A DNA stretch of 64,000 bases from Klenkia marina (lineage in GTDB: Bacteria > Actinomycetota > Actinomycetes > Mycobacteriales > Geodermatophilaceae), in assembly GCF_900101025.1 (NCBI RefSeq), contig NZ_FMUH01000008.1:1-64000 (forward strand). Direction: 5' to 3'. Below the pieces are notes generated by a model. The model made no database searches. It was not told the origin of the DNA and saw nothing but the letters and a program-made list of their open reading frames with translations. This document shows positions 1 to 64,000 of this stretch, one piece after another (the first letter of the stretch is position 1; each line of letters begins with the position of its first letter). A program made the position numbers and the translations under genes.

Positions 1-180
1 AACTTCCTGGAGATCCCCCGCATCCGCTCCGAACGCCCCGCCTTCGAGCTGCACTACCCCCACCTGCGCGACCGCCTCGAAGCCGAAGCACACGCCGGGA
101 ACAAGCACGGCACCTACGCCCGCGAGGTCCTCGACGACACGGGCAAGCGCGCCGGCGCGAACGACCCCGACCCGCTGTGA
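1..180 (+). CDS. 3' end of an unidentified gene (partial)
   Basis: Frame 1 is open from the window edge to a TGA at 178-180, giving the last 59 residues of a protein. The tail is hydrophilic and rich in charged residues, with no membrane segment or motif that I recognise, and it ends in DPDPL. GC-rich third positions support real coding. The start and most of the protein lie outside the window, so I assign no function. The next gene begins 82 nt downstream in the same direction. Confidence 0.6.
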
Positions 181-262
181 GTCCGGCGCGGGGGGCGTGA
201 GCCCCCCGCGCCGGCGGGTAGGCGCACGGGGTCCAACCCCCGGCCGCCCGCAGGAGACCCGC

Positions 263-1312
263 ATGCCCCAGCGCCGCACGAACCCCGTCCGCACGAGCAC
301 CGGCGGCACGCCCCGCACCGTCGTCGTCACCGGCGCGAGCGGGGGCATCGGCCGGGCCACCGCGGTCGAGTTCGCCCGGCGCGGTGACCGGGTCGCGCTG
401 CTCGCCCGGGGCGAGGTCGGGCTGGCCGCGGCCGCCGACGAGGTGCGCGCCGCCGGGGGCACCGCCCTCGTCGTCCCGGTCGACGTCGCCGACGCCGAGG
501 CCGTGGAGGCCGCGGCCGAGCGCGTCGAGGCCGAGCTCGGCGAGATCGACGTCTGGGTGAACGTGGCCTTCACCGCCGCGTTCGCCCCGTTCCACGAGCT
601 GACGGCCGCGGAGTACGCCCGGGTCACCGAGGTGACCTACCTCGGGTTCGTGCACGGCACGATGGCCGCCCTCAAGCGCATGCGCCCCCGCGACCGGGGG
701 GTGATCGTGCAGACCGGCTCGGCACTGGGCCGGCGCGGCATCCCGCTGCAGAGCGCCTACTGCGGCGCCAAGCACGCGGTGAAGGGGTTCACCGAGTCGG
801 TGCTCACCGAGCTCAAGGCCGAGGGCAGCGGCGTGCACATCACGCGCGTCGACCTGCCCGGCGTCAACACCCCGCAGTTCAGCTGGGTGCTCAACAAGAT
901 GCCGAAGCGCCCGCAGCCGGTTGCGCCCATCTACGCTCCCGAGCTCATGGGCCGGGCCATGGTGCACGCCGCGGACCACCCGCGCCGGCGCGCCTGGTGG
1001 ATCGGCACCCCCACCGTCTACACCGTGCTCGGCGCCGAGGTGTGGCCGCAGTTCATGGACTGGTACCTGTCCCGCAGCGGCATCGACGGCCAGCTCACCG
1101 ACACCGACGCCTCGGCCGACGACCCGGTGAACCTGTACGAGCCGGCCGACGGCGCGGGCGGCCGCGACTTCGGCGCCGAGGGCCGGTTCAGCGACCAGCA
1201 GTGGACCTGGGACGCCCAGATCTGGGCCAGCCGGTACCACGGCGCGGTCGCCGCGGTGGCGGGCGCCGGCCTGCTCGCGGGGGCCTCGGCGCTGCTCCGC
1301 CGACGCTCGTGA
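263..1312 (+). CDS. SDR family oxidoreductase with C-terminal membrane segment
   Basis: This 349-residue short-chain dehydrogenase/reductase has the glycine-rich nucleotide-binding motif TGASGGIG at residues 23-30 and the catalytic YxxxK as YCGAK at about residues 166-170. It is longer than a classical SDR of about 250 residues. The extra C-terminus ends in an Ala/Gly-rich hydrophobic stretch followed by RRRS, consistent with a membrane anchor. I chose the ATG at 263 because GGAG lies just upstream and the SDR fold starts soon after it; an earlier in-frame start at 197 would add a poor-quality extension. Substrate unknown. Family assignment is firm. Confidence 0.88.
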   Translation: MPQRRTNPVRTSTGGTPRTVVVTGASGGIGRATAVEFARRGDRVALLARGEVGLAAAADEVRAAGGTALVVPVDVADAEAVEAAAERVEAELGEIDVWVNVAFTAAFAPFHELTAAEYARVTEVTYLGFVHGTMAALKRMRPRDRGVIVQTGSALGRRGIPLQSAYCGAKHAVKGFTESVLTELKAEGSGVHITRVDLPGVNTPQFSWVLNKMPKRPQPVAPIYAPELMGRAMVHAADHPRRRAWWIGTPTVYTVLGAEVWPQFMDWYLSRSGIDGQLTDTDASADDPVNLYEPADGAGGRDFGAEGRFSDQQWTWDAQIWASRYHGAVAAVAGAGLLAGASALLRRRS

Positions 1313-1385
1313 CCCGTGGTCTGATGGTCGACCCGGGCACCGCTGCACCGACCAGCCCGGCCCCGACCACCCCTGGAGTTGCTCC

Positions 1386-1700
1386 GTGACCCACCGCCTG
1401 CTCGTCACCTACGGCCAGCCCACCGACCCGGCCGCGTTCGACGCCCACTACCGCGACGTGCACACCGGGCTGGCGCAGGCCATCCCCGGGCTGGTCCGGT
1501 TCTCCACCGGCCACGCCGAGACCATGGACGGCTCACCGTCCCCGGCCTACCTGGTCGCCGAGCTCGACTTCGAGTCCGCCGAGGCGATGGGCGCGGGCAT
1601 GTCGTCGGAGGCCGGCCGGGCCGCGGGCGCCGACGTCGCCACCTTCGCCTCCGGCGGGGCGACGATGGTGCACTTCGACGTCCAGGACGTCCCGGTCTGA
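1386..1700 (+). CDS. EthD-domain protein
   Basis: This 104-residue protein starts at GTG 1386 behind a GGAG. The pattern HYRDVHTGLA followed by IPGLVRF is typical of the small dimeric alpha/beta EthD ferredoxin-like family, whose members appear as accessory proteins in degradation clusters. No other domain is present. It lies 73 nt after the SDR and 81 nt before a channel gene, all on the plus strand, so co-transcription is possible. Biochemical role unknown. Confidence 0.8.
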   Translation: MTHRLLVTYGQPTDPAAFDAHYRDVHTGLAQAIPGLVRFSTGHAETMDGSPSPAYLVAELDFESAEAMGAGMSSEAGRAAGADVATFASGGATMVHFDVQDVPV

Positions 1701-1781
1701 TCCGGGCGGGGGCCGGACCCCGCCCGGCCCCCGCCCGGTCGCTCGACCCCGCGGTGCGCACCGACCACACCAGGAGCGTCC

Positions 1782-2597
1782 ATGAGCGACATCCGCGCCG
1801 ATCTCGGTGACCACGACGAGCCGGCCGAGGACGAGGTGGTCGAGGCCTTCGACGCGATCGTCGACGAGGGCAGCCAGCGCCTGCACCGCAGCTGGCGAGA
1901 GGTCCTGACGACGGGTCTGGCCGGCGGCCTCGAGGTCGGCACCGGGGTGCTGGCCTACCTGGCTGTCCTGGCCGAGACCGACAGCCACCTGCTGGCCGGG
2001 CTGGCGTTCAGCATCGGCTTCATCGCCCTGCTGCTCGCGCGCAGCGAGCTGTTCACCGAGGGCTTCCTGGTGCCGGTCACCGCCGTGGTCGCCGGCCGGG
2101 CCAGCGCGGTCCAGCTGGTGAAGTTCTGGGCCGGCACGTTCGTGGCCAACCTGCTCGGCGGGTGGCTGATCATGTGGTTGGTGGTCCGTGCCTTCCCCGA
2201 CCTGCGGGCCACGGCCGTCGAGGCGGGCACCCACTTCGTGGACTCGCCGCTGGACCTGCAGTCGGTGTGCCTGGGTCTGCTGGCCGGCAGCGCGCTCACC
2301 CTGATGACCCGCATGCAGCACGGCACCGAGTCCGACGGCGCCAAGATCGTGGCCGCCGTCGCCGGGGCCTTCCTGCTCGCCGGGCTCCAGCTGTTCCACT
2401 CGGTGCTGGACTCGTTGCTGGTGTTCGCAGCCCTGCACTCCGGAGCGCCGTTCGGGTACGGCGACTGGCTGGCCTGGCTCTGGTACACGGTGCTGGCGAA
2501 CATGGCCGGGGGCCTGCTGGTGGTGACCCTGCTGCGCCTGGTGCGCAGCAAGGACCTGCTCGCCGCCGAGCGCGACGAGGCCGCGGCTGGTCGGTGA
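1782..2597 (+). CDS. formate/nitrite transporter (FNT) family channel
   Basis: A 271-residue integral membrane protein with a hydrophilic acidic N-terminus of about 45 residues and then about six membrane segments. The segment SELFTEGFLVPV and the small-residue helix around FWAGTFVANLLGG match the pentameric FNT channel family; the layout resembles the YfdC-like branch rather than FocA. Known members pass small monovalent anions such as formate, nitrite or hydrosulfide. AGGAG precedes the ATG. The transported anion cannot be told from the sequence. Confidence 0.87.
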   Translation: MSDIRADLGDHDEPAEDEVVEAFDAIVDEGSQRLHRSWREVLTTGLAGGLEVGTGVLAYLAVLAETDSHLLAGLAFSIGFIALLLARSELFTEGFLVPVTAVVAGRASAVQLVKFWAGTFVANLLGGWLIMWLVVRAFPDLRATAVEAGTHFVDSPLDLQSVCLGLLAGSALTLMTRMQHGTESDGAKIVAAVAGAFLLAGLQLFHSVLDSLLVFAALHSGAPFGYGDWLAWLWYTVLANMAGGLLVVTLLRLVRSKDLLAAERDEAAAGR

Positions 2598-2653
2598 CCC
2601 GCGAGCGGGCCACGCGGTCGCCTCGGACCACGACCCGGGGCACAGTGGTGGCC

Positions 2654-3610
2654 ATGCCCCTGATCACCACCTCGTTCGACGCCACCAGCACCGCCGCCGA
2701 CGTCGTCGCCGGCCACGACCTCACCGGCACCCGGGCGGTCGTCACCGGCGGCGGCTCGGGCATCGGCGTGGAGACCGTGCGGGCGCTGGCCTCCGCCGGC
2801 GCCGAGGTCACCATCGCCGTGCGCGACCCCGAGCAGGGCGCGCGGGCCGCGCAGGACGTCGTCGGCAGCACCGGCAACACCACCGTGCGGGTGGCCCGCC
2901 TCGACCTGCTCGACCTCGACTCGGTCGCGGCCTTCGTCGCCGACTGGGAGGGCCCGCTGCACCTGCTGGTCAACAACGCCGGCGTCATGGCGCTCCCCCA
3001 GCTCACGCTGACCGACCGCGGCTGGGAGACCCAGTTCGCCACCAACCACCTCGGCCACTTCGCCCTCACCACCGGCCTGCACGGCGCGCTGACCGCCGCC
3101 GGGGGCGCCCGCGTCGTGTCGGTGTCCTCGACCGGGCACCTCGCCAGCCCCGTGCACTTCGCCGACCTGCACTTCCAGCAGCGGGAGTACGACCCGTGGC
3201 AGGCCTACGGGCAGTCCAAGACCGCCAACGTGCTGCTCGCGGTCGAGGCCACCCGCCGCTGGGCCGACGACGGCGTCGTGGCCAACGCGCTCATGCCCGG
3301 CGGGATCATGACCAACCTGCAGCGCCACGTCTCCCAGGACGTCATCGACGGGTGGGAGCGCATGCAGCGCGAGGGCACCGTCACCTTCAAGACCCCCGAG
3401 CAGGGCGCAGCCACCACCCTGGTCGCCGCCGTGGCCCCGGAGTTCGCCACCGGCGGGCACTACCTCGAGGACTGCCAGGAGGCCCGCACCGTGGGCGACG
3501 ACGAGCAGACGCGGGACGGGGTGCGCGCCTGGGCCCTCGACCCCGGCAACGCCGAGAGGCTCTGGCAGGTCAGCGAGGAGCTCGTCGCCAGCCGCCCCGC
3601 CGACGAGTGA
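2654..3610 (+). CDS. SDR family oxidoreductase (retinol dehydrogenase/WWOX-like)
   Basis: This 318-residue SDR has TGGGSGIG near residue 36, NNAGV in the middle, VSSTGH at the catalytic Ser and YGQSK as the catalytic Tyr-Lys motif. Its length and the ATNHLGHFALT segment resemble the retinol-dehydrogenase/oxidoreductase group of extended SDRs. The start is set at ATG 2654; an in-frame GTG at 2648 is an alternative. CACAGT seven nt upstream is a poor -10-like match. It is followed after 13 nt by the PoxB-type gene and may share its transcript. Substrate unknown. Confidence 0.86.
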   Translation: MPLITTSFDATSTAADVVAGHDLTGTRAVVTGGGSGIGVETVRALASAGAEVTIAVRDPEQGARAAQDVVGSTGNTTVRVARLDLLDLDSVAAFVADWEGPLHLLVNNAGVMALPQLTLTDRGWETQFATNHLGHFALTTGLHGALTAAGGARVVSVSSTGHLASPVHFADLHFQQREYDPWQAYGQSKTANVLLAVEATRRWADDGVVANALMPGGIMTNLQRHVSQDVIDGWERMQREGTVTFKTPEQGAATTLVAAVAPEFATGGHYLEDCQEARTVGDDEQTRDGVRAWALDPGNAERLWQVSEELVASRPADE

Positions 3611-3623
3611 CCGGGCGACGACG

Positions 3624-5369
3624 ATGACCACCACCGCCGACCTCTTCGTCGACCTCCTCGTGCAGGCGGGGGTGCAGCGCGTCTACGGCATCGTGGGCGA
3701 CAGCCTCAACGCCTTCTCCGACGCCGTCCGCCGCCGGGGCGGGTCGGCCGAGGGCGGCCTGGACTGGGTGCACGTGCACAACGAGGAGGCCGCCGCGTTC
3801 GCCGCCTCCGCCGAGGCCCAGCTCACCGGCCGGCTGGCCGTCTGCGCCGGCAGCTGCGGGCCCGGGAACACGCACCTGGTGCAGGGCGTGATGGACGCCC
3901 ACCGCTCAGGCGCGCCGGTGCTGGCGATCGCCTCGCACATCACCACCGCGCAGATCGGCACCGGCTTCTTCCAGGAGACCCGGCCGCGCGACCTGTTCGC
4001 CCAGGCCAGCCACTACTGCGAGGAGGTCACCTCCCCCGCGCAGCTGGAGCGGCGGGTGCGGCTGGCCCTGCAGAACGCCCTGGGCAAGGGTGGCGCCGCC
4101 GTCCTCGTCGTCCCCGGTGACGTGCTCGCCGCCGACGCCCCCGACCCGGTCGGCCTGGGGTCCGTCGTGCAGGCACCGCCGCAGGTGGTGCCGGCCGCTG
4201 CCGAGCTCGACGAGCTCGCCGAGCGCATCGGCGCCGCGGAGAAGGTGGCGGTGTTCGTCGGCATCGGCGCCGCCGGCGCCCGCGAGGACGTCCTGGCCCT
4301 GGCCAGGCGGCTGCACGCCCCGGTCGGGCACAGCCTGCGCGGCAAGGACGTCTTCGGGTACGACAACCCCTACGACGTCGGCATGAACGGGCTGCTCGGC
4401 TACGGCGGCTGCTACCGGGCGCTGCACGAGGCCGACCTGGTGCTGCTGCTGGGCACCGACTTCCCCTACGACGACTTCCTGCCCGGCGCCCGCACCGTGC
4501 AGGTCGACCGCGACCCGGCCCGCCTGGGCCGGCGCACGCCGCTGGTGCAGGGCGTGGCCGCCGACGTCGGCGCCACCGTGCGCGGCCTGCTCGAGCGGCT
4601 GCCGCAGCGCACCGGCACCGCGTTCCTCGACGAGGCGGTGCAGCACACCGAGAAGGCGGTCGACGGCCGGCTGGCCGCCTACACCGGCGAGGGCCAGCAC
4701 GGCGGCCCGGTGCACCCCGAGCTGGTCGCCACCGTGCTCGACGAGCTCATGGACGACGACGCCGTGGTCACCGCCGACACCGGCATGTGCTGCACCTGGA
4801 CCGCCCGCTACCTGACCCCCAACGGCTCGCGCCGGTTCATCGGCTCGTGGGTGCACGGGTCGATGGCCAACGCGCTGCCCATGGCGATCGGTGCGCAGGT
4901 CAGCCACCCCGGCCGGCAGGTCGTGTCCTTCAGCGGCGACGGCGGGCTGGCCATGCTCCTGGGCGAGTTGCTCACGGTGAAGCTGCACCGGTTGCCGACC
5001 AAGGTCGTGGTGTTCAACAACGCCAGCCTCGGCATGGTGCGCCTGGAGATGCTGGTGGCCGGTGACCCGCCGTTCGGCACCGACCACGAGCCGGTCGACT
5101 ACGCCGCCGTCGCCGCCGGTGCCGGCTTCTTCACCCGCCGGGTCGAGCGGGCCGAGGACCTGCGGGCGGCCGTGGCCGAGGTGCTGGCGCACGACGGCCC
5201 GGCGCTGCTCGACGTCGTCACCACCGCCGACGCCATGTCGGTGCCCCCGCACCTGACCGCGGCCGAGGCCAAGGGCTTCGCGCTGTCGATGGGCAAGGTC
5301 GTGCTCGACGGCGGCATCGGCGAGGCCGTGCGACTGGCCCGCACCAACCTGAAGCTCGCCCGACCCTGA
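3624..5369 (+). CDS. poxB: pyruvate dehydrogenase (quinone)/pyruvate oxidase-type ThDP enzyme
   Basis: A 581-residue thiamine-diphosphate enzyme of the usual size for PoxB. The N-terminal pyrimidine-binding domain carries the catalytic Glu in HNEEAAAFAA. The central FAD/Rossmann-type domain follows, and the C-terminal ThDP domain has SGDGGLAMLLGEL leading to NN, the metal-binding GDG-N motif. PoxB decarboxylates pyruvate to acetate and CO2 and passes electrons to quinone at the membrane. The whole-protein pattern, including GVMDAHRSGAPVLAIASH, fits PoxB better than acetolactate synthase or oxalyl-CoA decarboxylase. It starts 13 nt after the SDR. Confidence 0.86.
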   Translation: MTTTADLFVDLLVQAGVQRVYGIVGDSLNAFSDAVRRRGGSAEGGLDWVHVHNEEAAAFAASAEAQLTGRLAVCAGSCGPGNTHLVQGVMDAHRSGAPVLAIASHITTAQIGTGFFQETRPRDLFAQASHYCEEVTSPAQLERRVRLALQNALGKGGAAVLVVPGDVLAADAPDPVGLGSVVQAPPQVVPAAAELDELAERIGAAEKVAVFVGIGAAGAREDVLALARRLHAPVGHSLRGKDVFGYDNPYDVGMNGLLGYGGCYRALHEADLVLLLGTDFPYDDFLPGARTVQVDRDPARLGRRTPLVQGVAADVGATVRGLLERLPQRTGTAFLDEAVQHTEKAVDGRLAAYTGEGQHGGPVHPELVATVLDELMDDDAVVTADTGMCCTWTARYLTPNGSRRFIGSWVHGSMANALPMAIGAQVSHPGRQVVSFSGDGGLAMLLGELLTVKLHRLPTKVVVFNNASLGMVRLEMLVAGDPPFGTDHEPVDYAAVAAGAGFFTRRVERAEDLRAAVAEVLAHDGPALLDVVTTADAMSVPPHLTAAEAKGFALSMGKVVLDGGIGEAVRLARTNLKLARP

Positions 5370-5372
5370 GCC

Positions 5373-5402
5373 CCACCCCGCACGGCTCCACCCTGCACGG
5401 CC
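5373..5402 (+). repeat. tandem 15-nt repeat
   Basis: Two adjacent 15-nt units, CCACCCCGCACGGCT (5373-5387) and CCACCCTGCACGGCC (5388-5402), differ at two positions. They start three nt after the poxB stop, in the short gap before the next gene. They form no hairpin and may be a local duplication. Confidence 0.55.
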
Positions 5403-5427
5403 CCGCCCCGTCGGCGAGGCTGTGCGG

Positions 5428-6477
5428 GTGAGCAACGAGAACGGCTACGTGGAGCCGGGCAAGTCCTTCGAGCGGGACACGAACTACATCGAGGACCGGA
5501 TCCTCGCCGACCCCGCACGTGGATCCGGCACAGCGCAGGGCTGGCCGGTCGAGGCCGACCGGTACCGGCTCGTGGTCGCCCGGGCGTGCCCGTGGGCGAA
5601 CCGGGCCACGATCGTGCGCCGGCTGCTGGGCCTGGAGTCCGCCTTCTCGATGGGCATCTGCGGGCCGACCCACGACCAGCGCAGCTGGACCTTCGACCTC
5701 GACCCCGGTGGCCGCGACCCGGTGCTGGGCTACGAGCGGCTGCAGGAGGCGTTCTTCGCCCGTGACCCCGAGTACCCGCGCGGCATCACGGTGCCGGCGA
5801 TGGTCGACCTGCCCACCAAGGCGGTGGTCACCAACGACTTCGCGCAGATGACGCTGGACTTCTCCACCGAGTGGACGGCGTTCCACCGCGACGGCGCGCC
5901 CGACCTCTACCCCGAGCACCTGCGCGACGAGATGGACGACGTGATGAAGCGCGTCTACACCGAGATCAACAACGGGGTGTACCGCTGCGGGTTCGCCGGC
6001 GAGCAGGACGCCTACGCCCAGGCCTACGACCGGTTGTTCACCGCCCTGGACTGGGTGAGCGAGCGGCTGGAGACCCGCCGCTACCTCATGGGCGACACCA
6101 TCACCGAGGCCGACGTGCGGCTGTTCACCACTCTGGCCCGGTTCGACGCGGTCTACCACGGCCACTTCAAGTGCAACCGCACCAAGCTGACCGAGATGCC
6201 GGTGCTGTGGGGCTACGCCCGCGACCTGTTCCAGACCCCCGGGTTCGGCGACACCACCGACTTCCCGCAGATCAAGCGGCACTACTACGTCGTCCACGCC
6301 GACATCAACCCGACCCAGGTCGTGCCGGTCGGCCCGGACACCTCGGTCTGGCTCACCCCGCACCACCGCGAGGAGCTCGGCGGCTCGCCGTTCGGCGACG
6401 GCACCCCGCCCGGCCCGGTGGCGGCCGGCGAGGAGGTCCCCGAGTCCGAGGGCGCCGGCGGCTCCACCTCGTACTGA
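5428..6477 (+). CDS. glutathionyl-hydroquinone reductase-like (GST superfamily, ECM4/YqjG type)
   Basis: This 349-residue protein has the two-domain layout of the xi-class GST/ECM4 family. An N-terminal thioredoxin-like part carries the active-site Cys in ACPWANR, followed by CGPTHDQRSW, and an all-helical C-terminal domain contains the strongly conserved NGVYRCGFA and DVRLFTTLARFDAVY segments. Known members reductively deglutathionylate quinone conjugates. Actinobacteria usually make mycothiol instead of glutathione, so the thiol partner is probably different here. Start GTG 5428 is favoured over GTG 5422 because GAGGCT lies six nt upstream as a weak leaderless -10. The C-terminal 40 residues are low complexity. 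Confidence 0.87.
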   Translation: MSNENGYVEPGKSFERDTNYIEDRILADPARGSGTAQGWPVEADRYRLVVARACPWANRATIVRRLLGLESAFSMGICGPTHDQRSWTFDLDPGGRDPVLGYERLQEAFFARDPEYPRGITVPAMVDLPTKAVVTNDFAQMTLDFSTEWTAFHRDGAPDLYPEHLRDEMDDVMKRVYTEINNGVYRCGFAGEQDAYAQAYDRLFTALDWVSERLETRRYLMGDTITEADVRLFTTLARFDAVYHGHFKCNRTKLTEMPVLWGYARDLFQTPGFGDTTDFPQIKRHYYVVHADINPTQVVPVGPDTSVWLTPHHREELGGSPFGDGTPPGPVAAGEEVPESEGAGGSTSY

Positions 6478-6479
6478 TC

Positions 6480-7502
6480 GTGCACGCCGTCCGGCTCCTC
6501 GTCCCGGCCACCGTGCTCGCGGTGGCCGTCCTCGCGGTGGCCAGGTGCACGTCGTTCACCGACGCCGCTCCCGACCCGTCGGCCACGGCCGGGTCGTCGG
6601 CTCCCTCCGGTCCGTCGTCCGCCGGCGGCGAGCTCGCGGTCGCCGACGAGGTCGACCTCGGCGTGGCCGCGACCGACGTCGCCGCCGCCCGGGTGACCGC
6701 CGAGGGCGCCGTCCTGCTGGTGGGGCCGACGTCCACGGTGGTCGACGGCGAGCGCTCGACCCGGCTGAGCGGGCTCGCGCCCACCGACCTCGTGCTGGTC
6801 GACGGCGAGCCGGTCGCGGTCGGTCTGGCCGCCGACCCGGTCACCGGCGACCCGGTGCTGGCCCTCACCGGCCGGGACGGTGCGCCGCAGCCGCTGGAGC
6901 CCCCGCGCCCGGCGCCGCGCGGGGTGCCGGTCCTCGCCGTGGCCGACGGGGACGTCGTGCACGTCCTGGCCGAGGCCGCCGACGACCTGGCCGCCACCGT
7001 GCTGACCGTCGACCCCGCCTCCGGCGAGGTGCAGTCGGACGTCGACCTCGACCTGGGCGACGACGTCACCTCGATCGACCTGGTCGGGCTGGCCGCCACC
7101 GACGACGGCCTGCTCGCCGGGCTCGTCGTCCGCACCGCCGACGGCACCTCCGCCGGCCGCCTGGTGGGCCTGGACGACGACCTGCGGCAGACCGGCGACC
7201 CCGAGGTGCTCGACGGTCCCCTGCTGGCGCTCACCGCCGACGGCACCCCCGTCACCGCCGACGACCTCGGCGGCGAGGCCGACGGGGCCCGGGTGTCCGG
7301 CGCCGCGGCGACCGACGACGGCCTGGTGGTCGCCCTGCTCGACCAGCGATCGCCGACCGTGCTGGTGCCCGTCGGGGGTCGCCCGACCCGTCTGCAGCTG
7401 TGCGCCGGCGAGGGCGATGCCCTGGCGGTGGCCGCCGACGACGGCACCGTCGTGGTCGCCGGCACCTGCGACGGCTCGGCCGTCCGGTGGGTGCTCGGCT
7501 GA
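6480..7502 (+). CDS. secreted or lipid-anchored beta-propeller-like protein
   Basis: A 340-residue protein beginning two nt after the previous stop at GTG 6480. The N-terminus is a signal sequence (HAVRLLVPATVLAVAVLAVA followed by RC) and then a Ser/Pro/Gly-rich linker. The Cys could be a lipidation site, but Arg at -1 is atypical, so simple secretion is equally possible. The rest consists of repeated short strands with VDG, ADG and TDDG turns, as in WD40/PQQ-like propellers. Coding-quality sequence continues past the stop in other frames (see 7503-7745), so the present C-terminus may be an accident. Function unknown. Confidence 0.7.
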   Translation: MHAVRLLVPATVLAVAVLAVARCTSFTDAAPDPSATAGSSAPSGPSSAGGELAVADEVDLGVAATDVAAARVTAEGAVLLVGPTSTVVDGERSTRLSGLAPTDLVLVDGEPVAVGLAADPVTGDPVLALTGRDGAPQPLEPPRPAPRGVPVLAVADGDVVHVLAEAADDLAATVLTVDPASGEVQSDVDLDLGDDVTSIDLVGLAATDDGLLAGLVVRTADGTSAGRLVGLDDDLRQTGDPEVLDGPLLALTADGTPVTADDLGGEADGARVSGAAATDDGLVVALLDQRSPTVLVPVGGRPTRLQLCAGEGDALAVAADDGTVVVAGTCDGSAVRWVLG

Positions 7503-7745
7503 CCAGCGGTCGACGGGGCGGTCGGCGACCGGTGCGTGGCTGGCCCGGTTCGACCCCGGTCCGGTGTCGGCGCGCACGGTGGCGCTAGTTCCGGGCGCCG
7601 AGCTGCAGCGCTCCCGGCTGGACGTCACCGCCGACGGCACCGCGGTGGTGTCGATGCAGGTGGGCTCCCCCGCCCCCTCACGACCCGGCTGCTGACCGTG
7701 GCGCCCGGGGACGACGAGGTGGTGCCGCCACCGGCCGGCTGGTCA
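7503..7745 (+). pseudogene. frame-broken continuation of the 6480 gene
   Basis: After the TGA at 7500-7502, strongly GC3-biased sequence runs in frame +1 (segments such as GAWLARFDPG and LDVTADGTAVVSMQVG) to about 7680. It then runs in the original frame (TTRLLTVAPGDDEVVPPP) until it meets the convergent LuxR gene, with no proper stop of its own. Composition and strand-like patterns match the preceding protein. Two compensating frameshifts, or two sequencing errors near 7495 and in the C-run at about 7670, would explain it. Confidence 0.5.
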
Positions 7746-8660
7746 GACCCGGACGAGCCCCAGCCGGGCGGCCAGGCCCGCGGCGGCGGCCCGGCTCTGC
7801 ACGCCCAGCTTGACCGACAGGTGCGCCAGGTGGGCCTCGACGGTCCGCTCCCGGATCGCCAACCGGGCCGCGATGGCCCGGTTGGTCGCCCCGGTGGTGA
7901 CCTCGGCCAGCACCTCCAGCTCGCGGGGGCTGAGTCCACCCGGAGCCGGTGCCGGGCGGTGCTCGGCCACCCACCAGCGGCCGGCCCGGCGGACCTCGAC
8001 GGCCACCAGGCCGCGCGGTGCCAGGAGCAGCCGCGCCCCGGCCGCGGCGGGGGACAACGCGGGCCGCAGGTCGACGCGGGCGCCGGCGGTCAGCAGGACC
8101 ACCCGCCCCGACGTCGCGTGCCAAGCGAACGCGTCGACCGCGTCGTCGACGGTGGCTCCCGACCAACCGTCGAGCGGGTCGACCAGGGCGGCCAGGTCCG
8201 GCCGCAGCAGCGTGAGCAGCTGGGCCGCCTCGTCGGCCACCCCCGCGGCCCGGGTGCTCGCGTGGAGGGACCCCACGTACCGCCGCCCGGCGGTCAGGCA
8301 GACGCTCACCCCGTCGGTGAACCCGCCGGCGTCGATGACCCGGTCGAACACCGGCCCGTGCCGGCGGTCCGCCGGGATGTCCCGCACCCGCAGCGCGGTG
8401 CGGCCGACCAGGTCGAAGAGCGGGTCGGCGTGGAAGCACTCCTCGATCCCGCGGACGGTGTCGGCCGAGTAGCCGGTGCTGAGCACGGTGGCGTGCCGCC
8501 CCGCGACCGGGTCCCACCGCTGGACCGCAGCCCACCCCGAGCCGACGAGGTCGACCAGCGACTCCAGCACGGTCCCGGCCCGGTCGGCCGCGGACCCGCC
8601 CTCGACGACGGCGTCGGCGGCCGCACGCACGTGCAGCGCGGTGGCCACCCGGGACGGCAT
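7743..8660 (-). CDS. LuxR-family transcriptional regulator
   Basis: A 305-residue regulator with a C-terminal LuxR helix-turn-helix: LSPRELEVLAEVTTG, then the recognition region NRAIAARLAIRERTVEAHL over roughly the last 60 residues. The first 240 residues have no receiver-domain aspartate pattern and look like an unassigned sensor, possibly GAF-like. Start ATG 8660 is preceded by CAGGCT five nt upstream, a weak leaderless -10; the open frame extends further but loses similarity. It diverges from the amidase across 97 nt, so control of that gene and of itself is the natural guess. Confidence 0.84.
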   Translation of the reverse strand: MPSRVATALHVRAAADAVVEGGSAADRAGTVLESLVDLVGSGWAAVQRWDPVAGRHATVLSTGYSADTVRGIEECFHADPLFDLVGRTALRVRDIPADRRHGPVFDRVIDAGGFTDGVSVCLTAGRRYVGSLHASTRAAGVADEAAQLLTLLRPDLAALVDPLDGWSGATVDDAVDAFAWHATSGRVVLLTAGARVDLRPALSPAAAGARLLLAPRGLVAVEVRRAGRWWVAEHRPAPAPGGLSPRELEVLAEVTTGATNRAIAARLAIRERTVEAHLAHLSVKLGVQSRAAAAGLAARLGLVRV

Positions 8661-8757
8661 GCCGCAGCCTGGCACACCGACCGCCTCCGCGGCACCGTCC
8701 GCGACTACGGGATTCCCCCGATGCGCGGCCTGCACGCGGTGGACCACGGTGCCCGGC

Positions 8758-10188
8758 ATGGACATCACCGAGTACCGCGACCTCGACGCCACCGCCCTCG
8801 CTGGGCTGATCCGCACCGGGCAGGTCAGCGCCGACGAGGTGGCCGACACCGCCCGGGCCGCCGTCACCGCCGTCGACGGCGAGCTCAACGCCCTGGTCGG
8901 GGAGCTGTTCGACGCGCCCCTGGCCCACGCCCCCGACGGGCCGTTCGGCGGCGTGCCCTTCGCCGTCAAGGACCTCATCACCCACGCTGAGGGCGTCCCG
9001 CAGCGCGCCGGCTCCCGGCTGCTCGGCGACGGCGTGCCCTACCCGTACGACAACGCGCTGATGACCCGGTTCCGGCGGGCCGGGTTCGCCACGGTCGGGC
9101 TCACGGCGACGCCGGAGTTCGGCTTCAACGCCGCCACCGAGTCGGTGGCGAACGGCCCGACCAGGAACCCGTGGGACACCACCCGCTCCCCCGGCGGGTC
9201 CTCCGGTGGCTCCGCCGCGCTGGTCGCCGCCCGCGCCCTCCCGGTGGCGCACGCCAACGACGGCGGCGGGTCGATCCGCATCCCGGCGGGCAACTGCGGC
9301 CTGGTCGGGCTCAAGCCCACCCGGGGCCGCACCACCGTCGGCCCCGACCACAGCGACCCCCTGCTCGGTCTGGGCATCGAGTTCGTCGTGACCCGGACCG
9401 TCCGCGACTGCGCCGGCGTGCTGGACGCCGTCCACGGCGCGGAGCCCGGCGAGCGCTACGTCCTCCCGGCGCCGGGCACCTCCTTCGCCGAGGCCGCTGC
9501 CCGGGCGCCCCGGCGACTGCGCGTCGCCCTGAGCACCACGGCCCCGGACGGCGCCCCGGTCGACCCGGCGAACGTCACCGCCGCCGAGCGGACCGCCCGG
9601 GTGCTCGAGGACCTCGGCCACGAGGTGGTGGAGGCGGCCCCGGTCTACGACACCGCCGCCTTCCACGACGCCAACTTCACCGCCTGGACCAGCTTCCTGG
9701 CCGACGCCGCCCTCGGGCTGTCCGCGGCGCTGGGCACGCCGCTGAGCCGGGACGTGCTGGAGGCGACGACGCTGGCCTGCGCCGAGCACGGCGCCACGCT
9801 CACGGCGATCGACCTCTACACCGCCGACCGCACCTTCAACGCCGTCACCCGGGCGGTCGCGGCCTTCTTCGGCGAGCACGACGTCTGGCTGACCCCGACC
9901 ACCGCGCAGCCGAACACCGCGATCGGCCACCTCGACGCCGACGACGCCGGCCTCGACGCGCGCGGGTGGTACGACAAGATCTTCCGCTTCGCGCCCTTCA
10001 CCGCCCTGTCCAACGTCACCGGCGCCCCGGCGATCAGCATCCCGGGCACGCCCTCGTCCGAGGGCTGGCCGGTGGGCGTGCAGCTGGTGGGCGCGCACCT
10101 GGGCGAGGAAACCCTGCTGGCCGTGGCCGGCCAGCTCGAGCAGGCACAGCCCTGGGCCGACCGGCGGCCCGCGGTGCTCGCGGGTTGA
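8758..10188 (+). CDS. amidase (amidase signature family)
   Basis: This 476-residue enzyme carries the full Ser-cisSer-Lys triad of the amidase signature family: Lys71 in VPFAVKD, Ser148 in SPGGSSGGSA, and nucleophile Ser172 in GGGSIRIPA. The family hydrolyses carboxamides, as in glutamyl-tRNA amidotransferase A, fatty-acid amide hydrolase and 6-aminohexanoate cyclic dimer hydrolase. No GatB/GatC neighbour is present, so this is a catabolic or detoxifying amidase. No signal peptide, hence cytoplasmic. Start ATG 8758; GTG 8749 is an in-frame alternative. Confidence 0.9.
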   Translation: MDITEYRDLDATALAGLIRTGQVSADEVADTARAAVTAVDGELNALVGELFDAPLAHAPDGPFGGVPFAVKDLITHAEGVPQRAGSRLLGDGVPYPYDNALMTRFRRAGFATVGLTATPEFGFNAATESVANGPTRNPWDTTRSPGGSSGGSAALVAARALPVAHANDGGGSIRIPAGNCGLVGLKPTRGRTTVGPDHSDPLLGLGIEFVVTRTVRDCAGVLDAVHGAEPGERYVLPAPGTSFAEAAARAPRRLRVALSTTAPDGAPVDPANVTAAERTARVLEDLGHEVVEAAPVYDTAAFHDANFTAWTSFLADAALGLSAALGTPLSRDVLEATTLACAEHGATLTAIDLYTADRTFNAVTRAVAAFFGEHDVWLTPTTAQPNTAIGHLDADDAGLDARGWYDKIFRFAPFTALSNVTGAPAISIPGTPSSEGWPVGVQLVGAHLGEETLLAVAGQLEQAQPWADRRPAVLAG

Positions 10189-10267
10189 CGTCCAACCCGC
10201 TGCGGCGCGGGCGACCTCCGTGAGCCCGGGGAGGGCTCGGGGTGCCTTTGCGTCCCTGGTCGGCGGT

Positions 10268-10289
10268 GGGCCCGCGACGGTGCGGGCTC
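10268..10289. terminator. hairpin between convergent amidase and zinc-finger genes
   Basis: GGGCCCGC (10268-10275), a six-nt loop, then GCGGGCTC (10282-10289) forms an eight-bp stem with one G-U pair. It sits 12 nt past the zinc-finger stop and 79 nt past the amidase stop. No U-tract follows, as is usual in this GC range. Confidence 0.5.
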
Positions 10290-10301
10290 ACCTCCTCGGG
10301 G

Positions 10302-10430
10302 TCAGTGCCGGGTGGTGCCGCAGTCGGTGCAGCGCTTGCGGTGCGCCTCGTTCGTGGTCGGGCAGTTGGCGCAGTTCCAGGCGCCGCGGGTCGGCGTCCG
10401 GACCTGGGTGCGTCCGTCGAGGTCGGGCAT
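10302..10430 (-). CDS. 42-residue RanBP2-type zinc finger protein
   Basis: A short gene with ATG at 10430 and TGA at 10302. An AGGGGGA Shine-Dalgarno (10436-10442) lies five nt upstream of the start. Residues W18, C20, C23, N27, C34 and C37 fit the RanBP2 zinc finger consensus W-x-C-x2-C-x3-N-x6-C-x2-C exactly, with a basic stretch (HRKR) before the second Cys pair. A hairpin follows the stop. Such fingers bind one Zn and, in eukaryotes, ubiquitin or single-stranded RNA; the bacterial role is unknown. The product could be a free-standing zinc ribbon for RNA or protein binding. Confidence 0.75.
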   Translation of the reverse strand: MPDLDGRTQVRTPTRGAWNCANCPTTNEAHRKRCTDCGTTRH

Positions 10431-10533
10431 GGTGGTCCCCCTGGGTCCGTCGGTGTGACGGAGGCGACGCTACCCAGACATCATGACGTCTCGATGAACT
10501 CGCGGTTGCGGTCCGGCGAGGGTCGGACGCAGG

Positions 10534-11151
10534 TCAGTCGCGGGGCAGGACCCCGCACCCGCCTGCGCTGCAGGCGCACCCGCCGCAGCCGGCCGCGGGG
10601 GCCGGCTCGTCGACCACCTTCCGGGCCGCCAGCGCGGCGAGCACCGAGGCGATGCCGAGCGCGAGGACGGCCACGGCGACGGCGAGGACGGCGGCCGCGG
10701 CCAACCACCCCGGGCCCACCAGGACGGCGCCCAGCGCGAAGGCGGCCACCGCGACGGCGACGCCCAGGCCGGCGCGCACCCGCTGCTGCGCCCGCGCCAC
10801 CAACCCGACCAGGACGGCGGCGACGGCGACCACGCAGGCCCATGCGGAGACGGCCGGGGGGAGGAAGGCCAGGCCGATCGCGACCGCCCCGAACCAGGCG
10901 GCCCCGGCGCCGGCCACGGCCGCGGACCGGTCGAGCCGACCGGCACGGGCGCCCCGCAGCGCGGCGACGCCCCGCAGCACACCGAGCACGCCCAGCCCGC
11001 CCACGAGCAGCCGCACGCCGGTGTCGGCGACGACCACGGCCACCACGGCGAGCACGACCAGGACGACGCCCTGCAGCGCCGACCACGGCCAGGAGCGACG
11101 GGCCTCCTCGGCGGACACGGGGGTGGAGGGTGCGGTGGCGGACGCGGTCAC
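10534..11151 (-). CDS. DUF308/HdeD-like membrane protein with Cys-rich tail
   Basis: A 205-residue protein with about six hydrophobic Ala/Val/Leu helices in pairs, resembling HdeD/DUF308 membrane proteins, and an odd C-terminus: four cysteines within GCGGCACSAGGC just before the end. That tail could hold a metal. The preferred start is GTG 11151, which has GGGGGA about 12 nt upstream; ATG 11169 would add six residues. It diverges from the DUF1206 pair and lies beside the zinc-finger gene. Family assignment is tentative. Confidence 0.65.
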   Translation of the reverse strand: MTASATAPSTPVSAEEARRSWPWSALQGVVLVVLAVVAVVVADTGVRLLVGGLGVLGVLRGVAALRGARAGRLDRSAAVAGAGAAWFGAVAIGLAFLPPAVSAWACVVAVAAVLVGLVARAQQRVRAGLGVAVAVAAFALGAVLVGPGWLAAAAVLAVAVAVLALGIASVLAALAARKVVDEPAPAAGCGGCACSAGGCGVLPRD

Positions 11152-11250
11152 CCGCCCAGTGTCCCCCATCCGCCGGGCGGACCGGGCAACCCTGTGCCAC
11201 GCTCCCGGGACGGGGTCCGACCAGCCAGCAGACACCGCCGGGAGATCCTC

Positions 11251-12078
11251 ATGAGCGTGCAGCAGACCGCCGACCGCGTCGGCCGGTCGGACACCCTCGA
11301 GCGGCTGGCCCGGGTGGGCCTGGCCGCCTACGGCGTCGTGCACCTGCTGATCGCCTGGCTGGCGCTGCAGCTGGCGTGGGGCGGCGGCAGCGGCTCGGCC
11401 GACCAGTCGGGCGCGATGCAGACCCTCGCCGAGGAGCCGTTCGGCACGCCGTTGCTGTGGGTGCTCGGCCTGGGCCTGATCGCCCTGGCGGTGTGGCAGC
11501 TGGCCGAGGTGCTGCGGCAGGTCGGCGGGCTGTCCGGCTCGGGCGACACCAAGAAGAAGGCCGCTGTCGGCGTGGTGAAGAGCGTGGCCAAGGCGGTCGT
11601 CTACGCCGCGCTCGCGTTCACCGCGCTGAGGTTCGCCACCGGTGGCGGGTCGTCCAGCTCGGGGCAGCAGCAGGACACGACGTCCGGGGTGTTCGCGTTG
11701 CCCGGGGGCCGGTTCCTGGTGGGCCTCGCGGCGCTGGTCGTCATCGGCGTCGGCCTCTACCAGGTCGTCAAGGGGCTGAAGAAGAAGTTCCTGGACGAGA
11801 TCGACACGTCGAAGGCATCGTCGTCCGAGGTGCGGGCGGTCACCCGCCTGGGCCAGGTCGGGTACGTGGCGAAGGGGGCGGCGTTCGTCGTCGTCGGCGG
11901 GCTGCTGGCCTACGCGGCCATCACGTTCGACCCGTCGAAGTCCACCGGTCTGGACGGCGCGATGCACACGATCCTGCAGGCGCCGTTCGGTCGATGGCTG
12001 CTGTCGCTGGTGGCCGTGGGCATCGCGGCGTTCGGCGTCTTCTGCTTCTTCCGCGCGCGCTACCCGCAGCGCACCTGA
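11251..12078 (+). CDS. DUF1206 membrane protein (first of a tandem pair)
   Basis: This 275-residue integral membrane protein contains three related modules, each a pair of membrane helices. Each begins with a VGLAAYGVVHLLIAW-like, AKAVVYAALAF-like or VGYVAKGAAFVVVGG-like helix and is separated from the next by short basic loops. The modules are the internal repeat of the actinobacterial DUF1206 family, whose function is unknown. GGGAG precedes ATG 11251. The next gene, a paralogue, begins three nt after this stop, so the two are almost certainly translated together. Confidence 0.85.
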   Translation: MSVQQTADRVGRSDTLERLARVGLAAYGVVHLLIAWLALQLAWGGGSGSADQSGAMQTLAEEPFGTPLLWVLGLGLIALAVWQLAEVLRQVGGLSGSGDTKKKAAVGVVKSVAKAVVYAALAFTALRFATGGGSSSSGQQQDTTSGVFALPGGRFLVGLAALVVIGVGLYQVVKGLKKKFLDEIDTSKASSSEVRAVTRLGQVGYVAKGAAFVVVGGLLAYAAITFDPSKSTGLDGAMHTILQAPFGRWLLSLVAVGIAAFGVFCFFRARYPQRT

Positions 12079-12081
12079 GCC

Positions 12082-13002
12082 GTGGCGACCCTGCCCCCGG
12101 CGGTCGGCCGGCTCCTCGACCGGGTGCAGGCCCGCATCCCGCAGCGCTGGCTCGACCGTGCGCACGCGGCGGCCGACCGCGCCCGCGAGGTCACCGACCA
12201 CCCCTGGCTCGAGCGGCTGGCGCAGGTGGGGCTGGTCGCCTACGGGGCGGTGCACCTGCTGATCGGGTGGCTGGCGTTCACCGTGGCCTGGCGAGTCTCC
12301 CCCGACGCCGCCGACGCCGACCAGGCCGGTGCGCTGCGCACGGTGTCGGAGAGCCCGGGTGGGCTGGTGCTGCTGTGGGTGATCGGGCTGGGCCTGCTGT
12401 CGCTGGCGCTGTGGCAGGCCGGTGAGGTGCTGCGCTGGTGGACCGGGTTGCTGGTGCCCGAGCGCCGGGTGCACGCTGCGTTCATCTGCGCGAAGTGCCT
12501 GGCGAAGGCGGTCGTCTACGGGGCGCTGGCCGGGATCGCGCTGGTCTTCGCGGTGGGCTCGCGGTACGACGCGACCGACAGCACGCAGGACCTCACCGAC
12601 GACCTGCTGGAGATCCCGGGCGGGGCGGTCCTGCTGGTGGCCGGTGGTCTGGTGGTGGTCGGCGTGGGCGCCTACCTCGCCTGGCGCGGGTGGACGGCGG
12701 GCTTCATGAAGGACGTCGACCTCGACGCCGCTCCGGACCGGTACGAGCCGACGATCGCCGCGCTGGGCCGGGTGGGCTACCTCGCCAAGGCGGTGGCATT
12801 CGTGGTCGCCGGCGGCCTGGTGGTGTGGGCCGCGGTGACCCGCGACGTCTCGACGGCGACCGGCCTGGACGGCGCCCTCAACGCCATCGGCGCCGTGCCC
12901 ACCGGCCAGTGGCTGCTGACCGCGGTCGCCGTCGGCTTCGCCGCCTTCGGGGTCTACGCCCTGGCTCGGGCTCGCTACCCCGACCGCGACCCGGCCACCT
13001 GA
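12082..13002 (+). CDS. DUF1206 membrane protein (second of a tandem pair)
   Basis: A 306-residue paralogue of the preceding protein with the same three two-helix modules (VGLVAYGAVHLLIGW, CLAKAVVYGALAG, VGYLAKAVAFVVAGG) and the same C-terminal ARYP ending. It differs by a longer N-terminal soluble stretch of about 40 residues. It starts at GTG 12082, three nt after the upstream stop. The pair probably arose by local duplication and may form a hetero-oligomer. Function unknown. Confidence 0.85.
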   Translation: MATLPPAVGRLLDRVQARIPQRWLDRAHAAADRAREVTDHPWLERLAQVGLVAYGAVHLLIGWLAFTVAWRVSPDAADADQAGALRTVSESPGGLVLLWVIGLGLLSLALWQAGEVLRWWTGLLVPERRVHAAFICAKCLAKAVVYGALAGIALVFAVGSRYDATDSTQDLTDDLLEIPGGAVLLVAGGLVVVGVGAYLAWRGWTAGFMKDVDLDAAPDRYEPTIAALGRVGYLAKAVAFVVAGGLVVWAAVTRDVSTATGLDGALNAIGAVPTGQWLLTAVAVGFAAFGVYALARARYPDRDPAT

Positions 13003-13147
13003 GGGATCCTGCACGCTTCCGGCCCCGCGGCGCCGACGGCCTCCGGCCGCGCAACGACCGCCTACGTTCCCCGGTGTCGACACGACCCGGGAGCATGTGC
13101 CACGGGCCGCCTCGCCGTGGGGGCGGGCCGCTCGGGGCGTGCCGGCG

Positions 13148-14368
13148 TCACTCGATGCGGGGGCCGGTGATGATCTCGGTGCCGTCGGGGCGGTGGGTGC
13201 GCCATCGTCCGCCGGGGTCGCGTTCGACGCGGAAGCCGTGGTGGACCTTGGTGTGGTGCCGCTCGCACAGCAGCGCCGAGTTGGCCGGCGAGGTCTCCCC
13301 ACCGTGCGCCCAGTGCACCAGGTGGTGCACGTCGGCCCAGTGGTGGGGTGCGCCGCAGCCGGCGAACACGCACGTCTGGTCCCGCGCCACCACCGCCCGC
13401 CGCAACCCCGGCGTCACCACCCGGTGGGTGCGACCCACGTCCAGCGGGGTCCCCTCGGGGCCCATCACGATGCGGGAGACCGTGGCGTCGCAGGCCAGCC
13501 ACCGGGCCCGGGCCGCGGAGATCGTGGCCCCGAACCCCATCGACGCCGTCGCCGGGCCGGTGCCATCAGCCACCAGGTCCTCGACCCCGATGGTGACCAC
13601 CACGTGCGGCTTGACCGACCGCAGCACCGGCAGCCCACCTGCGCTCAGCTGCCGGTCGGCCAACGCCACCAGCGCATCGGCCTGGCGCTGCACCCGCGTG
13701 CGCAGGTCGCCTTCGGGCCGGTCGGCCTGCACGATCGACTCCAACGCCGTCTTGACCTTCTCCCCACCGACCGCATCCAGGTCGAACCGGCCGGTCACCG
13801 TCCCATCAGCGTGCGTGCTGATCGACAGCGCCCGCTGCTGCACCGGGTCCGGCTCGACCCCGTCGGGGTCCAGTGCTTCGACGAACGCCTGCACCGCGGT
13901 CACCAACGCCCGGTGCGACGACGTCACAGCGACCTCGGTCCACGCCCGGTCGAACACGGCCAGGTCGATGCCCTGCAGCTGCGCCGCTGCCCGCTCCCGG
14001 TCCCCCACCGCCGAGGCCACGACGTCGACCTGCGCGGCGGACACCGAGCCGTCGGCGAACGCCGCACCGAGCTGCGGGAAGTGCTCCACCGCCCGCCCCA
14101 CCCGCACGATCCGCGAGGCCTCGGCACCCGACAACCGAAGGTGCCCGATCAACCACGACCGCACCGACATCAACCCGTCGACCTCCACGGCCTGCGTCAG
14201 CTCCGCATGCCGGGCCAACCGCGCCAGCACCGCATCCACCCGGTTGCGCTCGGTCGCCAGCTCACGCATCTGGTCCAGCACCTGCACCGAGGACAGGTGG
14301 TGCAGGTCCTCCACCTGATCGACCAGCAGATCCAGCTCAGGGGCGGTGAGCACTGCCGAGCCGCTCAT
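13148..14368 (-). CDS. DUF222 / HNH endonuclease domain protein
   Basis: This 406-residue protein has the N-terminal helical DUF222 domain over about 300 residues and a C-terminal HNH nuclease domain. The visible motif is CVFAGCG, then HHWADVHHLVHWAHGG, then NSALLCERHH, giving the paired His, Asn and His ligands plus Cys residues. Such proteins occur in many copies in Geodermatophilaceae and mycobacteria; DNA cleavage is assumed from the fold and the biological role is unsettled. Start ATG 14368 has GGAGGGG upstream; a longer start at 14407 lacks support. A good promoter lies at 14403-14431. Confidence 0.86.
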   Translation of the reverse strand: MSGSAVLTAPELDLLVDQVEDLHHLSSVQVLDQMRELATERNRVDAVLARLARHAELTQAVEVDGLMSVRSWLIGHLRLSGAEASRIVRVGRAVEHFPQLGAAFADGSVSAAQVDVVASAVGDRERAAAQLQGIDLAVFDRAWTEVAVTSSHRALVTAVQAFVEALDPDGVEPDPVQQRALSISTHADGTVTGRFDLDAVGGEKVKTALESIVQADRPEGDLRTRVQRQADALVALADRQLSAGGLPVLRSVKPHVVVTIGVEDLVADGTGPATASMGFGATISAARARWLACDATVSRIVMGPEGTPLDVGRTHRVVTPGLRRAVVARDQTCVFAGCGAPHHWADVHHLVHWAHGGETSPANSALLCERHHTKVHHGFRVERDPGGRWRTHRPDGTEIITGPRIE

Positions 14369-14753
14369 CCTCACCCCTCCACCCGTTCGAACACCTGATC
14401 GAAGCATACTGGGGCATCGCCGCTAGCGCAAGACGAAAGCCCAGCTCAGTGCTGTGATCGATGGTCCACGGCGAGGTCATTGCCAGCTGTTCGACGTCGG
14501 CGCACCCGACACCGACCGCGGTGCTCGACAGGGCCGTTCGACGGGTAGCGCCGACCTCGCCGCGATCGCGACCCTCGCGCCCCCCGGGCTGCTCGGCACC
14601 GCCTCGCTGGTCAGACCCGGTGGGCAGTTCCGACCCGGTGGCCGCGGCGGGCACCCGACCGGGCTCCCCCGTCCTGGGGAGGTCCGGTCAAACCCGGGCC
14701 CGGCCCGGCCGACACCGGAGAGGAACCGCGTCGACCAGCCACCTGGGAGCTCC
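14369..14753. other. 385-nt divergent intergenic region
   Basis: No convincing coding sequence on either strand; third-position GC bias drops here. On the left it holds the HNH promoter (14403-14431). Two 10-nt direct repeats GACCCGGTGG (14614-14623 and 14632-14641) are 18 nt apart and could be a regulator site for the plus-strand GGDEF-EAL gene. GGGAG just before GTG 14754 is that gene's Shine-Dalgarno. I saw no c-di-GMP riboswitch sequence. Confidence 0.5.
14403..14431 (-). promoter_or_regulatory. sigma70-like promoter of the DUF222/HNH gene
   Basis: On the minus strand, TTGCGC (14431-14426), a 17-nt spacer, and TATGCT (14408-14403) form a well-spaced -35/-10 pair about 35 nt upstream of ATG 14368. 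The spacer contains the perfect palindrome CGCTAGCG. This is one of the most AT-rich spots in the region. Confidence 0.55.
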
Positions 14754-17039
14754 GTGCCCACGCCCCGCACCGCCAGCGAGACCGCCGCCCGCCGGGTGCT
14801 GGTCGCGCTCGCCGTGGTGGCCGTCGGGCGTCTGCTGCTCCCGGAGGGCGTGCTGAGCAACGTGCTCTACGGCGTCGTCGCCCTGACCGCCTGCGCCGTC
14901 GCGTGGTGGGCGGTGGCCCACGGGTGGCGGCCCGGTGCCTGGATCGCCGCGGCGGTCTCCCTCTCCGCCCTCGGTGACGTCACCTGGCAGCTGCTCACCT
15001 GGGGCGGGCTGCCGCCGGGCCGGGCGTCGCTGGCCGACGTCTTCTTCCTGTCCGCCTACGTCGCCGGCGGCATCGGCCTGCGCCGCCTGCTCGCCCGGGC
15101 CTCCCGGGCCTCGCGGTTGGACCGCCTCGTCGACACCACGGCGGTCTTCCTGGTCGTGGTCTACCTGGAGTGGGTCCTCGCCCTGGCCGACGTCGTCGCC
15201 GACCACCGCGTGCCGGTCGCCACCCGTCTGTTCTTCGCCGCGTACCCGGTGCTGGACGCCTGGCTGCTGGCGCTCGTCGTCCGGCTGTGGTTCGTGCGCC
15301 GCACCGTGCGGGCCGAGGCGGGCTGGGTCGCCCTGGCGGCCGCCGCGTGGTTCGTCGCCGACCTCGACTACCTCTCCCTCCCCGGTGACTCCGACTTCCT
15401 CGACGCCGGGTGGAACATCGGCAGCGTCGCGCTCGCGGCGTCCTCGTGGGCCGCGCTCCGTGCCTGGCGCACGGGCACGGCGACGGCCGAGCCCGTCGCC
15501 GGCGGCACCGTCACCCGGCCGCAACTTGCCCTCGCGCTGCTCCCCCTGGCGGTGCCCGGCGCCGCCCAGCTCGTCGCCGCCGCCCACGGCACCGCGGTCG
15601 ACCCGCGACCGGGGATCGTGGTCGCCGGCATCGTGCTCGTGCTCGCCTTCCTGCGCGGGGCCCGGCTGCTGGAGCAGCAGGCCGAACTGCGCACGCAGCT
15701 GGAGACGCGTGCCTTCCACGACGTGCTGACCGGGCTGCCCAACCGCGCCCTGCTCGACGACCGCACCACGCACGCCCTCGCCCGCAGCCTGCGCAGCGGC
15801 ACCGCACCCGTCGTCCTGTCCCTGGACCTCGACGGGTTCAAGGCCGTCAACGACACCCTCGGGCACCCGGCCGGCGACCAGCTCCTGCGTCAGGTCGCCG
15901 CGCGGCTGGTCGCGCACGTGCGCTCGGCCGACACCGTCGCACGGCTCGGCGGGGACGAGTTCGCGGTCCTGATCGAGCCGCTGCCCGGCGACGGCCCCGA
16001 CCGGCACCGCGAACTCGCCGAGCGGCTGGTCGAGGCGATCGGCGCGCCCTACGAGCTCGAGGGCCGCACGGTGCGGGTCGGGGTGAGCGTCGGGCTGGTG
16101 CGCGCCGAGGACGACGGCAGCTCCACCTCTGCCACCCTCATGCGCGATGTCGACACCGCGCTGTACCGCGCCAAGGACGGCGGCAAGGGACGCGTGGCCG
16201 TGTTCGCCCCGACCATGCGCACCGAGCTGCTGCTGCACACCCAGCTGCGCGACGACCTCTCCACCGCCCTGCCCGGGGGGCAGCTGCGGGTGGTCTACCA
16301 GCCGGTCGTCGACCTCGACCACGGTGGCCTGCAGGGGTTCGAGGCACTGCTGCGGTGGGAGCACCCCGAGCTGGGCACGGTGCTGCCCAGCGTGTTCATC
16401 CCGGTCGCCGAGGAGACCGGCGCGATCGTCGAGATCGGCCGCTGGGTGCTCCGCGAGGCCTGCGCCGCGGCCGTCGGCTGGCGGGCCCACCACCCCGACC
16501 TCACCGTCGCGGTGAACCTGTCGGTCCGCCAGCTGCAGAGCCCCGGCCTGGTGGCCGACGTCGCCACCGCCCTCGCCGACACCGGTCTGCCACCGGCAGC
16601 CCTGTGCCTCGAGCTCACCGAGACCGCTCTGGTCGTCGACCCCGACCAGGCCGCGGCCGCCCTGGAGGATCTGCGGGCCCTGGGGCTGCGCATCGCCGTC
16701 GACGACTTCGGCACCGGGTACTCCTCGCTCACCCACCTGCGCCGCTTCCCCGTCGACGTGCTCAAGATCGACCGCTCGTTCGTCGGCGCCCTGGGGTCGG
16801 ACCGCTCGGCCGCGCCGCTGGTCGACGGCCTCCTCGAGCTGGCCCGGGTCATGGGCCTGGACGTCGTCGCCGAGGGCGTCGAGTCCGCCGACCAGCGCGA
16901 CCACCTGCTGACCGAGGGCTGCCGCACGGCGCAGGGCTGGCTGTTCTCCCCCGCCCTCGAGCGCGCCGAGGCCGACCGCCGGGTCGCGACGAGCCGGCCG
17001 AACCCGGTTGCGGCCGTCGCCGGCGCCCCGGCACCATGA
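14754..17039 (+). CDS. membrane GGDEF-EAL protein (diguanylate cyclase/phosphodiesterase)
   Basis: A 761-residue protein. Residues about 15-310 form an eight- to nine-helix membrane sensor. The GGDEF domain follows with the intact motif GGDEF near residue 400, FKAVNDTLGH as the metal/substrate helix, and an RSAD I-site five residues before GGDEF. The EAL domain at about 500-750 keeps EALLRW, NLSVRQL, ELTET, DDFGTGYSSL, KIDRSF and VAEGVE. Both catalytic domains look complete, so it could make and degrade c-di-GMP, with product inhibition through the I-site. GTG 14754 has a GGGAG six nt upstream. Signal sensed unknown. Confidence 0.9.
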   Translation: MPTPRTASETAARRVLVALAVVAVGRLLLPEGVLSNVLYGVVALTACAVAWWAVAHGWRPGAWIAAAVSLSALGDVTWQLLTWGGLPPGRASLADVFFLSAYVAGGIGLRRLLARASRASRLDRLVDTTAVFLVVVYLEWVLALADVVADHRVPVATRLFFAAYPVLDAWLLALVVRLWFVRRTVRAEAGWVALAAAAWFVADLDYLSLPGDSDFLDAGWNIGSVALAASSWAALRAWRTGTATAEPVAGGTVTRPQLALALLPLAVPGAAQLVAAAHGTAVDPRPGIVVAGIVLVLAFLRGARLLEQQAELRTQLETRAFHDVLTGLPNRALLDDRTTHALARSLRSGTAPVVLSLDLDGFKAVNDTLGHPAGDQLLRQVAARLVAHVRSADTVARLGGDEFAVLIEPLPGDGPDRHRELAERLVEAIGAPYELEGRTVRVGVSVGLVRAEDDGSSTSATLMRDVDTALYRAKDGGKGRVAVFAPTMRTELLLHTQLRDDLSTALPGGQLRVVYQPVVDLDHGGLQGFEALLRWEHPELGTVLPSVFIPVAEETGAIVEIGRWVLREACAAAVGWRAHHPDLTVAVNLSVRQLQSPGLVADVATALADTGLPPAALCLELTETALVVDPDQAAAALEDLRALGLRIAVDDFGTGYSSLTHLRRFPVDVLKIDRSFVGALGSDRSAAPLVDGLLELARVMGLDVVAEGVESADQRDHLLTEGCRTAQGWLFSPALERAEADRRVATSRPNPVAAVAGAPAP

Positions 17040-17089
17040 CCGGCATGCACCGCTGCGCCTGCACCGCGAAGCCCTGGTCGCCCCGCTGA
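17036..17089 (+). CDS. candidate leader peptide upstream of the ABC-F gene (17 aa)
   Basis: ATG 17036 overlaps the GGDEF-EAL stop as ATGA and opens a 17-codon frame ([17 protein letters not shown]) ending at TGA 17087-17089, 118 nt before the ABC-F start. A second ATG lies at 17045. Alternative hairpins follow. Position and size fit the leader peptides that control some antibiotic-resistance ABC-F genes by ribosome stalling. No Shine-Dalgarno is evident, so this is a proposal. Confidence 0.4.
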
Positions 17090-17144
17090 CGGCGGCGCAC
17101 CAGACCCACGCGGAGACACACCACAGCAGGTCCCTGCCCGCCGT

Positions 17145-17181
17145 CCCGGCCATCGCCGGGCGGCCATCCGCGCTGCCCGGC
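17145..17181 (+). promoter_or_regulatory. mutually exclusive hairpins before the ABC-F gene
   Basis: Hairpin A pairs CCCGGC (17145-17150) with GCCGGG (17155-17160) across a four-nt loop. Hairpin B pairs GCCGGGC (17155-17161) with GCCCGGC (17175-17181). The middle arm is shared, so only one can form at a time. This is an attenuator-like arrangement between the leader frame and the Shine-Dalgarno GGAG near 17197. Confidence 0.45.
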
Positions 17182-17207
17182 TCCAGGACGAGCCACGGAG
17201 CAGACGC

Positions 17208-18821
<1,614 letters not shown>

Positions 18822-18847
18822 CCGGCCGTCGCCGCATGCTCAGGACG

Positions 18848-20176
18848 TCAGAGCTCGACGTCCTCGTAGCAGGGACCGGTGAACTCGTAGCCCTCGGCGG
18901 TCGACCCCTCGAGGTCGGCCTCGGTGACCGAGATGCCCGTGGAGGCCGTCGGGTCGGGGCTGGAGAGCTGGGTCACCCGGACAGCGGCCGAGTCGCCACC
19001 GTCGGCGTAGTCACCCGAACCGTCGGGCAGGATGCCCTCGTAGTCCACCGAGGACAGGCCCGAGGCCGCCTCGTACAGGCCCTCGCGGGTCAGGTCACCG
19101 TTCTCGGCCGCGGCCTCGAGCGCCGCCTTCAGCGGGTAGGACCAGGCCCACCCGGCGAGGAAGAACTCGTTCGGGGTCGCACCCGCGGCCTCGGCACCGG
19201 CACGCATGGCCTCGTGGCCGGGGCTGTCGGAGTCGAACGGCGCCCACGGGCCCAGCAGCTGGTAGGACGCCTGCAGCGCCGGCGCGGCCGGGCTCTGCAG
19301 CAGGGCGACGTTCCAGGTCGGCGAGGAGCCCAGGAACTTGCCGGTGAAGCCCGCGGCGACCGACTGGCCGACGATCGTGGCCATGTCGGCCGGGCCGGTC
19401 GAGACGACGACGACGTCGGGCTGCTGCTCGACGATCGCGGCGACCGCGGAAGCCTGGTTGTCGGTGCCGGCGGTGGTCTCGACGTTGGCGAAGTCGATGC
19501 CGTTGGCGTCGGCGGCCACCTTGGCGCCGGCCGCGGCGTCGCCGCCGTAGTCACCGGCGTAGTGCACGGCCATCACCGACTCGGCGTTGTTCGTCTCGAC
19601 CGCGTAGTCGACGCCGTTCATGGCCTCGGCGCAGTAGGTCGGGCCGGACTCGAGGATGGCGTCCTGGAACAGGTAGAGCGAGGTCCACCCGGCCGGGGCG
19701 GCGACGATCTTCTCCGCCTCGAGGTCCTCGACGATGGCCGCGGTGGGGGGCGAGCCGAGGGTCTGGGCCAGGGCCAGGATGTCGGGCTTGATCTCCTGGT
19801 AGACCTGGTTGGCGACCTGCGGGTTGTACTGGTTGTCCCGCACGTACTCGGTGACGTTGATGTCGTAGCCGCCGATGCCGCCGTCCTCGTTCACCCGCTG
19901 CCAGAAGGCCTCCTGGCCGGCGACGATGACCGGTCCGGCCGGGGCGAAGGGGCCCACGGTGAGGTCGGAGAGGGTGCCCAGGTAGATGCACCCGTTGTCC
20001 GGGTTCACCGCCTCGGGGCACGCCTCGCTGGTCACGCCGACGTCGGTGGCGATGCCGCCCTCGCCGCCGCCACCGTCGCCGGGGTCCTCGCCGCCGCCGC
20101 GGCAGCCCGCGGCCAGGACCGCGAGACCGGCCAGGCCGGCCGCCGCGACGCGCCGTCGCGTCCGTGTGCTGCTCAT
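18848..20176 (-). CDS. branched-chain-amino-acid-type ABC transporter substrate-binding lipoprotein
   Basis: A 442-residue lipoprotein: basic start, hydrophobic stretch and lipobox LAAGC near residue 25, then a Gly/Glu-rich linker and a type I periplasmic-binding fold (Peripla_BP_6/LivJ family). Two conserved Cys residues flank PEAVNPDNG. It is the last gene of the liv-type operon and is separated from the permease gene by 135 nt containing stem-loops. The ligand is not evident; the acyl-CoA ligase inside the operon argues for a carboxylic acid rather than leucine or valine. Confidence 0.87.
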   Translation of the reverse strand: MSSTRTRRRVAAAGLAGLAVLAAGCRGGGEDPGDGGGGEGGIATDVGVTSEACPEAVNPDNGCIYLGTLSDLTVGPFAPAGPVIVAGQEAFWQRVNEDGGIGGYDINVTEYVRDNQYNPQVANQVYQEIKPDILALAQTLGSPPTAAIVEDLEAEKIVAAPAGWTSLYLFQDAILESGPTYCAEAMNGVDYAVETNNAESVMAVHYAGDYGGDAAAGAKVAADANGIDFANVETTAGTDNQASAVAAIVEQQPDVVVVSTGPADMATIVGQSVAAGFTGKFLGSSPTWNVALLQSPAAPALQASYQLLGPWAPFDSDSPGHEAMRAGAEAAGATPNEFFLAGWAWSYPLKAALEAAAENGDLTREGLYEAASGLSSVDYEGILPDGSGDYADGGDSAAVRVTQLSSPDPTASTGISVTEADLEGSTAEGYEFTGPCYEDVEL

Positions 20177-20221
20177 CTGTCGTGCTCCCTTCGTGCCGGC
20201 GTCGGTGCCGGTCGGGCGATC

Positions 20222-20306
20222 CCGTTCGTGGTCGAACGGAAGTGGGTGGAACGGCCCCCTCGCAGGGTCCCGCGCCGCGCGGAGCGTGGCGTGGGGGGCG
20301 AGGGGG
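20222..20306 (-). promoter_or_regulatory. intercistronic stem-loops between livM and the binding-protein gene
   Basis: Two hairpins lie in the only long gap of this operon. One pairs GCGAGGGGG (20298-20306) with CCCCCTCGC (20255-20263), just after the livM stop. The other pairs CCGTTCG (20222-20228) with CGAACGG (20233-20239). They could be a partial terminator or an RNA-stability element that sets binding-protein level separately from the membrane parts. Confidence 0.5.
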
Positions 20307-20311
20307 TCCTT

Positions 20312-21481
20312 CTAGTAGGAGAAGGGCCAGGCCTTCCAGTAGTTGCGGATGCGGACCCACAGGCCGAACAGGCCCCGTGGTTCCAGCAGCAGGAACGCGA
20401 CGATCAGCAGCCCGTAGAGCAGCGTCTCCACCTGGAAGACGTTGGGCGTCTCGGTCGCCGACGAGGAGAGGAACGGCAGGTACTCGGGCAGCTCGCGGGT
20501 CAGCCGGGGCAGCAGCGCGATGAAGAAGGCGCCCATGATCGAGCCGGAGATCGTGGAGACCCCGCCGATGAGCACCATCGCGACGAACTGCACCGACAGC
20601 AGCAGGCCGAAGCTCGACGGGTCGAGGTAGCCGGTGATCGAGTACAGCAGCGCCCCGGCGCACCCGGCGTAGAACCCGCTGATGACGAACGCCCGCCGCT
20701 TCACCTTGCGGACGTCGACCCCGGTCACCTCGGCGGCGATGTCGCGGTCGCGGACGGCGGCGAAGCTGCGGCCCATGGCCGAGCGGGCGATGTTGCGGCC
20801 CAGCAGCGCGAAGACGCACAGCAGCACGAACATGAGCAGGTACAGCTGCTGGTCGGCGCTGAACAGCTCGGTGCGCCGGGAGAGGTCCACCCCGAACAGC
20901 ACCGGGTCCGCGGCCGGGCGGCCGACCCCGATGCCGCCGGTGACGGCGTCCCACTCGTTCCAGACGTGGGTGCCCAGGAAGACCAGGCCCAGGGTCACGA
21001 TCGCCAGGTAGAGGCCGCGCAGCCGGCTGGCCAGCGGCGCCACCAGCAGGCCGACCAGCGCGGCCACCAGGCCACCGGCCAGCAGCCACACCGGCAGGAA
21101 GGTGATGCCCAAGCCGTAGAGCCGGTCGTCCTCGGGGTCACCGGAGACCACCGCGGCGGTGTAGGCGCCGATGCCGATGAAGAACGCGTGCCCCAGGCTG
21201 ACCTGCCCGGCGTACCCGGTCACGAGGTTCAGCCCGATGGCGCCGATGGCCAGCACGCAGCCGGTGGCCAGCAACCGCAGCAGGTCGTCCTCGAGCACGA
21301 ACGGCAGCAGCAGGGCCACCGCGAGCAGCACCAGGATCGAGACCTTCTTGGCGCCGGTGTTGAGCAGCGCCATGTCCTGGCCGTACTGGGTGTAGAGCAG
21401 CGGCCGACCGAGGGGACGACGTCCCTTCGCGGGAGCCGGGGTGGCCGGGGTGCTGCTGGACGGTTCTCGGACGGCGGTCAC
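20312..21481 (-). CDS. livM: branched-chain-amino-acid-type ABC permease, LivM-like
   Basis: A 389-residue inner-membrane protein with about ten hydrophobic segments after a hydrophilic Pro/Ala-rich N-terminus of 45 residues. NLVTGYAGQVSLGHAFFIGIGAY is the hallmark of LivM/BPD_transp_2 permeases, and the loop around GRSFAAVRDRDIAAEVTGVDV is the ATPase-coupling EAA-like region. It starts at GTG 21481 inside the end of livH (GTGA overlap), implying coupled translation. It pairs with the LivH-like protein as the transmembrane pore. Confidence 0.9.
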   Translation of the reverse strand: MTAVREPSSSTPATPAPAKGRRPLGRPLLYTQYGQDMALLNTGAKKVSILVLLAVALLLPFVLEDDLLRLLATGCVLAIGAIGLNLVTGYAGQVSLGHAFFIGIGAYTAAVVSGDPEDDRLYGLGITFLPVWLLAGGLVAALVGLLVAPLASRLRGLYLAIVTLGLVFLGTHVWNEWDAVTGGIGVGRPAADPVLFGVDLSRRTELFSADQQLYLLMFVLLCVFALLGRNIARSAMGRSFAAVRDRDIAAEVTGVDVRKVKRRAFVISGFYAGCAGALLYSITGYLDPSSFGLLLSVQFVAMVLIGGVSTISGSIMGAFFIALLPRLTRELPEYLPFLSSSATETPNVFQVETLLYGLLIVAFLLLEPRGLFGLWVRIRNYWKAWPFSY

Positions 21482-22365
21482 ACGCGTTCCACCTCTCGGG
21501 TGCCGAACAGCCCGTAGGGCCGCACGAGCAGGACGACGAGCAGCAGCACGTAGGGCGAGACCAGCGAGAAGTTCTGGCCCAGCCACGGCAGGTACTCGCC
21601 CTGGTAGGTGGCGAAGAAGCTCTCGACGAGGCCGACCAGCAGCCCGCCGACCACGGCGCCGCCGATGGAGTCCAGGCCGCCGATGATGATCGCCGGCAAC
21701 GCCTTGAGGGCGATCACCCACGTCGACTGGTCGACGCCGCCGCCGGCGCCCACGAAGGCACCGGCCACCGCGGCGATGCCGGCGGCCATGGCCCAGGCGA
21801 GCGCGGTCATGTTGCCCACCGGCACGCCCTGCACCAGCGCGGTCTCCTGGTCCAGCGAGGAGGCCCGCATGGCCAGGCCGTAGCGGCTGTACCGGAAGAA
21901 GGCGAACAACCCGGCCCCGACGACCAGCAGGACGACGGCCATCGCGATGTAGCGCTCCTGCACCGGCAGGCCCAGCACGTCGACGGTGGACAACCCCCAC
22001 GGGTCACCGACGTTGCGCACGTCGGGGCCGATGAAGACGTTGACCACCACCCGGATCGCGATGTCCAGGCCCAGGGTGATGATCGCGACGACGAACACCG
22101 GGCGGCCGATCATGGGCCGGATGGTGGTGCGCTCCAGGCCCCAGCCCAGCATCGCGATGGCGATGGCCGCCATCGGCACGGCGAGGTAGAAGCCCACCGG
22201 CCCGGCCAGGTAGCTGACCAGCACCGCGCCGGCCAGCATGAGCGCCGGCTGGGCGAAGCTCACCACCTTCGAGGACTTGTAGATGATCACGAAGCTGACG
22301 GCCAGCAGCGCGTAGACCGAGCCGAAGCCCAGCCCCCGCACCACGGTCAGCAGGACGTCCCTCAC
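21478..22365 (-). CDS. livH: branched-chain-amino-acid-type ABC permease, LivH-like
   Basis: This 295-residue permease has about eight membrane segments and is close to the usual LivH length. YALLAVSFVIIYKSSKVVSFAQ at the N-terminus and the coupling loop around MRASSLDQETALVQGVPV are family features, as is AIIIGGLDSIGGAVVGGLLVG. It overlaps the upstream acyl-CoA ligase gene by four nt (ATGA) and the downstream livM by four nt. Confidence 0.9.
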   Translation of the reverse strand: MRDVLLTVVRGLGFGSVYALLAVSFVIIYKSSKVVSFAQPALMLAGAVLVSYLAGPVGFYLAVPMAAIAIAMLGWGLERTTIRPMIGRPVFVVAIITLGLDIAIRVVVNVFIGPDVRNVGDPWGLSTVDVLGLPVQERYIAMAVVLLVVGAGLFAFFRYSRYGLAMRASSLDQETALVQGVPVGNMTALAWAMAAGIAAVAGAFVGAGGGVDQSTWVIALKALPAIIIGGLDSIGGAVVGGLLVGLVESFFATYQGEYLPWLGQNFSLVSPYVLLLVVLLVRPYGLFGTREVERV

Positions 22366-24236
22366 GAACGGGCCCCCTTGCCGGTGTACATGGATTCGAC
22401 GAGGGACGAGTAGCGCTCGGCCAACGCGGAACGGCGGACCTTCTGGGTGGCGGTGAGCTCGCCGTCCTCGTGGTCGAGGAGCTTGGGCAGCAGGCGGAAG
22501 GTCTTGATCTGCTCGACCGGGTTCAACCCGGCGTTGACCTCGTCGACGATCCCCTGCACGACGGCCTTGACCTCGTCGCGCTCGGTGAGGTCGCGGTAGG
22601 TGGTGAAGGCGATGCGCTGCTTCTGCGCCCAGTCGCCGACGGTGTCGGGCTCGATGCCGATGAGCGCGGTCAGGTAGGGACGGCGGTCACCGATGACCAC
22701 GCACTCCTTGATCAGGGGCGAGACCTTGACCGCGTTCTCGATCTCCGACGGGGCGACGTTCTTGCCGCCGGCGGTGATCATGATGTCCTTCATGCGGTCG
22801 GTGATCCGCAGCCGGCCGTCCTCGAGCACCCCGACGTCGCCGGTGTGCAGCCAGCCCTCGGCGTCGATGGTCTCGGCGGTGGCCTCGGGCCGGTTCCAGT
22901 ACCCGGCGAAGGTCGCCGGGCCGCGGGTGAGCACCTCACCGGTGGCCTCGTCGATGCGCAGCTCGACCGAGTCGTGGGCCTCGCCGACGGTACCGAGGCG
23001 GATGCGGCCGGGGCGGTTGGCGGTGGCCGAGGCGGTGTTCTCGGTCATGCCGTAGACCTCGTGCACCGGCACGCCCAGGCCCATGAAGAACCGCAGGACG
23101 TCGACCGACACCGGCGCCGCGCCGCACCCGGCCCAGCGCACCCGGCGCAGGCCCAGCCGCTCGCGGAGCGCCCGCACCACGAGCACCCACGCGATGCCGT
23201 GCAGCACCCGGCTGCCCCCGGTGTGCGCGCCGCCGTTGGCCTCCAGGGCCCGGCCGACCTTCGCCGACAGCGCGAGGCCGAGGTTGCCGGCGTTGCGCTT
23301 GAGCGTGCTGGCCGCCGACTGCTTGATCTGGACGTTGGCCAGCAGCTTCTCCCAGATCCGCGGGACCGCGAAGAAGAAGGTCGGCTGGATCTCGCGCAGG
23401 TTCTCCGGCACCGTGTCGATCGACTCGGCGAAGTTCACCTGGATGCCGGTGGCGGCGTTGTTCCAGGTGGTGAAGATGCGCTCGGCCACGTGGCACAGCG
23501 GCAGGTAGGACAGCGACTGGTCCTTGGGCCCCGCGGGCGGGTCGAGCAGCCCGGCCGGCCCGGTGAGCGCGGCGATGGTGGCCTCGCAGTTGCCGACCGT
23601 GAGCATCGCGCCCTTCGGCGCCCCCGTCGTCCCCGAGGTGTAGATCAGGGTCATCAGGTCACCGGATGAGGTCCGGGCCATCTCCTGCTCGACGGCACCC
23701 GGGTGCGCGGCGCGGTGCGCGCGGCCGCGGCCGAGCAGGTCGCCCCAGAACAGGAGCCGGGGCTCGGTGTAGCGGCCGCGGACGCCGCGGGGCTCGACGT
23801 AGACCAGGTGCTCCAGCGCCGGCAGCTCGCCCGACACCTCGAGCGCCTTGTCCAGCTGCTCCTGGTCCTCGGCCACCAGGACCCGGGCACCGGAGTCGCG
23901 CAGCACGTGCACGACCTCGGCCGGCGGGTTGGTCGGGTAGAGCCCGACGGTCACCCCGCCGACCGCGACGGTGGCGAGGTCGGCCACCAGCCACTCGCGC
24001 CGGTTCTCCGACTGGATGGCGACCCGGTCGCCGCGCTGCACGCCCAGGTCGAGCAGCGCGTGCGCGACGTCGAGGACGTCGTCCCAGTACTCGGCCCAGC
24101 TGGTCTCGCGCCAGAGGCCCTTCTCCTTGGACCGCATGGCCACCCCGCTGGGGGTCTCGCGGGCGCGGTCGCGGATGCGGGTGACGATGGTCGTGGTGCC
24201 GGTGCCCTGCGTGCTGGGCTCGAGCGTGGTGGTCAT
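22362..24236 (-). CDS. AMP-forming long-chain acyl-CoA synthetase (FadD-like)
   Basis: A 624-residue ANL-superfamily ligase. The P-loop LIYTSGTTGAPKG is near residue 196, the adenylation motif YGMTENTA is in the middle, and HTGDVG followed by RMKDIMITAGGKNVAPSEIEN forms the C-terminal hinge with the catalytic lysine region. The size matches long-chain fatty-acyl-CoA synthetases. It lies inside the transporter operon and overlaps both neighbours by four nt, so the product probably activates the imported acid to its CoA thioester as it enters. The exact chain or ring is unknown. Confidence 0.88.
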   Translation of the reverse strand: MTTTLEPSTQGTGTTTIVTRIRDRARETPSGVAMRSKEKGLWRETSWAEYWDDVLDVAHALLDLGVQRGDRVAIQSENRREWLVADLATVAVGGVTVGLYPTNPPAEVVHVLRDSGARVLVAEDQEQLDKALEVSGELPALEHLVYVEPRGVRGRYTEPRLLFWGDLLGRGRAHRAAHPGAVEQEMARTSSGDLMTLIYTSGTTGAPKGAMLTVGNCEATIAALTGPAGLLDPPAGPKDQSLSYLPLCHVAERIFTTWNNAATGIQVNFAESIDTVPENLREIQPTFFFAVPRIWEKLLANVQIKQSAASTLKRNAGNLGLALSAKVGRALEANGGAHTGGSRVLHGIAWVLVVRALRERLGLRRVRWAGCGAAPVSVDVLRFFMGLGVPVHEVYGMTENTASATANRPGRIRLGTVGEAHDSVELRIDEATGEVLTRGPATFAGYWNRPEATAETIDAEGWLHTGDVGVLEDGRLRITDRMKDIMITAGGKNVAPSEIENAVKVSPLIKECVVIGDRRPYLTALIGIEPDTVGDWAQKQRIAFTTYRDLTERDEVKAVVQGIVDEVNAGLNPVEQIKTFRLLPKLLDHEDGELTATQKVRRSALAERYSSLVESMYTGKGARS

Positions 24237-25071
24237 GCCGGCGTCTCCTCGGTCCGCTTCTTGCGGCGTCCGCCGGTGTCGTGGTCCTCGCCCAGGTAAG
24301 CCTTGATCACGTTCGGGTCGCGCTGGACCTCGGCCGGGGTGCCGGTGGTGATCGGGACGCCGAAGTCGACGGCCATGATGCGGTCGGCGAGGTCCATGAC
24401 CAGGCCCATGTCGTGCTCGACCATGAGGATCGAGACGCCCAGCTCGTCGCGGATGTCGATGATGAACCGGGCCATGTCCTCGGTCTCCTCGAGGTTCATG
24501 CCGGCCACCGGCTCGTCGAGCAGCAGCAGCTTGGGCTCCATCGCCAGCGCCCGGCCCAGCTCGACCCGCTTCTGCACGCCGTAGGGCAGCAGGCCCACCG
24601 GGAACCGGCGGTAGGACTCGAGCTCGAGGAAGTCGACGATCTCCTCCACGGCGGCGCGGTCGGCCAGCTCGCTCTTCTTGGCGCGACCCAGCCAGGCCAT
24701 GGCGGCGAACATGCCGTAGCGGACCTGGTGGGCCCGGCCGAGCATGAGGTTGTCGACCACGGTGAGGTTCTCGAACAGCTCGATGTTCTGGAACGTGCGG
24801 GCCATGCCCTTGGCGGCGATCCGGTTGGGCCGCTGGCCCAGGACGTCCTCGCCGAGGAAGCGCACCGAGCCCTCCTGCGGCCGGTACACCCCCGACAGCA
24901 CGTTGAACACCGAGGTCTTGCCCGCGCCGTTGGGGCCGATGATGGCGAACAGCTCGCGCTCGCCGACGGTGAAGGTCGCCCCGTTGATCGCGGTGACGCC
25001 CTTGAACCGCAGGGTCACGCCCTCGACCTCGAGCACCGGGGTGCTCGGCGCTGCGTGCTTGGACGCGGCGG

Positions 25072-25084
<13 letters not shown>
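24233..25084 (-). CDS. livG: branched-chain-amino-acid-type ABC ATPase, LivG-like
   Basis: A 283-residue ATPase with Walker A GPNGAGKTS. Its LivG traits are the inserted helical segment after the Q-loop (ARTFQNIELFENLTVVDNLMLG), Walker B LLLLDEPVAGMN, and the switch His in VEHDM. The usual ABC signature LSGGQ is replaced by LLPYGVQKR, as commonly seen in LivG (LPYGxQ). It overlaps livF upstream by 13 nt and the ligase downstream by four nt. Confidence 0.9.
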
Positions 25085-25854
<770 letters not shown>

Positions 25855-25969
25855 GTGCCGCCCTTCGTCGTCGGAGGTTGCGCACGCCAACGACGGTGAG
25901 GCAGCTCACAGCCTGGGCGTGACTGGGGACACTAAGTGCCACCTGTGGGCCACGGAAGGCCTGTGGTGC

Positions 25970-26001
25970 GTTTCGGCATCCGGTGCGGTGTTTCGTTATC
26001 C
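25970..26001. promoter_or_regulatory. paired direct repeats upstream of the liv-type operon
   Basis: GTTTCGGCATCC (25970-25981) and GTTTCGTTATCC (25990-26001) share ten of twelve bases and start 20 nt apart, about two helical turns. They lie 116-147 nt upstream of livF in an unusually AT-rich patch. This fits an operator for a regulator that contacts two successive turns of one DNA face. Confidence 0.45.
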
Positions 26002-26032
26002 GCCCGTTACGCCCGAGGGTGACCCGTTCAGC

Positions 26033-26950
26033 TCACCCGAACACGGGCAGGCCCCGCGCGGCCGCGAGCACCTGCTCCAGGGCGTCCGCGCACGCCGCGT
26101 CGAGCGCGACGAGGTGGGCGAAGCCGTGCGGCACCCCCGCCAGGTCGACCGTGGTCACCGGCACCCCGGCACCGGTGAGCGCGGCTGCGTAGGCGCGACC
26201 CGAGTCGCGCAGCGCGTCCAGCTCCGCCGTGGCCACCAGCGCCGGCGGCAGGCCGGCGTGGTCGTCGTCCTCCAGCGGGCTGATCCGCGGGTCGGTCAGC
26301 GGGTGGCCGCGGGGCACGTAGTTGCGGCTGTACCAGCCCATGTCGGCCAGGGCGAGGAACGGCGAGCTGCCGTGCTCCTCGACCGAGGGCCAGTCCACCC
26401 CCGCCCCCACCGACGGGTAGAGCAGCAGCTGGGCGGCCGGCTGCGCTCCCCCGGCCGCGCGCAGCGCCCGGCACGCGACCGCGGCGAGGTTGCCGCCGCC
26501 GCTGTCGCCGGCGACGACCACCCGCGCCGGGTCCGGGGCGTGCGCCAGGGCCCACCGCACCGCGGCGACGGCGTCCTCGACGGCCGCCGGGAACGGGTGC
26601 TCGGGTGCCCGGCGGAACTCCACCGCCAGGACGACGGCCGAGAGCCCCGCGGCGAGCCGGGCGGCCAGGCCGGCGTACTCGCGCGCCGTCCCCACGGTCC
26701 ACCCGCCGCCGTGCAGGAACACCACCGTGGCCCCGCCCGGCGCCGGCGGGGTGTGCCGCTCGGCCGTCAGCCCCTCCCCCAGCTCGACGGTGTCGACGGC
26801 GACCGGCGGCGCGCCGGCCAACCCCTGGGCGAGCACCTCGGCGAAGCGGGCCCGCGCGGCGTCCAGCCCGACCTCGCGCGCCGACGGGGTCAGCAACGGA
26901 CCGAGCCGGTCGGCTAGAGCAGCGAGGCGCGGGGGCAGCGAGGCGGTCAT
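26033..26950 (-). CDS. alpha/beta hydrolase, hormone-sensitive-lipase (HSL) type esterase
   Basis: This 305-residue esterase has the HSL-family oxyanion motif HGGGW near residue 80, nucleophile elbow GDSGGG near 150, the acid in the TAELDALRD region, and the catalytic His in GVPHGF. A helical cap of about 55 residues precedes the core. No signal peptide. HSL-type enzymes hydrolyse short-chain esters. CAGGAT lies six nt before ATG 26950 as a leaderless -10-like box, and two palindromes cover the upstream region, so expression is probably under a dedicated repressor. Confidence 0.88.
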   Translation of the reverse strand: MTASLPPRLAALADRLGPLLTPSAREVGLDAARARFAEVLAQGLAGAPPVAVDTVELGEGLTAERHTPPAPGGATVVFLHGGGWTVGTAREYAGLAARLAAGLSAVVLAVEFRRAPEHPFPAAVEDAVAAVRWALAHAPDPARVVVAGDSGGGNLAAVACRALRAAGGAQPAAQLLLYPSVGAGVDWPSVEEHGSSPFLALADMGWYSRNYVPRGHPLTDPRISPLEDDDHAGLPPALVATAELDALRDSGRAYAAALTGAGVPVTTVDLAGVPHGFAHLVALDAACADALEQVLAAARGLPVFG

Positions 26951-26956
26951 GCGGGC

Positions 26957-27033
26957 ATCCTGCCCGGGCCCGATGTCGGGGACATCGGGGTCCGACCGGC
27001 GCTGCCGGGCCCGATGTCCCCGACACCGGGCCC
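26957..27033 (-). promoter_or_regulatory. esterase promoter with two related palindromes
   Basis: CCCGATGTC-GGG-GACATCGGG (26969-26989) is a perfect palindrome. GGGCCCGATGTC-CCC-GACACCGGGCCC (27007-27033) is a second with one mismatch. Their centres are 41 nt apart and both contain GATGTC-N3-GACAYC. The first lies directly upstream of the -10-like CAGGAT (26957-26962), over the expected -35 and spacer. The second could also act as a terminator for the upstream methyltransferase gene. Confidence 0.6.
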
Positions 27034-27048
27034 GTCAGCAGACCCCGG

Positions 27049-28176
27049 TCACCCCCAGACCTCGGCGGCGGTCTCCACCACCAGCTCCAGCTTGCGCACC
27101 TGCTCGTCGCGGGTGAGGGCGTTGCCCTCGACGGTCGAGGAGAACCCGCACTGCGGCGAGAGCGCCAGCTGGTCCAGCGGCACGTGCTGCGCGGCCTCGT
27201 CGATGCGGCGCTTCAGGTCGTCCTTGCTCTCCAGCTCGGGCCGCTTGGTGGTGACCAGCCCGAGGACGACGCGCTTGCCCGGCGGCACGAACCGCAGCGG
27301 CTCGAACCCCCCTGAACGGGCGTCGTCGAACTCCAGGAAGAACCCGTCGACCTCCAGCGACCCGAACAGCGCCTCGGCCACGAAGTCGTAGCCGCCCTCG
27401 GCCACCCACGACGAGCGGAAGTTGCCCCGGCACATGTGGGTGGTGACGGTCAGGTCGGCCGGCCGGCCGGCCAGCGCGGCGTTGATCTGGCGGATGTAGC
27501 GCTCGTGCTGGTGGTCGGCGTCGCGCCCCTGGGCGGCGAGCTGGGCGCGCTGCTCGGGGTCGTTGAGGTAGGCCAGCGAGGTGTCGTCGAGCTGCAGGTA
27601 CCGGCAGCCCTGCGCGGCGATGCCCTGCACCTGCTGGCGGTAGGCCGCGCTGAGGGCGTCCCAGAACGCGTCCTCGTCGGGGTACACGGCGGGATCGATG
27701 GCCGCCGCGCCGCCGCGGTAGTGGACCATCGACGGCGACGGGATGGTCAGCTTCGCGGTCTGGTGCGGCTGCACCGCGCCCTGCAGGTGCGCGAAGTCGT
27801 CGGCGAACACCGGCTCCTCGATCGACAGCGGCCCGGTGACCCGCAGCCCGGCGGGCGTGTAGTCCAGCGTGCCGTCGGCGTTGCGGAAGTGGACGGTGAT
27901 GTTCTCGTCGACCTTCTCGACCCCGTCGATCGCGTAGATGAAGTCCATGTGCCACGAGGCGCGCCGGAACTCGCCGTCGGTGGCGGTGGACAACCCGACG
28001 TCGGACTGCATGCGCACCACCTCGTCGACGGCCTCGTCCTCAACCGCGCGCAGGCCGTCGGCGTCGAGCTCGCCGGAGGTGAACCGGGCCCGCGCCTCGA
28101 GCAGGTACTCCGGGCGCAGCAGGCTGCCGACGTGGTCGGCGCGGAAGGGCGGGCCGACCGGGGTGGGGGTGCTCAT
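27049..28176 (-). CDS. MetE-like cobalamin-independent methyltransferase (YxjG/YxjH type)
   Basis: A 375-residue protein homologous to the C-terminal catalytic half of MetE. The zinc ligands appear as the His and Cys of THMCRGN and the Cys of SPQCGFSS, with an acidic ligand expected between them. FRADHVGSLLRP at the N-terminus and TDGEFRRASWHMDF are typical of the free-standing YxjG/YxjH family. These use a methyl donor to methylate a thiol, often homocysteine; the true donor is uncertain for this group. Start ATG 28176, with CACGAT six nt upstream as a leaderless -10-like box. Confidence 0.85.
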   Translation of the reverse strand: MSTPTPVGPPFRADHVGSLLRPEYLLEARARFTSGELDADGLRAVEDEAVDEVVRMQSDVGLSTATDGEFRRASWHMDFIYAIDGVEKVDENITVHFRNADGTLDYTPAGLRVTGPLSIEEPVFADDFAHLQGAVQPHQTAKLTIPSPSMVHYRGGAAAIDPAVYPDEDAFWDALSAAYRQQVQGIAAQGCRYLQLDDTSLAYLNDPEQRAQLAAQGRDADHQHERYIRQINAALAGRPADLTVTTHMCRGNFRSSWVAEGGYDFVAEALFGSLEVDGFFLEFDDARSGGFEPLRFVPPGKRVVLGLVTTKRPELESKDDLKRRIDEAAQHVPLDQLALSPQCGFSSTVEGNALTRDEQVRKLELVVETAAEVWG

Positions 28177-28236
28177 GGTCCGATCGTGGCCCACCGCCCG
28201 CACCGGCGCACAGGCAGCACGCGGATACTCGACGAC

Positions 28237-28533
28237 GTGGACAAGCGGGTGCTCATCGGGGCCGTGGCGTGGGTCGCCCTCACGGTCGCGGCCTTCTCCG
28301 CCGACCCCATCCTCGGGTCGGCGGTGCTGCTGTTCGGCGGCGTGCTCGTGGTCGTCGGCCACCTGGCCAGCACCTGGGGCGCGGGCACGACGTTCGAGGA
28401 GCGCGAGATGGCCCGCGCCCGACGCCGCAAGCAGAAGTACGAGGCCAACGCCGGCAACCGCGCGAAGGACCGCGAGCGCTGGGAGGCCTCGAAGGCCCGC
28501 AAGGCCGCCCGGGAGGCCCGGAAAAGCGGGTGA
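28237..28533 (+). CDS. small membrane protein with basic C-terminal tail
   Basis: A 98-residue protein: two hydrophobic segments within the first 45 residues (LIGAVAWVALTVAAF and GSAVLLFGGVLVVVGHLA), then about 45 residues rich in Arg, Lys and Ala, predicted helical and cytoplasmic. GTG 28237 lies seven nt after GATACT, a leaderless-type -10. It diverges from the MetE-like gene. Function unknown; the tail could bind nucleic acid or membrane. Confidence 0.65.
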   Translation: MDKRVLIGAVAWVALTVAAFSADPILGSAVLLFGGVLVVVGHLASTWGAGTTFEEREMARARRRKQKYEANAGNRAKDRERWEASKARKAAREARKSG

Positions 28534-28552
28534 CAGCCCGCCGCGGCGTCCT

Positions 28553-28592
28553 TAGCGTCGCGGCCATGGGTTCCCTGCTGCTGTTCGGCTGA
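28553..28592 (+). promoter_or_regulatory. leaderless promoter and 8-codon leader peptide
   Basis: TAGCGT (28553-28558), a seven-nt gap, then ATG 28566 opens an eight-codon frame MGSLLLFG ending at TGA 28590-28592. It includes three consecutive CTG leucine codons. Spacing between box and ATG is the actinobacterial leaderless pattern. The frame lies 87 nt before the 28680 gene and is followed by competing hairpins, as in ribosome-controlled attenuators. Confidence 0.5.
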
Positions 28593-28630
28593 CGCGCACC
28601 GCGCTCGACGCCGTCCCCCCGCCCGACCGA

Positions 28631-28674
28631 CCGGGCAGCAGCTGACGCCTGCCCGGACCACCCCTGTCCGGAGG
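28631..28674 (+). promoter_or_regulatory. competing hairpins, one masking the Shine-Dalgarno of the 28680 gene
   Basis: Hairpin 1 pairs CCGGGCAG (28631-28638) with CTGCCCGG (28649-28656). Hairpin 2 pairs CCGGAC (28653-28658) with GTCCGG (28666-28671) and so includes the first two bases of the Shine-Dalgarno GGAGG (28670-28674). The CCGG at 28653-28656 is needed by both, so they exclude each other. Forming hairpin 1 would free the ribosome-binding site. Confidence 0.5.
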
Positions 28675-28679
28675 TCCCC

Positions 28680-29042
28680 ATGACCCATCCCCCCGCTTCC
28701 GACTCCCCCGCCGGCACCGCCCGAGCGACGCTCCCCGACGAGCAGCGCGCGGGCTTCGACCGCCTCGTGCACGCCGTGACCGCCGCCCGCGGCAAGGCCC
28801 TCGGCGCGGTGCTCCGCGGCCAGCTCCCCGGGGTCGAGGGCGTGCGCTGGCTGCGCTCGGAGGGCCTGCCGCCCACTGTGCGGGCCGCCGCGCTCACGCC
28901 GGGCCAGTGGCTGTCGCTGCACGCCACCTGGCTGCGCCTGGAGGGGACCCCGCACGCCGGTGTGCCCCAGCGCGGCGGCGGCAAGGCCTCGACCACGCAC
29001 GGCCACGCCCCCGGCGCCCAGGCCGCCCCCCGCTGGTTCTAG
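28680..29042 (+). CDS. 120-residue protein of unknown function
   Basis: Starts at ATG 28680 five nt after GGAGG. The centre (ARGKALGAVLRG, then a Gly-Leu-Pro-Pro and LTPGQWLSLHATW) loosely resembles the small helical C-terminal domain of the rRNA dimethyltransferase KsgA, without any methyltransferase domain. The last 30 residues are Gly/His/Ala-rich and disordered. No membrane segment. A strong terminator hairpin follows. The KsgA resemblance is weak, read by eye, and not proof of relationship. Its upstream region looks like an attenuator. Confidence 0.6.
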   Translation: MTHPPASDSPAGTARATLPDEQRAGFDRLVHAVTAARGKALGAVLRGQLPGVEGVRWLRSEGLPPTVRAAALTPGQWLSLHATWLRLEGTPHAGVPQRGGGKASTTHGHAPGAQAAPRWF

Positions 29043-29051
29043 GCCCGCCCC

Positions 29052-29088
29052 CCGGTTCCGCCGTCCCTGTCCGGGACGGCGGAACCGG
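29052..29088. terminator. strong 16-bp terminator hairpin
   Basis: CCGGTTCCGCCGTCCC (29052-29067), loop TGTCC, and GGGACGGCGGAACCGG (29073-29088) form a perfect 16-bp stem ten nt past the stop of the 28680 gene. No U-tract follows. It insulates the next gene, whose own promoter begins ten nt later. Confidence 0.75.
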
Positions 29089-29097
29089 CCCGGGCCC

Positions 29098-29112
29098 TAT
29101 CCTCTGCCGGTG
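29098..29112 (+). promoter_or_regulatory. leaderless promoter of the 29110 lipoprotein gene
   Basis: TATCCT (29098-29103), then six nt, then GTG 29110. The distance places the transcription start at or next to the start codon. No Shine-Dalgarno could fit after the upstream terminator hairpin, which supports leaderless translation. Confidence 0.6.
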
Positions 29113-30255
29113 ATCGTCGACCGCGCCCTGACCGCGCTCCTGGCCGCGGCGGCGGTCACCGCGGTGGCCCTCACCGGGTGCTCCTCGGGCTCCTCGACCT
29201 CGCCCGAGGCCGACGTGCCCCAGCTCGAGGCCGGCCTGGTGACCCAGCAGTCCTACGTGTACGGCCTCGGTGAGACGCCGTCCGGCGAGGCCCCGAACGG
29301 CGCCCACCTGATCACCCCGCACACCCACCAGCAACTGCTCGACGTCCAGGTGACCGACGTCCTGGACCAGAGCACCGCGTCGTTGCTCGGGCTGGGCTCG
29401 GGCTCCGACACGCCGCGGGCCGCACCCGAGGGCGCCGACGTGGTCGTGGCCTCGCTCTCCGTCCGCGACCTCTCCTCGCCGTTCGAGACGGGGGAGACGC
29501 CCCTGGTGTTCGAGCTGGTCGTGGGCGAGCAACGCACCCCGGTGCCGGGGGCGTTCGGCGAATACTCCTACGCCGGGGCGCCCTCCCCCGGCTTCTGGCT
29601 CTCCCCCGACATGACGCTGGTCGTCGTCGCACCCGAGGACCAGCCCGTGTGGTTCGCGGTGACCGACGAGGGCCGCACGGCCCGCATGGACCTGCGCACC
29701 GGGACCCTGTCCGATGACGCCGACACGGCGGCCGGCCTGGCCTACTACAGCGGCCGGTTCGGTGACCTGGGCGGGGCCTCCGGCTCGGCCGCCGGGACCG
29801 CGACCGACCTGCTGGGCCAGTACGCGCCCGTCGACGTGACCGTCGGGTTGTCCTACGCCGAGCGGGGCTTCACCCTGTCGCCCTGGTTGCCGGGCCAGGG
29901 GTGGGTGGCGGCGGGGCGGCTGTGGGGCTCGGTGTTCGCCGACCTCGAGCTGACCGGCCAGTACGCCCCGGCGATCGGGGTGACCACCAGTTCGGACCAG
30001 GTCTTCGGGCTGGCCGGGGCCGACGGGGCCGTCATGGCACCCCTGCCCGAGTCCGTGGAGGTCTCGGGCACCGACACCTTCGGGTCGCTCTCCGGCACGA
30101 TCGGGGTCGGTGCGGTGTGGGACCTGCCCGCAGACTTCGCGGGCGGCACCCTGACCACGTCCCTCGACGGGGCCTGGACGGTGCTCGGCAACCCGGCGAC
30201 CTTCACCGGCGCCCCGGTCACCGTCGCGCCCGTCGCCTTCACCGTGCCCCGCTAG
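29110..30255 (+). CDS. secreted lipoprotein of unknown function
   Basis: A 381-residue protein with a clear lipoprotein signal: hydrophobic run ALLAAAAVTAVA and lipobox LTGC near residue 24, then a Ser-rich linker. The rest is beta-rich with many Gly, Thr and Asp residues and no enzyme motif that I recognise. PLVFELVVGEQRTPVPG hints at an extracellular adhesion- or DUF4352-like fold, which I cannot confirm. It is flanked by a terminator upstream and by the ALDH promoter downstream, so it is monocistronic. Confidence 0.7.
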   Translation: MIVDRALTALLAAAAVTAVALTGCSSGSSTSPEADVPQLEAGLVTQQSYVYGLGETPSGEAPNGAHLITPHTHQQLLDVQVTDVLDQSTASLLGLGSGSDTPRAAPEGADVVVASLSVRDLSSPFETGETPLVFELVVGEQRTPVPGAFGEYSYAGAPSPGFWLSPDMTLVVVAPEDQPVWFAVTDEGRTARMDLRTGTLSDDADTAAGLAYYSGRFGDLGGASGSAAGTATDLLGQYAPVDVTVGLSYAERGFTLSPWLPGQGWVAAGRLWGSVFADLELTGQYAPAIGVTTSSDQVFGLAGADGAVMAPLPESVEVSGTDTFGSLSGTIGVGAVWDLPADFAGGTLTTSLDGAWTVLGNPATFTGAPVTVAPVAFTVPR

Positions 30256-30270
30256 TACCTGCTACCTCGG

Positions 30271-30311
30271 TTCACACCAAAGGGCTACCGAGCAGTAGGA
30301 TCCCGGGCATG
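30271..30311 (+). promoter_or_regulatory. leaderless promoter of the ALDH-GMC operon
   Basis: TAGGAT (30296-30301), then seven nt, then ATG 30309. A -35-like TTCACA lies at 30271-30276 with a 19-nt spacer. There is no Shine-Dalgarno before the ATG. The stretch is locally AT-rich. Confidence 0.6.
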
Positions 30312-31814
30312 TCTCTCGTCGAGGACCGGGGCACCGCCGCCCCCGCCGACACCTTCCGCTCCACCGACCCGGCCAACGGTGCGCTCGTCGCCGAGCTGCC
30401 GGTGCACACCGCCGCCGACGTCGCCGCCGCGGTCGCCCGGGCCCGCACGGCCGCCGAGGCGTGGGGCGCGCTCGGGTTCGCCGAGCGCCGCACCCGGCTG
30501 GCCGCCTTCCGCGGCTACCTGGCCCGGCGCATGCACGAACTGGCCGACCTGGTGCACCGCGAGAACGGCAAACCGCACGCCGACGCGCTGCTGGAGATCA
30601 CCCTCGCCGTCGACCACCTGGCCTGGGCCGGCGCGCACGCCAGGAAGACCCTCGGCCCGCGCAGCGTGAACCCGGGGCTGCTCGCCGCCAACCACCAGGC
30701 GGTGCTGGAGTACCAGCCTCTCGGCGTGGTCGGGGTCATCGGCCCGTGGAACTACCCGGTGTTCACCCCCATGGGCTCGATCGCCTACGCGCTGGCCGCG
30801 GGCAACGCCGTCGTGTTCAAGCCCAGCGAGTTCACCCCGGCGATCGGCGTCTGGCTGGGGCAGGCGTGGGCGGCCGCCGTCCCCGACGTCCCCGACGCCC
30901 TGCAGGTCGTGACCGGCCTCGGCGAGACCGGGGCGGCCCTGTGCCGCGCCGGTGTCGGCAAGATCGCGTTCACCGGCTCGGCCGCGACCGGCCGCAAGGT
31001 CATGGCCACCTGCGCAGAGACCCTCACCCCGGTGCTCATGGAGTGCGGCGGCAAGGACGCGATGATCGTCGACGACGACGCCGACGTGGCCGCCGCCGCC
31101 GACGCCGCCGTCTGGGGCGCGATGAGCAACGGCGGGCAGACCTGCATCGGCATCGAGCGGGTCTACGCCACCGCCGCCGTGCACGACGCGTTCGTCGCCG
31201 CCGTCACCGAGAAGGTCGAGGGCCTGCGCCCCGGCGCCGACGAGCAGGCCGCCTACGGGCCGATGACGATGCCCTCCCAGGCCGACGTCGTCCGCCGGCA
31301 CCTCGACGACGCCGCGGCCGCCGGCGGGCGCACCGCCACCGGGGGCACCATCACCGACGGCTTCGTCGCCCCCACCGTGCTGCTCGACGTCCCCGAGACC
31401 TCGGCGGCGGTGCAGGAGGAGACCTTCGGGCCGACCATCACCATCACGAAGGTCGACGACGCCGAGCAGGCGCTCACCCTCGCCAACGGGACGGCGCTGG
31501 GCCTGGGCGGGTCGGTGTTCACCGGTTCGGCCGAGCGCGGCATGGACCTCGCCCGCCGCATGCGCAGCGGCATGACCAGCATCAACTCGGTGATCACCTT
31601 CGCCAGCGTGCCGTCGTTGCCGTTCGGCGGGGTCGGCGAGAGCGGGTTCGGCCGGATCCACGGCGAGGACGGCCTGCGCGAGTTCACCCGGGCCAAGGCG
31701 ATCACCCGGCAGCGGTTCGCCCTGCCGGTGCCGCTCATGAGCTTCGCCCGCCCCGAGAAGGCCGCCGACGCCCTCGCCCGCGTGATGGGCCTGCTGCACG
31801 GGCGCCACCGGTGA
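30309..31814 (+). CDS. aldehyde dehydrogenase family protein
   Basis: This 501-residue ALDH has the catalytic Cys in GGQTCIGIE, the general-base Glu in MECGGKDAM, the cofactor loop FTGSAATGRK and the N-terminal GPWNYPVF motif, and is full length for the family. ALDHs oxidise aldehydes to acids with NAD(P)+. The next gene overlaps it by four nt (GTGA) and encodes a GMC alcohol oxidoreductase, so the pair should turn a primary alcohol into an acid through a shared aldehyde intermediate. Choline to betaine is one option, but no betaine or choline transporter is nearby. Confidence 0.9.
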   Translation: MSLVEDRGTAAPADTFRSTDPANGALVAELPVHTAADVAAAVARARTAAEAWGALGFAERRTRLAAFRGYLARRMHELADLVHRENGKPHADALLEITLAVDHLAWAGAHARKTLGPRSVNPGLLAANHQAVLEYQPLGVVGVIGPWNYPVFTPMGSIAYALAAGNAVVFKPSEFTPAIGVWLGQAWAAAVPDVPDALQVVTGLGETGAALCRAGVGKIAFTGSAATGRKVMATCAETLTPVLMECGGKDAMIVDDDADVAAAADAAVWGAMSNGGQTCIGIERVYATAAVHDAFVAAVTEKVEGLRPGADEQAAYGPMTMPSQADVVRRHLDDAAAAGGRTATGGTITDGFVAPTVLLDVPETSAAVQEETFGPTITITKVDDAEQALTLANGTALGLGGSVFTGSAERGMDLARRMRSGMTSINSVITFASVPSLPFGGVGESGFGRIHGEDGLREFTRAKAITRQRFALPVPLMSFARPEKAADALARVMGLLHGRHR

Positions 31815-33409
31815 GCGGGTTCGACGTCGTCGTCGTCGGCGCGGGCAGCGCCGGGTGCGCCCTGGCCGGGCGGCTCACCGAGGACCCGTCGCTGCGGGTG
31901 CTGCTGCTGGAGGCCGGCGGTTCGGACAAGGTGCTCGAGGTGCAGATCCCGGCTGCGCTCTACAAGACCTTCCGCACCCGCCGCGACTGGAACTACGCCA
32001 CCGAGCCGCAGCCGGCCGCCGCCGACCGCCGGGTCTTCTGGCCGCGCGGCAAGATGCTCGGCGGGTGCAGCTCGAACAACGCGATGATCTACATCCGCGG
32101 TGCCCGCGCCGACTACGACGAGTGGGCGCAGCTCACCGGCGACCCGGGGTGGTCCTACGACTCGGTGCTGCCGCTGTTCCGCCGGATGGAGGACAACGGC
32201 CGCGGTGGGTCGGAGTTCCACGGCGCCGGTGGTCCGCTGCGCGTGGAGGACCCCCGCTCGCCGCACCCGTGGAGCCGGGCCGTCGTCGAGTCCGCGGTGG
32301 CTGCCGGCTACCCGCGCAACCCCGACTTCAACGGTGCGCGCCAGGAGGGCGCCGGGCTCTACCAGCTGACCCAGAAGCGCGGCCGGCGCTGGTCGGCGGC
32401 CGACGCCTACCTGCACCCGGCCACGAGCCGCCCCAACCTGACCGTGCGCACCGGGGCCCGCACCACCCGCGTGCTGCTCGAGGGCGACCGGGCGATTGGC
32501 GTCGAGTACGTCTCCGACGGCGCGGTGCACCAGGTGTTCGCCGACCAGGTGATCCTCTCGGGCGGGGCAATCGGCACCCCGCAGCTGCTCATGCTCTCGG
32601 GCATCGGCCCGGCCGAGCACCTGCGCGAGGTCGGTGTGGACGTGCGGCACGACCTGCCCGGCGTGGGCGGCGGCCTCCAGGACCACCCGCTCGTGCCCAC
32701 GATCTGGAACGTCCGCAGCGGCGAGTCGCTGTTCCGCGGCGAGTCCCCGAAGGGCTACGCCCAGTGGTTCGCGGCCCGACGCGGCCCGCTGACCTCCAAC
32801 CTGGCCGAGGCCGGCCTGTTCACCCGCTCCGACGACGCCCTGGCCGAGCCCGACCTCCAGTTCCACTTCCTGCCGGTGAAGTACTGGCAGCAGGCCCGGG
32901 TCGACCCCGACGTCGACGCCTTCACCGCCTGCGCCGTCCTCGTGCGGGTGGAGTCGCGCGGCTCGGTGCGGCTGCGCTCGGCCGACCCCACCTGGGCGCC
33001 GGCCATCGACGCCGGCTACCTGACCGACGACCGCGACCTCGAGGCCCTCGTGACCGGCGTCGAGAAGGCCCGCGAGATCGCCGCGGTCGGTCCGCTGGCC
33101 GGCGTGCTGGCCGAGGAGTGGTCCCCCGGCGGCACCCGCGCGACCCGCGCCGAGCTGCGGAGGTCGGTGCGCGAGACCCTCGAGTCGCTGTACCACCCGG
33201 TGTCCTCCTGCCGCATGGGCACCGACGACCAGGCCGTCGTGGACCCCCAGCTGCGGGTGCGCGGCATCGAGGGCCTGCGGGTGGTCGACGCCTCGGTGAT
33301 GCCGACGCTGGTGCGCGGCAACACCAACGCGCCCACGATGATGATCGCCGAGCGCGCCTCCGACCTGGTCAAGGCCGAGCTCGGCGCACGAGCCGCCGTC
33401 CCGGCCTGA
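31811..33409 (+). CDS. GMC-family FAD alcohol oxidoreductase
   Basis: A 532-residue flavoprotein starting at GTG 31811 inside the ALDH stop. N-terminal GAGSAGC is the FAD dinucleotide motif and GKMLGGCSSNNAMIYIRG is GMC signature 1. GGAIGTPQLLMLSGIG is signature 2. Catalytic His lies in HPVSSCRMG and the Asn pair in NTNAPTMM near the C-terminus. It fits the choline-dehydrogenase/alcohol-dehydrogenase branch, oxidising an alcohol and passing electrons to a quinone, dye or oxygen. Its stop is six nt from that of the convergent LysR gene. Confidence 0.9.
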   Translation: MSGFDVVVVGAGSAGCALAGRLTEDPSLRVLLLEAGGSDKVLEVQIPAALYKTFRTRRDWNYATEPQPAAADRRVFWPRGKMLGGCSSNNAMIYIRGARADYDEWAQLTGDPGWSYDSVLPLFRRMEDNGRGGSEFHGAGGPLRVEDPRSPHPWSRAVVESAVAAGYPRNPDFNGARQEGAGLYQLTQKRGRRWSAADAYLHPATSRPNLTVRTGARTTRVLLEGDRAIGVEYVSDGAVHQVFADQVILSGGAIGTPQLLMLSGIGPAEHLREVGVDVRHDLPGVGGGLQDHPLVPTIWNVRSGESLFRGESPKGYAQWFAARRGPLTSNLAEAGLFTRSDDALAEPDLQFHFLPVKYWQQARVDPDVDAFTACAVLVRVESRGSVRLRSADPTWAPAIDAGYLTDDRDLEALVTGVEKAREIAAVGPLAGVLAEEWSPGGTRATRAELRRSVRETLESLYHPVSSCRMGTDDQAVVDPQLRVRGIEGLRVVDASVMPTLVRGNTNAPTMMIAERASDLVKAELGARAAVPA

Positions 33410-33415
33410 CCGGGG

Positions 33416-34255
33416 CTACAGCCGGAGGGCGGTGCGCACCAGGCCGGCGACGGCGAGCGAGCGGCTGTGCGGCGGCCAGGCGATCACCGTCGTCACGGCG
33501 GGTGCGTCGGCCACCGGCACGGCGCGCAGGCCCTCCGGCAGCTGCCCGCGCACCGAGTCCGGCAGCACGGCGAAGGTGCGGCCCAGGCCGATGAGCTGCA
33601 GCAGCTGGGCGTGGTCGCGCACCTGGGGGCCGGGCCCCGAGGTCACCCCGCTGGGCCCGGGCCAGCGGGGCGCGGGCAGCCCCGGCACGCCGTCGAGGTC
33701 GGCGAGCACCAGCTCGGGACGGGTGCCGAGCTCGTGCCCGGCCGGCAGGACGGCGATCTGCCCCTCGGTGCCCAGCTCCTCGACGTCGAGGCCGGCCAGG
33801 TCGTCGAAGGGGCGGTGCAGCAGGGCGACGTCGGCCCGGCCGTCGCGCAGCACCTGGCCCTGCTCGCCGATGCCGACCAGCAGCACGTCGACCGGGACCG
33901 CGTCGGGCTCGGCGGCGTGCGCGTCCAGCAGCTTGGCCAGCAGCTCGGCCGAGGCGCCGGCCTTCACCGCGAGCACCAGGCCCGGCCGGTCGGTGGACCC
34001 GGCACGGCGGGTGCGCCGCTCCGCGGCCTCGACGGCGGCCAGCGCGGCACGGGCCTCGGCCAGCAGCACCTCCCCGGCGGGGGTCAGCGCGACCGACCGG
34101 CTCGAGCGGGTGAGCAGCGCGGTGCCCAGCCGGCGCTCGAGCTGGGCCACGGCCCGCGACAGCGGCGGCTGCGCGATGCCCAGCCGCTGCGCCGCCCGGC
34201 CGAAGTGCAGCTCCTGGGCGACGGCCACGAAGTAGCGCAGCTCGCGGGTCTCCAC
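33416..34255 (-). CDS. LysR-family transcriptional regulator
   Basis: A 279-residue LysR regulator. N-terminal helix-turn-helix ETRELRYFVAVAQELHFGRAAQRLGIAQPPLSRAV-type sequence (residues 1-60), then a periplasmic-binding-like effector domain. GTG 34255 is chosen because TACCGT (34268-34263) sits seven nt upstream as a leaderless -10 and the DNA-binding domain starts immediately; the longer frame to 34375 is not supported. It diverges from an SDR gene across 95 nt that hold two palindromes, so it most likely controls that SDR and itself. Confidence 0.88.
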   Translation of the reverse strand: METRELRYFVAVAQELHFGRAAQRLGIAQPPLSRAVAQLERRLGTALLTRSSRSVALTPAGEVLLAEARAALAAVEAAERRTRRAGSTDRPGLVLAVKAGASAELLAKLLDAHAAEPDAVPVDVLLVGIGEQGQVLRDGRADVALLHRPFDDLAGLDVEELGTEGQIAVLPAGHELGTRPELVLADLDGVPGLPAPRWPGPSGVTSGPGPQVRDHAQLLQLIGLGRTFAVLPDSVRGQLPEGLRAVPVADAPAVTTVIAWPPHSRSLAVAGLVRTALRL

Positions 34256-34262
34256 CGCGACG

Positions 34263-34310
34263 ACGGTACGCCGGGCCGATACCTCTCGGGTATCGATCGG
34301 CACCCGATCG
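34263..34310. promoter_or_regulatory. LysR/SDR divergent operator region
   Basis: CGATACC-TCTCG-GGTATCG (34277-34295) contains a T-N11-A core as expected for a LysR box. It overlaps by two bases a second palindrome CGATCGG-CAC-CCGATCG (34294-34310). The LysR leaderless -10, TACCGT on the minus strand, is at 34263-34268. The arrangement suits autoregulation plus activation of the SDR at 34351. Confidence 0.6.
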
Positions 34311-34350
34311 GTGTTGGCGCCCGACCGCGACCCGGGTCGACGCTGGGGCC

Positions 34351-35091
34351 ATGACGACGACACCGACGACCACACGGACGACGACAGCGCTGGTGACCGG
34401 CGCGAACAAGGGCATCGGGTACGAGATCGCCGCCGGGCTGGGCCGCCTGGGCTGGGCGGTCGGCGTCGGCGCCCGGGACGACGCCCGCCGGGAGGACGCG
34501 GTCGCTCGACTGCGCGACGCCGGGGTGGACGCCTTCGGGGTGCCGCTGGACGTGACCGACGACGCCAGCGTGGCCACGGCCGCTGCGCTGCTGGCCGACC
34601 GCGGCGGGTTGGACGTGCTGGTGAACAACGCCGGGGTGACCGGGGGCGGCGAGCAGCTGCCGAGCGCGGTCGACCTGGCCGCGGTCCGCGCGGCCGTGGA
34701 GGTCAACGTCTGGGGCGTGATCCGGCTGACCAACGCCGTGCTGCCGATGCTGCGCCGCTCGCCGTCCCCGCGGATCGTGGTCGTCTCCAGCGGGGTGGGG
34801 TCGCTGACCCGGCAGGCCGCCGACGACGGCAGCACCGGGCCGCTGTCGGCGGCGTACTCGCCGTCCAAGACCTACCTCAACGCCGTGACGCTGCAGTACG
34901 CCAAGGAGCTGAAGGACACCGGAATCCTCGTCAACCTGATGTGCCCGGGGTTCGTGGCCACCGACCTCAACGGCCACCGCGGCACCCGCACCCCGGCGCA
35001 GGGCGCGCAGAGCGCGATCCGGCTCGCCACGCTGCCCGACGGCGGGCCGACCGGCACCTACTCCGACGACGACGGCCCCGTGCCCTGGTGA
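34351..35091 (+). CDS. SDR family oxidoreductase (carbonyl-reductase-like)
   Basis: A 246-residue SDR with TGANKGIG near residue 17, the form seen in carbonyl-reductase-like SDRs, NNAGV in the middle, VSSG at the Ser position and YSPSK as Tyr-x3-Lys. The N-terminus is a run of Thr. No Shine-Dalgarno is clear. It is probably controlled by the divergent LysR protein. NADPH-dependent reduction of a carbonyl is the likely reaction; the substrate is unknown. Confidence 0.88.
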   Translation: MTTTPTTTRTTTALVTGANKGIGYEIAAGLGRLGWAVGVGARDDARREDAVARLRDAGVDAFGVPLDVTDDASVATAAALLADRGGLDVLVNNAGVTGGGEQLPSAVDLAAVRAAVEVNVWGVIRLTNAVLPMLRRSPSPRIVVVSSGVGSLTRQAADDGSTGPLSAAYSPSKTYLNAVTLQYAKELKDTGILVNLMCPGFVATDLNGHRGTRTPAQGAQSAIRLATLPDGGPTGTYSDDDGPVPW

Positions 35092-35148
35092 GCGCGACCG
35101 GCCGCCGACCGGCAGCATGGTCACTCCCCTACCCCTGGAGTCCTCCCC

Positions 35149-35355
35149 ATGTGGCTGTTCCTCACCCGTCGCCTGCGCATGTGGCTGCTGCTGTCGGTCG
35201 GCGCGCCGTTGGCGGCCAAGCTGCTGCAGCGGCTCGGCACCGCGCTGGAGACCAAGAACGGCCCCACCTCGCTCTCGCGGGCGTTGTGCAAGGGCGGCGA
35301 GTTCCTGGACTCCCGGCGCCGGCGAGCCGCGCGCGAGGCGCGCCGGCGCCGCTGA
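35149..35355 (+). CDS. small basic membrane-associated protein (68 aa)
   Basis: ATG 35149 follows GGAG. The product has one hydrophobic stretch near the N-terminus (MWLLLSVGAPLAAKLL) preceded by Arg residues, and ends in a very Arg-rich tail (SRRRRAAREARRRR). A stop-proximal hairpin lies within the coding end. No family recognised; it may be a membrane-anchored DNA- or RNA-binding peptide. Confidence 0.6.
   Translation: MWLFLTRRLRMWLLLSVGAPLAAKLLQRLGTALETKNGPTSLSRALCKGGEFLDSRRRRAAREARRRR
35314..35351. terminator. hairpin at the 3' end of the 35149 gene
   Basis: CGGCGCCGGCG (35314-35324) pairs with CGCCGGCGCCG (35341-35351) across a 16-nt loop. The stem is inside the coding end, ending just before the TGA at 35353-35355, and faces the convergent MFS gene that stops at 35357. 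It could terminate both transcripts. Confidence 0.5.
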
Positions 35356-35356
35356 C

Positions 35357-36670
35357 CTACCCCCGCACCACGGCGTCCTCGGCGGCGGCCTCCCGCTCCG
35401 GCGGGACCGCCGCCGAGCTGCGCCCGCGGCGGATCGCGATCGACAGCCCGGCCGCGACCAGGCACAGCAGCGCGGCGCCGTACCAGGCACCGTCGTAGCT
35501 GCCGGTCACGTCGCGCACCACTCCGGCGGAGTACGCGGCGGCCGCCGAGCCCAGCTGGTGGCTGGCGAACACCCAGCCGAACACCACCGGCGCGCGGGGG
35601 CCGAAGTGCTGACGGCACAGCGCCAGGGTGGGCGGCACGGTGGCCACCCAGTCCAGGCCGTAGAAGACGATGAAGGCGATCATCGAGGCCTGCAGGTCCG
35701 ACCCGAACAGCGGCGGCAGCAGGAACAGCGAGAGCCCGCGCAGCGAGTAGTAGGCCAGCAGCAGCAGGCGGGGGTCGACGCGGTCGGTCAGCCACCCCGA
35801 GGCGATCGTGCCGGCGATGTCGAACAGCCCCACGAGGGCCAGCAGGGACGCGGCGGTGGTCACCGGCATGCCGTGGTCGTGCGCGGCCGGGATGAAGTGC
35901 GGCTGCACCAGGCCGTTCGTGGTCGCCCCGCAGATCGCGAACCCGGCGGCCAGCAGCCAGAACACCCGGGTGCGGGCGGCCAGCGCCAGCCCGGCCAGCG
36001 CGGTGCGGGCGGCGTTGCCGGTGCTGCGCGGTGGCTCGTCGGCGGCCGTGCCGCCCAGCGGCACCGCCCCGACGTCGCTGGGCCGGTCGCGCAGGAAGAA
36101 CGCCACCAGCGGGACGACGGCGAGCGCGGCGACCGTGGTGCCCAACGCCGCCGGGCGCCACCCGTGGGCGGCCGAGATGCTCGCCACGACCGGCAGGAAC
36201 ACCAGTTGGCCGGCCGCGCCGCCGGCGGTCAGCACGCCGGAGACCAACCCGCGCCGGGCCACGAACCACCGCCCGGTGACCGTGGCCACCAGCGACATCG
36301 CCATCGACCCGGTGCCGAGCCCGACCAGCAGACCCCAGCACAGCACCAGCTGCCAGGGCGCGGTCATGAACACCGTGAGCCCCGACCCGACCGCCACCAC
36401 CAGCAGGGCGCCCACCACCACGCGGCGGATCCCGAAGCGCTCCATGAGCGCCGCGGCGAACGGCGCGGTGAGGCCGTACAGCGCCATGTTCAGCCCGACG
36501 GCGGCGGAGATGGTGGACGTCGACCAGCCGAACTCCGCCTGCAGCGGCTCGATCAGCACCCCGGGCACGGCGCGGAACGCCGCCGCGCCCACGAGGGCCA
36601 GGAAGGTGACGACGGCGACCCACCAGGCGGGGTGCACACGACGGGAGGGTGCAGTCACGGCGCAGAGCAT
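35357..36670 (-). CDS. MFS transporter
   Basis: A 437-residue major facilitator with about 12 membrane segments, two halves of six, joined by a cytoplasmic loop containing DRPSDVGAVPLGG, a pattern of the oxalate/formate antiporter- and monocarboxylate-type MFS group. ATG 36670 is used; GTG 36658, four codons in, is possible. Probable substrate class: small organic acid or drug. It lies 68 nt downstream of the second MFS gene on the same strand. Confidence 0.85.
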   Translation of the reverse strand: MLCAVTAPSRRVHPAWWVAVVTFLALVGAAAFRAVPGVLIEPLQAEFGWSTSTISAAVGLNMALYGLTAPFAAALMERFGIRRVVVGALLVVAVGSGLTVFMTAPWQLVLCWGLLVGLGTGSMAMSLVATVTGRWFVARRGLVSGVLTAGGAAGQLVFLPVVASISAAHGWRPAALGTTVAALAVVPLVAFFLRDRPSDVGAVPLGGTAADEPPRSTGNAARTALAGLALAARTRVFWLLAAGFAICGATTNGLVQPHFIPAAHDHGMPVTTAASLLALVGLFDIAGTIASGWLTDRVDPRLLLLAYYSLRGLSLFLLPPLFGSDLQASMIAFIVFYGLDWVATVPPTLALCRQHFGPRAPVVFGWVFASHQLGSAAAAYSAGVVRDVTGSYDGAWYGAALLCLVAAGLSIAIRRGRSSAAVPPEREAAAEDAVVRG

Positions 36671-36738
36671 GACCCGCACCGACCGCCGCCCACCAGGGGT
36701 GCGACGGCCACGCGGCGCAAGGATCCCGCCGCGCTCGA

Positions 36739-38301
36739 TCAGTGGTGCGCGGCGTGCCCGTGGTGGTCGGCGTGGTGCCGGTCGGTCGGCTGCCCCGGGT
36801 CGGCACCGCTGCCGGAACCGCTGTCGGCCCCGCTCCCGGCCCCGCCGTCGGCACCGCGGTCGGCCCTCCGGTCGCGCAGCCAGTCGGGCACGGCGATCGC
36901 CAGGGCCCCCAGCGCGCCGAGCACCGCGACGCCGAGGGCGATGCCGGCCGCCGTCGAGTAGTCCCCCGTCGAGCCCAGCACGACGTAGAACAGACCCGGC
37001 AGGACGGCGGAGCCCAGTGCGGCGCCGAAGCGCTGGGTCGTCTGCAGGCCGCCGCCGGCCGCCCCGGCCATGCGCACCGGCACGTCGCGGAGGGTCAGGG
37101 TGATGTTCGGGCTGATCACGAAGCCGCCGCCGAGCCCGGCGACGAACAGCGCCGGGACCACGGCCCACGTGAGCACGTCGGGCGGCACGGTGGCCACCAG
37201 CACCGCGGTGGTGATGAGCCCGGTGGACACCACCGTGAGACCGATGACGGTCAGCAGCCTCCCGTAGGTGCTGACCAGTCGACCGGCCAGCGCCGCCGAC
37301 CCCGCGGCGCCGATGGCGAAGGGCATGACCGACAGCCCCGAGTGCAGCGCCGTCCACCCCAGCCCCGTCTGGAAGTAGAGCGCGAACACCAGCCAGATGC
37401 CGCTGAACCCGATGAAGTAGACGGTGCCGACGGCCACGCCCGCGGCGTAGCCCCGGGTCTGCGTGAGCAGCCGGACGTCGAACACCGGCTCCCGGCCGCG
37501 GGCCACCACCCGCCGCTCCCACCGCACGAAGGCCACCAGGGCCGCCGCACCCAGCAGGAAGAGGAACCACAACCGGCTCAACCCGCCGGCCTCGGCCTGC
37601 ACCAGCGGGAGCAGCACCAGCACCGCGCCCAGCCCCAGCAGCAGCGTGCCGACCACGTCGATGTCCGTGCTGGTGCCCGACGGTCGCCCCTTCGGCAGCA
37701 GCCGGGCGGCGAGCAGCAGGGCCACGACGCCGATCGGCACGTTCACGAAGAAGATGGCCCGCCAGCCGAGGTCCTCGCCGAACAACCCGATGAGCAGCCC
37801 GCCGACCACCGGCCCGGTGGCGGTCGAGAGCCCCACGGTGGCGCCGAAGAGGCCGAACGCCTTGCCGCGCTCGGCGCCGCGGAACAGCTGCTGGATCAGC
37901 GCCGAGTTCTGCGGGGCCAGGAAACCGGCGGCCACACCCTGCACCAGCCGGGCCGCCACCAGCGTCTCGACGTTCGGCGCCGCGCCGGCCGCGGCGCTGG
38001 CCAGCACGAACCCGGCGAGCGCGACCAGGAAGATGCGCCGCCGTCCGAAGGCGTCACCCAACCGCCCGGCCGGCACGAGCACCAGCCCGAAGGTGAGCGC
38101 GTAGCCCGACACCACCCACTGGACGCCGGCGGCGTCGGTGCCCAGCGCCTCGCGCATGGAGGGCAGCGCGACCGACACGATGCTGACGTCGAGCAGGGTC
38201 ATGAAGCCGGCCACGAGGGTCAACGACAGCGCCCGCCAGCGGCGGGGGTCGGGCTCGTAGGTCTCCTCGGCGGGGCCGGGACGGCGGTCGGTGGAGGTCA
38301 C
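36739..38301 (-). CDS. MFS drug exporter, DHA2 (14-TM, EmrB/QacA) type
   Basis: This 520-residue exporter has 14 predicted membrane helices. Motif A is GRLGDAFGRRRIF, LDVSIVSVALPS (motif D1 style) is in helix 1, and ATGPVVGGLL (motif C) marks proton antiporters. DHA2 members export cationic drugs, dyes and antibiotics. The C-terminus has an unusual Asp/Gly/Ser linker and ends in HHADHHGHAAHH. GTG 38301 is the best start; upstream codons are not coding-like. The divergent neighbour is a DEAD-box helicase 287 nt away. Confidence 0.87.
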   Translation of the reverse strand: MTSTDRRPGPAEETYEPDPRRWRALSLTLVAGFMTLLDVSIVSVALPSMREALGTDAAGVQWVVSGYALTFGLVLVPAGRLGDAFGRRRIFLVALAGFVLASAAAGAAPNVETLVAARLVQGVAAGFLAPQNSALIQQLFRGAERGKAFGLFGATVGLSTATGPVVGGLLIGLFGEDLGWRAIFFVNVPIGVVALLLAARLLPKGRPSGTSTDIDVVGTLLLGLGAVLVLLPLVQAEAGGLSRLWFLFLLGAAALVAFVRWERRVVARGREPVFDVRLLTQTRGYAAGVAVGTVYFIGFSGIWLVFALYFQTGLGWTALHSGLSVMPFAIGAAGSAALAGRLVSTYGRLLTVIGLTVVSTGLITTAVLVATVPPDVLTWAVVPALFVAGLGGGFVISPNITLTLRDVPVRMAGAAGGGLQTTQRFGAALGSAVLPGLFYVVLGSTGDYSTAAGIALGVAVLGALGALAIAVPDWLRDRRADRGADGGAGSGADSGSGSGADPGQPTDRHHADHHGHAAHH

Positions 38302-38588
38302 GCTGCAGTCACGACGGACGGACCTACCCCACCGTCGGTCCCGGGAACATGCCGACGCGGTGTGACCACCGACTCCCCGGCCGCGGGCCACCGGCCGGGG
38401 TCGACGTGGCACAGTGGTGATCACCGGCGCCGCCCCCTGCTCCTCCTGAGCGGGTGGACCCGACGTCGGCGCAGAGGCAGCGCCACCGAGGCGCGCCGGC
38501 GACCCGACGTCCGACCGGACGGTGCGGCCCCCACCCGGGCCCCGCCCTGGCGATGAACGGTGGCCACCGACCTGGTGAGGACACCCCC
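38302..38588. other. 287-nt divergent intergenic region (MFS / DEAD-box helicase)
   Basis: No convincing gene. It includes an eight-bp stem CCCCGGCC...GGCCGGGG near 38392 and the perfect palindrome GGTGATCACC near 38415. It probably gives the helicase mRNA a long 5' leader, which is usual for cold-inducible DEAD-box helicases, but I cannot place a -10 with confidence. Confidence 0.4.
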
Positions 38589-40361
38589 GTGAGCACCGAG
38601 CAGAACCCCGCCGCCCGCCCCCGCCGCCGGGCGACCAGCCCGGCCGGCCCCGGCGGCGCCCGGCAGGCCCCCGCCTTCCGCGCCCCCGGCGCGGGCTCCC
38701 CGGCCCAGCCGCTGGTCACCCGGCACGAGCCCCCGCGGCCCGAGACCCCGGGCGAGCCCGGCACCGGACGGCGCCGCCGCCGCGGTGGCCGAGGTCGCGG
38801 CAACGGCCCGCGCCCCGAGCAGGCCACGGGGCAGGCCACGGGGCAGCAGACCGCCGAGCAGCCGTCCGCGGAGCAGCAGACCGCCGTGCGGACCCCCGCC
38901 ACCCCGGCGCCCGCCCGTCCCGCGGCCCCGGCCGTCGTCCCCGCCCAGGCCCCGGCCACCGTGCTGGCGACCGACACGACCTTCGCCGCGCTCGGCGTCC
39001 CCGCGCCCCTGGTCGAGACGCTGACCGCCAGCGGCATCACCGCGCCGTTCCCCATCCAGGTCGCGACGCTGCCCGACACCCTGGCCGGCAAGGACGTGCT
39101 GGGCCGGGGCCGCACCGGCTCGGGCAAGACGCTGGCCTTCTCGCTGCCGCTGGTCGCCCGGCTCGCCGCCTCCACCACCAAGCGGCAGCCCCGCAAGCCG
39201 CGGTCGCTGATCCTCGTGCCGACCCGCGAGCTGGCCAACCAGGTCGCCGCCGTCGTCACCCCGCTGGCCACCGCCGTCGGCATGAAGACCGCCGTGGTGT
39301 TCGGCGGGGTCGGGCAGAACCCCCAGGTGCAGGCGCTGGCCGGTGGCCTCGACGTGCTCATCGCCTGCCCCGGCCGGCTCGAGGACCTCATCGGGCAGGG
39401 CCACTGCGACCTCTCCGCCGTCGAGATCACGATCCTCGACGAGGCCGACCACATGGCCGACCTCGGCTTCCTGCCCGGGGTCAAGCGGCTCATGGACCGC
39501 ACGCCGAAGGTCGGCCAGCGGCTGCTGTTCTCGGCCACCCTGGACAACGGCGTCGACGTCCTCGTGCAGCGCTACCTCGACCGGCCGACCACGCACTCGG
39601 TCGACCCGGCCGTCGCCCCGGTGTCGACCATGACCCACCACGTCTTCCGGGTCGACGCCGCCGACAAGGCGCAGGTGGTCAAGGAGCTCGCCTCCGGGCT
39701 GGACCGGGCCGTGCTGTTCACCCGCACCAAGCACCAGGCCAAGAAGCTGGCCAAGCAGCTCACCGCCGCCGGCGTGCCGGCCGTCGACCTGCACGGCAAC
39801 CTGAGCCAGAACGCCCGCGAGCGCAACCTCGAGGCCTTCACCACCGGCTCGACGCGCGTGCTGTGCGCGACCGACATCGCCGCCCGCGGCATCCACGTCG
39901 ACGACGTCGCGATCGTCGTCCACGTCGACCCGCCGGCCGAGCACAAGGCGTACCTGCACCGGTCGGGCCGCACCGCCCGCGCCGGGGCCGGGGGCACCGT
40001 GGTCACCATCGCCACGCCCGACCAGGCCGGCGAGGTGCGCCTGCTGGCCCGCCAGGCCGGCATCACCCCCGAGGTGTCGGCGATCAAGCCCGGCGCCCGG
40101 GAGATCAGCGCGCTGACCGGCCCGGCCGCGCCCTACGTGGAGCCCGCGCCGGTCGTCGAGCAGCCCCAGGGCACCGGCGGCGGACGTCGCCGCGGCGCCG
40201 GTGGTGGCGGTGGCGGCGGTCGGGCCTCCGGCGGCGCCTCGGGTGCCGCCGGCCGGTCGTCCTCCGGCGGCGGTCGCTCGTCGGGTCCGGCGCGCACCCG
40301 GGCCGAGCTGGCCGCCCGGGCAGGGCAGCAGCCCACCCGGCCGCGCCGCGCGGGCCGCTGA
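38589..40361 (+). CDS. DEAD-box RNA helicase
   Basis: A 590-residue helicase with a disordered Arg/Gly/Pro/Gln-rich N-terminus of about 130 residues (GRRRRRGGRGRGNGP) and an Arg/Gly/Ser C-terminus, both likely RNA-binding. The core has the Q motif (FPIQ), motif I GRTGSGKT, Ia PTRELANQ, II DEAD, III SAT and VI HRSGRTAR. It unwinds RNA duplexes for ribosome assembly or mRNA decay. Start GTG 38589 lies after GGTGAGGAC. Closest in type to RhlE/DeaD helicases. A strong terminator follows. Confidence 0.92.
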   Translation: MSTEQNPAARPRRRATSPAGPGGARQAPAFRAPGAGSPAQPLVTRHEPPRPETPGEPGTGRRRRRGGRGRGNGPRPEQATGQATGQQTAEQPSAEQQTAVRTPATPAPARPAAPAVVPAQAPATVLATDTTFAALGVPAPLVETLTASGITAPFPIQVATLPDTLAGKDVLGRGRTGSGKTLAFSLPLVARLAASTTKRQPRKPRSLILVPTRELANQVAAVVTPLATAVGMKTAVVFGGVGQNPQVQALAGGLDVLIACPGRLEDLIGQGHCDLSAVEITILDEADHMADLGFLPGVKRLMDRTPKVGQRLLFSATLDNGVDVLVQRYLDRPTTHSVDPAVAPVSTMTHHVFRVDAADKAQVVKELASGLDRAVLFTRTKHQAKKLAKQLTAAGVPAVDLHGNLSQNARERNLEAFTTGSTRVLCATDIAARGIHVDDVAIVVHVDPPAEHKAYLHRSGRTARAGAGGTVVTIATPDQAGEVRLLARQAGITPEVSAIKPGAREISALTGPAAPYVEPAPVVEQPQGTGGGRRRGAGGGGGGGRASGGASGAAGRSSSGGGRSSGPARTRAELAARAGQQPTRPRRAGR

Positions 40362-40377
40362 CGCCTCGCTGACCGGA

Positions 40378-40407
40378 CCGCCCGGGGGCCGACCGGCCCC
40401 CGGGCGG
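40378..40407 (+). terminator. terminator hairpin after the DEAD-box helicase
   Basis: CCGCCCGGGGGCC, loop GACC, GGCCCCCGGGCGG: a perfect 13-bp stem starting 17 nt after the stop. No U-tract. A second, weaker stem (GGGAGG...CCTCCC near 40423-40441) follows in the leader of the next gene. Confidence 0.75.
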
Positions 40408-40466
40408 GTGTCGGCGGGGTGAGGGAGGATCGGGGCCTCCCCACCCGCGCCGACGAACGAGGTCCC

Positions 40467-40895
40467 ATGCGCCTGCCCATCACCCCCGCCGAGATCGCCC
40501 CCCGCCTGGCCACCGGGGCGTTCATCCTCAACTCGGGCCTGGGCAAGCGGCACGCCGACGAGGGCACCGCGGCCGGCCTGCACGGGTTCGCCGCCGGCGC
40601 CTACCCGTTCCTGTCGAAGGTCTCCCCGCGCACCTTCGCGAAGGCCCTGTCCACCGGCGAGATCGCCATCGGCGCCGCGTTGCTGACGCCGTTCGTGCCC
40701 ACCGCCGTCGCCGGCGCCGCGCTCACCGCCTTCTCGGGCGGGCTGCTCGGGCTCTACCTGCGCACCCCCGGCATGACCAAGCCGGGCAAGTCGGTGGCCC
40801 CCACCCAGGACGGTCTGCCGGTGTCCAAGGACGTCTGGATGCTGGGCATCGGGCTGGGGCTGCTCACCCAGGCCGTGCGCGACCGCCGGCGCTGA
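40467..40895 (+). CDS. DoxX-like membrane protein
   Basis: A 142-residue protein with about four hydrophobic segments. ARLATGAFILNSGLGKR and ALLTPFVPTAVAGAALTAFSGG give the DoxX/SURF4-like pattern, and GMTKPGKSVAPTQDG is a conserved loop in actinobacterial relatives. Some family members support thiosulfate or quinone redox reactions; others are unknown. GAACGAGG lies a few nt before ATG 40467. It precedes NDH-2 by 129 nt. Confidence 0.7.
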   Translation: MRLPITPAEIAPRLATGAFILNSGLGKRHADEGTAAGLHGFAAGAYPFLSKVSPRTFAKALSTGEIAIGAALLTPFVPTAVAGAALTAFSGGLLGLYLRTPGMTKPGKSVAPTQDGLPVSKDVWMLGIGLGLLTQAVRDRRR

Positions 40896-41024
40896 CCGAC
40901 CCGTCGCGGTCTGGCGGCGTCCGCGCCGCCGGTGGACGCTGTGGGCGACGTCGCACCGCAGGTCGGCTCGCCCGGACGGGTACGGCCGACTGGAGATCGT
41001 GCCGCGTGGGACGATGAAGACATC

Positions 41025-42458
41025 ATGACGACATCCGGAGCCGCTGCTGTGACCACCACCCCGACCGCCCCCCGCCGTCCCCGCGTGGTCATCATCGGCT
41101 CCGGCTTCGGCGGGCTGTTCGCCGCGCAGCGGCTGCGCAAGGCCGACGTCGACATCACCCTCATCGCCAAGACCGGGCAGCACCTGTTCCAGCCGCTGCT
41201 CTACCAGGTGGCCACCGGGATCATCAGCGAGGGCGAGATCGCCCCGCCGACCCGCGACATCCTCAAGAAGCAGAAGAACGTCACGGTGATCCTGGGCGAG
41301 GTCGTCGACATCGACCTGGCCGACCGCACCGTCACGTCCTGGTTGCTGGGCCGCGAGAGCACGTTCGGCTACGACCACCTGATCGTCGCCGCCGGTGCCG
41401 GGCAGTCGTACTTCGGCAACAGCCAGTTCTCCCAGTTCGCCCCGGGGATGAAGAGCGTCGACGACGCCCTCGAGCTGCGCGGGCGCATCCTGGGCGCGTT
41501 CGAGATGGCCGAGGCGGCCACCGACCCGGCCGAGATCGACCGCCTGCTCACCTTCGTCGTCGTCGGCGCCGGCCCGACCGGGGTGGAGATGGCCGGCCAG
41601 ATCGCCGAGCTGGCCCGCCGCACCCTGAAGAACAACTTCCGCAACATCGACCCGAGGTCCGCGCGGGTCATCCTGCTCGACGCCGCCCCCGTGGTCCTCC
41701 CGCCGTTCGCGCCCAAGCTGCAGCAGAACGCCGCCAAGCAGCTGCGCGACATCGGCGTGGAGATCCAGCTCGGCGCCATGGTCACCGGTCTGGACGCCAA
41801 CGGCCTCGACGTCAAGGAGGGTGACACCACCCGTCGCATCACCGCCGCGACCAAGATCTGGGCCGCGGGCGTGCAGGCCAGCCCGCTGGGTGCGCTGCTG
41901 GCCCAGCAGTGCGACGTCAGCATCGACCGCGCCGGCCGGGTCGAGGTGCAGCCCGACCTCACGCTGCCCGGTCACCCCGAGGTGTTCGTCGTCGGCGACA
42001 TGATGAGCCTGGACAAGCTGCCCGGCGTCGCCCAGGTCGCCATCCAGGGCGGGCGCTTCGCCGCCGACCGCATCAAGGCCACGGTCTCCGGCGGCAAGCA
42101 CAAGGAGAAGTTCGAGTACTTCGACAAGGGCTCGATGGCCACCATCAGCCGGTACAAGGCCGTCGCCGACCTGGGCAAGATCAAGGTCACCGGCTTCCTG
42201 GCCTGGGCGATGTGGCTGCTGGTCCACCTGGTCTACATCGTCGGGTTCAAGAGCCGGCTGACCACCACGTTCAGCTGGATCGTGTCCTTCCTCGGCAAGG
42301 GCCGGGCCCAGCGCGTGGCCACCCAGCAGCAGGTCTACGGACGCCTGGCGCTGGAGAAGCTCGGGCCCGACTTCGAGGTCGCCCAGTCCGGCGGGCTGCA
42401 CGGGTCGGCCGCCGACCCGACCCCGATCGACTCCCCCGCCGACCGCACCGTCGCCTGA
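41025..42458 (+). CDS. ndh: type II NADH dehydrogenase (NDH-2)
   Basis: This 477-residue flavoprotein has the FAD motif GSGFGGLFAAQ near residue 26, the NADH motif VVGAGPTGVEMAG near 180, and the GDMMSLD segment that closes on FAD. QHLFQPLLYQVATG and the C-terminal hydrophobic helix WAMWLLVHLVYIVG followed by KSRL are characteristic of membrane-bound NDH-2. It transfers electrons from NADH to menaquinone without proton pumping. ATG 41025 is chosen; the frame is open upstream but without coding quality. Confidence 0.92.
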   Translation: MTTSGAAAVTTTPTAPRRPRVVIIGSGFGGLFAAQRLRKADVDITLIAKTGQHLFQPLLYQVATGIISEGEIAPPTRDILKKQKNVTVILGEVVDIDLADRTVTSWLLGRESTFGYDHLIVAAGAGQSYFGNSQFSQFAPGMKSVDDALELRGRILGAFEMAEAATDPAEIDRLLTFVVVGAGPTGVEMAGQIAELARRTLKNNFRNIDPRSARVILLDAAPVVLPPFAPKLQQNAAKQLRDIGVEIQLGAMVTGLDANGLDVKEGDTTRRITAATKIWAAGVQASPLGALLAQQCDVSIDRAGRVEVQPDLTLPGHPEVFVVGDMMSLDKLPGVAQVAIQGGRFAADRIKATVSGGKHKEKFEYFDKGSMATISRYKAVADLGKIKVTGFLAWAMWLLVHLVYIVGFKSRLTTTFSWIVSFLGKGRAQRVATQQQVYGRLALEKLGPDFEVAQSGGLHGSAADPTPIDSPADRTVA

Positions 42459-42494
42459 CCTGACGCAGCGGGCCCCGGGCGGCAGACTCGGGGC

Positions 42495-42965
42495 ATGAGC
42501 AGCCTGCGCCTGTCGGACTCGGTCGTCGTCGCCGCCTCCCCCGAGGCGGTGTACGACGTCGTCTCCGACGTCACCCGCACCGGCGAGTGGAGCCCGCAGT
42601 GCCGGGAGTGCTGGTGGCTCGACGGCGGCACCGGCGCGGTCGGCGACGAGTTCGGCGGCCGCCAGGAGACGCCCGAGCGCACCTGGGAGACCCGATCGCG
42701 GGTCGAGCAGGCCGATCGCGGCCGGGCCTTCGCCTGGAGCGTCAACGACCGCAAGGTGCTGTGGCGCTACGACCTCGAGCCGGTCGACGGCGGCACCCGG
42801 CTCACCGAGTCCTGGGAGTTCACCGACGCCGGCCTGCAGTTCATGGCCGACAAGTACGGCCCGGACGCCGAGCACGAGATCGCCACCCGGCAGGCCGCGG
42901 CACGCGAGGGCGTCCCCGCCACCCTCGCCGCCATCCGGCGGATCGTCGAGGGCGGGGGTCGCTGA
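42495..42965 (+). CDS. SRPBCC (START/Bet v1-like) family protein
   Basis: A 156-residue protein with the polyketide-cyclase/SRPBCC opening SVVVAASPEAVYDVVSDVTRTGEWSP and a C-terminal long helix closing the ligand cavity. It should bind a hydrophobic small molecule. CAGACT six nt upstream of ATG 42495 is a leaderless-like -10. The next gene begins one nt after this stop, so the two form an operon. Confidence 0.82.
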   Translation: MSSLRLSDSVVVAASPEAVYDVVSDVTRTGEWSPQCRECWWLDGGTGAVGDEFGGRQETPERTWETRSRVEQADRGRAFAWSVNDRKVLWRYDLEPVDGGTRLTESWEFTDAGLQFMADKYGPDAEHEIATRQAAAREGVPATLAAIRRIVEGGGR

Positions 42966-42966
42966 C

Positions 42967-43956
42967 GTGGGCGACACCCGCGTCGCCCTGGTCGGGGCCG
43001 GTCACCACGCGCAGGTCAACCTGGTCCCGGCCCTGCGGGCCGCCGGGGTGGAGATCGGCGCCCTGGCCACCCGCGACGTCGACCGGTCCCGCGCCGGCCT
43101 GACCCGGGCCGGGGCGGCCGGGACCCCGTACGGCTCGGTCGAGGCCCTGCTGGTCGGCGAGCCCGACCTGACCCACGTGGTGGTGTGCGCGCAACCGGCC
43201 GACCAGCCCGGCATCGTCGAGACGGTGCTGCGAGCCGGGCGCAACGTGCTGTGCGAGAAGCCCGTCGGAGCCGATGCCGGCCAGGCGCGCCGGCTGGCCG
43301 ACCTGGCCGCCGACGCCGGGGTCGTGCTGCGGGCGGCGTTCATGAAGCGGCACGCACCAGCCCTCGTCGAGCTGCGGTCGATCATCGCGTCGGGCCGGTA
43401 CGGCGCACCGGTGGGCTTCGACGTGCGGTTCGCCGCCGACGCCCGGGCCTTCGCCCCCGACGTCCGGTCGTTCCTCACCCTCGCAGCCGTCCACCACGTC
43501 GACCTGGTGCCGTTCCTCCTCGGGGCGCCCCTCGACGTCGTCGCGAGCGCCACCCAGCACGGCGTGGGAGAGACGCTCCGGGCGCTGCTCACCACGGCTC
43601 CCGGGGTGCACGGCACCCTGCGGCTGTCCTCGCTCCCGGCGTACTCGTCGGAGGTGGACGTGGTCGAGGTCGAGTTCGAGCGGGCCGTCGTGCGGGTGAC
43701 GGACACGCGCACCACCGAGACCCGCCTGCCCGGGAGCGGCGACTGGCGAGCCGGCCACGAGCGGGTCGAGGTGCGGCACGCGGCGAGCAGCACGATGTCC
43801 GGCGGCGAGCAGGACCTGCACCTGCGCGGCTTCGTCGGCGAACTCGCCGCCTTCGCCGCGACCCTCGTGGCCCCCGACGGCAGCGCCGAGGAGAACGTCG
43901 TGACGATGCAGCTCGTCGACCGCCTGCTGGCCGCGGCCGGGGTGCCGCCGGGCTGA
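42967..43956 (+). CDS. Gfo/Idh/MocA family NAD(P)-dependent oxidoreductase
   Basis: A 329-residue protein with an N-terminal Rossmann fold (ALVGAGHHAQ), the family motif CEKPVG with the catalytic Lys, and a C-terminal alpha/beta domain with AAVHHVDLVPF supplying the conserved Asp-His. Members oxidise or reduce sugars, inositol or related polyols. It starts at GTG 42967 one nt after the SRPBCC stop. Substrate unknown. Confidence 0.85.
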   Translation: MGDTRVALVGAGHHAQVNLVPALRAAGVEIGALATRDVDRSRAGLTRAGAAGTPYGSVEALLVGEPDLTHVVVCAQPADQPGIVETVLRAGRNVLCEKPVGADAGQARRLADLAADAGVVLRAAFMKRHAPALVELRSIIASGRYGAPVGFDVRFAADARAFAPDVRSFLTLAAVHHVDLVPFLLGAPLDVVASATQHGVGETLRALLTTAPGVHGTLRLSSLPAYSSEVDVVEVEFERAVVRVTDTRTTETRLPGSGDWRAGHERVEVRHAASSTMSGGEQDLHLRGFVGELAAFAATLVAPDGSAEENVVTMQLVDRLLAAAGVPPG

Positions 43957-44014
43957 CGGCTCGGGGCGCCAGCCCGGCGACCTGTTCTCCGTCCGGCCCG
44001 GCTGAGCAGGTGGC

Positions 44015-44029
44015 TACCGTGCGGGGGTG
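44015..44029 (+). promoter_or_regulatory. leaderless promoter of the 44027 SDR gene
   Basis: TACCGT (44015-44020), then GCGGGG, then GTG 44027. The six-nt spacing matches the leaderless pattern seen elsewhere in the window. No Shine-Dalgarno-like sequence with usable spacing is needed. Confidence 0.55.
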
Positions 44030-44791
44030 ACGTCCCGCACCCGTTCCCTGGTCACCGGCTCCTCGCGCGGCATCGGCGCCGCGATCGCGCACACCTTGGC
44101 CGCCCGGGGCGACGCCGTCGCCGTGCACGCGGGGCGCAACGTCGATGCCGCCCGCGCCGTGCTGGACGGACTGCCCGGCGCAGGGCACGTGCTGGTCACC
44201 GGCGACCTGGCCGACCCGGCCGCCGTGGCCGCGCTCGTGGCCGACGCCGTCGCCGGGCTGGGCGGGGTCGACGTCCTGGTCAACAACGCGGCCGCGCACG
44301 ACCCGTTGGTCATCGAGGACTCCGACTACGAGCAGTGGCAGGCCTCCTGGCACAAGGTGCTGTCGGTCAACGTCGTCGGCACGGCGAACGTCAGCTGGCA
44401 GGTCGTGCGGCACCTGCTGGACCGTCCGGAGGGCCCGGTCGGGGGCCGGATCGTCACCGTGGGGTCACGCGGCGCCTACCGAGGCGAGCCGCAGGCGATG
44501 GCCTACGGGGCGTCGAAGGCCGCGGTGCACTCCCTCACCCAGTCCCTCGCCCTGGCGCTGGGTGGGCACGGCATCGGGGTCAGCGCGGTTGCGCCGGGGT
44601 TCGTGGCCACCGACATGGCGACCTCCCTGCTGGCCGGTCCGGCCGGTGACGGCATCCGGGCCCAGAGCCCCTTCGGCCGGGTGGGCGAGCCGCCGGAGGT
44701 CGCGGCCGCCGTCGCCTTCCTCACCGGTCCGGATGCCCTCTGGTGCAGCGGCGCCGTCCTCGACGTGAACGGGGCCTCCTACCTGCGCTGA
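44027..44791 (+). CDS. SDR family oxidoreductase (FabG-like)
   Basis: A 254-residue classical SDR: TGSSRGIG near residue 10, NNAAAHD at the NNAG position (NNAA variant), catalytic Ser in VGSRGAY and YGASK. The C-terminal ALWCSGAVLDVNGA is the FabG-like dimer-tetramer interface ending. It reduces or oxidises a small ketone or alcohol with NAD(P)(H). Convergent with the amidohydrolase, whose stop is nine nt away. Confidence 0.88.
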   Translation: MTSRTRSLVTGSSRGIGAAIAHTLAARGDAVAVHAGRNVDAARAVLDGLPGAGHVLVTGDLADPAAVAALVADAVAGLGGVDVLVNNAAAHDPLVIEDSDYEQWQASWHKVLSVNVVGTANVSWQVVRHLLDRPEGPVGGRIVTVGSRGAYRGEPQAMAYGASKAAVHSLTQSLALALGGHGIGVSAVAPGFVATDMATSLLAGPAGDGIRAQSPFGRVGEPPEVAAAVAFLTGPDALWCSGAVLDVNGASYLR

Positions 44792-44800
44792 GCCTCGTCC

Positions 44801-45985
44801 TCAGACCAGCAGCTCACCGTCGCGGACGACGACGCGGCCGCCGGCCAGGACCACCTCGCGGCGGGGCGCGCGCACCAGGGCGTCGGGCACGTTCTCCGCG
44901 TCGAGGAGCACCACGTCGGCCCGGGCTCCGGGCACCAACCCGTGCACGTCGCGGTGCACGAAGCGGGCCCCGCCGACCGACGCCGCCTCGACCGCGGCGG
45001 TGAGGTCGCCGTCGGTGCGCAGGCCGTGCAGGCGGGCGAAGTCCAGCGCCACCCGCAGGAGGTCGCCGTCGCCGAACGGGGACCACAGGTCGCGGATGCC
45101 GTCGGTGCCCAGCCCGAGCCCGACCCTCCGCTGCCGCATGCCCGCCCACGGCAGCGGGGCCGACCGCACCGGGGCGACCGTCGTCCAGGCGACGTCGAGC
45201 TCGGCCAGCTCGTCGAGCAGCCGCTCCTGCCGGGCCGGCGGCAGCTCGCCCAGCGCGAAGCCGTGCGACACCGTCACCCGACCCTGCAGACCGTGCCGGC
45301 GCACCCGCTCGAGCACCAGGTCGTAGGTGAACCCGCCGAGCTCGCCGCCGTCGTGCACGTGCAGGTCGAGCCCGCACCCGTGCCGCTCGGCGATCGCGCA
45401 CAGGCCGTCGAGCTGGGCCACGGGGTCGCGGTCGATCGAGCACGGGTCCAGCCCGCCGACGGACGCCGCCCCGGCCGCGGCTGCGGCGTCCAGCAGGTCG
45501 AGCACCCCGGGCCGGCGCACCACGCCGTCCTGCGGGAAGGCCACGACCTCGACCTCGACGGCGCCGTCCAGCGCGGCCGCGGCCTCCCGGACGACGTCCA
45601 GACCGCGCAGCCCCACCCCGAGGTCGACGTCGACGTGGCTGCGCACCGCGGTGGTGCCGTGCCGCAGCAGCTCACGCAGCACCCGCACCGTCGCCTCGAC
45701 CGACGGGATGCCCAGGGCGTCGCGCTCGGCGCGCTCGTGGGCGATGCGGCCCTGCGTGGTCTGCTCGCCGCCGTAGGGCTGCCACGGCCTGCCCCACCAG
45801 CTCTTGTCGACGTGGGCGTGCGCGTTGACCAACCCCGGCAGCGCCAGCAGACCGCGGCCCTCGACCCGCCGGGCCGCCGTGCCGGAGCCGGCCGGGACGA
45901 CGTCGGCGATGCGGTCGCCGTCCACCAGCAGGTCCACGGGGTCGTCGCCCCACGGCCGGACGTCGGCCAGCAGCAGCGGGGTCAC
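44801..45985 (-). CDS. amidohydrolase, cytosine-deaminase/AtzC-like
   Basis: A 394-residue metal-dependent hydrolase of the amidohydrolase superfamily. Metal ligands are visible as HAHVDK (HxH), His in LHVHDGG, His in VSHGFALG and Asp in GTDGIRD, the single-metal layout of cytosine deaminase and N-isopropylammelide hydrolase. It could deaminate or hydrolyse a heterocyclic amine. It starts at GTG 45985 and overlaps the stop of the upstream DsbA-like gene as GTGA. Confidence 0.85.
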   Translation of the reverse strand: MTPLLLADVRPWGDDPVDLLVDGDRIADVVPAGSGTAARRVEGRGLLALPGLVNAHAHVDKSWWGRPWQPYGGEQTTQGRIAHERAERDALGIPSVEATVRVLRELLRHGTTAVRSHVDVDLGVGLRGLDVVREAAAALDGAVEVEVVAFPQDGVVRRPGVLDLLDAAAAAGAASVGGLDPCSIDRDPVAQLDGLCAIAERHGCGLDLHVHDGGELGGFTYDLVLERVRRHGLQGRVTVSHGFALGELPPARQERLLDELAELDVAWTTVAPVRSAPLPWAGMRQRRVGLGLGTDGIRDLWSPFGDGDLLRVALDFARLHGLRTDGDLTAAVEAASVGGARFVHRDVHGLVPGARADVVLLDAENVPDALVRAPRREVVLAGGRVVVRDGELLV

Positions 45986-46701
45986 CGCTTCTGCCGCCGG
46001 CTGCCGCCGTGCCAGTCCTCGGTCTGCCCGACCTCACCGGGCTCGACCCCGAAGCTGCGCAGCTGGGGGCGCTCGCGCAGCGACCGCTTCAGCTCGGTGA
46101 ACCCCGGGAACGACGCCAGGCCCACGACGTGGTCCCACAGCGCGACGGCGTCCTCGGGGGCGGGCAACCGGCTGATGACCGGGCCGAAGAAGGCCAACCC
46201 GTCCGGGGGCAGGAACTGCAGGATCGGGGTGCCGACGTCCTTGCCCGCCAGCGCCAGCGCCTCGTCGGTCTCGGCCTGGATGCCGGCGTCGAGGGCGTCG
46301 TCGTCCAGGGCGTCGGCGAGGTCGGGTGCCAGACCGAGGTCGGCGAGCACCGGGGCGAGGAAGTCGCGGGTGCCGCGGCGGTCGTGGCCGGGGGTGCCGC
46401 CGGTGGGCTCGGCGTCGTGGATGCCCTGGCCGACGCCCGTGTAGAACCGGCCGACGCCGTCGTCGCCGTGCTGGTCGCGCACACGGGCGGCCACCCGCAG
46501 CAACCGCAGGCCCGCGGTGTGCCCGGCCTCGTACTCGGGCGGGAAGTGGGTCGCGTAGTCGACGTGGGCGTTGAGCAACCGCAACGAGATGAACCGCCAC
46601 TCGACCGTGTACTCGCGTCGCCGGGCCACCTCCTCGACCCAGCGGCTGGTGAGCCAGGCGAAGGGGCAGACGGGGTCGAACCAGAAGCGGAGGTCGGTCA
46701 C
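45982..46701 (-). CDS. DsbA-family protein, mycothiol-dependent nitroreductase (Rv2466c)-like
   Basis: A 239-residue protein with the N-terminal pattern WFDPVCPFAWLTSRWVEEV, closely matching the M. tuberculosis mycothiol-dependent DsbA-like enzyme Rv2466c in this segment, and GTPILQF...FFGPVISRLP in the thioredoxin part. The active site reads CPFA rather than CPWC, so the resolving Cys is missing and only a monothiol mechanism is possible. Cytoplasmic; likely role in mycothiol redox or xenobiotic reduction. Translationally coupled to the amidohydrolase. Confidence 0.82.
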   Translation of the reverse strand: MTDLRFWFDPVCPFAWLTSRWVEEVARRREYTVEWRFISLRLLNAHVDYATHFPPEYEAGHTAGLRLLRVAARVRDQHGDDGVGRFYTGVGQGIHDAEPTGGTPGHDRRGTRDFLAPVLADLGLAPDLADALDDDALDAGIQAETDEALALAGKDVGTPILQFLPPDGLAFFGPVISRLPAPEDAVALWDHVVGLASFPGFTELKRSLRERPQLRSFGVEPGEVGQTEDWHGGSRRQKR

Positions 46702-46860
46702 CGGCCCAGTCTCGCGGCCCGGCGGGGGCCGTGCAGGCCGCGGGCGGCCGGGCGGTGCTCCCCCGGAGGGGGGACGCGCGCGGGCCCCCGGTGGGCGATC
46801 TTGTTCCGCATGCCGATGGATGGTCGTCCTGGAGACCACGGGAACCCCCTGCCGTCCTTC

Positions 46861-46872
46861 GGAGGTCCTGTG
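46861..46872 (+). promoter_or_regulatory. Shine-Dalgarno that sets the GGDEF-EAL start at 46870
   Basis: GGAGG (46861-46865) lies four nt before GTG 46870. An in-frame ATG at 46810 has no such signal and would add a 20-residue hydrophilic, Gly/Pro-rich stretch before the positively charged N-terminus, so the GTG start is preferred. Confidence 0.6.
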
Positions 46873-49536
46873 CCGCGCGCAGCCCGCACCCGCCCGCCCA
46901 GCCGCACCCGCCGCGGCGTCCCGCTGTGGGCGTACCTGACCGCTCTGGTCGGCGTGCCCCTGCTGGGCGTCCTCGTGCTGAGCTCGGTCATCATCGACAC
47001 CCGGCGGGCAGAGGCGGCCAGCGCCGTCCGCGCCGAGGCGGCCGTGCAGGTCACCGCGCTGGTCGACGAGGCGCGCCGGACCGTGGAGAACGAGGCCGTC
47101 TGGGCGCTGCTGCTGTGGGCGATGGACAGCCCGGCCACCATCGAGGCCATCGGTCTGCCGGTGACCCAGGTGTCCGCCCAGCGACCCCTCGTCGCCGGAC
47201 TGCAGTCGGACTACCGCGCAGCCACCGACGACGCCCTCACCGCGCTGGGCGACCGGCGTCCGGACCTGGCCGGCACGGTGCGTGCGGACCTGGCCACCCT
47301 GCGGCGGGTGGGCGAGGCCCGGACCACCGGCCTGCACGGGTTGTACCTGGACTACGTGTCGCTGTCGGACCAGCTGATGGCCGTCGAGCGGCGGACGGCC
47401 ACCGACGCCGGCGCCGGCGGCACCCCCGCGGCGACCCGTGCCGCCATCGCCGACGCGCAGCTGGTGGCCGGCTACGCGCAGGCCGCCAGCCGCCAGATGC
47501 CGCTCTACCTGGGCTCCATGATCGACCAGGAGGCCGGCTCGCTGATCGGCTCCCGGCTGGGCTGGGAGACCGGGTGGCTGGCCTACACCGACGCCCGGGC
47601 GCAGCTCGCCGACCTGACCGACCCCTCGATCGCCGACCGCTGGCAGCGGTTCGCCGTCACGCCTGCGGTCCAGGGCCTGGACTCCTCGCTCGACCCGGCC
47701 GCCACGCCTCCGGGGGCCGTCCCCACCGTCGCGCAGGTGGTCACGCTCGTGCTGCAGCGCACCACCCGCGACACCGACACCGCCGCCCTGTCGGGGGCGG
47801 CCTTCCAGCGGGCCCAGCTGCTGGCCGAGGAGGACGCCGACGCCGCCACGGTCCGCTCCACCACGACCCTGGTGCTGGCCGGTGGGCTGGCTGCGCTCGC
47901 CGCCCTCGGGGCCGCGCTGCTGGCCCGCACGATCGGGCGGTCCCTGGGGCGCCTGGCCGCCCAGGCGGCGGAGGTCAGCCAGGGGTCGTTGGTCGAGGTC
48001 GAGGCACGCGGACCGCGTGAGGTGCGCACCGTCGGCGCCGCACTCGGGACGGCGGTCGGCAGCCTGCGGCGCATCCAGGACCAGGCCCGGGCCGTGGCCG
48101 AGGGCGACCTCACCAACGTGCTGCTGGAGGAGCCGCTGCCCGGTCCGCTGGGCACGGTCGTGCACGCCTCGGTGCAGCGCATCGTCAGCTCGGTCCGCCA
48201 GCGCGAGGAACTGCAGTCCGCGCTGGCCCACCAGGCCGCCCACGACCCCCTCACCGACCTGCCCAACCGGGCCCAGGCGCTCGCCCTCACCACCGCGGCG
48301 CTCAACCGCGGCCGCCGTTCCGGGGAGAAGACCGGGCTGCTGTTCGTCGACCTCGACGGGTTCAAGGCGGTCAACGACGGCTACGGCCACGCCTGCGGCG
48401 ACGAGGTGCTGCGCGAGGTCGCCCGCCGGCTGCGCGGCCAGCTGCGCGGCGGCGACGTCGTGTGCCGGCTCGGCGGGGACGAGTTCGTGGTGCTGGTCGA
48501 GCCGGTGGACGCCGAGGCCGACCTGGTCGAGCTGGCCGACCGGCTGATCTCGGTGGTGTCGCACCCCATCACCGCCCTCGGGCACCGGGTCGGGATCGGC
48601 GCGAGCATCGGCGTCGCCGTCAGCCGGGACGCCGGGGTCGACGCCGACGCCCTCCTGGCCGAGGCCGACACGGCCGCCTACCGGGCCAAGGCGCGGGGCC
48701 GGGGCCGCGCCGAGGTGTTCGACGACGCGCTGCGGGAGCAGCTGTCCGCGCAGGCCGAGCTGGAGCGGGCGATCGCCGCGGGGCTCAGGGACGGCGAGTT
48801 CGAGGTGCACTACCAGCCGGTGGTGCACGTGGGTTCGGCCGACGTGGCCGGCTACGAGGCCCTGGTGCGGTGGAACCGGCCCGGGCACGGCATGGTGCCC
48901 CCGGACCAGTTCATCCCGATCGCGGAGACCACCCGGCTGGTCTGCGACCTCGACCGCTGGGTGCTCGGCCAGGCCACCCGCCAGCTCGCCGCCTGGCGGG
49001 CAGCCGCCGCCGGTCGCGCCGACGCGGTGACGATGGCGGTCAACCTGTCCGGCCGGCACCTCACCGACCGGCGGGTCGTCGCCGACGTCGCCGCCGCGCT
49101 CGCCGACGCCGGGCTGCCCGCCGACCGGCTGGTGCTCGAGGTGACCGAGACCGTGCTGGTCGACGACCCGGTCGCCGCCGAGCACCTGGCCGCCATCCGC
49201 GGGCTCGGGGTCTCGGTGGCCATCGACGACTTCGGGACCGGCTACACCTCGATCGGCCAGCTGCGCAGCCTGCCGGTGGACACCCTCAAGATCGACCGCA
49301 GCTTCGTGGCCTCGACCGAGCCCGGGCACGACCAGTTGGTCGCGCTCATGATCCGGGCCGCGCACACCTTCGGCCTCACCGTCGTGGCCGAGGGGGTCGA
49401 GGACCTCGCACAGCTGGGCCGGTTGCAGGACGAGCGGTGCGACCACGCCCAGGGGTGGTGGTTCAGCCGGCCGCTGCCCGCCGACCGGGCCGGCGAGCTG
49501 CTGCTCGGCCCGGTGGCCGTGCCGGCGGTCGGCTGA
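46870..49536 (+). CDS. membrane GGDEF-EAL protein with periplasmic sensor
   Basis: An 888-residue protein. After a basic start there is one membrane helix (LWAYLTALVGVPLLGVLVL), about 310 residues of extracytoplasmic helical sensor (NIT/MCP-like), a second helix near residue 340 and a HAMP-like linker (RLAAQAAEVSQGSLVEVEARG). The GGDEF domain has GGDEF near residue 534, with I-site RGGD five residues before it. The EAL domain at about 640-880 retains EALVRW, NLSGRHL, EVTET, DDFGTGYTSI, KIDRSF and VAEGVE. Both halves appear active on c-di-GMP. The sensor ligand is unknown. Confidence 0.9.
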   Translation: MPRAARTRPPSRTRRGVPLWAYLTALVGVPLLGVLVLSSVIIDTRRAEAASAVRAEAAVQVTALVDEARRTVENEAVWALLLWAMDSPATIEAIGLPVTQVSAQRPLVAGLQSDYRAATDDALTALGDRRPDLAGTVRADLATLRRVGEARTTGLHGLYLDYVSLSDQLMAVERRTATDAGAGGTPAATRAAIADAQLVAGYAQAASRQMPLYLGSMIDQEAGSLIGSRLGWETGWLAYTDARAQLADLTDPSIADRWQRFAVTPAVQGLDSSLDPAATPPGAVPTVAQVVTLVLQRTTRDTDTAALSGAAFQRAQLLAEEDADAATVRSTTTLVLAGGLAALAALGAALLARTIGRSLGRLAAQAAEVSQGSLVEVEARGPREVRTVGAALGTAVGSLRRIQDQARAVAEGDLTNVLLEEPLPGPLGTVVHASVQRIVSSVRQREELQSALAHQAAHDPLTDLPNRAQALALTTAALNRGRRSGEKTGLLFVDLDGFKAVNDGYGHACGDEVLREVARRLRGQLRGGDVVCRLGGDEFVVLVEPVDAEADLVELADRLISVVSHPITALGHRVGIGASIGVAVSRDAGVDADALLAEADTAAYRAKARGRGRAEVFDDALREQLSAQAELERAIAAGLRDGEFEVHYQPVVHVGSADVAGYEALVRWNRPGHGMVPPDQFIPIAETTRLVCDLDRWVLGQATRQLAAWRAAAAGRADAVTMAVNLSGRHLTDRRVVADVAAALADAGLPADRLVLEVTETVLVDDPVAAEHLAAIRGLGVSVAIDDFGTGYTSIGQLRSLPVDTLKIDRSFVASTEPGHDQLVALMIRAAHTFGLTVVAEGVEDLAQLGRLQDERCDHAQGWWFSRPLPADRAGELLLGPVAVPAVG

Positions 49537-49550
49537 CCGGCGGGCCCGTG

Positions 49551-49575
49551 CTGCCCTGACCGCCGGTCAGGGCAG
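49551..49575. terminator. bidirectional terminator between convergent genes
   Basis: CTGCCCTGACC (49551-49561), loop GCC, GGTCAGGGCAG (49565-49575): a perfect 11-bp stem 15 nt after the GGDEF-EAL stop and 50 nt past the stop of the convergent oxidoreductase gene. Confidence 0.75.
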
Positions 49576-49617
49576 GCGCACGCAGATCGCGTCGGCGTCG
49601 TCGGGGCAGAGCCGCAC
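49567..49617 (-). CDS. possible 16-codon micro-ORF after the NDH-2-like gene
   Basis: GTG 49617, seven nt after the preceding stop, opens a 16-residue frame (MRLCPDDADAICVRLP) in which every sense codon ends in G or C. The stop TGA lies inside the terminator stem. It may be a translated peptide or a remnant of a longer gene. Evidence is composition only. Confidence 0.2.
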   Translation of the reverse strand: MRLCPDDADAICVRLP

Positions 49618-49624
49618 GGGGCGA

Positions 49625-50968
49625 TCAGCCGCGCAGGTGGGCCTGTGACTGCTGGGCGGTGCTGACCAGGGCCTGGTCCGGGCGGATGCGGGTGACCTCG
49701 ACCGACTGCGCCGGCAGCAGGGCGGCGAGCAGCCAGTCGGTGCCCACCCGCACCCGGTTGGCCATCGAGGGCAGCGCGTACAGGTGGTAGCCGCGCGCGA
49801 CCAGCTTGGCCAGCGGGCCGCTCAGCCGGATGCCCAGGGGCTTGGCGATGGCGTCGCGGCCGCCGAGGTCGGCGACCAGGCCGAGGTCGTGGTGGCGGTA
49901 GTCCTTCGCCGTCCCGTGGCCCAGGCTGGCGGCCACGTTGCGGCCCAGCGCGGTGCCCTGGCGCTGGGCGTGCTGGGCGGTCGGCGGCGTCAGCGGCGTG
50001 CCCTCCTGCGTGAGGTCGGGGACGGCGGCGGCGTCACCCCCGGCGAAGACGCCCTCGGCGCCGGGCACCGAGAGGTCGGGCCGGACGACGAGACGCCCCT
50101 TCTGCAGCGGCAGGTCGAGCGTCTGCACCAGCGGGCTGGCCGCGACACCCGCACCCCAGACCAGCGTGCGGCTGGGGATGGTCGAGCCGTCGGTCAGCTC
50201 GGTCTCGCCCTCGCGGGCCTCCTTCACCGTCACGCCGAGCCGGACGTCGATGCCCCGCCGCTTCAGCGCACCCAGCGCCTTCTCCCCCAGCTCCGGGCCG
50301 AGCTCGGGCAGCACGCTCTCGGCCAGGTCGATGAGCACCCAGCGGATGTCCTCGGGCCGCACGGTCGACCAGCGGGCGGCGATGGTGCCCAGCCAGTACT
50401 GCAGCTGGGCGACGATCTCCGTGCCGGTGTAGCCCGCGCCCACCGCGACGACGGTCATGCGGGCCCGGCGCTCGGCGTCGTGCTCGGGGCCGGCCGGCAA
50501 GGCGTCGGCGCGGTCGAGCTGGCGCAGCAGGTGGTCGCGCAGGAACTGCGCCTCGACCAGCGTCTTCACCCCGTGTGCGCGCTCGGCCACCCCGGGGATG
50601 TCGAACTGCCGGGTGATGGAGCCGGGCACCAGCACCAGGCGGTCGTAGGCCAGGGTGACGACCTGCTCGGTGGCGCCGCCGTCGTCCGTCGTCCGCACGG
50701 TGACCGTCCGGGCCGCGTGGTCGACGTCGGTGGCGCTGCCCAGCACGACCCGGGTGCGGCGCAGCCGCTGCCGCAGGCTGACCGCGATGTGCCGGGGCTC
50801 GACGACGCCGGCGCTGACGTCGGGCAGCAGCGGGCTGTAGAGCAGGTAGTCGCTGGGGTTGACCAGCACGAGCTCGGCGGCGTCGGCCGGCAGCAGCTTC
50901 TCCAGCGTGCGCAGGGCGTGGAACCCGGCGAACCCGCCACCGACGACGACGATCCTGGGGCGGCTCAT
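49625..50968 (-). CDS. NAD(P)/FAD-dependent oxidoreductase, NDH-2-like
   Basis: A 447-residue flavoprotein with VVGGGFAGFHALR at the N-terminus for FAD, a second nucleotide motif VAVGAGYTGTEIVAQ near residue 165, and AGGDAAAVPDL closing the FAD site. The Tyr-Thr form of the second motif distinguishes it from the first NDH-2 at 41025. The C-terminus has a weaker membrane-binding segment (YHLYALPSMANRVRVGTDWLLAALLP). Probable NADH:quinone oxidoreductase. AAGGAG precedes ATG 50968 with good spacing. Confidence 0.88.
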   Translation of the reverse strand: MSRPRIVVVGGGFAGFHALRTLEKLLPADAAELVLVNPSDYLLYSPLLPDVSAGVVEPRHIAVSLRQRLRRTRVVLGSATDVDHAARTVTVRTTDDGGATEQVVTLAYDRLVLVPGSITRQFDIPGVAERAHGVKTLVEAQFLRDHLLRQLDRADALPAGPEHDAERRARMTVVAVGAGYTGTEIVAQLQYWLGTIAARWSTVRPEDIRWVLIDLAESVLPELGPELGEKALGALKRRGIDVRLGVTVKEAREGETELTDGSTIPSRTLVWGAGVAASPLVQTLDLPLQKGRLVVRPDLSVPGAEGVFAGGDAAAVPDLTQEGTPLTPPTAQHAQRQGTALGRNVAASLGHGTAKDYRHHDLGLVADLGGRDAIAKPLGIRLSGPLAKLVARGYHLYALPSMANRVRVGTDWLLAALLPAQSVEVTRIRPDQALVSTAQQSQAHLRG

Positions 50969-50987
50969 GGGGTTCTCCTTCGCGAGC

Positions 50988-51021
50988 GGGTGCGGGGCAA
51001 CTGATGACCTGCCCCGCACCC
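50988..51021 (-). terminator. terminator after the aldo/keto reductase gene
   Basis: GGGTGCGGGGCA (50988-50999) pairs with TGCCCCGCACCC (51010-51021): 12 bp perfect, loop of ten. It lies between the aldo/keto reductase stop (51046) and the start of the next minus-strand gene (50968), separating two otherwise tandem genes. Confidence 0.7.
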
Positions 51022-51045
51022 ACCGGTGCGAACCCGTCTCGTGGG

Positions 51046-52083
<1,038 letters not shown>

Positions 52084-52270
52084 GGCCACGATCCTGCCTG
52101 CCGGCCTCGGCCCACGCAGGCGGGGCAGGCGTCCAGCTCGTCCGCGCCGCGGTGGGTGGTGCGCGCAGCCGCGATCGACGTGGTCACGGCTCGACCATGC
52201 CGCCGGACGACGACCCTCCGGCAGCCGTCGACGGGTCCCTGACGCCCACCCGGCTCCTCCGTGACGCCCG

Positions 52271-52324
52271 GTTGCAGGGTTCTCGCCCTCTGCGGGCCGG
52301 TCGAGGGGGCGAGAACCGGGCAAC
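52271..52324 (-). terminator. terminator after the PucR gene
   Basis: Inner arms GGTTCTCGCCC (52278-52288) and GGGCGAGAACC (52307-52317) form an 11-bp stem, extended by GTTGC (52271-52275) with GCAAC (52320-52324). It begins 17 nt after the PucR stop. The remaining part of this 257-nt gap shows no gene. Confidence 0.65.
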
Positions 52325-52340
52325 TGGTGTGCGCGCCGGG

Positions 52341-53972
52341 TCAGAGGTCGAGCAGGCGGAGCTGGACCATCGCGGCGAAGCGGACGTCGGGGTCGCCCAG
52401 GTCGAGGCCGCCCACCTCGGCGACCCGGCGCAGGCGGTAGCGGAACGTGTTGGGGTGCACGTAGACCGCCGCCGCGGCCGCCGGCACGTCGCCGAAGGCG
52501 TCCAGCCAGGCCCGCAGCGTCGGCACCAGCTGCGCCCCGTGCGCGGCGTCGTACTCCCCGAGCCGGGCCACCGGCCCGGCCGGGCGGTCACCGCGGGCCT
52601 CGGCCAGGTCGTGCAGCTCGAGCAGCAGCCCCTCGACGTGCACGTCGTCGGACCGGGCCACCCGCACCGCACCCCCGCGCACCCGGAGCACCCGCAGCGC
52701 CCGGTCGGCGGCCACCCGGGCGGCGGCGAGGCCCGCGACGTCGCGGCCGGGTGGACCGATGCCCACGACGGCGGGGATGCGCGGGCCGACCCGGTCGAGG
52801 AAGTCGGTGGCGATCCGCACCGCCCGGGTGTCGGCGTCGGCGTCCTCGCCGGTGACCGGCACCAGGCCGTAGACGGCGTGCCCGACCAGGGCCGTGGCCG
52901 ACCGGGGGTGGACGGCGGACAGGTGCACCCCGAACGCGTCGGCCAGCCGCTGCCGGTCGTTGGCCGACCCGGCGTCACCGGCGACGTCCACCCCGTCGAC
53001 GGGGTCGAGCGCGGCCAGGGCCAGCACCACCACCGAGCGGTCGGCCAGCCCGAGCCGGTGCAGCGCCTCACGGGCGCCGCTGCCGCCCTCCAGCGCCGTG
53101 GACACCAGGTCGGCCTGCAGCCGGCGCTGCACGTCGGCACCGGCGCGCAGCCGCAGCATGTGCAGCGCGACCAGGGTGGCGGCCTCGCCCAGGGCGCGGG
53201 CGCGGTCGGGGCTGAGCCCGTCGCGCAGCACCGCCCAGATCGAGCCGAGCACCTCGTCGCCGGCCCGCACCGCGATGGCCGCGCGGGGCAGGGCGCCGGC
53301 GCCGTCCCGGGGGCTCACCGGGTCGACCAGCACCGGCCCGGTGGAGCGGTACAGCTCGCGGAACACCCCGCGCTCGGTGAGCACCCGCGAGTACACCTCG
53401 GGCACCTGCAGGCCCAGCACGGTCTCGATGCGCCCGCGGTCGGCCTCGTCCTGCCGGCCGGAGAACGCGAGCACGCGGTTGCTCCGGTCCTCGATGGTGA
53501 TGGGCGCGTCGACCAGGGCGGCCACGGCGTTGGCCAGGGCGAAGAGGTCACCCGAGGGCAGCCCGCCCAGCGACTCGGCGGTCTGCGCGCCGACGTCGCC
53601 CTCGGCCAGCAGCACCCGCAGCATGGCCGCCAGCTGCGCCCAGGTGGCCCCACGGGTCAGCCCGAGCAGCGCCACCCCGGACTCCCGCGCCGCGGCCAGC
53701 ACCGCCGGGGTCACCGTCACCGGGGCGCGCAGCACCAGCCCCGCAGCGCCCCGCCGGCCCAGCTGGGTGAGCAGGGTGATGGTGGCGGCGGCGCCCCCCA
53801 CCCCCACGCCGAGCACCAGTGCCGCCGGCGGCAGCTCGGGCTCGTCGATGGGGTCGTGGATGGCGACCCCGCCCAGCCGCGGGACGGCGTCCGGGTCGCC
53901 GTGCAGCAGGTCCAGCAACGTCGTGCCCAGGTCGTCGAGCACCCGGCGCAGCCCGGCGGGCGCTCCCATCAC
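52341..53972 (-). CDS. PucR-family transcriptional regulator
   Basis: A 543-residue regulator. The N-terminal third is a PucR-type ligand domain (PPAALVLGVGVGG, then GLVLRAP and GVALLGLTRGATWAQL), the middle is GAF-like, and the C-terminus is the PucR helix-turn-helix with VYVHPNTFRYRLRRV, matching the HTH_30 family. PucR proteins usually control purine, amino-acid or nitrogen-compound use. It starts at a leaderless GTG and follows the racemase stop by 27 nt, so it is the natural candidate regulator of the peptide/D-amino-acid operon. Confidence 0.87.
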   Translation of the reverse strand: MMGAPAGLRRVLDDLGTTLLDLLHGDPDAVPRLGGVAIHDPIDEPELPPAALVLGVGVGGAAATITLLTQLGRRGAAGLVLRAPVTVTPAVLAAARESGVALLGLTRGATWAQLAAMLRVLLAEGDVGAQTAESLGGLPSGDLFALANAVAALVDAPITIEDRSNRVLAFSGRQDEADRGRIETVLGLQVPEVYSRVLTERGVFRELYRSTGPVLVDPVSPRDGAGALPRAAIAVRAGDEVLGSIWAVLRDGLSPDRARALGEAATLVALHMLRLRAGADVQRRLQADLVSTALEGGSGAREALHRLGLADRSVVVLALAALDPVDGVDVAGDAGSANDRQRLADAFGVHLSAVHPRSATALVGHAVYGLVPVTGEDADADTRAVRIATDFLDRVGPRIPAVVGIGPPGRDVAGLAAARVAADRALRVLRVRGGAVRVARSDDVHVEGLLLELHDLAEARGDRPAGPVARLGEYDAAHGAQLVPTLRAWLDAFGDVPAAAAAVYVHPNTFRYRLRRVAEVGGLDLGDPDVRFAAMVQLRLLDL

Positions 53973-53985
53973 CGGGTCGACGTTA
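53970..53985 (-). promoter_or_regulatory. leaderless promoter of the PucR gene
   Basis: On the minus strand TAACGT (53985-53980), seven nt, then GTG 53972 immediately followed by ATG. This gives the regulator its own transcript, separate from the operon whose last gene ends at 54000. Confidence 0.55.
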
Positions 53986-53999
53986 GTGATCCGTCCGGT

Positions 54000-55121
54000 T
54001 CACAGGGGCAACCACTCGCGCCAGGTGGTCACCTCCTCGAGCACCTCGGGCACCGGGACGACGCCCGTGCCCGGCCCGGTGGGGACGCCGAGGTGGCCCT
54101 CGGCCAGCACGAACGGCTCGGTGAGGTCGGTGCGGTAGTACCGGTCGGACGCCGAGGTGTCCCCGGGCAGCGTGAACCCGGGCAGCGCCGCCAGCGCGAC
54201 GTTGGCCGCCCGGCCGATCCCGGTCTCCAGCATGCCGCCGCACCACACCGGTACGCCGTGCGCGGCGCAGACGTCGTGGATCCGGCGGGCCTCCAGGTAC
54301 CCGCCCACCCGGCCGGGCTTCACGTTCACGATCGAGCAGGCGCCCAGCGTGATCGCCTCGGCGGCCGCCCGGGCCGAGGTGATCGACTCGTCCAGGCACA
54401 CCGGGGTGGCGATCTGCCGGGCCAGCGCGGCGTGCCCGAGCACGTCGTCCTCGGGCAGCGGCTGCTCGACCAGCAGCAGGTCGAAGGGGTCCAGCCGGGC
54501 CAGGTGCCGGGCGTCGGCGAGGGTGTAGGCGGTGTTGGCGTCCACCTGCAGCAGCACGTCGTCGCCGAAGCGCTCGCGCACCGCACGCACCGGCTCGACG
54601 TCCCACCCGGGCTCGATCTTGAGCTTGATCCGCACGTAGCCCTGGTCGAGGTACTCCCCCACCGCACCCAGCAGCGCCGGCACCGAGTCCATGATCCCGA
54701 CCGACACCCCGCAGGGGACCCGGTCGTGCACCGCGCCGAGGTGCCGGGCCAGCGGCGTGCCGCTGGCCCGCAGCTCGGCGTCGAGCACGGCGAGCTCCAG
54801 GGCCGCCTTGGCCATCCGGTGCCCGTGCACCGGGGCCAGCACCTGCGCCACCGACGCGGCGTCGACGCGGCCGGCCGCGGCCAGCCGGGGCACCAGGAAG
54901 CGGCGCAGCACGTCGACCGCGCCGTCGACGTACTCCTCGGAGTACAGCGGGTCGGCCATCGCCACGCACTCGCCCCACCCCTCGGCGGCGCCGGTGACCA
55001 CCCGCACCAGCAGCACGTCGCGGTGGGTCTGGGTGCCGAACGAGGTGCGGAACGGGGCGACGAGGGGCAACCCCACCCGCCGCAGCTCGATCCCCTCGAC
55101 CGGTGCGTCGATCAGCTCCAC
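54000..55121 (-). CDS. N-acylamino-acid racemase / o-succinylbenzoate synthase-like enolase
   Basis: A 373-residue member of the MenC/NSAR branch of the enolase superfamily. Catalytic Lys pair in RIKLKIEPGW, metal ligands Asp in QVDANTAYT, Glu in LLVEQPLPEDD and Asp in CLDESITS, second catalytic Lys in VNVKPGRVGG. NSAR enzymes racemise N-acyl amino acids; OSBS enzymes make menaquinone precursor. Neighbouring acyltransferase and M20 hydrolase, and the lack of men genes, favour NSAR. GTG 55121 with GGAGAGG upstream; it overlaps the acyltransferase end by 10 nt. Confidence 0.85.
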   Translation of the reverse strand: MELIDAPVEGIELRRVGLPLVAPFRTSFGTQTHRDVLLVRVVTGAAEGWGECVAMADPLYSEEYVDGAVDVLRRFLVPRLAAAGRVDAASVAQVLAPVHGHRMAKAALELAVLDAELRASGTPLARHLGAVHDRVPCGVSVGIMDSVPALLGAVGEYLDQGYVRIKLKIEPGWDVEPVRAVRERFGDDVLLQVDANTAYTLADARHLARLDPFDLLLVEQPLPEDDVLGHAALARQIATPVCLDESITSARAAAEAITLGACSIVNVKPGRVGGYLEARRIHDVCAAHGVPVWCGGMLETGIGRAANVALAALPGFTLPGDTSASDRYYRTDLTEPFVLAEGHLGVPTGPGTGVVPVPEVLEEVTTWREWLPL

Positions 55122-55993
55122 GATGTCCTCTCCCCTGGTGCGTCGGTGGTCGTGCGCCGGTGCAGCACGTACCGCCCGGCGCGGTCGAACCCGGTGATGC
55201 GCCCGCCCTCGGCCAGCACCGGGTGCAGCACCGACCGGACGGCGGTGCGCCACTGCCCCGCGAGCCCCGGGTCGTCCCGGCGCAGCGCCTCGACGTCGCG
55301 GGGGACGGCCACCAGCAGCACCGGTCCGTCGGTGCGCCCGGGCACCGGGGCACCGTCGGGCGAGCAGGCCAGCGCCACGACCGCACCGGACGGGACGGCG
55401 GTCCCCGGGGCCTCGCCGCGGCAGGCCGCGACGACCTGCGGCGCCGCGAGGTCCCAGCGCACCAGCAGGCGGTCGGTCTCGTCGGCGCCGTTGAGCGCGT
55501 CGCGCATGCCGCCGTAGTGGTCGGGCAGGTAGGCCACTGCGGCGGCGCCGAGCTTGCCGGTGTTGAACCAGGCGTTGCGGGCGACCAGGGGGTCGTAGGT
55601 CCAGGTGATCGTGCCGACGCCGCGGGCCAGCGCCCAGGCGCGCTGGTGCACCTTCATCGCGAAGCCGACGTTGCGGCCGCGCACCGCCCCGGAGACCCCG
55701 GCGATGTGGCTGTGCAACGACCCGGCCGCCGGCTCGGCGAAGAACCCCACGCACGCGCCCACGAGGTCGGGCCCGTCGTAGGCGCCGGCCACGTAGCTGC
55801 CGGCGGTGGCGAGCGCACGCAGCAGCTCGGTGCTCAGCGGCGGGCTGTCCGCCCGCTGCCAGATCGCGCCGAGCAGCCCGGACACCGCGGCGAGGTCGGG
55901 CACGGAGGTGACGGCGCGCACCTGCACGCCGGCCGCCCGGCCCGTGGCCTCGGCGGAGAGCACCGCGTCGTCCACCGGCGTCGGCGCGCTCAC
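55112..55993 (-). CDS. COG3375-like GNAT acyltransferase (putative amino-acid N-acyltransferase)
   Basis: A 293-residue protein with a GNAT fold in the first 190 residues. The stretch VGTITWTYDPLVARNAWFNT, then KLGA, YLPDHYGGMRDALN and DRLLVRW, matches the COG3375 predicted acyltransferase pattern. In the N-succinylamino-acid route known from Geobacillus, such an enzyme acylates D-amino acids before racemisation. GTG 55993 overlaps the upstream M20 stop as GTGA, and its own end overlaps the racemase start, so all three are coupled. The acyl donor (succinyl- or acetyl-CoA) is not shown by sequence. Confidence 0.83.
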   Translation of the reverse strand: MSAPTPVDDAVLSAEATGRAAGVQVRAVTSVPDLAAVSGLLGAIWQRADSPPLSTELLRALATAGSYVAGAYDGPDLVGACVGFFAEPAAGSLHSHIAGVSGAVRGRNVGFAMKVHQRAWALARGVGTITWTYDPLVARNAWFNTGKLGAAAVAYLPDHYGGMRDALNGADETDRLLVRWDLAAPQVVAACRGEAPGTAVPSGAVVALACSPDGAPVPGRTDGPVLLVAVPRDVEALRRDDPGLAGQWRTAVRSVLHPVLAEGGRITGFDRAGRYVLHRRTTTDAPGERTSWS

Positions 55994-57090
55994 CGGTCGG
56001 CCCCGTCCCCGGTCAGCAGGTCGACGAGCAACCCGGTCAGCAGCGCCCGGCGCGGGGCCAGCTCGGCGACCAGCACGTGCTCGTCGTCGGCGTGCGCACC
56101 GCCGCCCACCGCGCCCAGCCCGTCGAGGGTGGGCACCCCGACCCCGGCGGTGAAGTTCCCGTCGGAGGCCCCGCCGACCGCCGTACCCCGCAGCTCGGGC
56201 AGGCCCAGCCGGCGGGCGACCCCGGCGGCCCGGTCGAACAGCTCGGCCGCGGTCTCCATCGGGGGCCGGTTGGGCCCGCCGGTGACCTCGACCCGGGCGC
56301 CGGGCAGCACCGGGCGCAGGGCGCGCACCGCGGCGTCGACCCGGTCCTGCTCGGCGGCGTCGGGCACCCGGACGTCGACGGCCACCCACGCCCGCGCCGG
56401 CACGGTGTTGGTGACGGTGCCGGCCGACGACGCGGTCGGGGTGACCGTCGTCCCCCGGTCGGGGTCGCCGAGGGCGGTCAGCGCGAGCACCTGGTGGGCC
56501 AGCTCGACGCCGGCGTTGACGCCGTCGGCGGGTGCGAGCCCGGCGTGCGCGGCCCGGCCGGTGACCTCGACCCGGTACAGCGAGACGCCCTTGCGGGTGG
56601 TCTTGAGGGCACCGCCGTCGGCGGCGGCCTCCAGCACGAGGGCGGCCCGGCAGCCGCGGGCCTCCGCCTCGATCAGCCCGCGCGAGGACGGCGACCCCAG
56701 TTCCTCGTCGCCGGTGACCAGCACGGTCACCCCGGCCGGGTCGGGGAGGGCGGCGACGGCGGCGAACGCCACCGCCAGCCCGGCCTTCATGTCGACGCTG
56801 CCCGGCCCGCGCAGCACCCCGTCGACGACCTCGGACGGGTGGGTGGCCAGCGAACCCATCGGCCAGACGGTGTCGTGGTGGCCCAGCACGAGCACCTCCG
56901 TCGGGCCCTCCCCCAGCCGCCAGCGCAGGTGGGTGCGGCCCTCCAGCACGATGCGCTCGGGTGCGCAGCCCAGCCGGCGCGCGCCCACCCGGGCGACGAC
57001 GTCGGCGCTGCGGGCGACGGCGGCCAGGTCGTCGGACCGCGACTCGCAGCTGACGAGCTCGTGGATGTCGGCGAGCAGCTGATCGGTCAC
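55990..57090 (-). CDS. M20 family metallohydrolase (N-acyl-amino-acid deacylase-like)
   Basis: A 366-residue M20 enzyme of the carboxypeptidase G2/ArgE-like group. Zinc ligands: His in LGHHDTVWP, Asp in GPGSVDMKAG, the Glu-Glu base pair in TGDEELGSPSS and the last His in GGGAHADDEHV. The dimerisation lid is present (GRAAHAGLAP). It has no signal peptide, so it acts in the cytoplasm and would release the free L-amino acid from the N-acyl form. GTG 57090 overlaps the DppF stop as GTGA. Confidence 0.86.
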   Translation of the reverse strand: MTDQLLADIHELVSCESRSDDLAAVARSADVVARVGARRLGCAPERIVLEGRTHLRWRLGEGPTEVLVLGHHDTVWPMGSLATHPSEVVDGVLRGPGSVDMKAGLAVAFAAVAALPDPAGVTVLVTGDEELGSPSSRGLIEAEARGCRAALVLEAAADGGALKTTRKGVSLYRVEVTGRAAHAGLAPADGVNAGVELAHQVLALTALGDPDRGTTVTPTASSAGTVTNTVPARAWVAVDVRVPDAAEQDRVDAAVRALRPVLPGARVEVTGGPNRPPMETAAELFDRAAGVARRLGLPELRGTAVGGASDGNFTAGVGVPTLDGLGAVGGGAHADDEHVLVAELAPRRALLTGLLVDLLTGDGADR

Positions 57091-57830
57091 CGCACACCTG
57101 CCGGGACCGCGGCCAGCAGCTCGCGGGTGTAGTCGTGCGCGGGGTTTCCGAGCACCTGCTCGGCGGGGCCCTGCTCGACGATCCGGCCCTCGCGCATCAC
57201 CGCGATGGTGCTCGCGACGTAGCGCACCACGGCCAGGTTGTGCGAGATGAACAGCATCGAGGTGCCCAGCTCGCGCTGCAGCCGGCGCACCAGGTTCAGC
57301 ACGGTGCCCTGGATCGACACGTCCAGGGCCGAGGTGATCTCGTCGGCCACGACCACCTCGGGCCGGGCGGCCAGGGCCCGGGCCACGGCGACCCGCTGGC
57401 GCTGACCGCCCGACAGCTGCGCCGGGTAGGCCCGCGCCCGGGCGGGGTCCAGGTCCACCAGCTCCAGCAGCCGGACCACCTCGGCCCGCCGCTGTGCCCG
57501 CGGGGTGCCGCGCGGCACGGCCTCGGCGACGCTGTCGCCGATCGTCATCCGCGGGTCCAGCGAGGAGTACGGGTCCTGGAAGACCATCTGCACCGGACGG
57601 CGGCCAGGACGAGTGGGCACCGGGACGCCGTCCAGCAGCACCGCCCCGCCGGTCACCGGGGCCAGCCCGACCGCGGCCTTCGCCAGCGTGGACTTGCCCG
57701 ACCCGGACTCGCCCACCAGTCCGACCACGGCGCCGTCGGGGACGACGAGGCTCACGCCGTCGACCGCGGTGTGGCCGGTGCGGGCGTCGCCGTAGCGCAC
57801 CGTCACGTCGTCGAACACCAGCTCGCTCAC
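57087..57830 (-). CDS. dppF: peptide ABC transporter ATPase, DppF/OppF-like
   Basis: A 247-residue ATPase with Walker A GESGSGKST, signature QLSGGQRQR, Walker B VVVADEITSALD and switch His in FISHNL. Its length is at the short end for DppF, and it lacks the C-terminal Cys cluster of OppD/OppF relatives. GTG 57830 overlaps the upstream fused gene by four nt. It forms the second ATPase with the ATPase half of that fusion. Confidence 0.88.
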   Translation of the reverse strand: MSELVFDDVTVRYGDARTGHTAVDGVSLVVPDGAVVGLVGESGSGKSTLAKAAVGLAPVTGGAVLLDGVPVPTRPGRRPVQMVFQDPYSSLDPRMTIGDSVAEAVPRGTPRAQRRAEVVRLLELVDLDPARARAYPAQLSGGQRQRVAVARALAARPEVVVADEITSALDVSIQGTVLNLVRRLQRELGTSMLFISHNLAVVRYVASTIAVMREGRIVEQGPAEQVLGNPAHDYTRELLAAVPAGVR

Positions 57831-59803
57831 GCGACCTCCTCCCGTGCGGCACCGGCCGCCGCCAGTTCCCCGTCGGCCGCGCCGGCGGCGACCTCGTCGG
57901 CGTGCCAGCAGGCCACCCGTCCGCCGTCCGCGTCGGCGACCAGCGGCGGGTCCTCCGCCCGGCACCGGTCCGACGCCAGCGGGCAGCGGGCGGCGTAGGC
58001 GCACCCCGGCGGCTGCGCCGAGGGGTCGACCGGCCGGCCCGGGATGACCGGCAGTGGCGCGTCGAGGTCGACGGCCATGTCCGGCACGGTGGCCACCAGC
58101 GCCCGGGTGTAGGGGTGCCTGCCCGCGGCGAGCCGGTCGGCGGGCAGGTCCTCCACGATCCGCCCGGCGTACATGACGAGCACGCGGTCGCACACCTCGC
58201 GCACCACGGCCACGTCGTGGCTGATGAGCAGCAGCGCGACGTCGTCGGAGCGGCGGATCGCGGCCAGCAGGTCGAGCACCGAGCGCTGCACGGTGACGTC
58301 GAGGGCGGTGGTGGGCTCGTCGGCGACGATGAGCGCCGGCTCACCCATCAGCCCCATGCCGATCATCGCCCGCTGCCGCATGCCGCCGGAGAACTCGTGC
58401 GGGTACTGCCGGGCGCGGCGCTCGGGCTCGGGCACCCGCACGCTGCGCAGCCGGTCGACCGCCCGGGCGAGCCCGGCCGCGCGGGAGAGGCCCTGGTGCC
58501 GGCGAGCGCCCTCGGCCAGCTGGGAGCCGATCCGGCGGGTGGGGTTCAGCGAGGTCATCGGGTCCTGGAAGACCATCGCGAACCCGGTGCCCAGCAGCCG
58601 GCGGTGCGCCCGCTCGCCGCCGGCCCGCAGGTCGGTGCCCCGGAAGTCCAGCCGCGCGGCGGTGACCTCGCCGGGCGCCTCGACCAGGCGGGCCACGGCC
58701 AGCGCGGTCAGCGACTTGCCCGACCCCGACTCGCCCACGACGCCGACGGCCTCGCCGCGGCCCACCGAGAAGGTGACCCCGCGCACCGGCCGCACCGTGC
58801 CGTGCGCCCCCGGGAACGCCACCGAGAGGTCCTCGACGTCGAGCACGGGCTGCTCGGCTCCCGGGCCCCGCTCGGTCACCGGCTGCTCGTCGGCCCCGGT
58901 GGTGCGGCGGCGGCGCACCGGGCCCGTCGCCGAGGTGAGCCCGATGCCCTTGGCCACCGCCTCGCCGAACAGGTTGAACGCCAGCCCGGCGACGACGATC
59001 GCCAGGCCGGGGGCCAGCGCAGCCTCGGGGTGCCGGTAGATGCCCGACAGGCCGTCCTGCAGCAGCCGGCCCCAGTCGTAGTCCGGCGCCTGCACGCCCA
59101 GCCCCAGGAACGACAGGCCGGCGAAGGCCAGCAGGGCGCCGCCGGCCCCGATGGTGGCGTTGACGACCAGCGGCTCGGCGATGTTGGGCAGCACGTGGCG
59201 CAGCAGCACCCGGAACCGGCCGACCCCGGCCACCCGGGCGGCGAGCACGTAGTCGCGCGAGGCCACGCCCGCGGCCAGGGTCGACGTGAGCCGGGCGAAC
59301 ACCGGCGCCCCGGCCACGCCGATCGCGAGCACCGCGCCGGTGGCGCCGACGCCGAACACGATGGCGAAGAACAGGGCCAGCAGCAGGCCGGGGAAGGCCA
59401 CCGCGATGTCGATGCCCGCGGTGACCAGCCGGCCGGCGCGGCGGCCCAGGAGCAGCGGGGCCGCACCCAGCAGCATGCCGAGCACGACGGTGAGCAGGGT
59501 GGCGGTCAGGGCCAGCCGCACCGAGAGGCCGGTGGCCACCATCGTGCGGGCGAACAGGTCGCGGCCGAGGTTGTCGGTGCCCACGAGGTGCGCGGCCGAC
59601 GACCCCTGCAGGATCGCGTCGGTGTCCACCGCCTCGGCCTGGTCGCCCCACACGAACGGCGCGACGACGGCCAGCACCAGCACCGCGGCCAGCAGCACGC
59701 CGGCGCCGATGCCCACCGGGGTGCGCAGCACGGAGCCCCACCGGCCCCGTGCGGCCGGGGCGTCGGTGAGGGGGACCAGCGCCCCCGGGGCCACGGTGGT
59801 CAT
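57827..59803 (-). CDS. fused peptide ABC permease (DppC) and ATPase (DppD)
   Basis: One open frame of 658 residues. Residues about 20-310 are a DppC-like permease: six helices and the coupling loop GVGRFRVLLRHVLPN. After a basic linker (RRRRTTGADEQPV), residues about 335-620 are a DppD-like ATPase with Walker A GESGSGKS, signature EFSGGMRQR, Walker B LIVADEPTTALD and switch His in ISHDV. A C-terminal domain has Cys-Ala-Tyr-Ala-Ala-Arg-Cys as in OppD. No stop separates the halves and codon bias is uniform. ATG 59803 overlaps the DppB stop by one nt (TGATG). Confidence 0.88.
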   Translation of the reverse strand: MTTVAPGALVPLTDAPAARGRWGSVLRTPVGIGAGVLLAAVLVLAVVAPFVWGDQAEAVDTDAILQGSSAAHLVGTDNLGRDLFARTMVATGLSVRLALTATLLTVVLGMLLGAAPLLLGRRAGRLVTAGIDIAVAFPGLLLALFFAIVFGVGATGAVLAIGVAGAPVFARLTSTLAAGVASRDYVLAARVAGVGRFRVLLRHVLPNIAEPLVVNATIGAGGALLAFAGLSFLGLGVQAPDYDWGRLLQDGLSGIYRHPEAALAPGLAIVVAGLAFNLFGEAVAKGIGLTSATGPVRRRRTTGADEQPVTERGPGAEQPVLDVEDLSVAFPGAHGTVRPVRGVTFSVGRGEAVGVVGESGSGKSLTALAVARLVEAPGEVTAARLDFRGTDLRAGGERAHRRLLGTGFAMVFQDPMTSLNPTRRIGSQLAEGARRHQGLSRAAGLARAVDRLRSVRVPEPERRARQYPHEFSGGMRQRAMIGMGLMGEPALIVADEPTTALDVTVQRSVLDLLAAIRRSDDVALLLISHDVAVVREVCDRVLVMYAGRIVEDLPADRLAAGRHPYTRALVATVPDMAVDLDAPLPVIPGRPVDPSAQPPGCAYAARCPLASDRCRAEDPPLVADADGGRVACWHADEVAAGAADGELAAAGAAREEVA

Positions 59804-60801
59804 CAGCTCTCCCGGATGACGGAGCGGGGGTCCAGCAGGGACAGGACGACGTCCACGAGCAGGTTCACCAGCAGCACGCCGGCGCCGTAGACGAGCACCA
59901 CCCCCTGCACGACGGGGTAGTCCTTCTCCAGGATCGAGGACACGATGGTCGAGCCCAGGCCCGGCCAGGAGAACACGTTCTCCACCAGCACCGTGCCGGC
60001 CACCAGCGCCGACAGCAGCAGACCGCCCAGGGTGATCGAGGCCGTGAGCGCGTGCGGCAGCGCGTGGCCCAGGTTCACCTGCCAGGCCGGCAGCCGTTTG
60101 GCCCGCGCCGTCCGCACGTGGTCGCTGCGCAGGGCCGTGAGCATCTCCACCCGCACGATGCGGGCCAGGGCCGCGGCCGGGCCGATCGCCAGGGCCAGCA
60201 CCGGCAGCACGTAGGACGGCGGCCCGGTGCGCCCGGCCACCGGCAGCCAGCCCAGGGTGACGCTGAAGACGTAGACGAACCCGACGCCGAGCACGAAGTC
60301 GGGCACCGCGCCGAGCACCGTGCTGGCGGAGGAGAACGCCAGCTCGCCGCCGCGCCGCCGGCCGCCCCGGGTGAGCACGCCCATGCCCGCCCCGATCGGC
60401 ACGGCGAGCGCGACCACCACGAGGAACGCCAGCAGCGCCAGCTCCAGGGTGGCCGGCAGGCGCTGCCCGATGATCCGGGACACCGGCAGCGAGGAGCCGA
60501 GCGAGGACCCCAGGTCGCCGGTCAGCACGCCCTGCAGGTAGTCCAGGTACTGCTCCCACAGCGGCCGGTCCAGCCCCAGGGAGGCCCGCCGGGCCGCGAC
60601 CAGGGAGGCCGGTGCGGTCGGCCCCAGCGCCGCACGCACCGGGTCGCCCGGGATCAGGTGCAGGATCAGGAACGACGCCGTCACCAGCACCCAGAGCGAG
60701 ACCAGCAGCCGGCCGGCGCGGCGCACCGCGAAGGCGAGCCACGGGTTGTCGGCCATCCGCCGGGACGGCGTCCCGGCGGTGGCGGCGGTGGTGGCGGTCA
60801 C
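59803..60801 (-). CDS. dppB: peptide ABC permease, DppB-like
   Basis: A 332-residue permease with six membrane helices and the DppB opening FAVRRAGRLLVSLWVLVTASFLILHLIPGDPVR-type sequence, which is diagnostic. The coupling region reads ARAKRLPAWQVNLGHALPHAL and the C-terminus LLVDVVLSLLDPRS is conserved. GTG 60801 begins four nt after the binding-protein stop; ATG 60756 is an alternative. It pairs with the DppC half of the downstream fusion. Confidence 0.9.
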   Translation of the reverse strand: MTATTAATAGTPSRRMADNPWLAFAVRRAGRLLVSLWVLVTASFLILHLIPGDPVRAALGPTAPASLVAARRASLGLDRPLWEQYLDYLQGVLTGDLGSSLGSSLPVSRIIGQRLPATLELALLAFLVVVALAVPIGAGMGVLTRGGRRRGGELAFSSASTVLGAVPDFVLGVGFVYVFSVTLGWLPVAGRTGPPSYVLPVLALAIGPAAALARIVRVEMLTALRSDHVRTARAKRLPAWQVNLGHALPHALTASITLGGLLLSALVAGTVLVENVFSWPGLGSTIVSSILEKDYPVVQGVVLVYGAGVLLVNLLVDVVLSLLDPRSVIRES

Positions 60802-60805
60802 CGGC

Positions 60806-62377
60806 TCAGCCCTGCATGCGGATGCTGGTGGGGATGAGCCCGTCGCCGACGGCGAACTCCGCGCCCGACCCGAAGAAGGTCGACTCCTGGTTGGCGAAGG
60901 GGAAGACGTCGGCGGAGGAGACGAGCGCGGCCTCGGCCTGCAACCAGGTGTCGCAGCCCGCGGTGCCCTCCATCGCGCTGGCCTGGGCGACGAGCTCGTC
61001 GTACTCGGGGTTGACGATGTGCGCGAAGTTGTTGCCGTCGGGCACCACGGTCCCGGAGACGAAGGGCACCACCTGGTCGGGGCTGCTGACGTTCAGCTGC
61101 ACCCAGGCGGCGTCCCAGTCCCCCGACCCGAACAGCGTGCTGATCGAGGCCGTCTCGTCCTGCGGGGTCACGTCGACGGTCACGCCGAGGTCCTGCCAGG
61201 CCGTGGTCACGAGCTCCGCCGCCGCCGAGCCGCTGGCACCCAGCTCGGTGTCGTAGAGGAACGTGATGGCCAGCGGTGCGCCGCCCTTGGCCCGGGTGCC
61301 GTCGGCGCCGGCGACCCAGCCGGCCGCGTCGAGGGTCGCCGCGGCCGCGTCGGCGTCGAAGGCCGGCAGCGCGTCGGAGACCGAGTCGCCGCCGCAGGCC
61401 GACGGGGCCGAGGCGGCGAAGCTGGTGCCGGGTCCGCCGCGGTCGGCGCTGAGCACCCGGGCGACCTGCTCGAAGTCCACGGCCTGGGTCAGGGCCAGCC
61501 GGACGGCCGGGTCGGACGCCGGGCGACCGGCGGTCTGGTTGTACCACTGCTCACCGAGGACGGCGGTGACGCTGGTGGAGAACAGCCCCGCCGACTCCAG
61601 CCGGTCGAAGTCCGGGCCGATGATCTGCGCGGCGTTCACCTCGCCGGACAGCAGCTGGTTGGCCGCGGTGGTCTCGTTCGGCACGATCTGGAACACCACC
61701 TGGTCCGGCGTGCCCTCGGTGCTGGTGCTCGCGCCGTCCGGGCCCCAGGTGTAGTCCTCGCGCACGGTGTACGTGTAGTGGTCGTTCGGCACGGCCTCGG
61801 TGAGCTGGAAGGGCCCGGTGCCCAGCGTCGAGTCGGTCAGCGAGTCGCGGTCGGCCAGCCCGGCCGAGCAGACCATCGGCACCCCGGCGAGGCCGTTGAG
61901 CACGAACGGCGCCGGCGCGGCCAGCGTCAGGGTGACGGTGCCGTCCTCGGAACCGGTGGCGGTCACCCCGTCGGGCACGAACACCCCGAGGAACGGGCTC
62001 TGGTTGGCCGGGTCGGCGACGTAGTTGATGTTCTCGGCGGCGTCCTCGGCGGTGAAGGGCGTGCCGTCGGAGCAGGTGACGTCGGGGTCCATGGTCAGCG
62101 TGACCGTCGACCCGTCCACCGACCAGTCGGTCGCCATCTGCGACACGACCTCCCCGTCGGCGTCCAGGCCCAGCAGCGAGTCGTAGGCGAAGTGGGTGAT
62201 CTGGAACAGCCCGCTGGCCGCCGAGGCCTGCGGGTCCAGGTTGCCCGGGTCGGCGGCGACCGCGAAGACGAAGGTGCCACCGGAGACGGCGTTCTCCCCG
62301 CCCCCGGAGCCGCCGCCGCAGGCGGCGAGCGCGAGGGCGGTGACGCCGAGTCCGGCGGCGGTGCGGACGTGCCTCAT
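60806..62377 (-). CDS. peptide ABC transporter substrate-binding lipoprotein (SBP family 5)
   Basis: A 523-residue lipoprotein with lipobox LAAC near residue 20 and a Gly/Ser-rich linker. It has the SBP_bac_5 pattern: an N-terminal GNLDPQAS, then a large dipeptide/oligopeptide-binding two-lobe fold (TWGPDGAS, QIVPNETTAANQLLSGEV, VRLALTQAVDFEQV). It should capture peptides or related cargo for the DppB-DppCD-DppF system. It follows the serine hydrolase gene after 34 nt. Confidence 0.9.
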   Translation of the reverse strand: MRHVRTAAGLGVTALALAACGGGSGGGENAVSGGTFVFAVAADPGNLDPQASAASGLFQITHFAYDSLLGLDADGEVVSQMATDWSVDGSTVTLTMDPDVTCSDGTPFTAEDAAENINYVADPANQSPFLGVFVPDGVTATGSEDGTVTLTLAAPAPFVLNGLAGVPMVCSAGLADRDSLTDSTLGTGPFQLTEAVPNDHYTYTVREDYTWGPDGASTSTEGTPDQVVFQIVPNETTAANQLLSGEVNAAQIIGPDFDRLESAGLFSTSVTAVLGEQWYNQTAGRPASDPAVRLALTQAVDFEQVARVLSADRGGPGTSFAASAPSACGGDSVSDALPAFDADAAAATLDAAGWVAGADGTRAKGGAPLAITFLYDTELGASGSAAAELVTTAWQDLGVTVDVTPQDETASISTLFGSGDWDAAWVQLNVSSPDQVVPFVSGTVVPDGNNFAHIVNPEYDELVAQASAMEGTAGCDTWLQAEAALVSSADVFPFANQESTFFGSGAEFAVGDGLIPTSIRMQG

Positions 62378-62411
62378 GCGGGGTCCTCTCGGGGTGGGGT
62401 CGGGGGTGGGT

Positions 62412-63812
62412 TCAGACGCCGGCGCGGCGGACGGCGCGGCCCAGGTGCAGGAAGCGGGCGCGGCCGGAGCCGTCGTCGCCGAGGAACACGTGCGGGATGT
62501 GCAGCCCCATCTGGCCCTGCACCGGGATGAGGGCGTCGGGGCCGTAGCCGACGAGCTCGGTGCGCTCGGGGCCGTCGGTCATGTCGACCAGCGGGTCCTT
62601 CGGGACGATCTGCAGCCAGGTGCGGCCGTCGTCGTCGGCGCTCACCACGAGGTCGTAGACCAGGCTCTCGTAGGTGCCGGTGACCCGGGCGGTGTCCACC
62701 GGCACGGGGTCCGCCGGCGGGGTGGGCAGCGCCCGGGGCTCCAGGCCGGCGAGCTCGCGCAGCACGTGCCCGACCACGTCGGCGTACAGGGCGTAGGGGT
62801 TGCCGCCGTTGGTGAGCAGCGCGACCGCCAGGTCGTGCTCGGGCACCAGGCGCAGGAACGAGGCCTGGCCGATCGTGTTGCCGTCGTGGCCGTGCACGCC
62901 GCCCGGGCCGTCGAAGAGCTCCCAGCCCAGGCCCCAGGCGTCGCCGAGCACCCGCAGCTCCGGCAGCCGCACCTGCGGCTCGCGCATCGCCGCCACGGTG
63001 GCCTCGGCCAGCAGCCGGGTGCCGTCGGGGGCCACCCCGCCGGACAGGTGCAGCCGGCCGAACCCGACCAGGTCGCGGGCCGACATGGCCAGCATCGACC
63101 CGGCCGGGGCGTTGGACCGCACCATCGCCCACACCGGCGCGGGCACCTGGTCGGCGCCGGGCGCGGGGGTCACGTGCCCGACCGCGACGCGGTGCACGAT
63201 CGCCTCGTAGGGGCTGGGCGAGGCCGTGGTCAGGCCCAGCGGGGTGATGAGGTGGTCGGTCAGGCACTGGTCGTAGGGCTTGCCGCGCAGCACCTCGACC
63301 AGGCGACCGAGCACGCAGTAGCCGGCGTTGTTGTAGCTGAACAGCTCGCCGGGGGTGAACAGCTGCTCGACCTCGGCGAGCTCGCCGAGGTAGCGCTCGA
63401 GGGCGTCGTCGCCGCGGCCGGTGTCGGTGAAGACGTCGCCCTCGAAGCCGGCGGTGTGCGCCAGCAGCTGCCGCACGGTGATCGCCGCGGCGGCGGACTC
63501 GTCGCCCAGGCGGAGGTCGGGCAGGTACTGGCGCACGGGCGCATCGAGGTCGACCACGCCCTCGTCGACCAGCTGCATCACCAGGGTCGCCGTCCAGACC
63601 TTGGTGACCGAGCCGATCTGGAACACCGAGTCGGTCGTGGCCTCGACCCCGGTGGCGCGGCTGAGCAGACCCGCGGCGGCCTCGACCACCTCGCCGCCCA
63701 CGGACACCGCCACCGCGGCGGCGGGCACGTCGTGCTCGGCCAGGAGGGCCGGCAGCCGCTCGGCCAGCCAGGCCCCGACCTGCTCCACCGTGGTGCTCGT
63801 CGCGCTCGTCAT
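62412..63812 (-). CDS. serine hydrolase, class C beta-lactamase / D-aminopeptidase-like
   Basis: A 466-residue penicillin-binding-protein-type hydrolase. SxxK motif SVTK at residues 68-71, YxN as YNN at residues 160-162, and the third motif as HDG. The C-terminal 110 residues form a lipocalin-like extension (VTGTYESLVYDLVV) seen in D-amino-acid-specific esterases and peptidases of this family. No signal peptide, so cytoplasmic. As first gene of a peptide/N-acyl amino-acid operon, a D-stereospecific peptidase is the leading idea; beta-lactamase or esterase activity is possible. Confidence 0.85.
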   Translation of the reverse strand: MTSATSTTVEQVGAWLAERLPALLAEHDVPAAAVAVSVGGEVVEAAAGLLSRATGVEATTDSVFQIGSVTKVWTATLVMQLVDEGVVDLDAPVRQYLPDLRLGDESAAAAITVRQLLAHTAGFEGDVFTDTGRGDDALERYLGELAEVEQLFTPGELFSYNNAGYCVLGRLVEVLRGKPYDQCLTDHLITPLGLTTASPSPYEAIVHRVAVGHVTPAPGADQVPAPVWAMVRSNAPAGSMLAMSARDLVGFGRLHLSGGVAPDGTRLLAEATVAAMREPQVRLPELRVLGDAWGLGWELFDGPGGVHGHDGNTIGQASFLRLVPEHDLAVALLTNGGNPYALYADVVGHVLRELAGLEPRALPTPPADPVPVDTARVTGTYESLVYDLVVSADDDGRTWLQIVPKDPLVDMTDGPERTELVGYGPDALIPVQGQMGLHIPHVFLGDDGSGRARFLHLGRAVRRAGV

Positions 63813-63930
63813 GGCGGTGGACGCTAGGGCCGCGGACGCGGCTGCCGTTCGTCCCCGAGGCCGAACAGGGAAGGGCCGGTTCGTCGGGACGGACGAACCG
63901 GTACCCGCACGGCGACGGCACGATCCGGGC
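63812..63930. promoter_or_regulatory. divergent promoter region with 10-bp palindrome
   Basis: CCGGTTCGTC (63876-63885), six nt, GACGAACCGG (63892-63901) is a perfect palindrome midway between the operon and the divergent gene. A half-site CCGTTCGTC lies at 63845-63853. The minus-strand -10 TAGCGT (63826-63821) is eight nt from ATG 63812. On the plus strand CACGAT sits six nt before ATG 63931. One regulator could control both directions. Confidence 0.6.
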
Positions 63931-64000
63931 ATGGCACGCCCGCTGCAGCTCGCCGACCTGGCCGCGTTCGCCCTGCCCGCGGAGCCGGCGATCTCCCCCG
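63931..64000 (+). CDS. 5' end of a probable S9 family peptidase (partial)
   Basis: ATG 63931 opens a frame running off the window edge. The first 23 residues (MARPLQLADLAAFALP, then AEPAISP) match the typical start of S9 prolyl-oligopeptidase/acylaminoacyl-peptidase proteins, where the first propeller blade begins near SPDG. CACGAT lies six nt upstream as a leaderless -10-like box. It is divergent from the peptide/D-amino-acid operon and may share its control. Only 70 nt are visible, so the family call is provisional. Confidence 0.5.
   Translation, partial: MARPLQLADLAAFALPAEPAISP

Follow-up and report, generated by a model that had tools for sequence, protein, structure and literature searches.

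The window analysed here, a stretch of 64,000 nucleotides from Klenkia marina, carries nine genes on the minus strand between 63812 and 52341, each overlapping the next or lying within 34 nt of it. In minus-strand order they encode an S12 hydrolase, a substrate-binding lipoprotein (SBP), DppB, a DppC-DppD fusion, DppF, an M20 hydrolase, an acyltransferase, an NSAR-type enolase and a PucR regulator. Gaps of 34 nt (S12 to SBP) and 4 nt (SBP to DppB) are followed by overlaps of 1 nt (DppB/DppCD), 4 nt each (DppCD/DppF, DppF/M20 and M20/acyltransferase) and 10 nt (acyltransferase/enolase), and by a gap of 27-30 nt before PucR. An earlier note had described a one-strand gene set with overlaps or gaps of at most 34 nt; every gene that it named lies at its place and on its strand, and the coordinates, with their overlaps and short gaps, bear out a single transcript-like unit. 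The cluster extends beyond the gene list of that note, with a divergent operon on the other strand.

The S12 (beta-lactamase-like) serine hydrolase (62412..63812, 466 aa; alternative starts at 63932 and 63788) matched the Pfam family Beta-lactamase with 224.9 bits. It contains the motifs SxxK (SVTK), YxN (YNN) and HxG (HDG), which are common to other S12 enzymes and therefore not specific for a D-peptidase or DD-peptidase. Its PDB matches were 7spn, 3wwx, 1sde and 4y7p; the top one, 7spn (“IS11”), carries no D-peptidase label, and the S12 peptidase, DD-carboxypeptidase and alkaline D-peptidase structures rank below it. No signal peptide was seen on inspection by eye, and the enzyme is probably cytoplasmic. 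The family-5 SBP (60806..62377, 523 aa; Pfam SBP_bac_5, 187.6 bits) has the lipobox LAAC, recognised by eye, and matched 6lu2, NikA and MppA in the PDB; its AF2 model (pLDDT 65) was too poor for use. It is followed by a DppB/Opp-type permease (59803..60801, 332 aa; BPD_transp_1, 116.7 bits), by the DppC-DppD fusion (57827..59803, 658 aa), which combines permease and ATPase in one ORF (BPD_transp_1 at 106-285, ABC_tran at 341-499, and oligo_HPY), and by a DppF-type ATPase (57087..57830, 247 aa; ABC_tran, 102.6 bits; oligo_HPY, 24.9 bits, slightly under the cut-off of 27.1). The parts of an Opp/Dpp importer are thus complete, with an SBP-5 protein, two permeases and two oligo_HPY-type ATPases. 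In NCBIfam, SBP and DppB gave matches under cut-off only, as did DppF and DppCD among the matches listed; NikA, CntA and OppA scored far under it on the SBP. Since SBP and permease match Nik/Opp families under cut-off, the cargo may also be of a nickel, opine or N-acyl type.

The genes for the M20 hydrolase, the acyltransferase and the NSAR-type enolase adjoin and overlap, an arrangement that recurs elsewhere. The M20 hydrolase (55990..57090, 366 aa; Pfam Peptidase_M20, 87.3 bits) is carboxypeptidase G2-like (PDB 1cg2, E 1e-32) and shows the metal-site-like motifs GHHDTV, GPGSVDMK, GDEELGS and GAHADDE; the genome holds one further, weak M20 match (31 bits). The acyltransferase (55112..55993, 293 aa), which we take to be COG3375-like, had no match in Pfam and NCBIfam searches, and a PDB sequence search gave only E 0.61. 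Its AF2 model (pLDDT 94.1), in contrast, retrieved GNAT acetyltransferases with Foldseek (best E 3.1e-7; 472 chains at E ≤0.001), PA4866 and YncA among them. By its predicted fold the protein is a putative GNAT enzyme, which supports the acyltransferase named in the earlier note.

The predicted N-acylamino acid racemase (NSAR/OSBS subfamily; 54000..55121, 373 aa) matched the Amycolatopsis enzyme 1sja with E 8e-183, and its residues 8-371 (364 residues) aligned to it ungapped. The catalytic residues are shared between the two proteins: K168 and K268, the metal ligands D194, E219 and D244, and R271 in the Klenkia enolase, the last corresponding to R266 of Amycolatopsis. In Amycolatopsis numbering we take K163 and K263 to be the catalytic lysines and D189, E214 and D239 the acidic metal ligands. 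The two lysines and the three acidic ligands were invariant in 37 of 37 aligned sequences, and the arginine at the R266 position, presumably linked to NSAR activity, was found in 36 of the 37. The assignment to the NSAR/OSBS type made in the earlier note thus holds, the enzyme being a close relative of the Amycolatopsis NSAR/OSBS. The two-lysine mechanism of NSAR/OSBS enzymes is also described in a passage of a review, and a review table gives kcat/Km values of 42,000 and 26,429 M-1 s-1 with N-succinyl-phenylglycine for two enzymes under the names AmyNSAR and AmedNSAR.

At the end of the minus-strand genes lies the PucR-type regulator (52341..53969 or 53972, 542 aa; HTH_30, 76.4 bits; GGDEF_2, 33.6 bits). 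At the other end, the divergent promoter contains two palindromic sites 32 bp apart (63841..63904), which we propose as a PucR operator: a strong palindrome with the core TTCGTC-N6-GACGAA at 63880-63897 and a weaker copy at 63841. The palindrome is conserved in relatives, and this is the only place in the whole genome with an exact match. The divergent operon on the plus strand starts within the window (63931..64000) and continues beyond its end. Its first gene encodes an S9-S12 fusion of 1105 aa (63931 to 67248, mostly outside the window), which is followed by an amidohydrolase of the D-aminoacylase family (67248-68741). The nearest solved structures of the latter, N-acyl-D-Glu deacylase 3gip (E 4e-33) and D-aminoacylase 1m7j (E 1.6e-17), are distant; relatives with 48-55% identity occur near the racemase in three Amycolatopsis, Leucobacter, Blastococcus, Acrocarpospora and one MAG. 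If it were a true D-aminoacylase, this enzyme would reverse the acyltransferase step. A genome search limited to the D-amino acid dehydrogenase DadA found none above cut-off.

The clustering exceeds chance, as a comparison of 40 control 20-kb windows with 48 long racemase loci, all of them named and none from Klenkia, shows. The acyltransferase was present in 42 of the 48 loci, M20 and PucR in 25 each and the full Dpp set in 14, each against 0/40 controls; S12 (15/48) and S9 (11/48) each occurred in one control. Eight actinobacterial families combine racemase, M20 and Dpp importer, in most cases with the unusual fusions seen in Klenkia, so that the conserved synteny for which the earlier note had proposed a survey does exist. 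Elsewhere, with duplicate contigs removed, 24 of 26 distinct loci had the DppCD fusion, and 15 of 16 the S9-S12 fusion. Acyltransferase and racemase lay on the same strand at most 4 kb apart in 100 of 123 racemase-selected loci (66/80 from named genomes, 34/43 of the remaining). The transport genes mark a subtype of the cluster and are not universal, since 45 of the 80 named loci lacked M20 and 63 lacked the full Dpp set, short contigs included. Among the 43 remaining loci outside the host family none had the full Dpp set under the 100-bit rule, and locus L114 has a Dpp set at 33-44% identity that falls below this rule.

The best reading of the locus is that import, hydrolysis, acylation, racemisation and deacylation are combined in one regulated unit, which bears out the interpretation of the earlier note in part. 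We put a probability of roughly 0.6 on a conserved, co-regulated actinobacterial cluster for the catabolism of D-amino-acid peptides or related N-acyl amino acids. Small peptides would be imported by SBP-DppB-DppCD-DppF, with peptidoglycan and non-ribosomal peptides, both suggested in the earlier note, as candidate sources. D-amino acids would be released by the S12 hydrolase together with the two enzymes of the divergent operon, S9-S12 fusion and D-aminoacylase-family amidohydrolase. The GNAT enzyme would mask them as N-acyl-D-amino acids. The NSAR-type enolase would then racemise these in a 1,1-proton transfer of the two-lysine kind, and M20 would take the acyl group off the L-form, pulling the reaction towards L-amino acids. 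The palindrome that lies between the operons would be the site at which PucR acts. We infer all substrates, the acyl group, the direction and PucR as the palindrome binder. More tentative, at odds slightly short of even, is the proposal that the natural role of the racemase in the cluster is D-residue salvage and not menaquinone synthesis, the enzyme being the hub of a probably PucR-controlled pathway from import to L-amino acids in which, with the D-aminoacylase-family enzyme, either enantiomer could be released.

The importer might instead take up N-acyl amino acids or peptides, to be deacylated by racemase plus M20 (L-form) and by the amidohydrolase (D-form), with the acyltransferase reserved for toxic free D-amino acids or detoxification. 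The presence of both deacylase types fits this scheme, as do SBP matches that would allow such a cargo, and under it acyltransferase and D-deacylase would no longer work against each other in a futile cycle. Free N-acyl amino acids, however, need none of the S12 and S9-S12 peptidase-type hydrolases that the cluster contains in several families, and we consider this explanation rather unlikely. Less likely still is a pathway running in reverse or both directions, in which the enzymes would acylate and racemise L-amino acids and the amidohydrolase would set D-amino acids free, or one in which S12/S9 would degrade peptide antibiotics. According to a review passage, racemase plus D-acylase yields D-amino acid in vitro; amidohydrolase relatives do occur near the racemase, and at locus L132 (Acrocarpospora) the sequence examined encodes amidohydrolase, acyltransferase and racemase but no M20. 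Near the racemase, however, M20 is commoner than the amidohydrolase (35 versus 8 of the 80 named loci), an importer is a better fit for catabolism, and inspection of 34 cluster loci revealed no conserved biosynthetic gene in their surroundings.

That the enolase is simply the MenC (o-succinylbenzoate synthase) of menaquinone synthesis, placed by chance in a peptide operon, appears very improbable. The NCBIfam MenC model TIGR01928 does score 300.6 bits on it (cut-off 200.65), and a published review names OSBS as the relevant function of the Amycolatopsis enzyme. We infer that TIGR01928 does not separate OSBS from NSAR; in annotation it would name such racemase genes menC. While the earlier note had left room for a genome with no other menC, a separate Klenkia MenC (419.6 bits over 288) adjoins MenD (389.4 over 244.2), together with a MenE-like frame on contig C8, the cluster enolase lying apart from these men genes. 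OSBS activity of the cluster enolase is therefore not needed in Klenkia. All 17 Geodermatophilaceae genomes tested had a MenC over cut-off. From the 35 named loci with racemase and M20, 23 named genomes were tested: 16 had MenC and six had neither MenC nor MenD, which makes an OSBS role unlikely in both groups, and one (Planotetraspora) had MenD only. On the other side, 19 of 57 genomes had MenD and no PRK02901 MenC over cut-off, and there the racemase gene may be the sole OSBS.

Direct, YkfB-like epimerisation of imported dipeptides, with the M20 enzyme as a dipeptidase, such enzymes being known in the M20 family, is hardly credible, given that epimerase models on the enolase stay far under cut-off (63.8 of 500 and 49.6 of 343 bits), that L-Ala-D/L-Glu epimerase 1jpm scores only 117.6 bits where the Amycolatopsis racemase reaches 611.1, and that the adjoining acyltransferase would be pointless. 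The same logic is known from the B. subtilis dppB-E/ykfABCD region, in which, as in Klenkia, an enolase-superfamily enzyme (there an epimerase), peptidases and a dipeptide-type ABC transporter are grouped (PMC2954226). In the passage on that region, however, YkfB acts on intact L-Ala-D-Glu, no acyltransferase is named and the peptidases are of other families. The Klenkia cluster has neither a YkfB-type epimerase score nor, among the 11 cluster proteins scanned, an NlpC/P60 domain (YkfC).

Among the known systems close to the preferred reading, D-residue catabolism, is the D- to L-amino acid route of Geobacillus kaustophilus, reportedly described by Sakai in 2006 and said to consist of a GNAT acyltransferase, NSAR and an M20 desuccinylase. 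As far as this reported set goes, and with the Klenkia acyltransferase placed in GNAT by predicted fold, the same three enzyme kinds occur together; Klenkia adds the ABC importer with its DppCD fusion, the S12 and S9-S12 hydrolases, the D-aminoacylase-family enzyme and PucR. Use of the G. kaustophilus NSAR with an L-succinylase is mentioned in a review (PMC7431475). If true, the pathway would let actinobacteria draw on D-amino acids from cell walls and peptide antibiotics. For biocatalysis it would provide racemase and acyltransferase as a matched set with candidate deacylases for the L- and the D-form.

The Amycolatopsis racemase, widely known for its promiscuity and used as a catalyst, has a disputed natural role, for which the cluster offers a specific, testable alternative to OSBS. 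This would apply to hosts such as Amycolatopsis, Streptomyces, Lentzea and Arthrobacter, some of them without MenD over cut-off. In three Amycolatopsis species (the strain of the original racemase work lies outside this set) the racemase stands in the order amidohydrolase, M20, acyltransferase, enolase, followed in two of them by S12, SBP, Dpp and S9-S12, and all three species have their own MenC.

The nine minus-strand genes running from 63812 to 52341 overlap or sit at most 34 nt apart. In gene order, domain searches identified an S12 hydrolase, an SBP-5 lipoprotein (the substrate-binding protein, SBP), DppB, a DppC-DppD fusion of 658 aa, DppF and an M20 hydrolase; next come a COG3375-like protein that has no domain match, the NSAR-type enolase (hereafter the racemase) and PucR. 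The window edge cuts through the system: a divergent plus-strand operon starts at 63931 and extends beyond 64,000. It encodes an S9-S12 fusion of 1105 aa (G000:C6:63931-67248 on the host contig, L007:1932-5249 in the locus extract) with an S9 prolyl-oligopeptidase domain (140 bits) and an S12 beta-lactamase-like domain (224 bits), followed by an amidohydrolase of 497 aa (NCBIfam PRK09061, 624 bits over 340). The solved structures nearest to this amidohydrolase were those of N-acyl-D-glutamate deacylase, at E 4e-33, and D-aminoacylase, at E 1.6e-17.

The COG3375-like protein had no Pfam or NCBIfam match, and a PDB sequence search gave a single match at E 0.61. An AlphaFold2 model built from a 52-sequence alignment reached pLDDT 94.1, and searching it with Foldseek revealed GNAT acetyltransferases, the best at E 3.1e-7; the 50 matches listed had TM values (by target length) of 0.63-0.84. 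No assignment was obtained for the C-terminal portion that follows the GNAT domain. The earlier note had listed the genes and coordinates of 52341-63812 correctly, and its label of acyltransferase is borne out by the predicted GNAT fold. The predicted structure of the SBP (pLDDT 65) was too poor to serve as a test of cargo.

The racemase (54000-55121) aligned with the Amycolatopsis NSAR/OSBS enzyme 1SJA at E 8e-183, with no gaps across residues 8-371. Both catalytic lysines and the three metal ligands are present and conserved without exception across the 37 aligned sequences. The residue matching R266 is also present and is Arg in 36 of the 37. The position of F323, described in PMC7431475 as one of two residues changed in an engineered enzyme, is occupied by Tyr in the host racemase and in 27 of the 37 overall.

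Taken by family membership of each protein, the cluster most likely encodes one route of import, D-residue release, N-acylation, racemisation and L-deacylation. The importer would bring in small peptides, from which the S12 hydrolase, the S9-S12 fusion and the amidohydrolase would release D-amino acids. These would be N-acylated by the acyltransferase, the racemase would then racemise the N-acyl amino acids, and the M20 hydrolase would strip the acyl group from the L-form. The weak points of this mechanism are the cargo of the importer, the specificity of the S12 hydrolase and an apparent futile cycle between the acyltransferase and the amidohydrolase. Relatives of the amidohydrolase cleave L-Xaa-D-Xaa dipeptides; if the enzyme cleaved such dipeptides, or imported N-acyl-D-acids, the futile cycle would vanish.

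One alternative is that the racemase is the o-succinylbenzoate synthase (OSBS) of menaquinone synthesis. NCBIfam TIGR01928 matched it with 300.6 over 200.65 and would name the gene menC. The host genome, for which the earlier note had left open whether another menC exists, carries a dedicated MenC (419.6 over 288) directly adjoining MenD (389.4 over 244.2), together with an o-succinylbenzoate-CoA ligase-like frame slightly below its cut-off (327.7; cut-off 345). Automatic annotation via TIGR01928 would label the racemase menC despite this dedicated enzyme. MenC and MenD were also surveyed in 23 genomes, mostly drafts, hand-picked from the 35 named loci with M20. MenC was over the cut-off in 16, including all three Amycolatopsis; in two of these genomes, those of Klenkia and Nocardioides, MenD came as two sub-cut-off pieces on different contigs. 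Neither protein was over the cut-off in six (five Streptomyces and Actinomadura geliboluensis), and Planotetraspora mira had MenD without MenC over the cut-off; in draft genomes such an absence is no proof. An OSBS role would therefore be unneeded in 22 of the 23 genomes. PMC4215206 states OSBS as the relevant function of the Amycolatopsis enzyme; our genome comparison goes against this statement, the strain of that work lying outside the survey. On the separate MenC and MenD and on this survey, an OSBS role of the host racemase was rejected.

A second survey covered 57 other racemase-positive genomes, one of them a Klenkia (G475). MenC was over the cut-off in 29 and MenD in 47; nine had neither over the cut-off, one of them with a MenD fragment. 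The remaining 19 had MenD without a MenC of this family, which counts against the D-residue salvage reading, and in these genomes the racemase may be the OSBS or serve both roles. Neighbourhoods were compared for 15 of the 19: twelve held the acyltransferase-racemase pair only, one the pair with M20 (L078), and two had no acyltransferase (L097, L110). A further candidate role of the enolase, direct dipeptide epimerisation, was rejected on scores.

Of 396 genomes sampled across the phylum, 79 had racemase matches at E 1e-40 or better; the acyltransferase was found in 18 of 112 Geodermatophilaceae genomes. Neighbourhoods were compared in a set of 60 loci (17 picked by acyltransferase, 43 by racemase) and in 80 named loci, counting matches of at least 100 bits; two contigs are represented twice (L116/L057 and L117/L060). 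Of the 140 loci, 116 had acyltransferase and racemase on one strand and no more than 4 kb apart (100 of 123 racemase-picked loci). The 80 named loci contained M20 in 35, PucR in 33, S12 in 22, the complete Dpp set in 17, S9 in 15 and the amidohydrolase in 8, two of these at about 30% identity. Among the 43 racemase-picked loci of the 60-locus set, outside Geodermatophilaceae, the counts were M20 6, PucR 4, S12 3, S9 2 and Dpp 0. The 40 control windows, placed at hand-chosen round coordinates rather than at random in 13 genomes different from those of the named loci, yielded no M20, PucR, Dpp or acyltransferase, one S12 and one S9. Since the loci are related by descent, Fisher values overstate significance. 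An amidohydrolase near the racemase (5 of 48 long named loci versus 0 of 40 controls, Fisher 0.06) was not significant by itself; the 48 omit 31 loci shorter than 20.5 kb plus Klenkia, 32 of the 80 in all.

Within the host's own genus (Klenkia, Geodermatophilaceae), Klenkia sp. PcliD-1-E carries the locus in the same gene order as the host. Kibdelosporangium, Lentzea, two Microbacterium, Arthrobacter and Actinomadura have the order SBP-DppB-DppCD-DppF-(S9-S12)-M20-acyltransferase-racemase-PucR whole or nearly so, as do Planotetraspora, which lacks the S9 part, and Streptomyces gelaticus, where S9 and S12 are separate. The genes are ordered differently in Nocardioides, in Leucobacter and in two Amycolatopsis; in Nonomuraea the Dpp set is present but M20 is not. 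The synteny survey proposed earlier thus showed that racemase, M20 and full Dpp set recur together in eight actinobacterial families: Geodermatophilaceae, Pseudonocardiaceae, Microbacteriaceae, Micrococcaceae, Thermomonosporaceae, Streptosporangiaceae, Streptomycetaceae and Nocardioidaceae. The DppC-DppD fusion travels with the cluster in 24 of 26 distinct loci, and the S9-S12 fusion is found in 15 of 16 loci holding both parts. Part of the Geodermatophilaceae have the Dpp set inverted on the far side of PucR. In a Blastococcus MAG (L060/L117), the Dpp genes upstream of M20-acyltransferase-racemase-PucR are 36-51% identical to those of Klenkia and the other genes 59-77%, an identity gap which suggests that the importer was replaced.

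The two divergent operons are separated by a 118-bp region holding a palindrome with the core TTCGTC-N6-GACGAA (63880-63897). A weaker copy lies 32 bp from the core, and the tandem pair spans 63841-63904. The extended pattern has no exact match elsewhere in the genome and one site with one mismatch. The core was present in 18 of the 140 loci (17 distinct) versus 1 of 40 controls. It is intergenic at a cluster unit in 12 distinct loci: at S12/S9 in four (three other Klenkia and one further Geodermatophilaceae member, L056-L059), at the racemase-PucR junction in four (L061, L065, L066, L068, all from another Geodermatophilaceae genus), before S9 in three (35 bp upstream in L062, 52 bp in L064, 151 bp in Streptomyces L120) and 61 bp upstream of the amidohydrolase in Amycolatopsis L129. 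In the other five it is intragenic (L073, L087 and, inside the M20 frame, L133) or intergenic away from a unit start (L096, L156); a second site of L129 likewise falls inside the M20 frame. In a matrix scan, sites of at least 27 bits were confined to the cluster, these nine being the sites that trained the matrix; among the remaining matches, the highest score was 20.7 bits, in unrelated positions, and in controls 16.9 bits, so that weaker sites are only suggestive. As PucR is the sole regulator in the cluster, it is the likely binder of the palindrome.

A three-enzyme inversion of D- to L-amino acids is reportedly already known from Geobacillus. The G. kaustophilus racemase is mentioned together with an L-succinylase in PMC7431475, and the concept of an epimerase with peptidases and Dpp is already described for B. 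subtilis dpp-ykf in PMC2954226 and PMC5808125. The host cluster unites both ideas and adds conserved fusions, a D-aminoacylase-family enzyme and a shared palindrome. This union was not found in the literature searched: no title or abstract among the matches listed concerned the cluster, in a search covering few subscription journals, so that an earlier description is possible.

The acyltransferase-racemase pair also occurs in varied surroundings, in 61 acyltransferase loci without M20. In nine of these loci (L083, L084, L087, L088, L090, L095, L179, L181, L183) it stands beside a conserved SerA-like gene (phosphoglycerate dehydrogenase, by eye), and three (L085, L177, L193) contain a DapE-like hydrolase, likewise labelled by eye. 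No further conserved family around the cluster (34 loci) occurred in more than four loci; inspection by eye revealed an additional prolyl oligopeptidase family in L148, L168 and L169 and a class A beta-lactamase-like protein in L125, L129 and L133. Outside the cluster, a second amidohydrolase is encoded at 44801-45985 on the minus strand (PRK05985, 409.4 bits, barely above the cut-off of 408). Two genes follow PucR on the same strand (49625-52089), one for an aldo-keto reductase (PRK09912, 500 bits), the other for a pyridine-nucleotide oxidoreductase. Among L056-L115 this order is kept only in Klenkia (L056 and L057; L058 has the oxidoreductase alone), and both genes are therefore probably outside the system.
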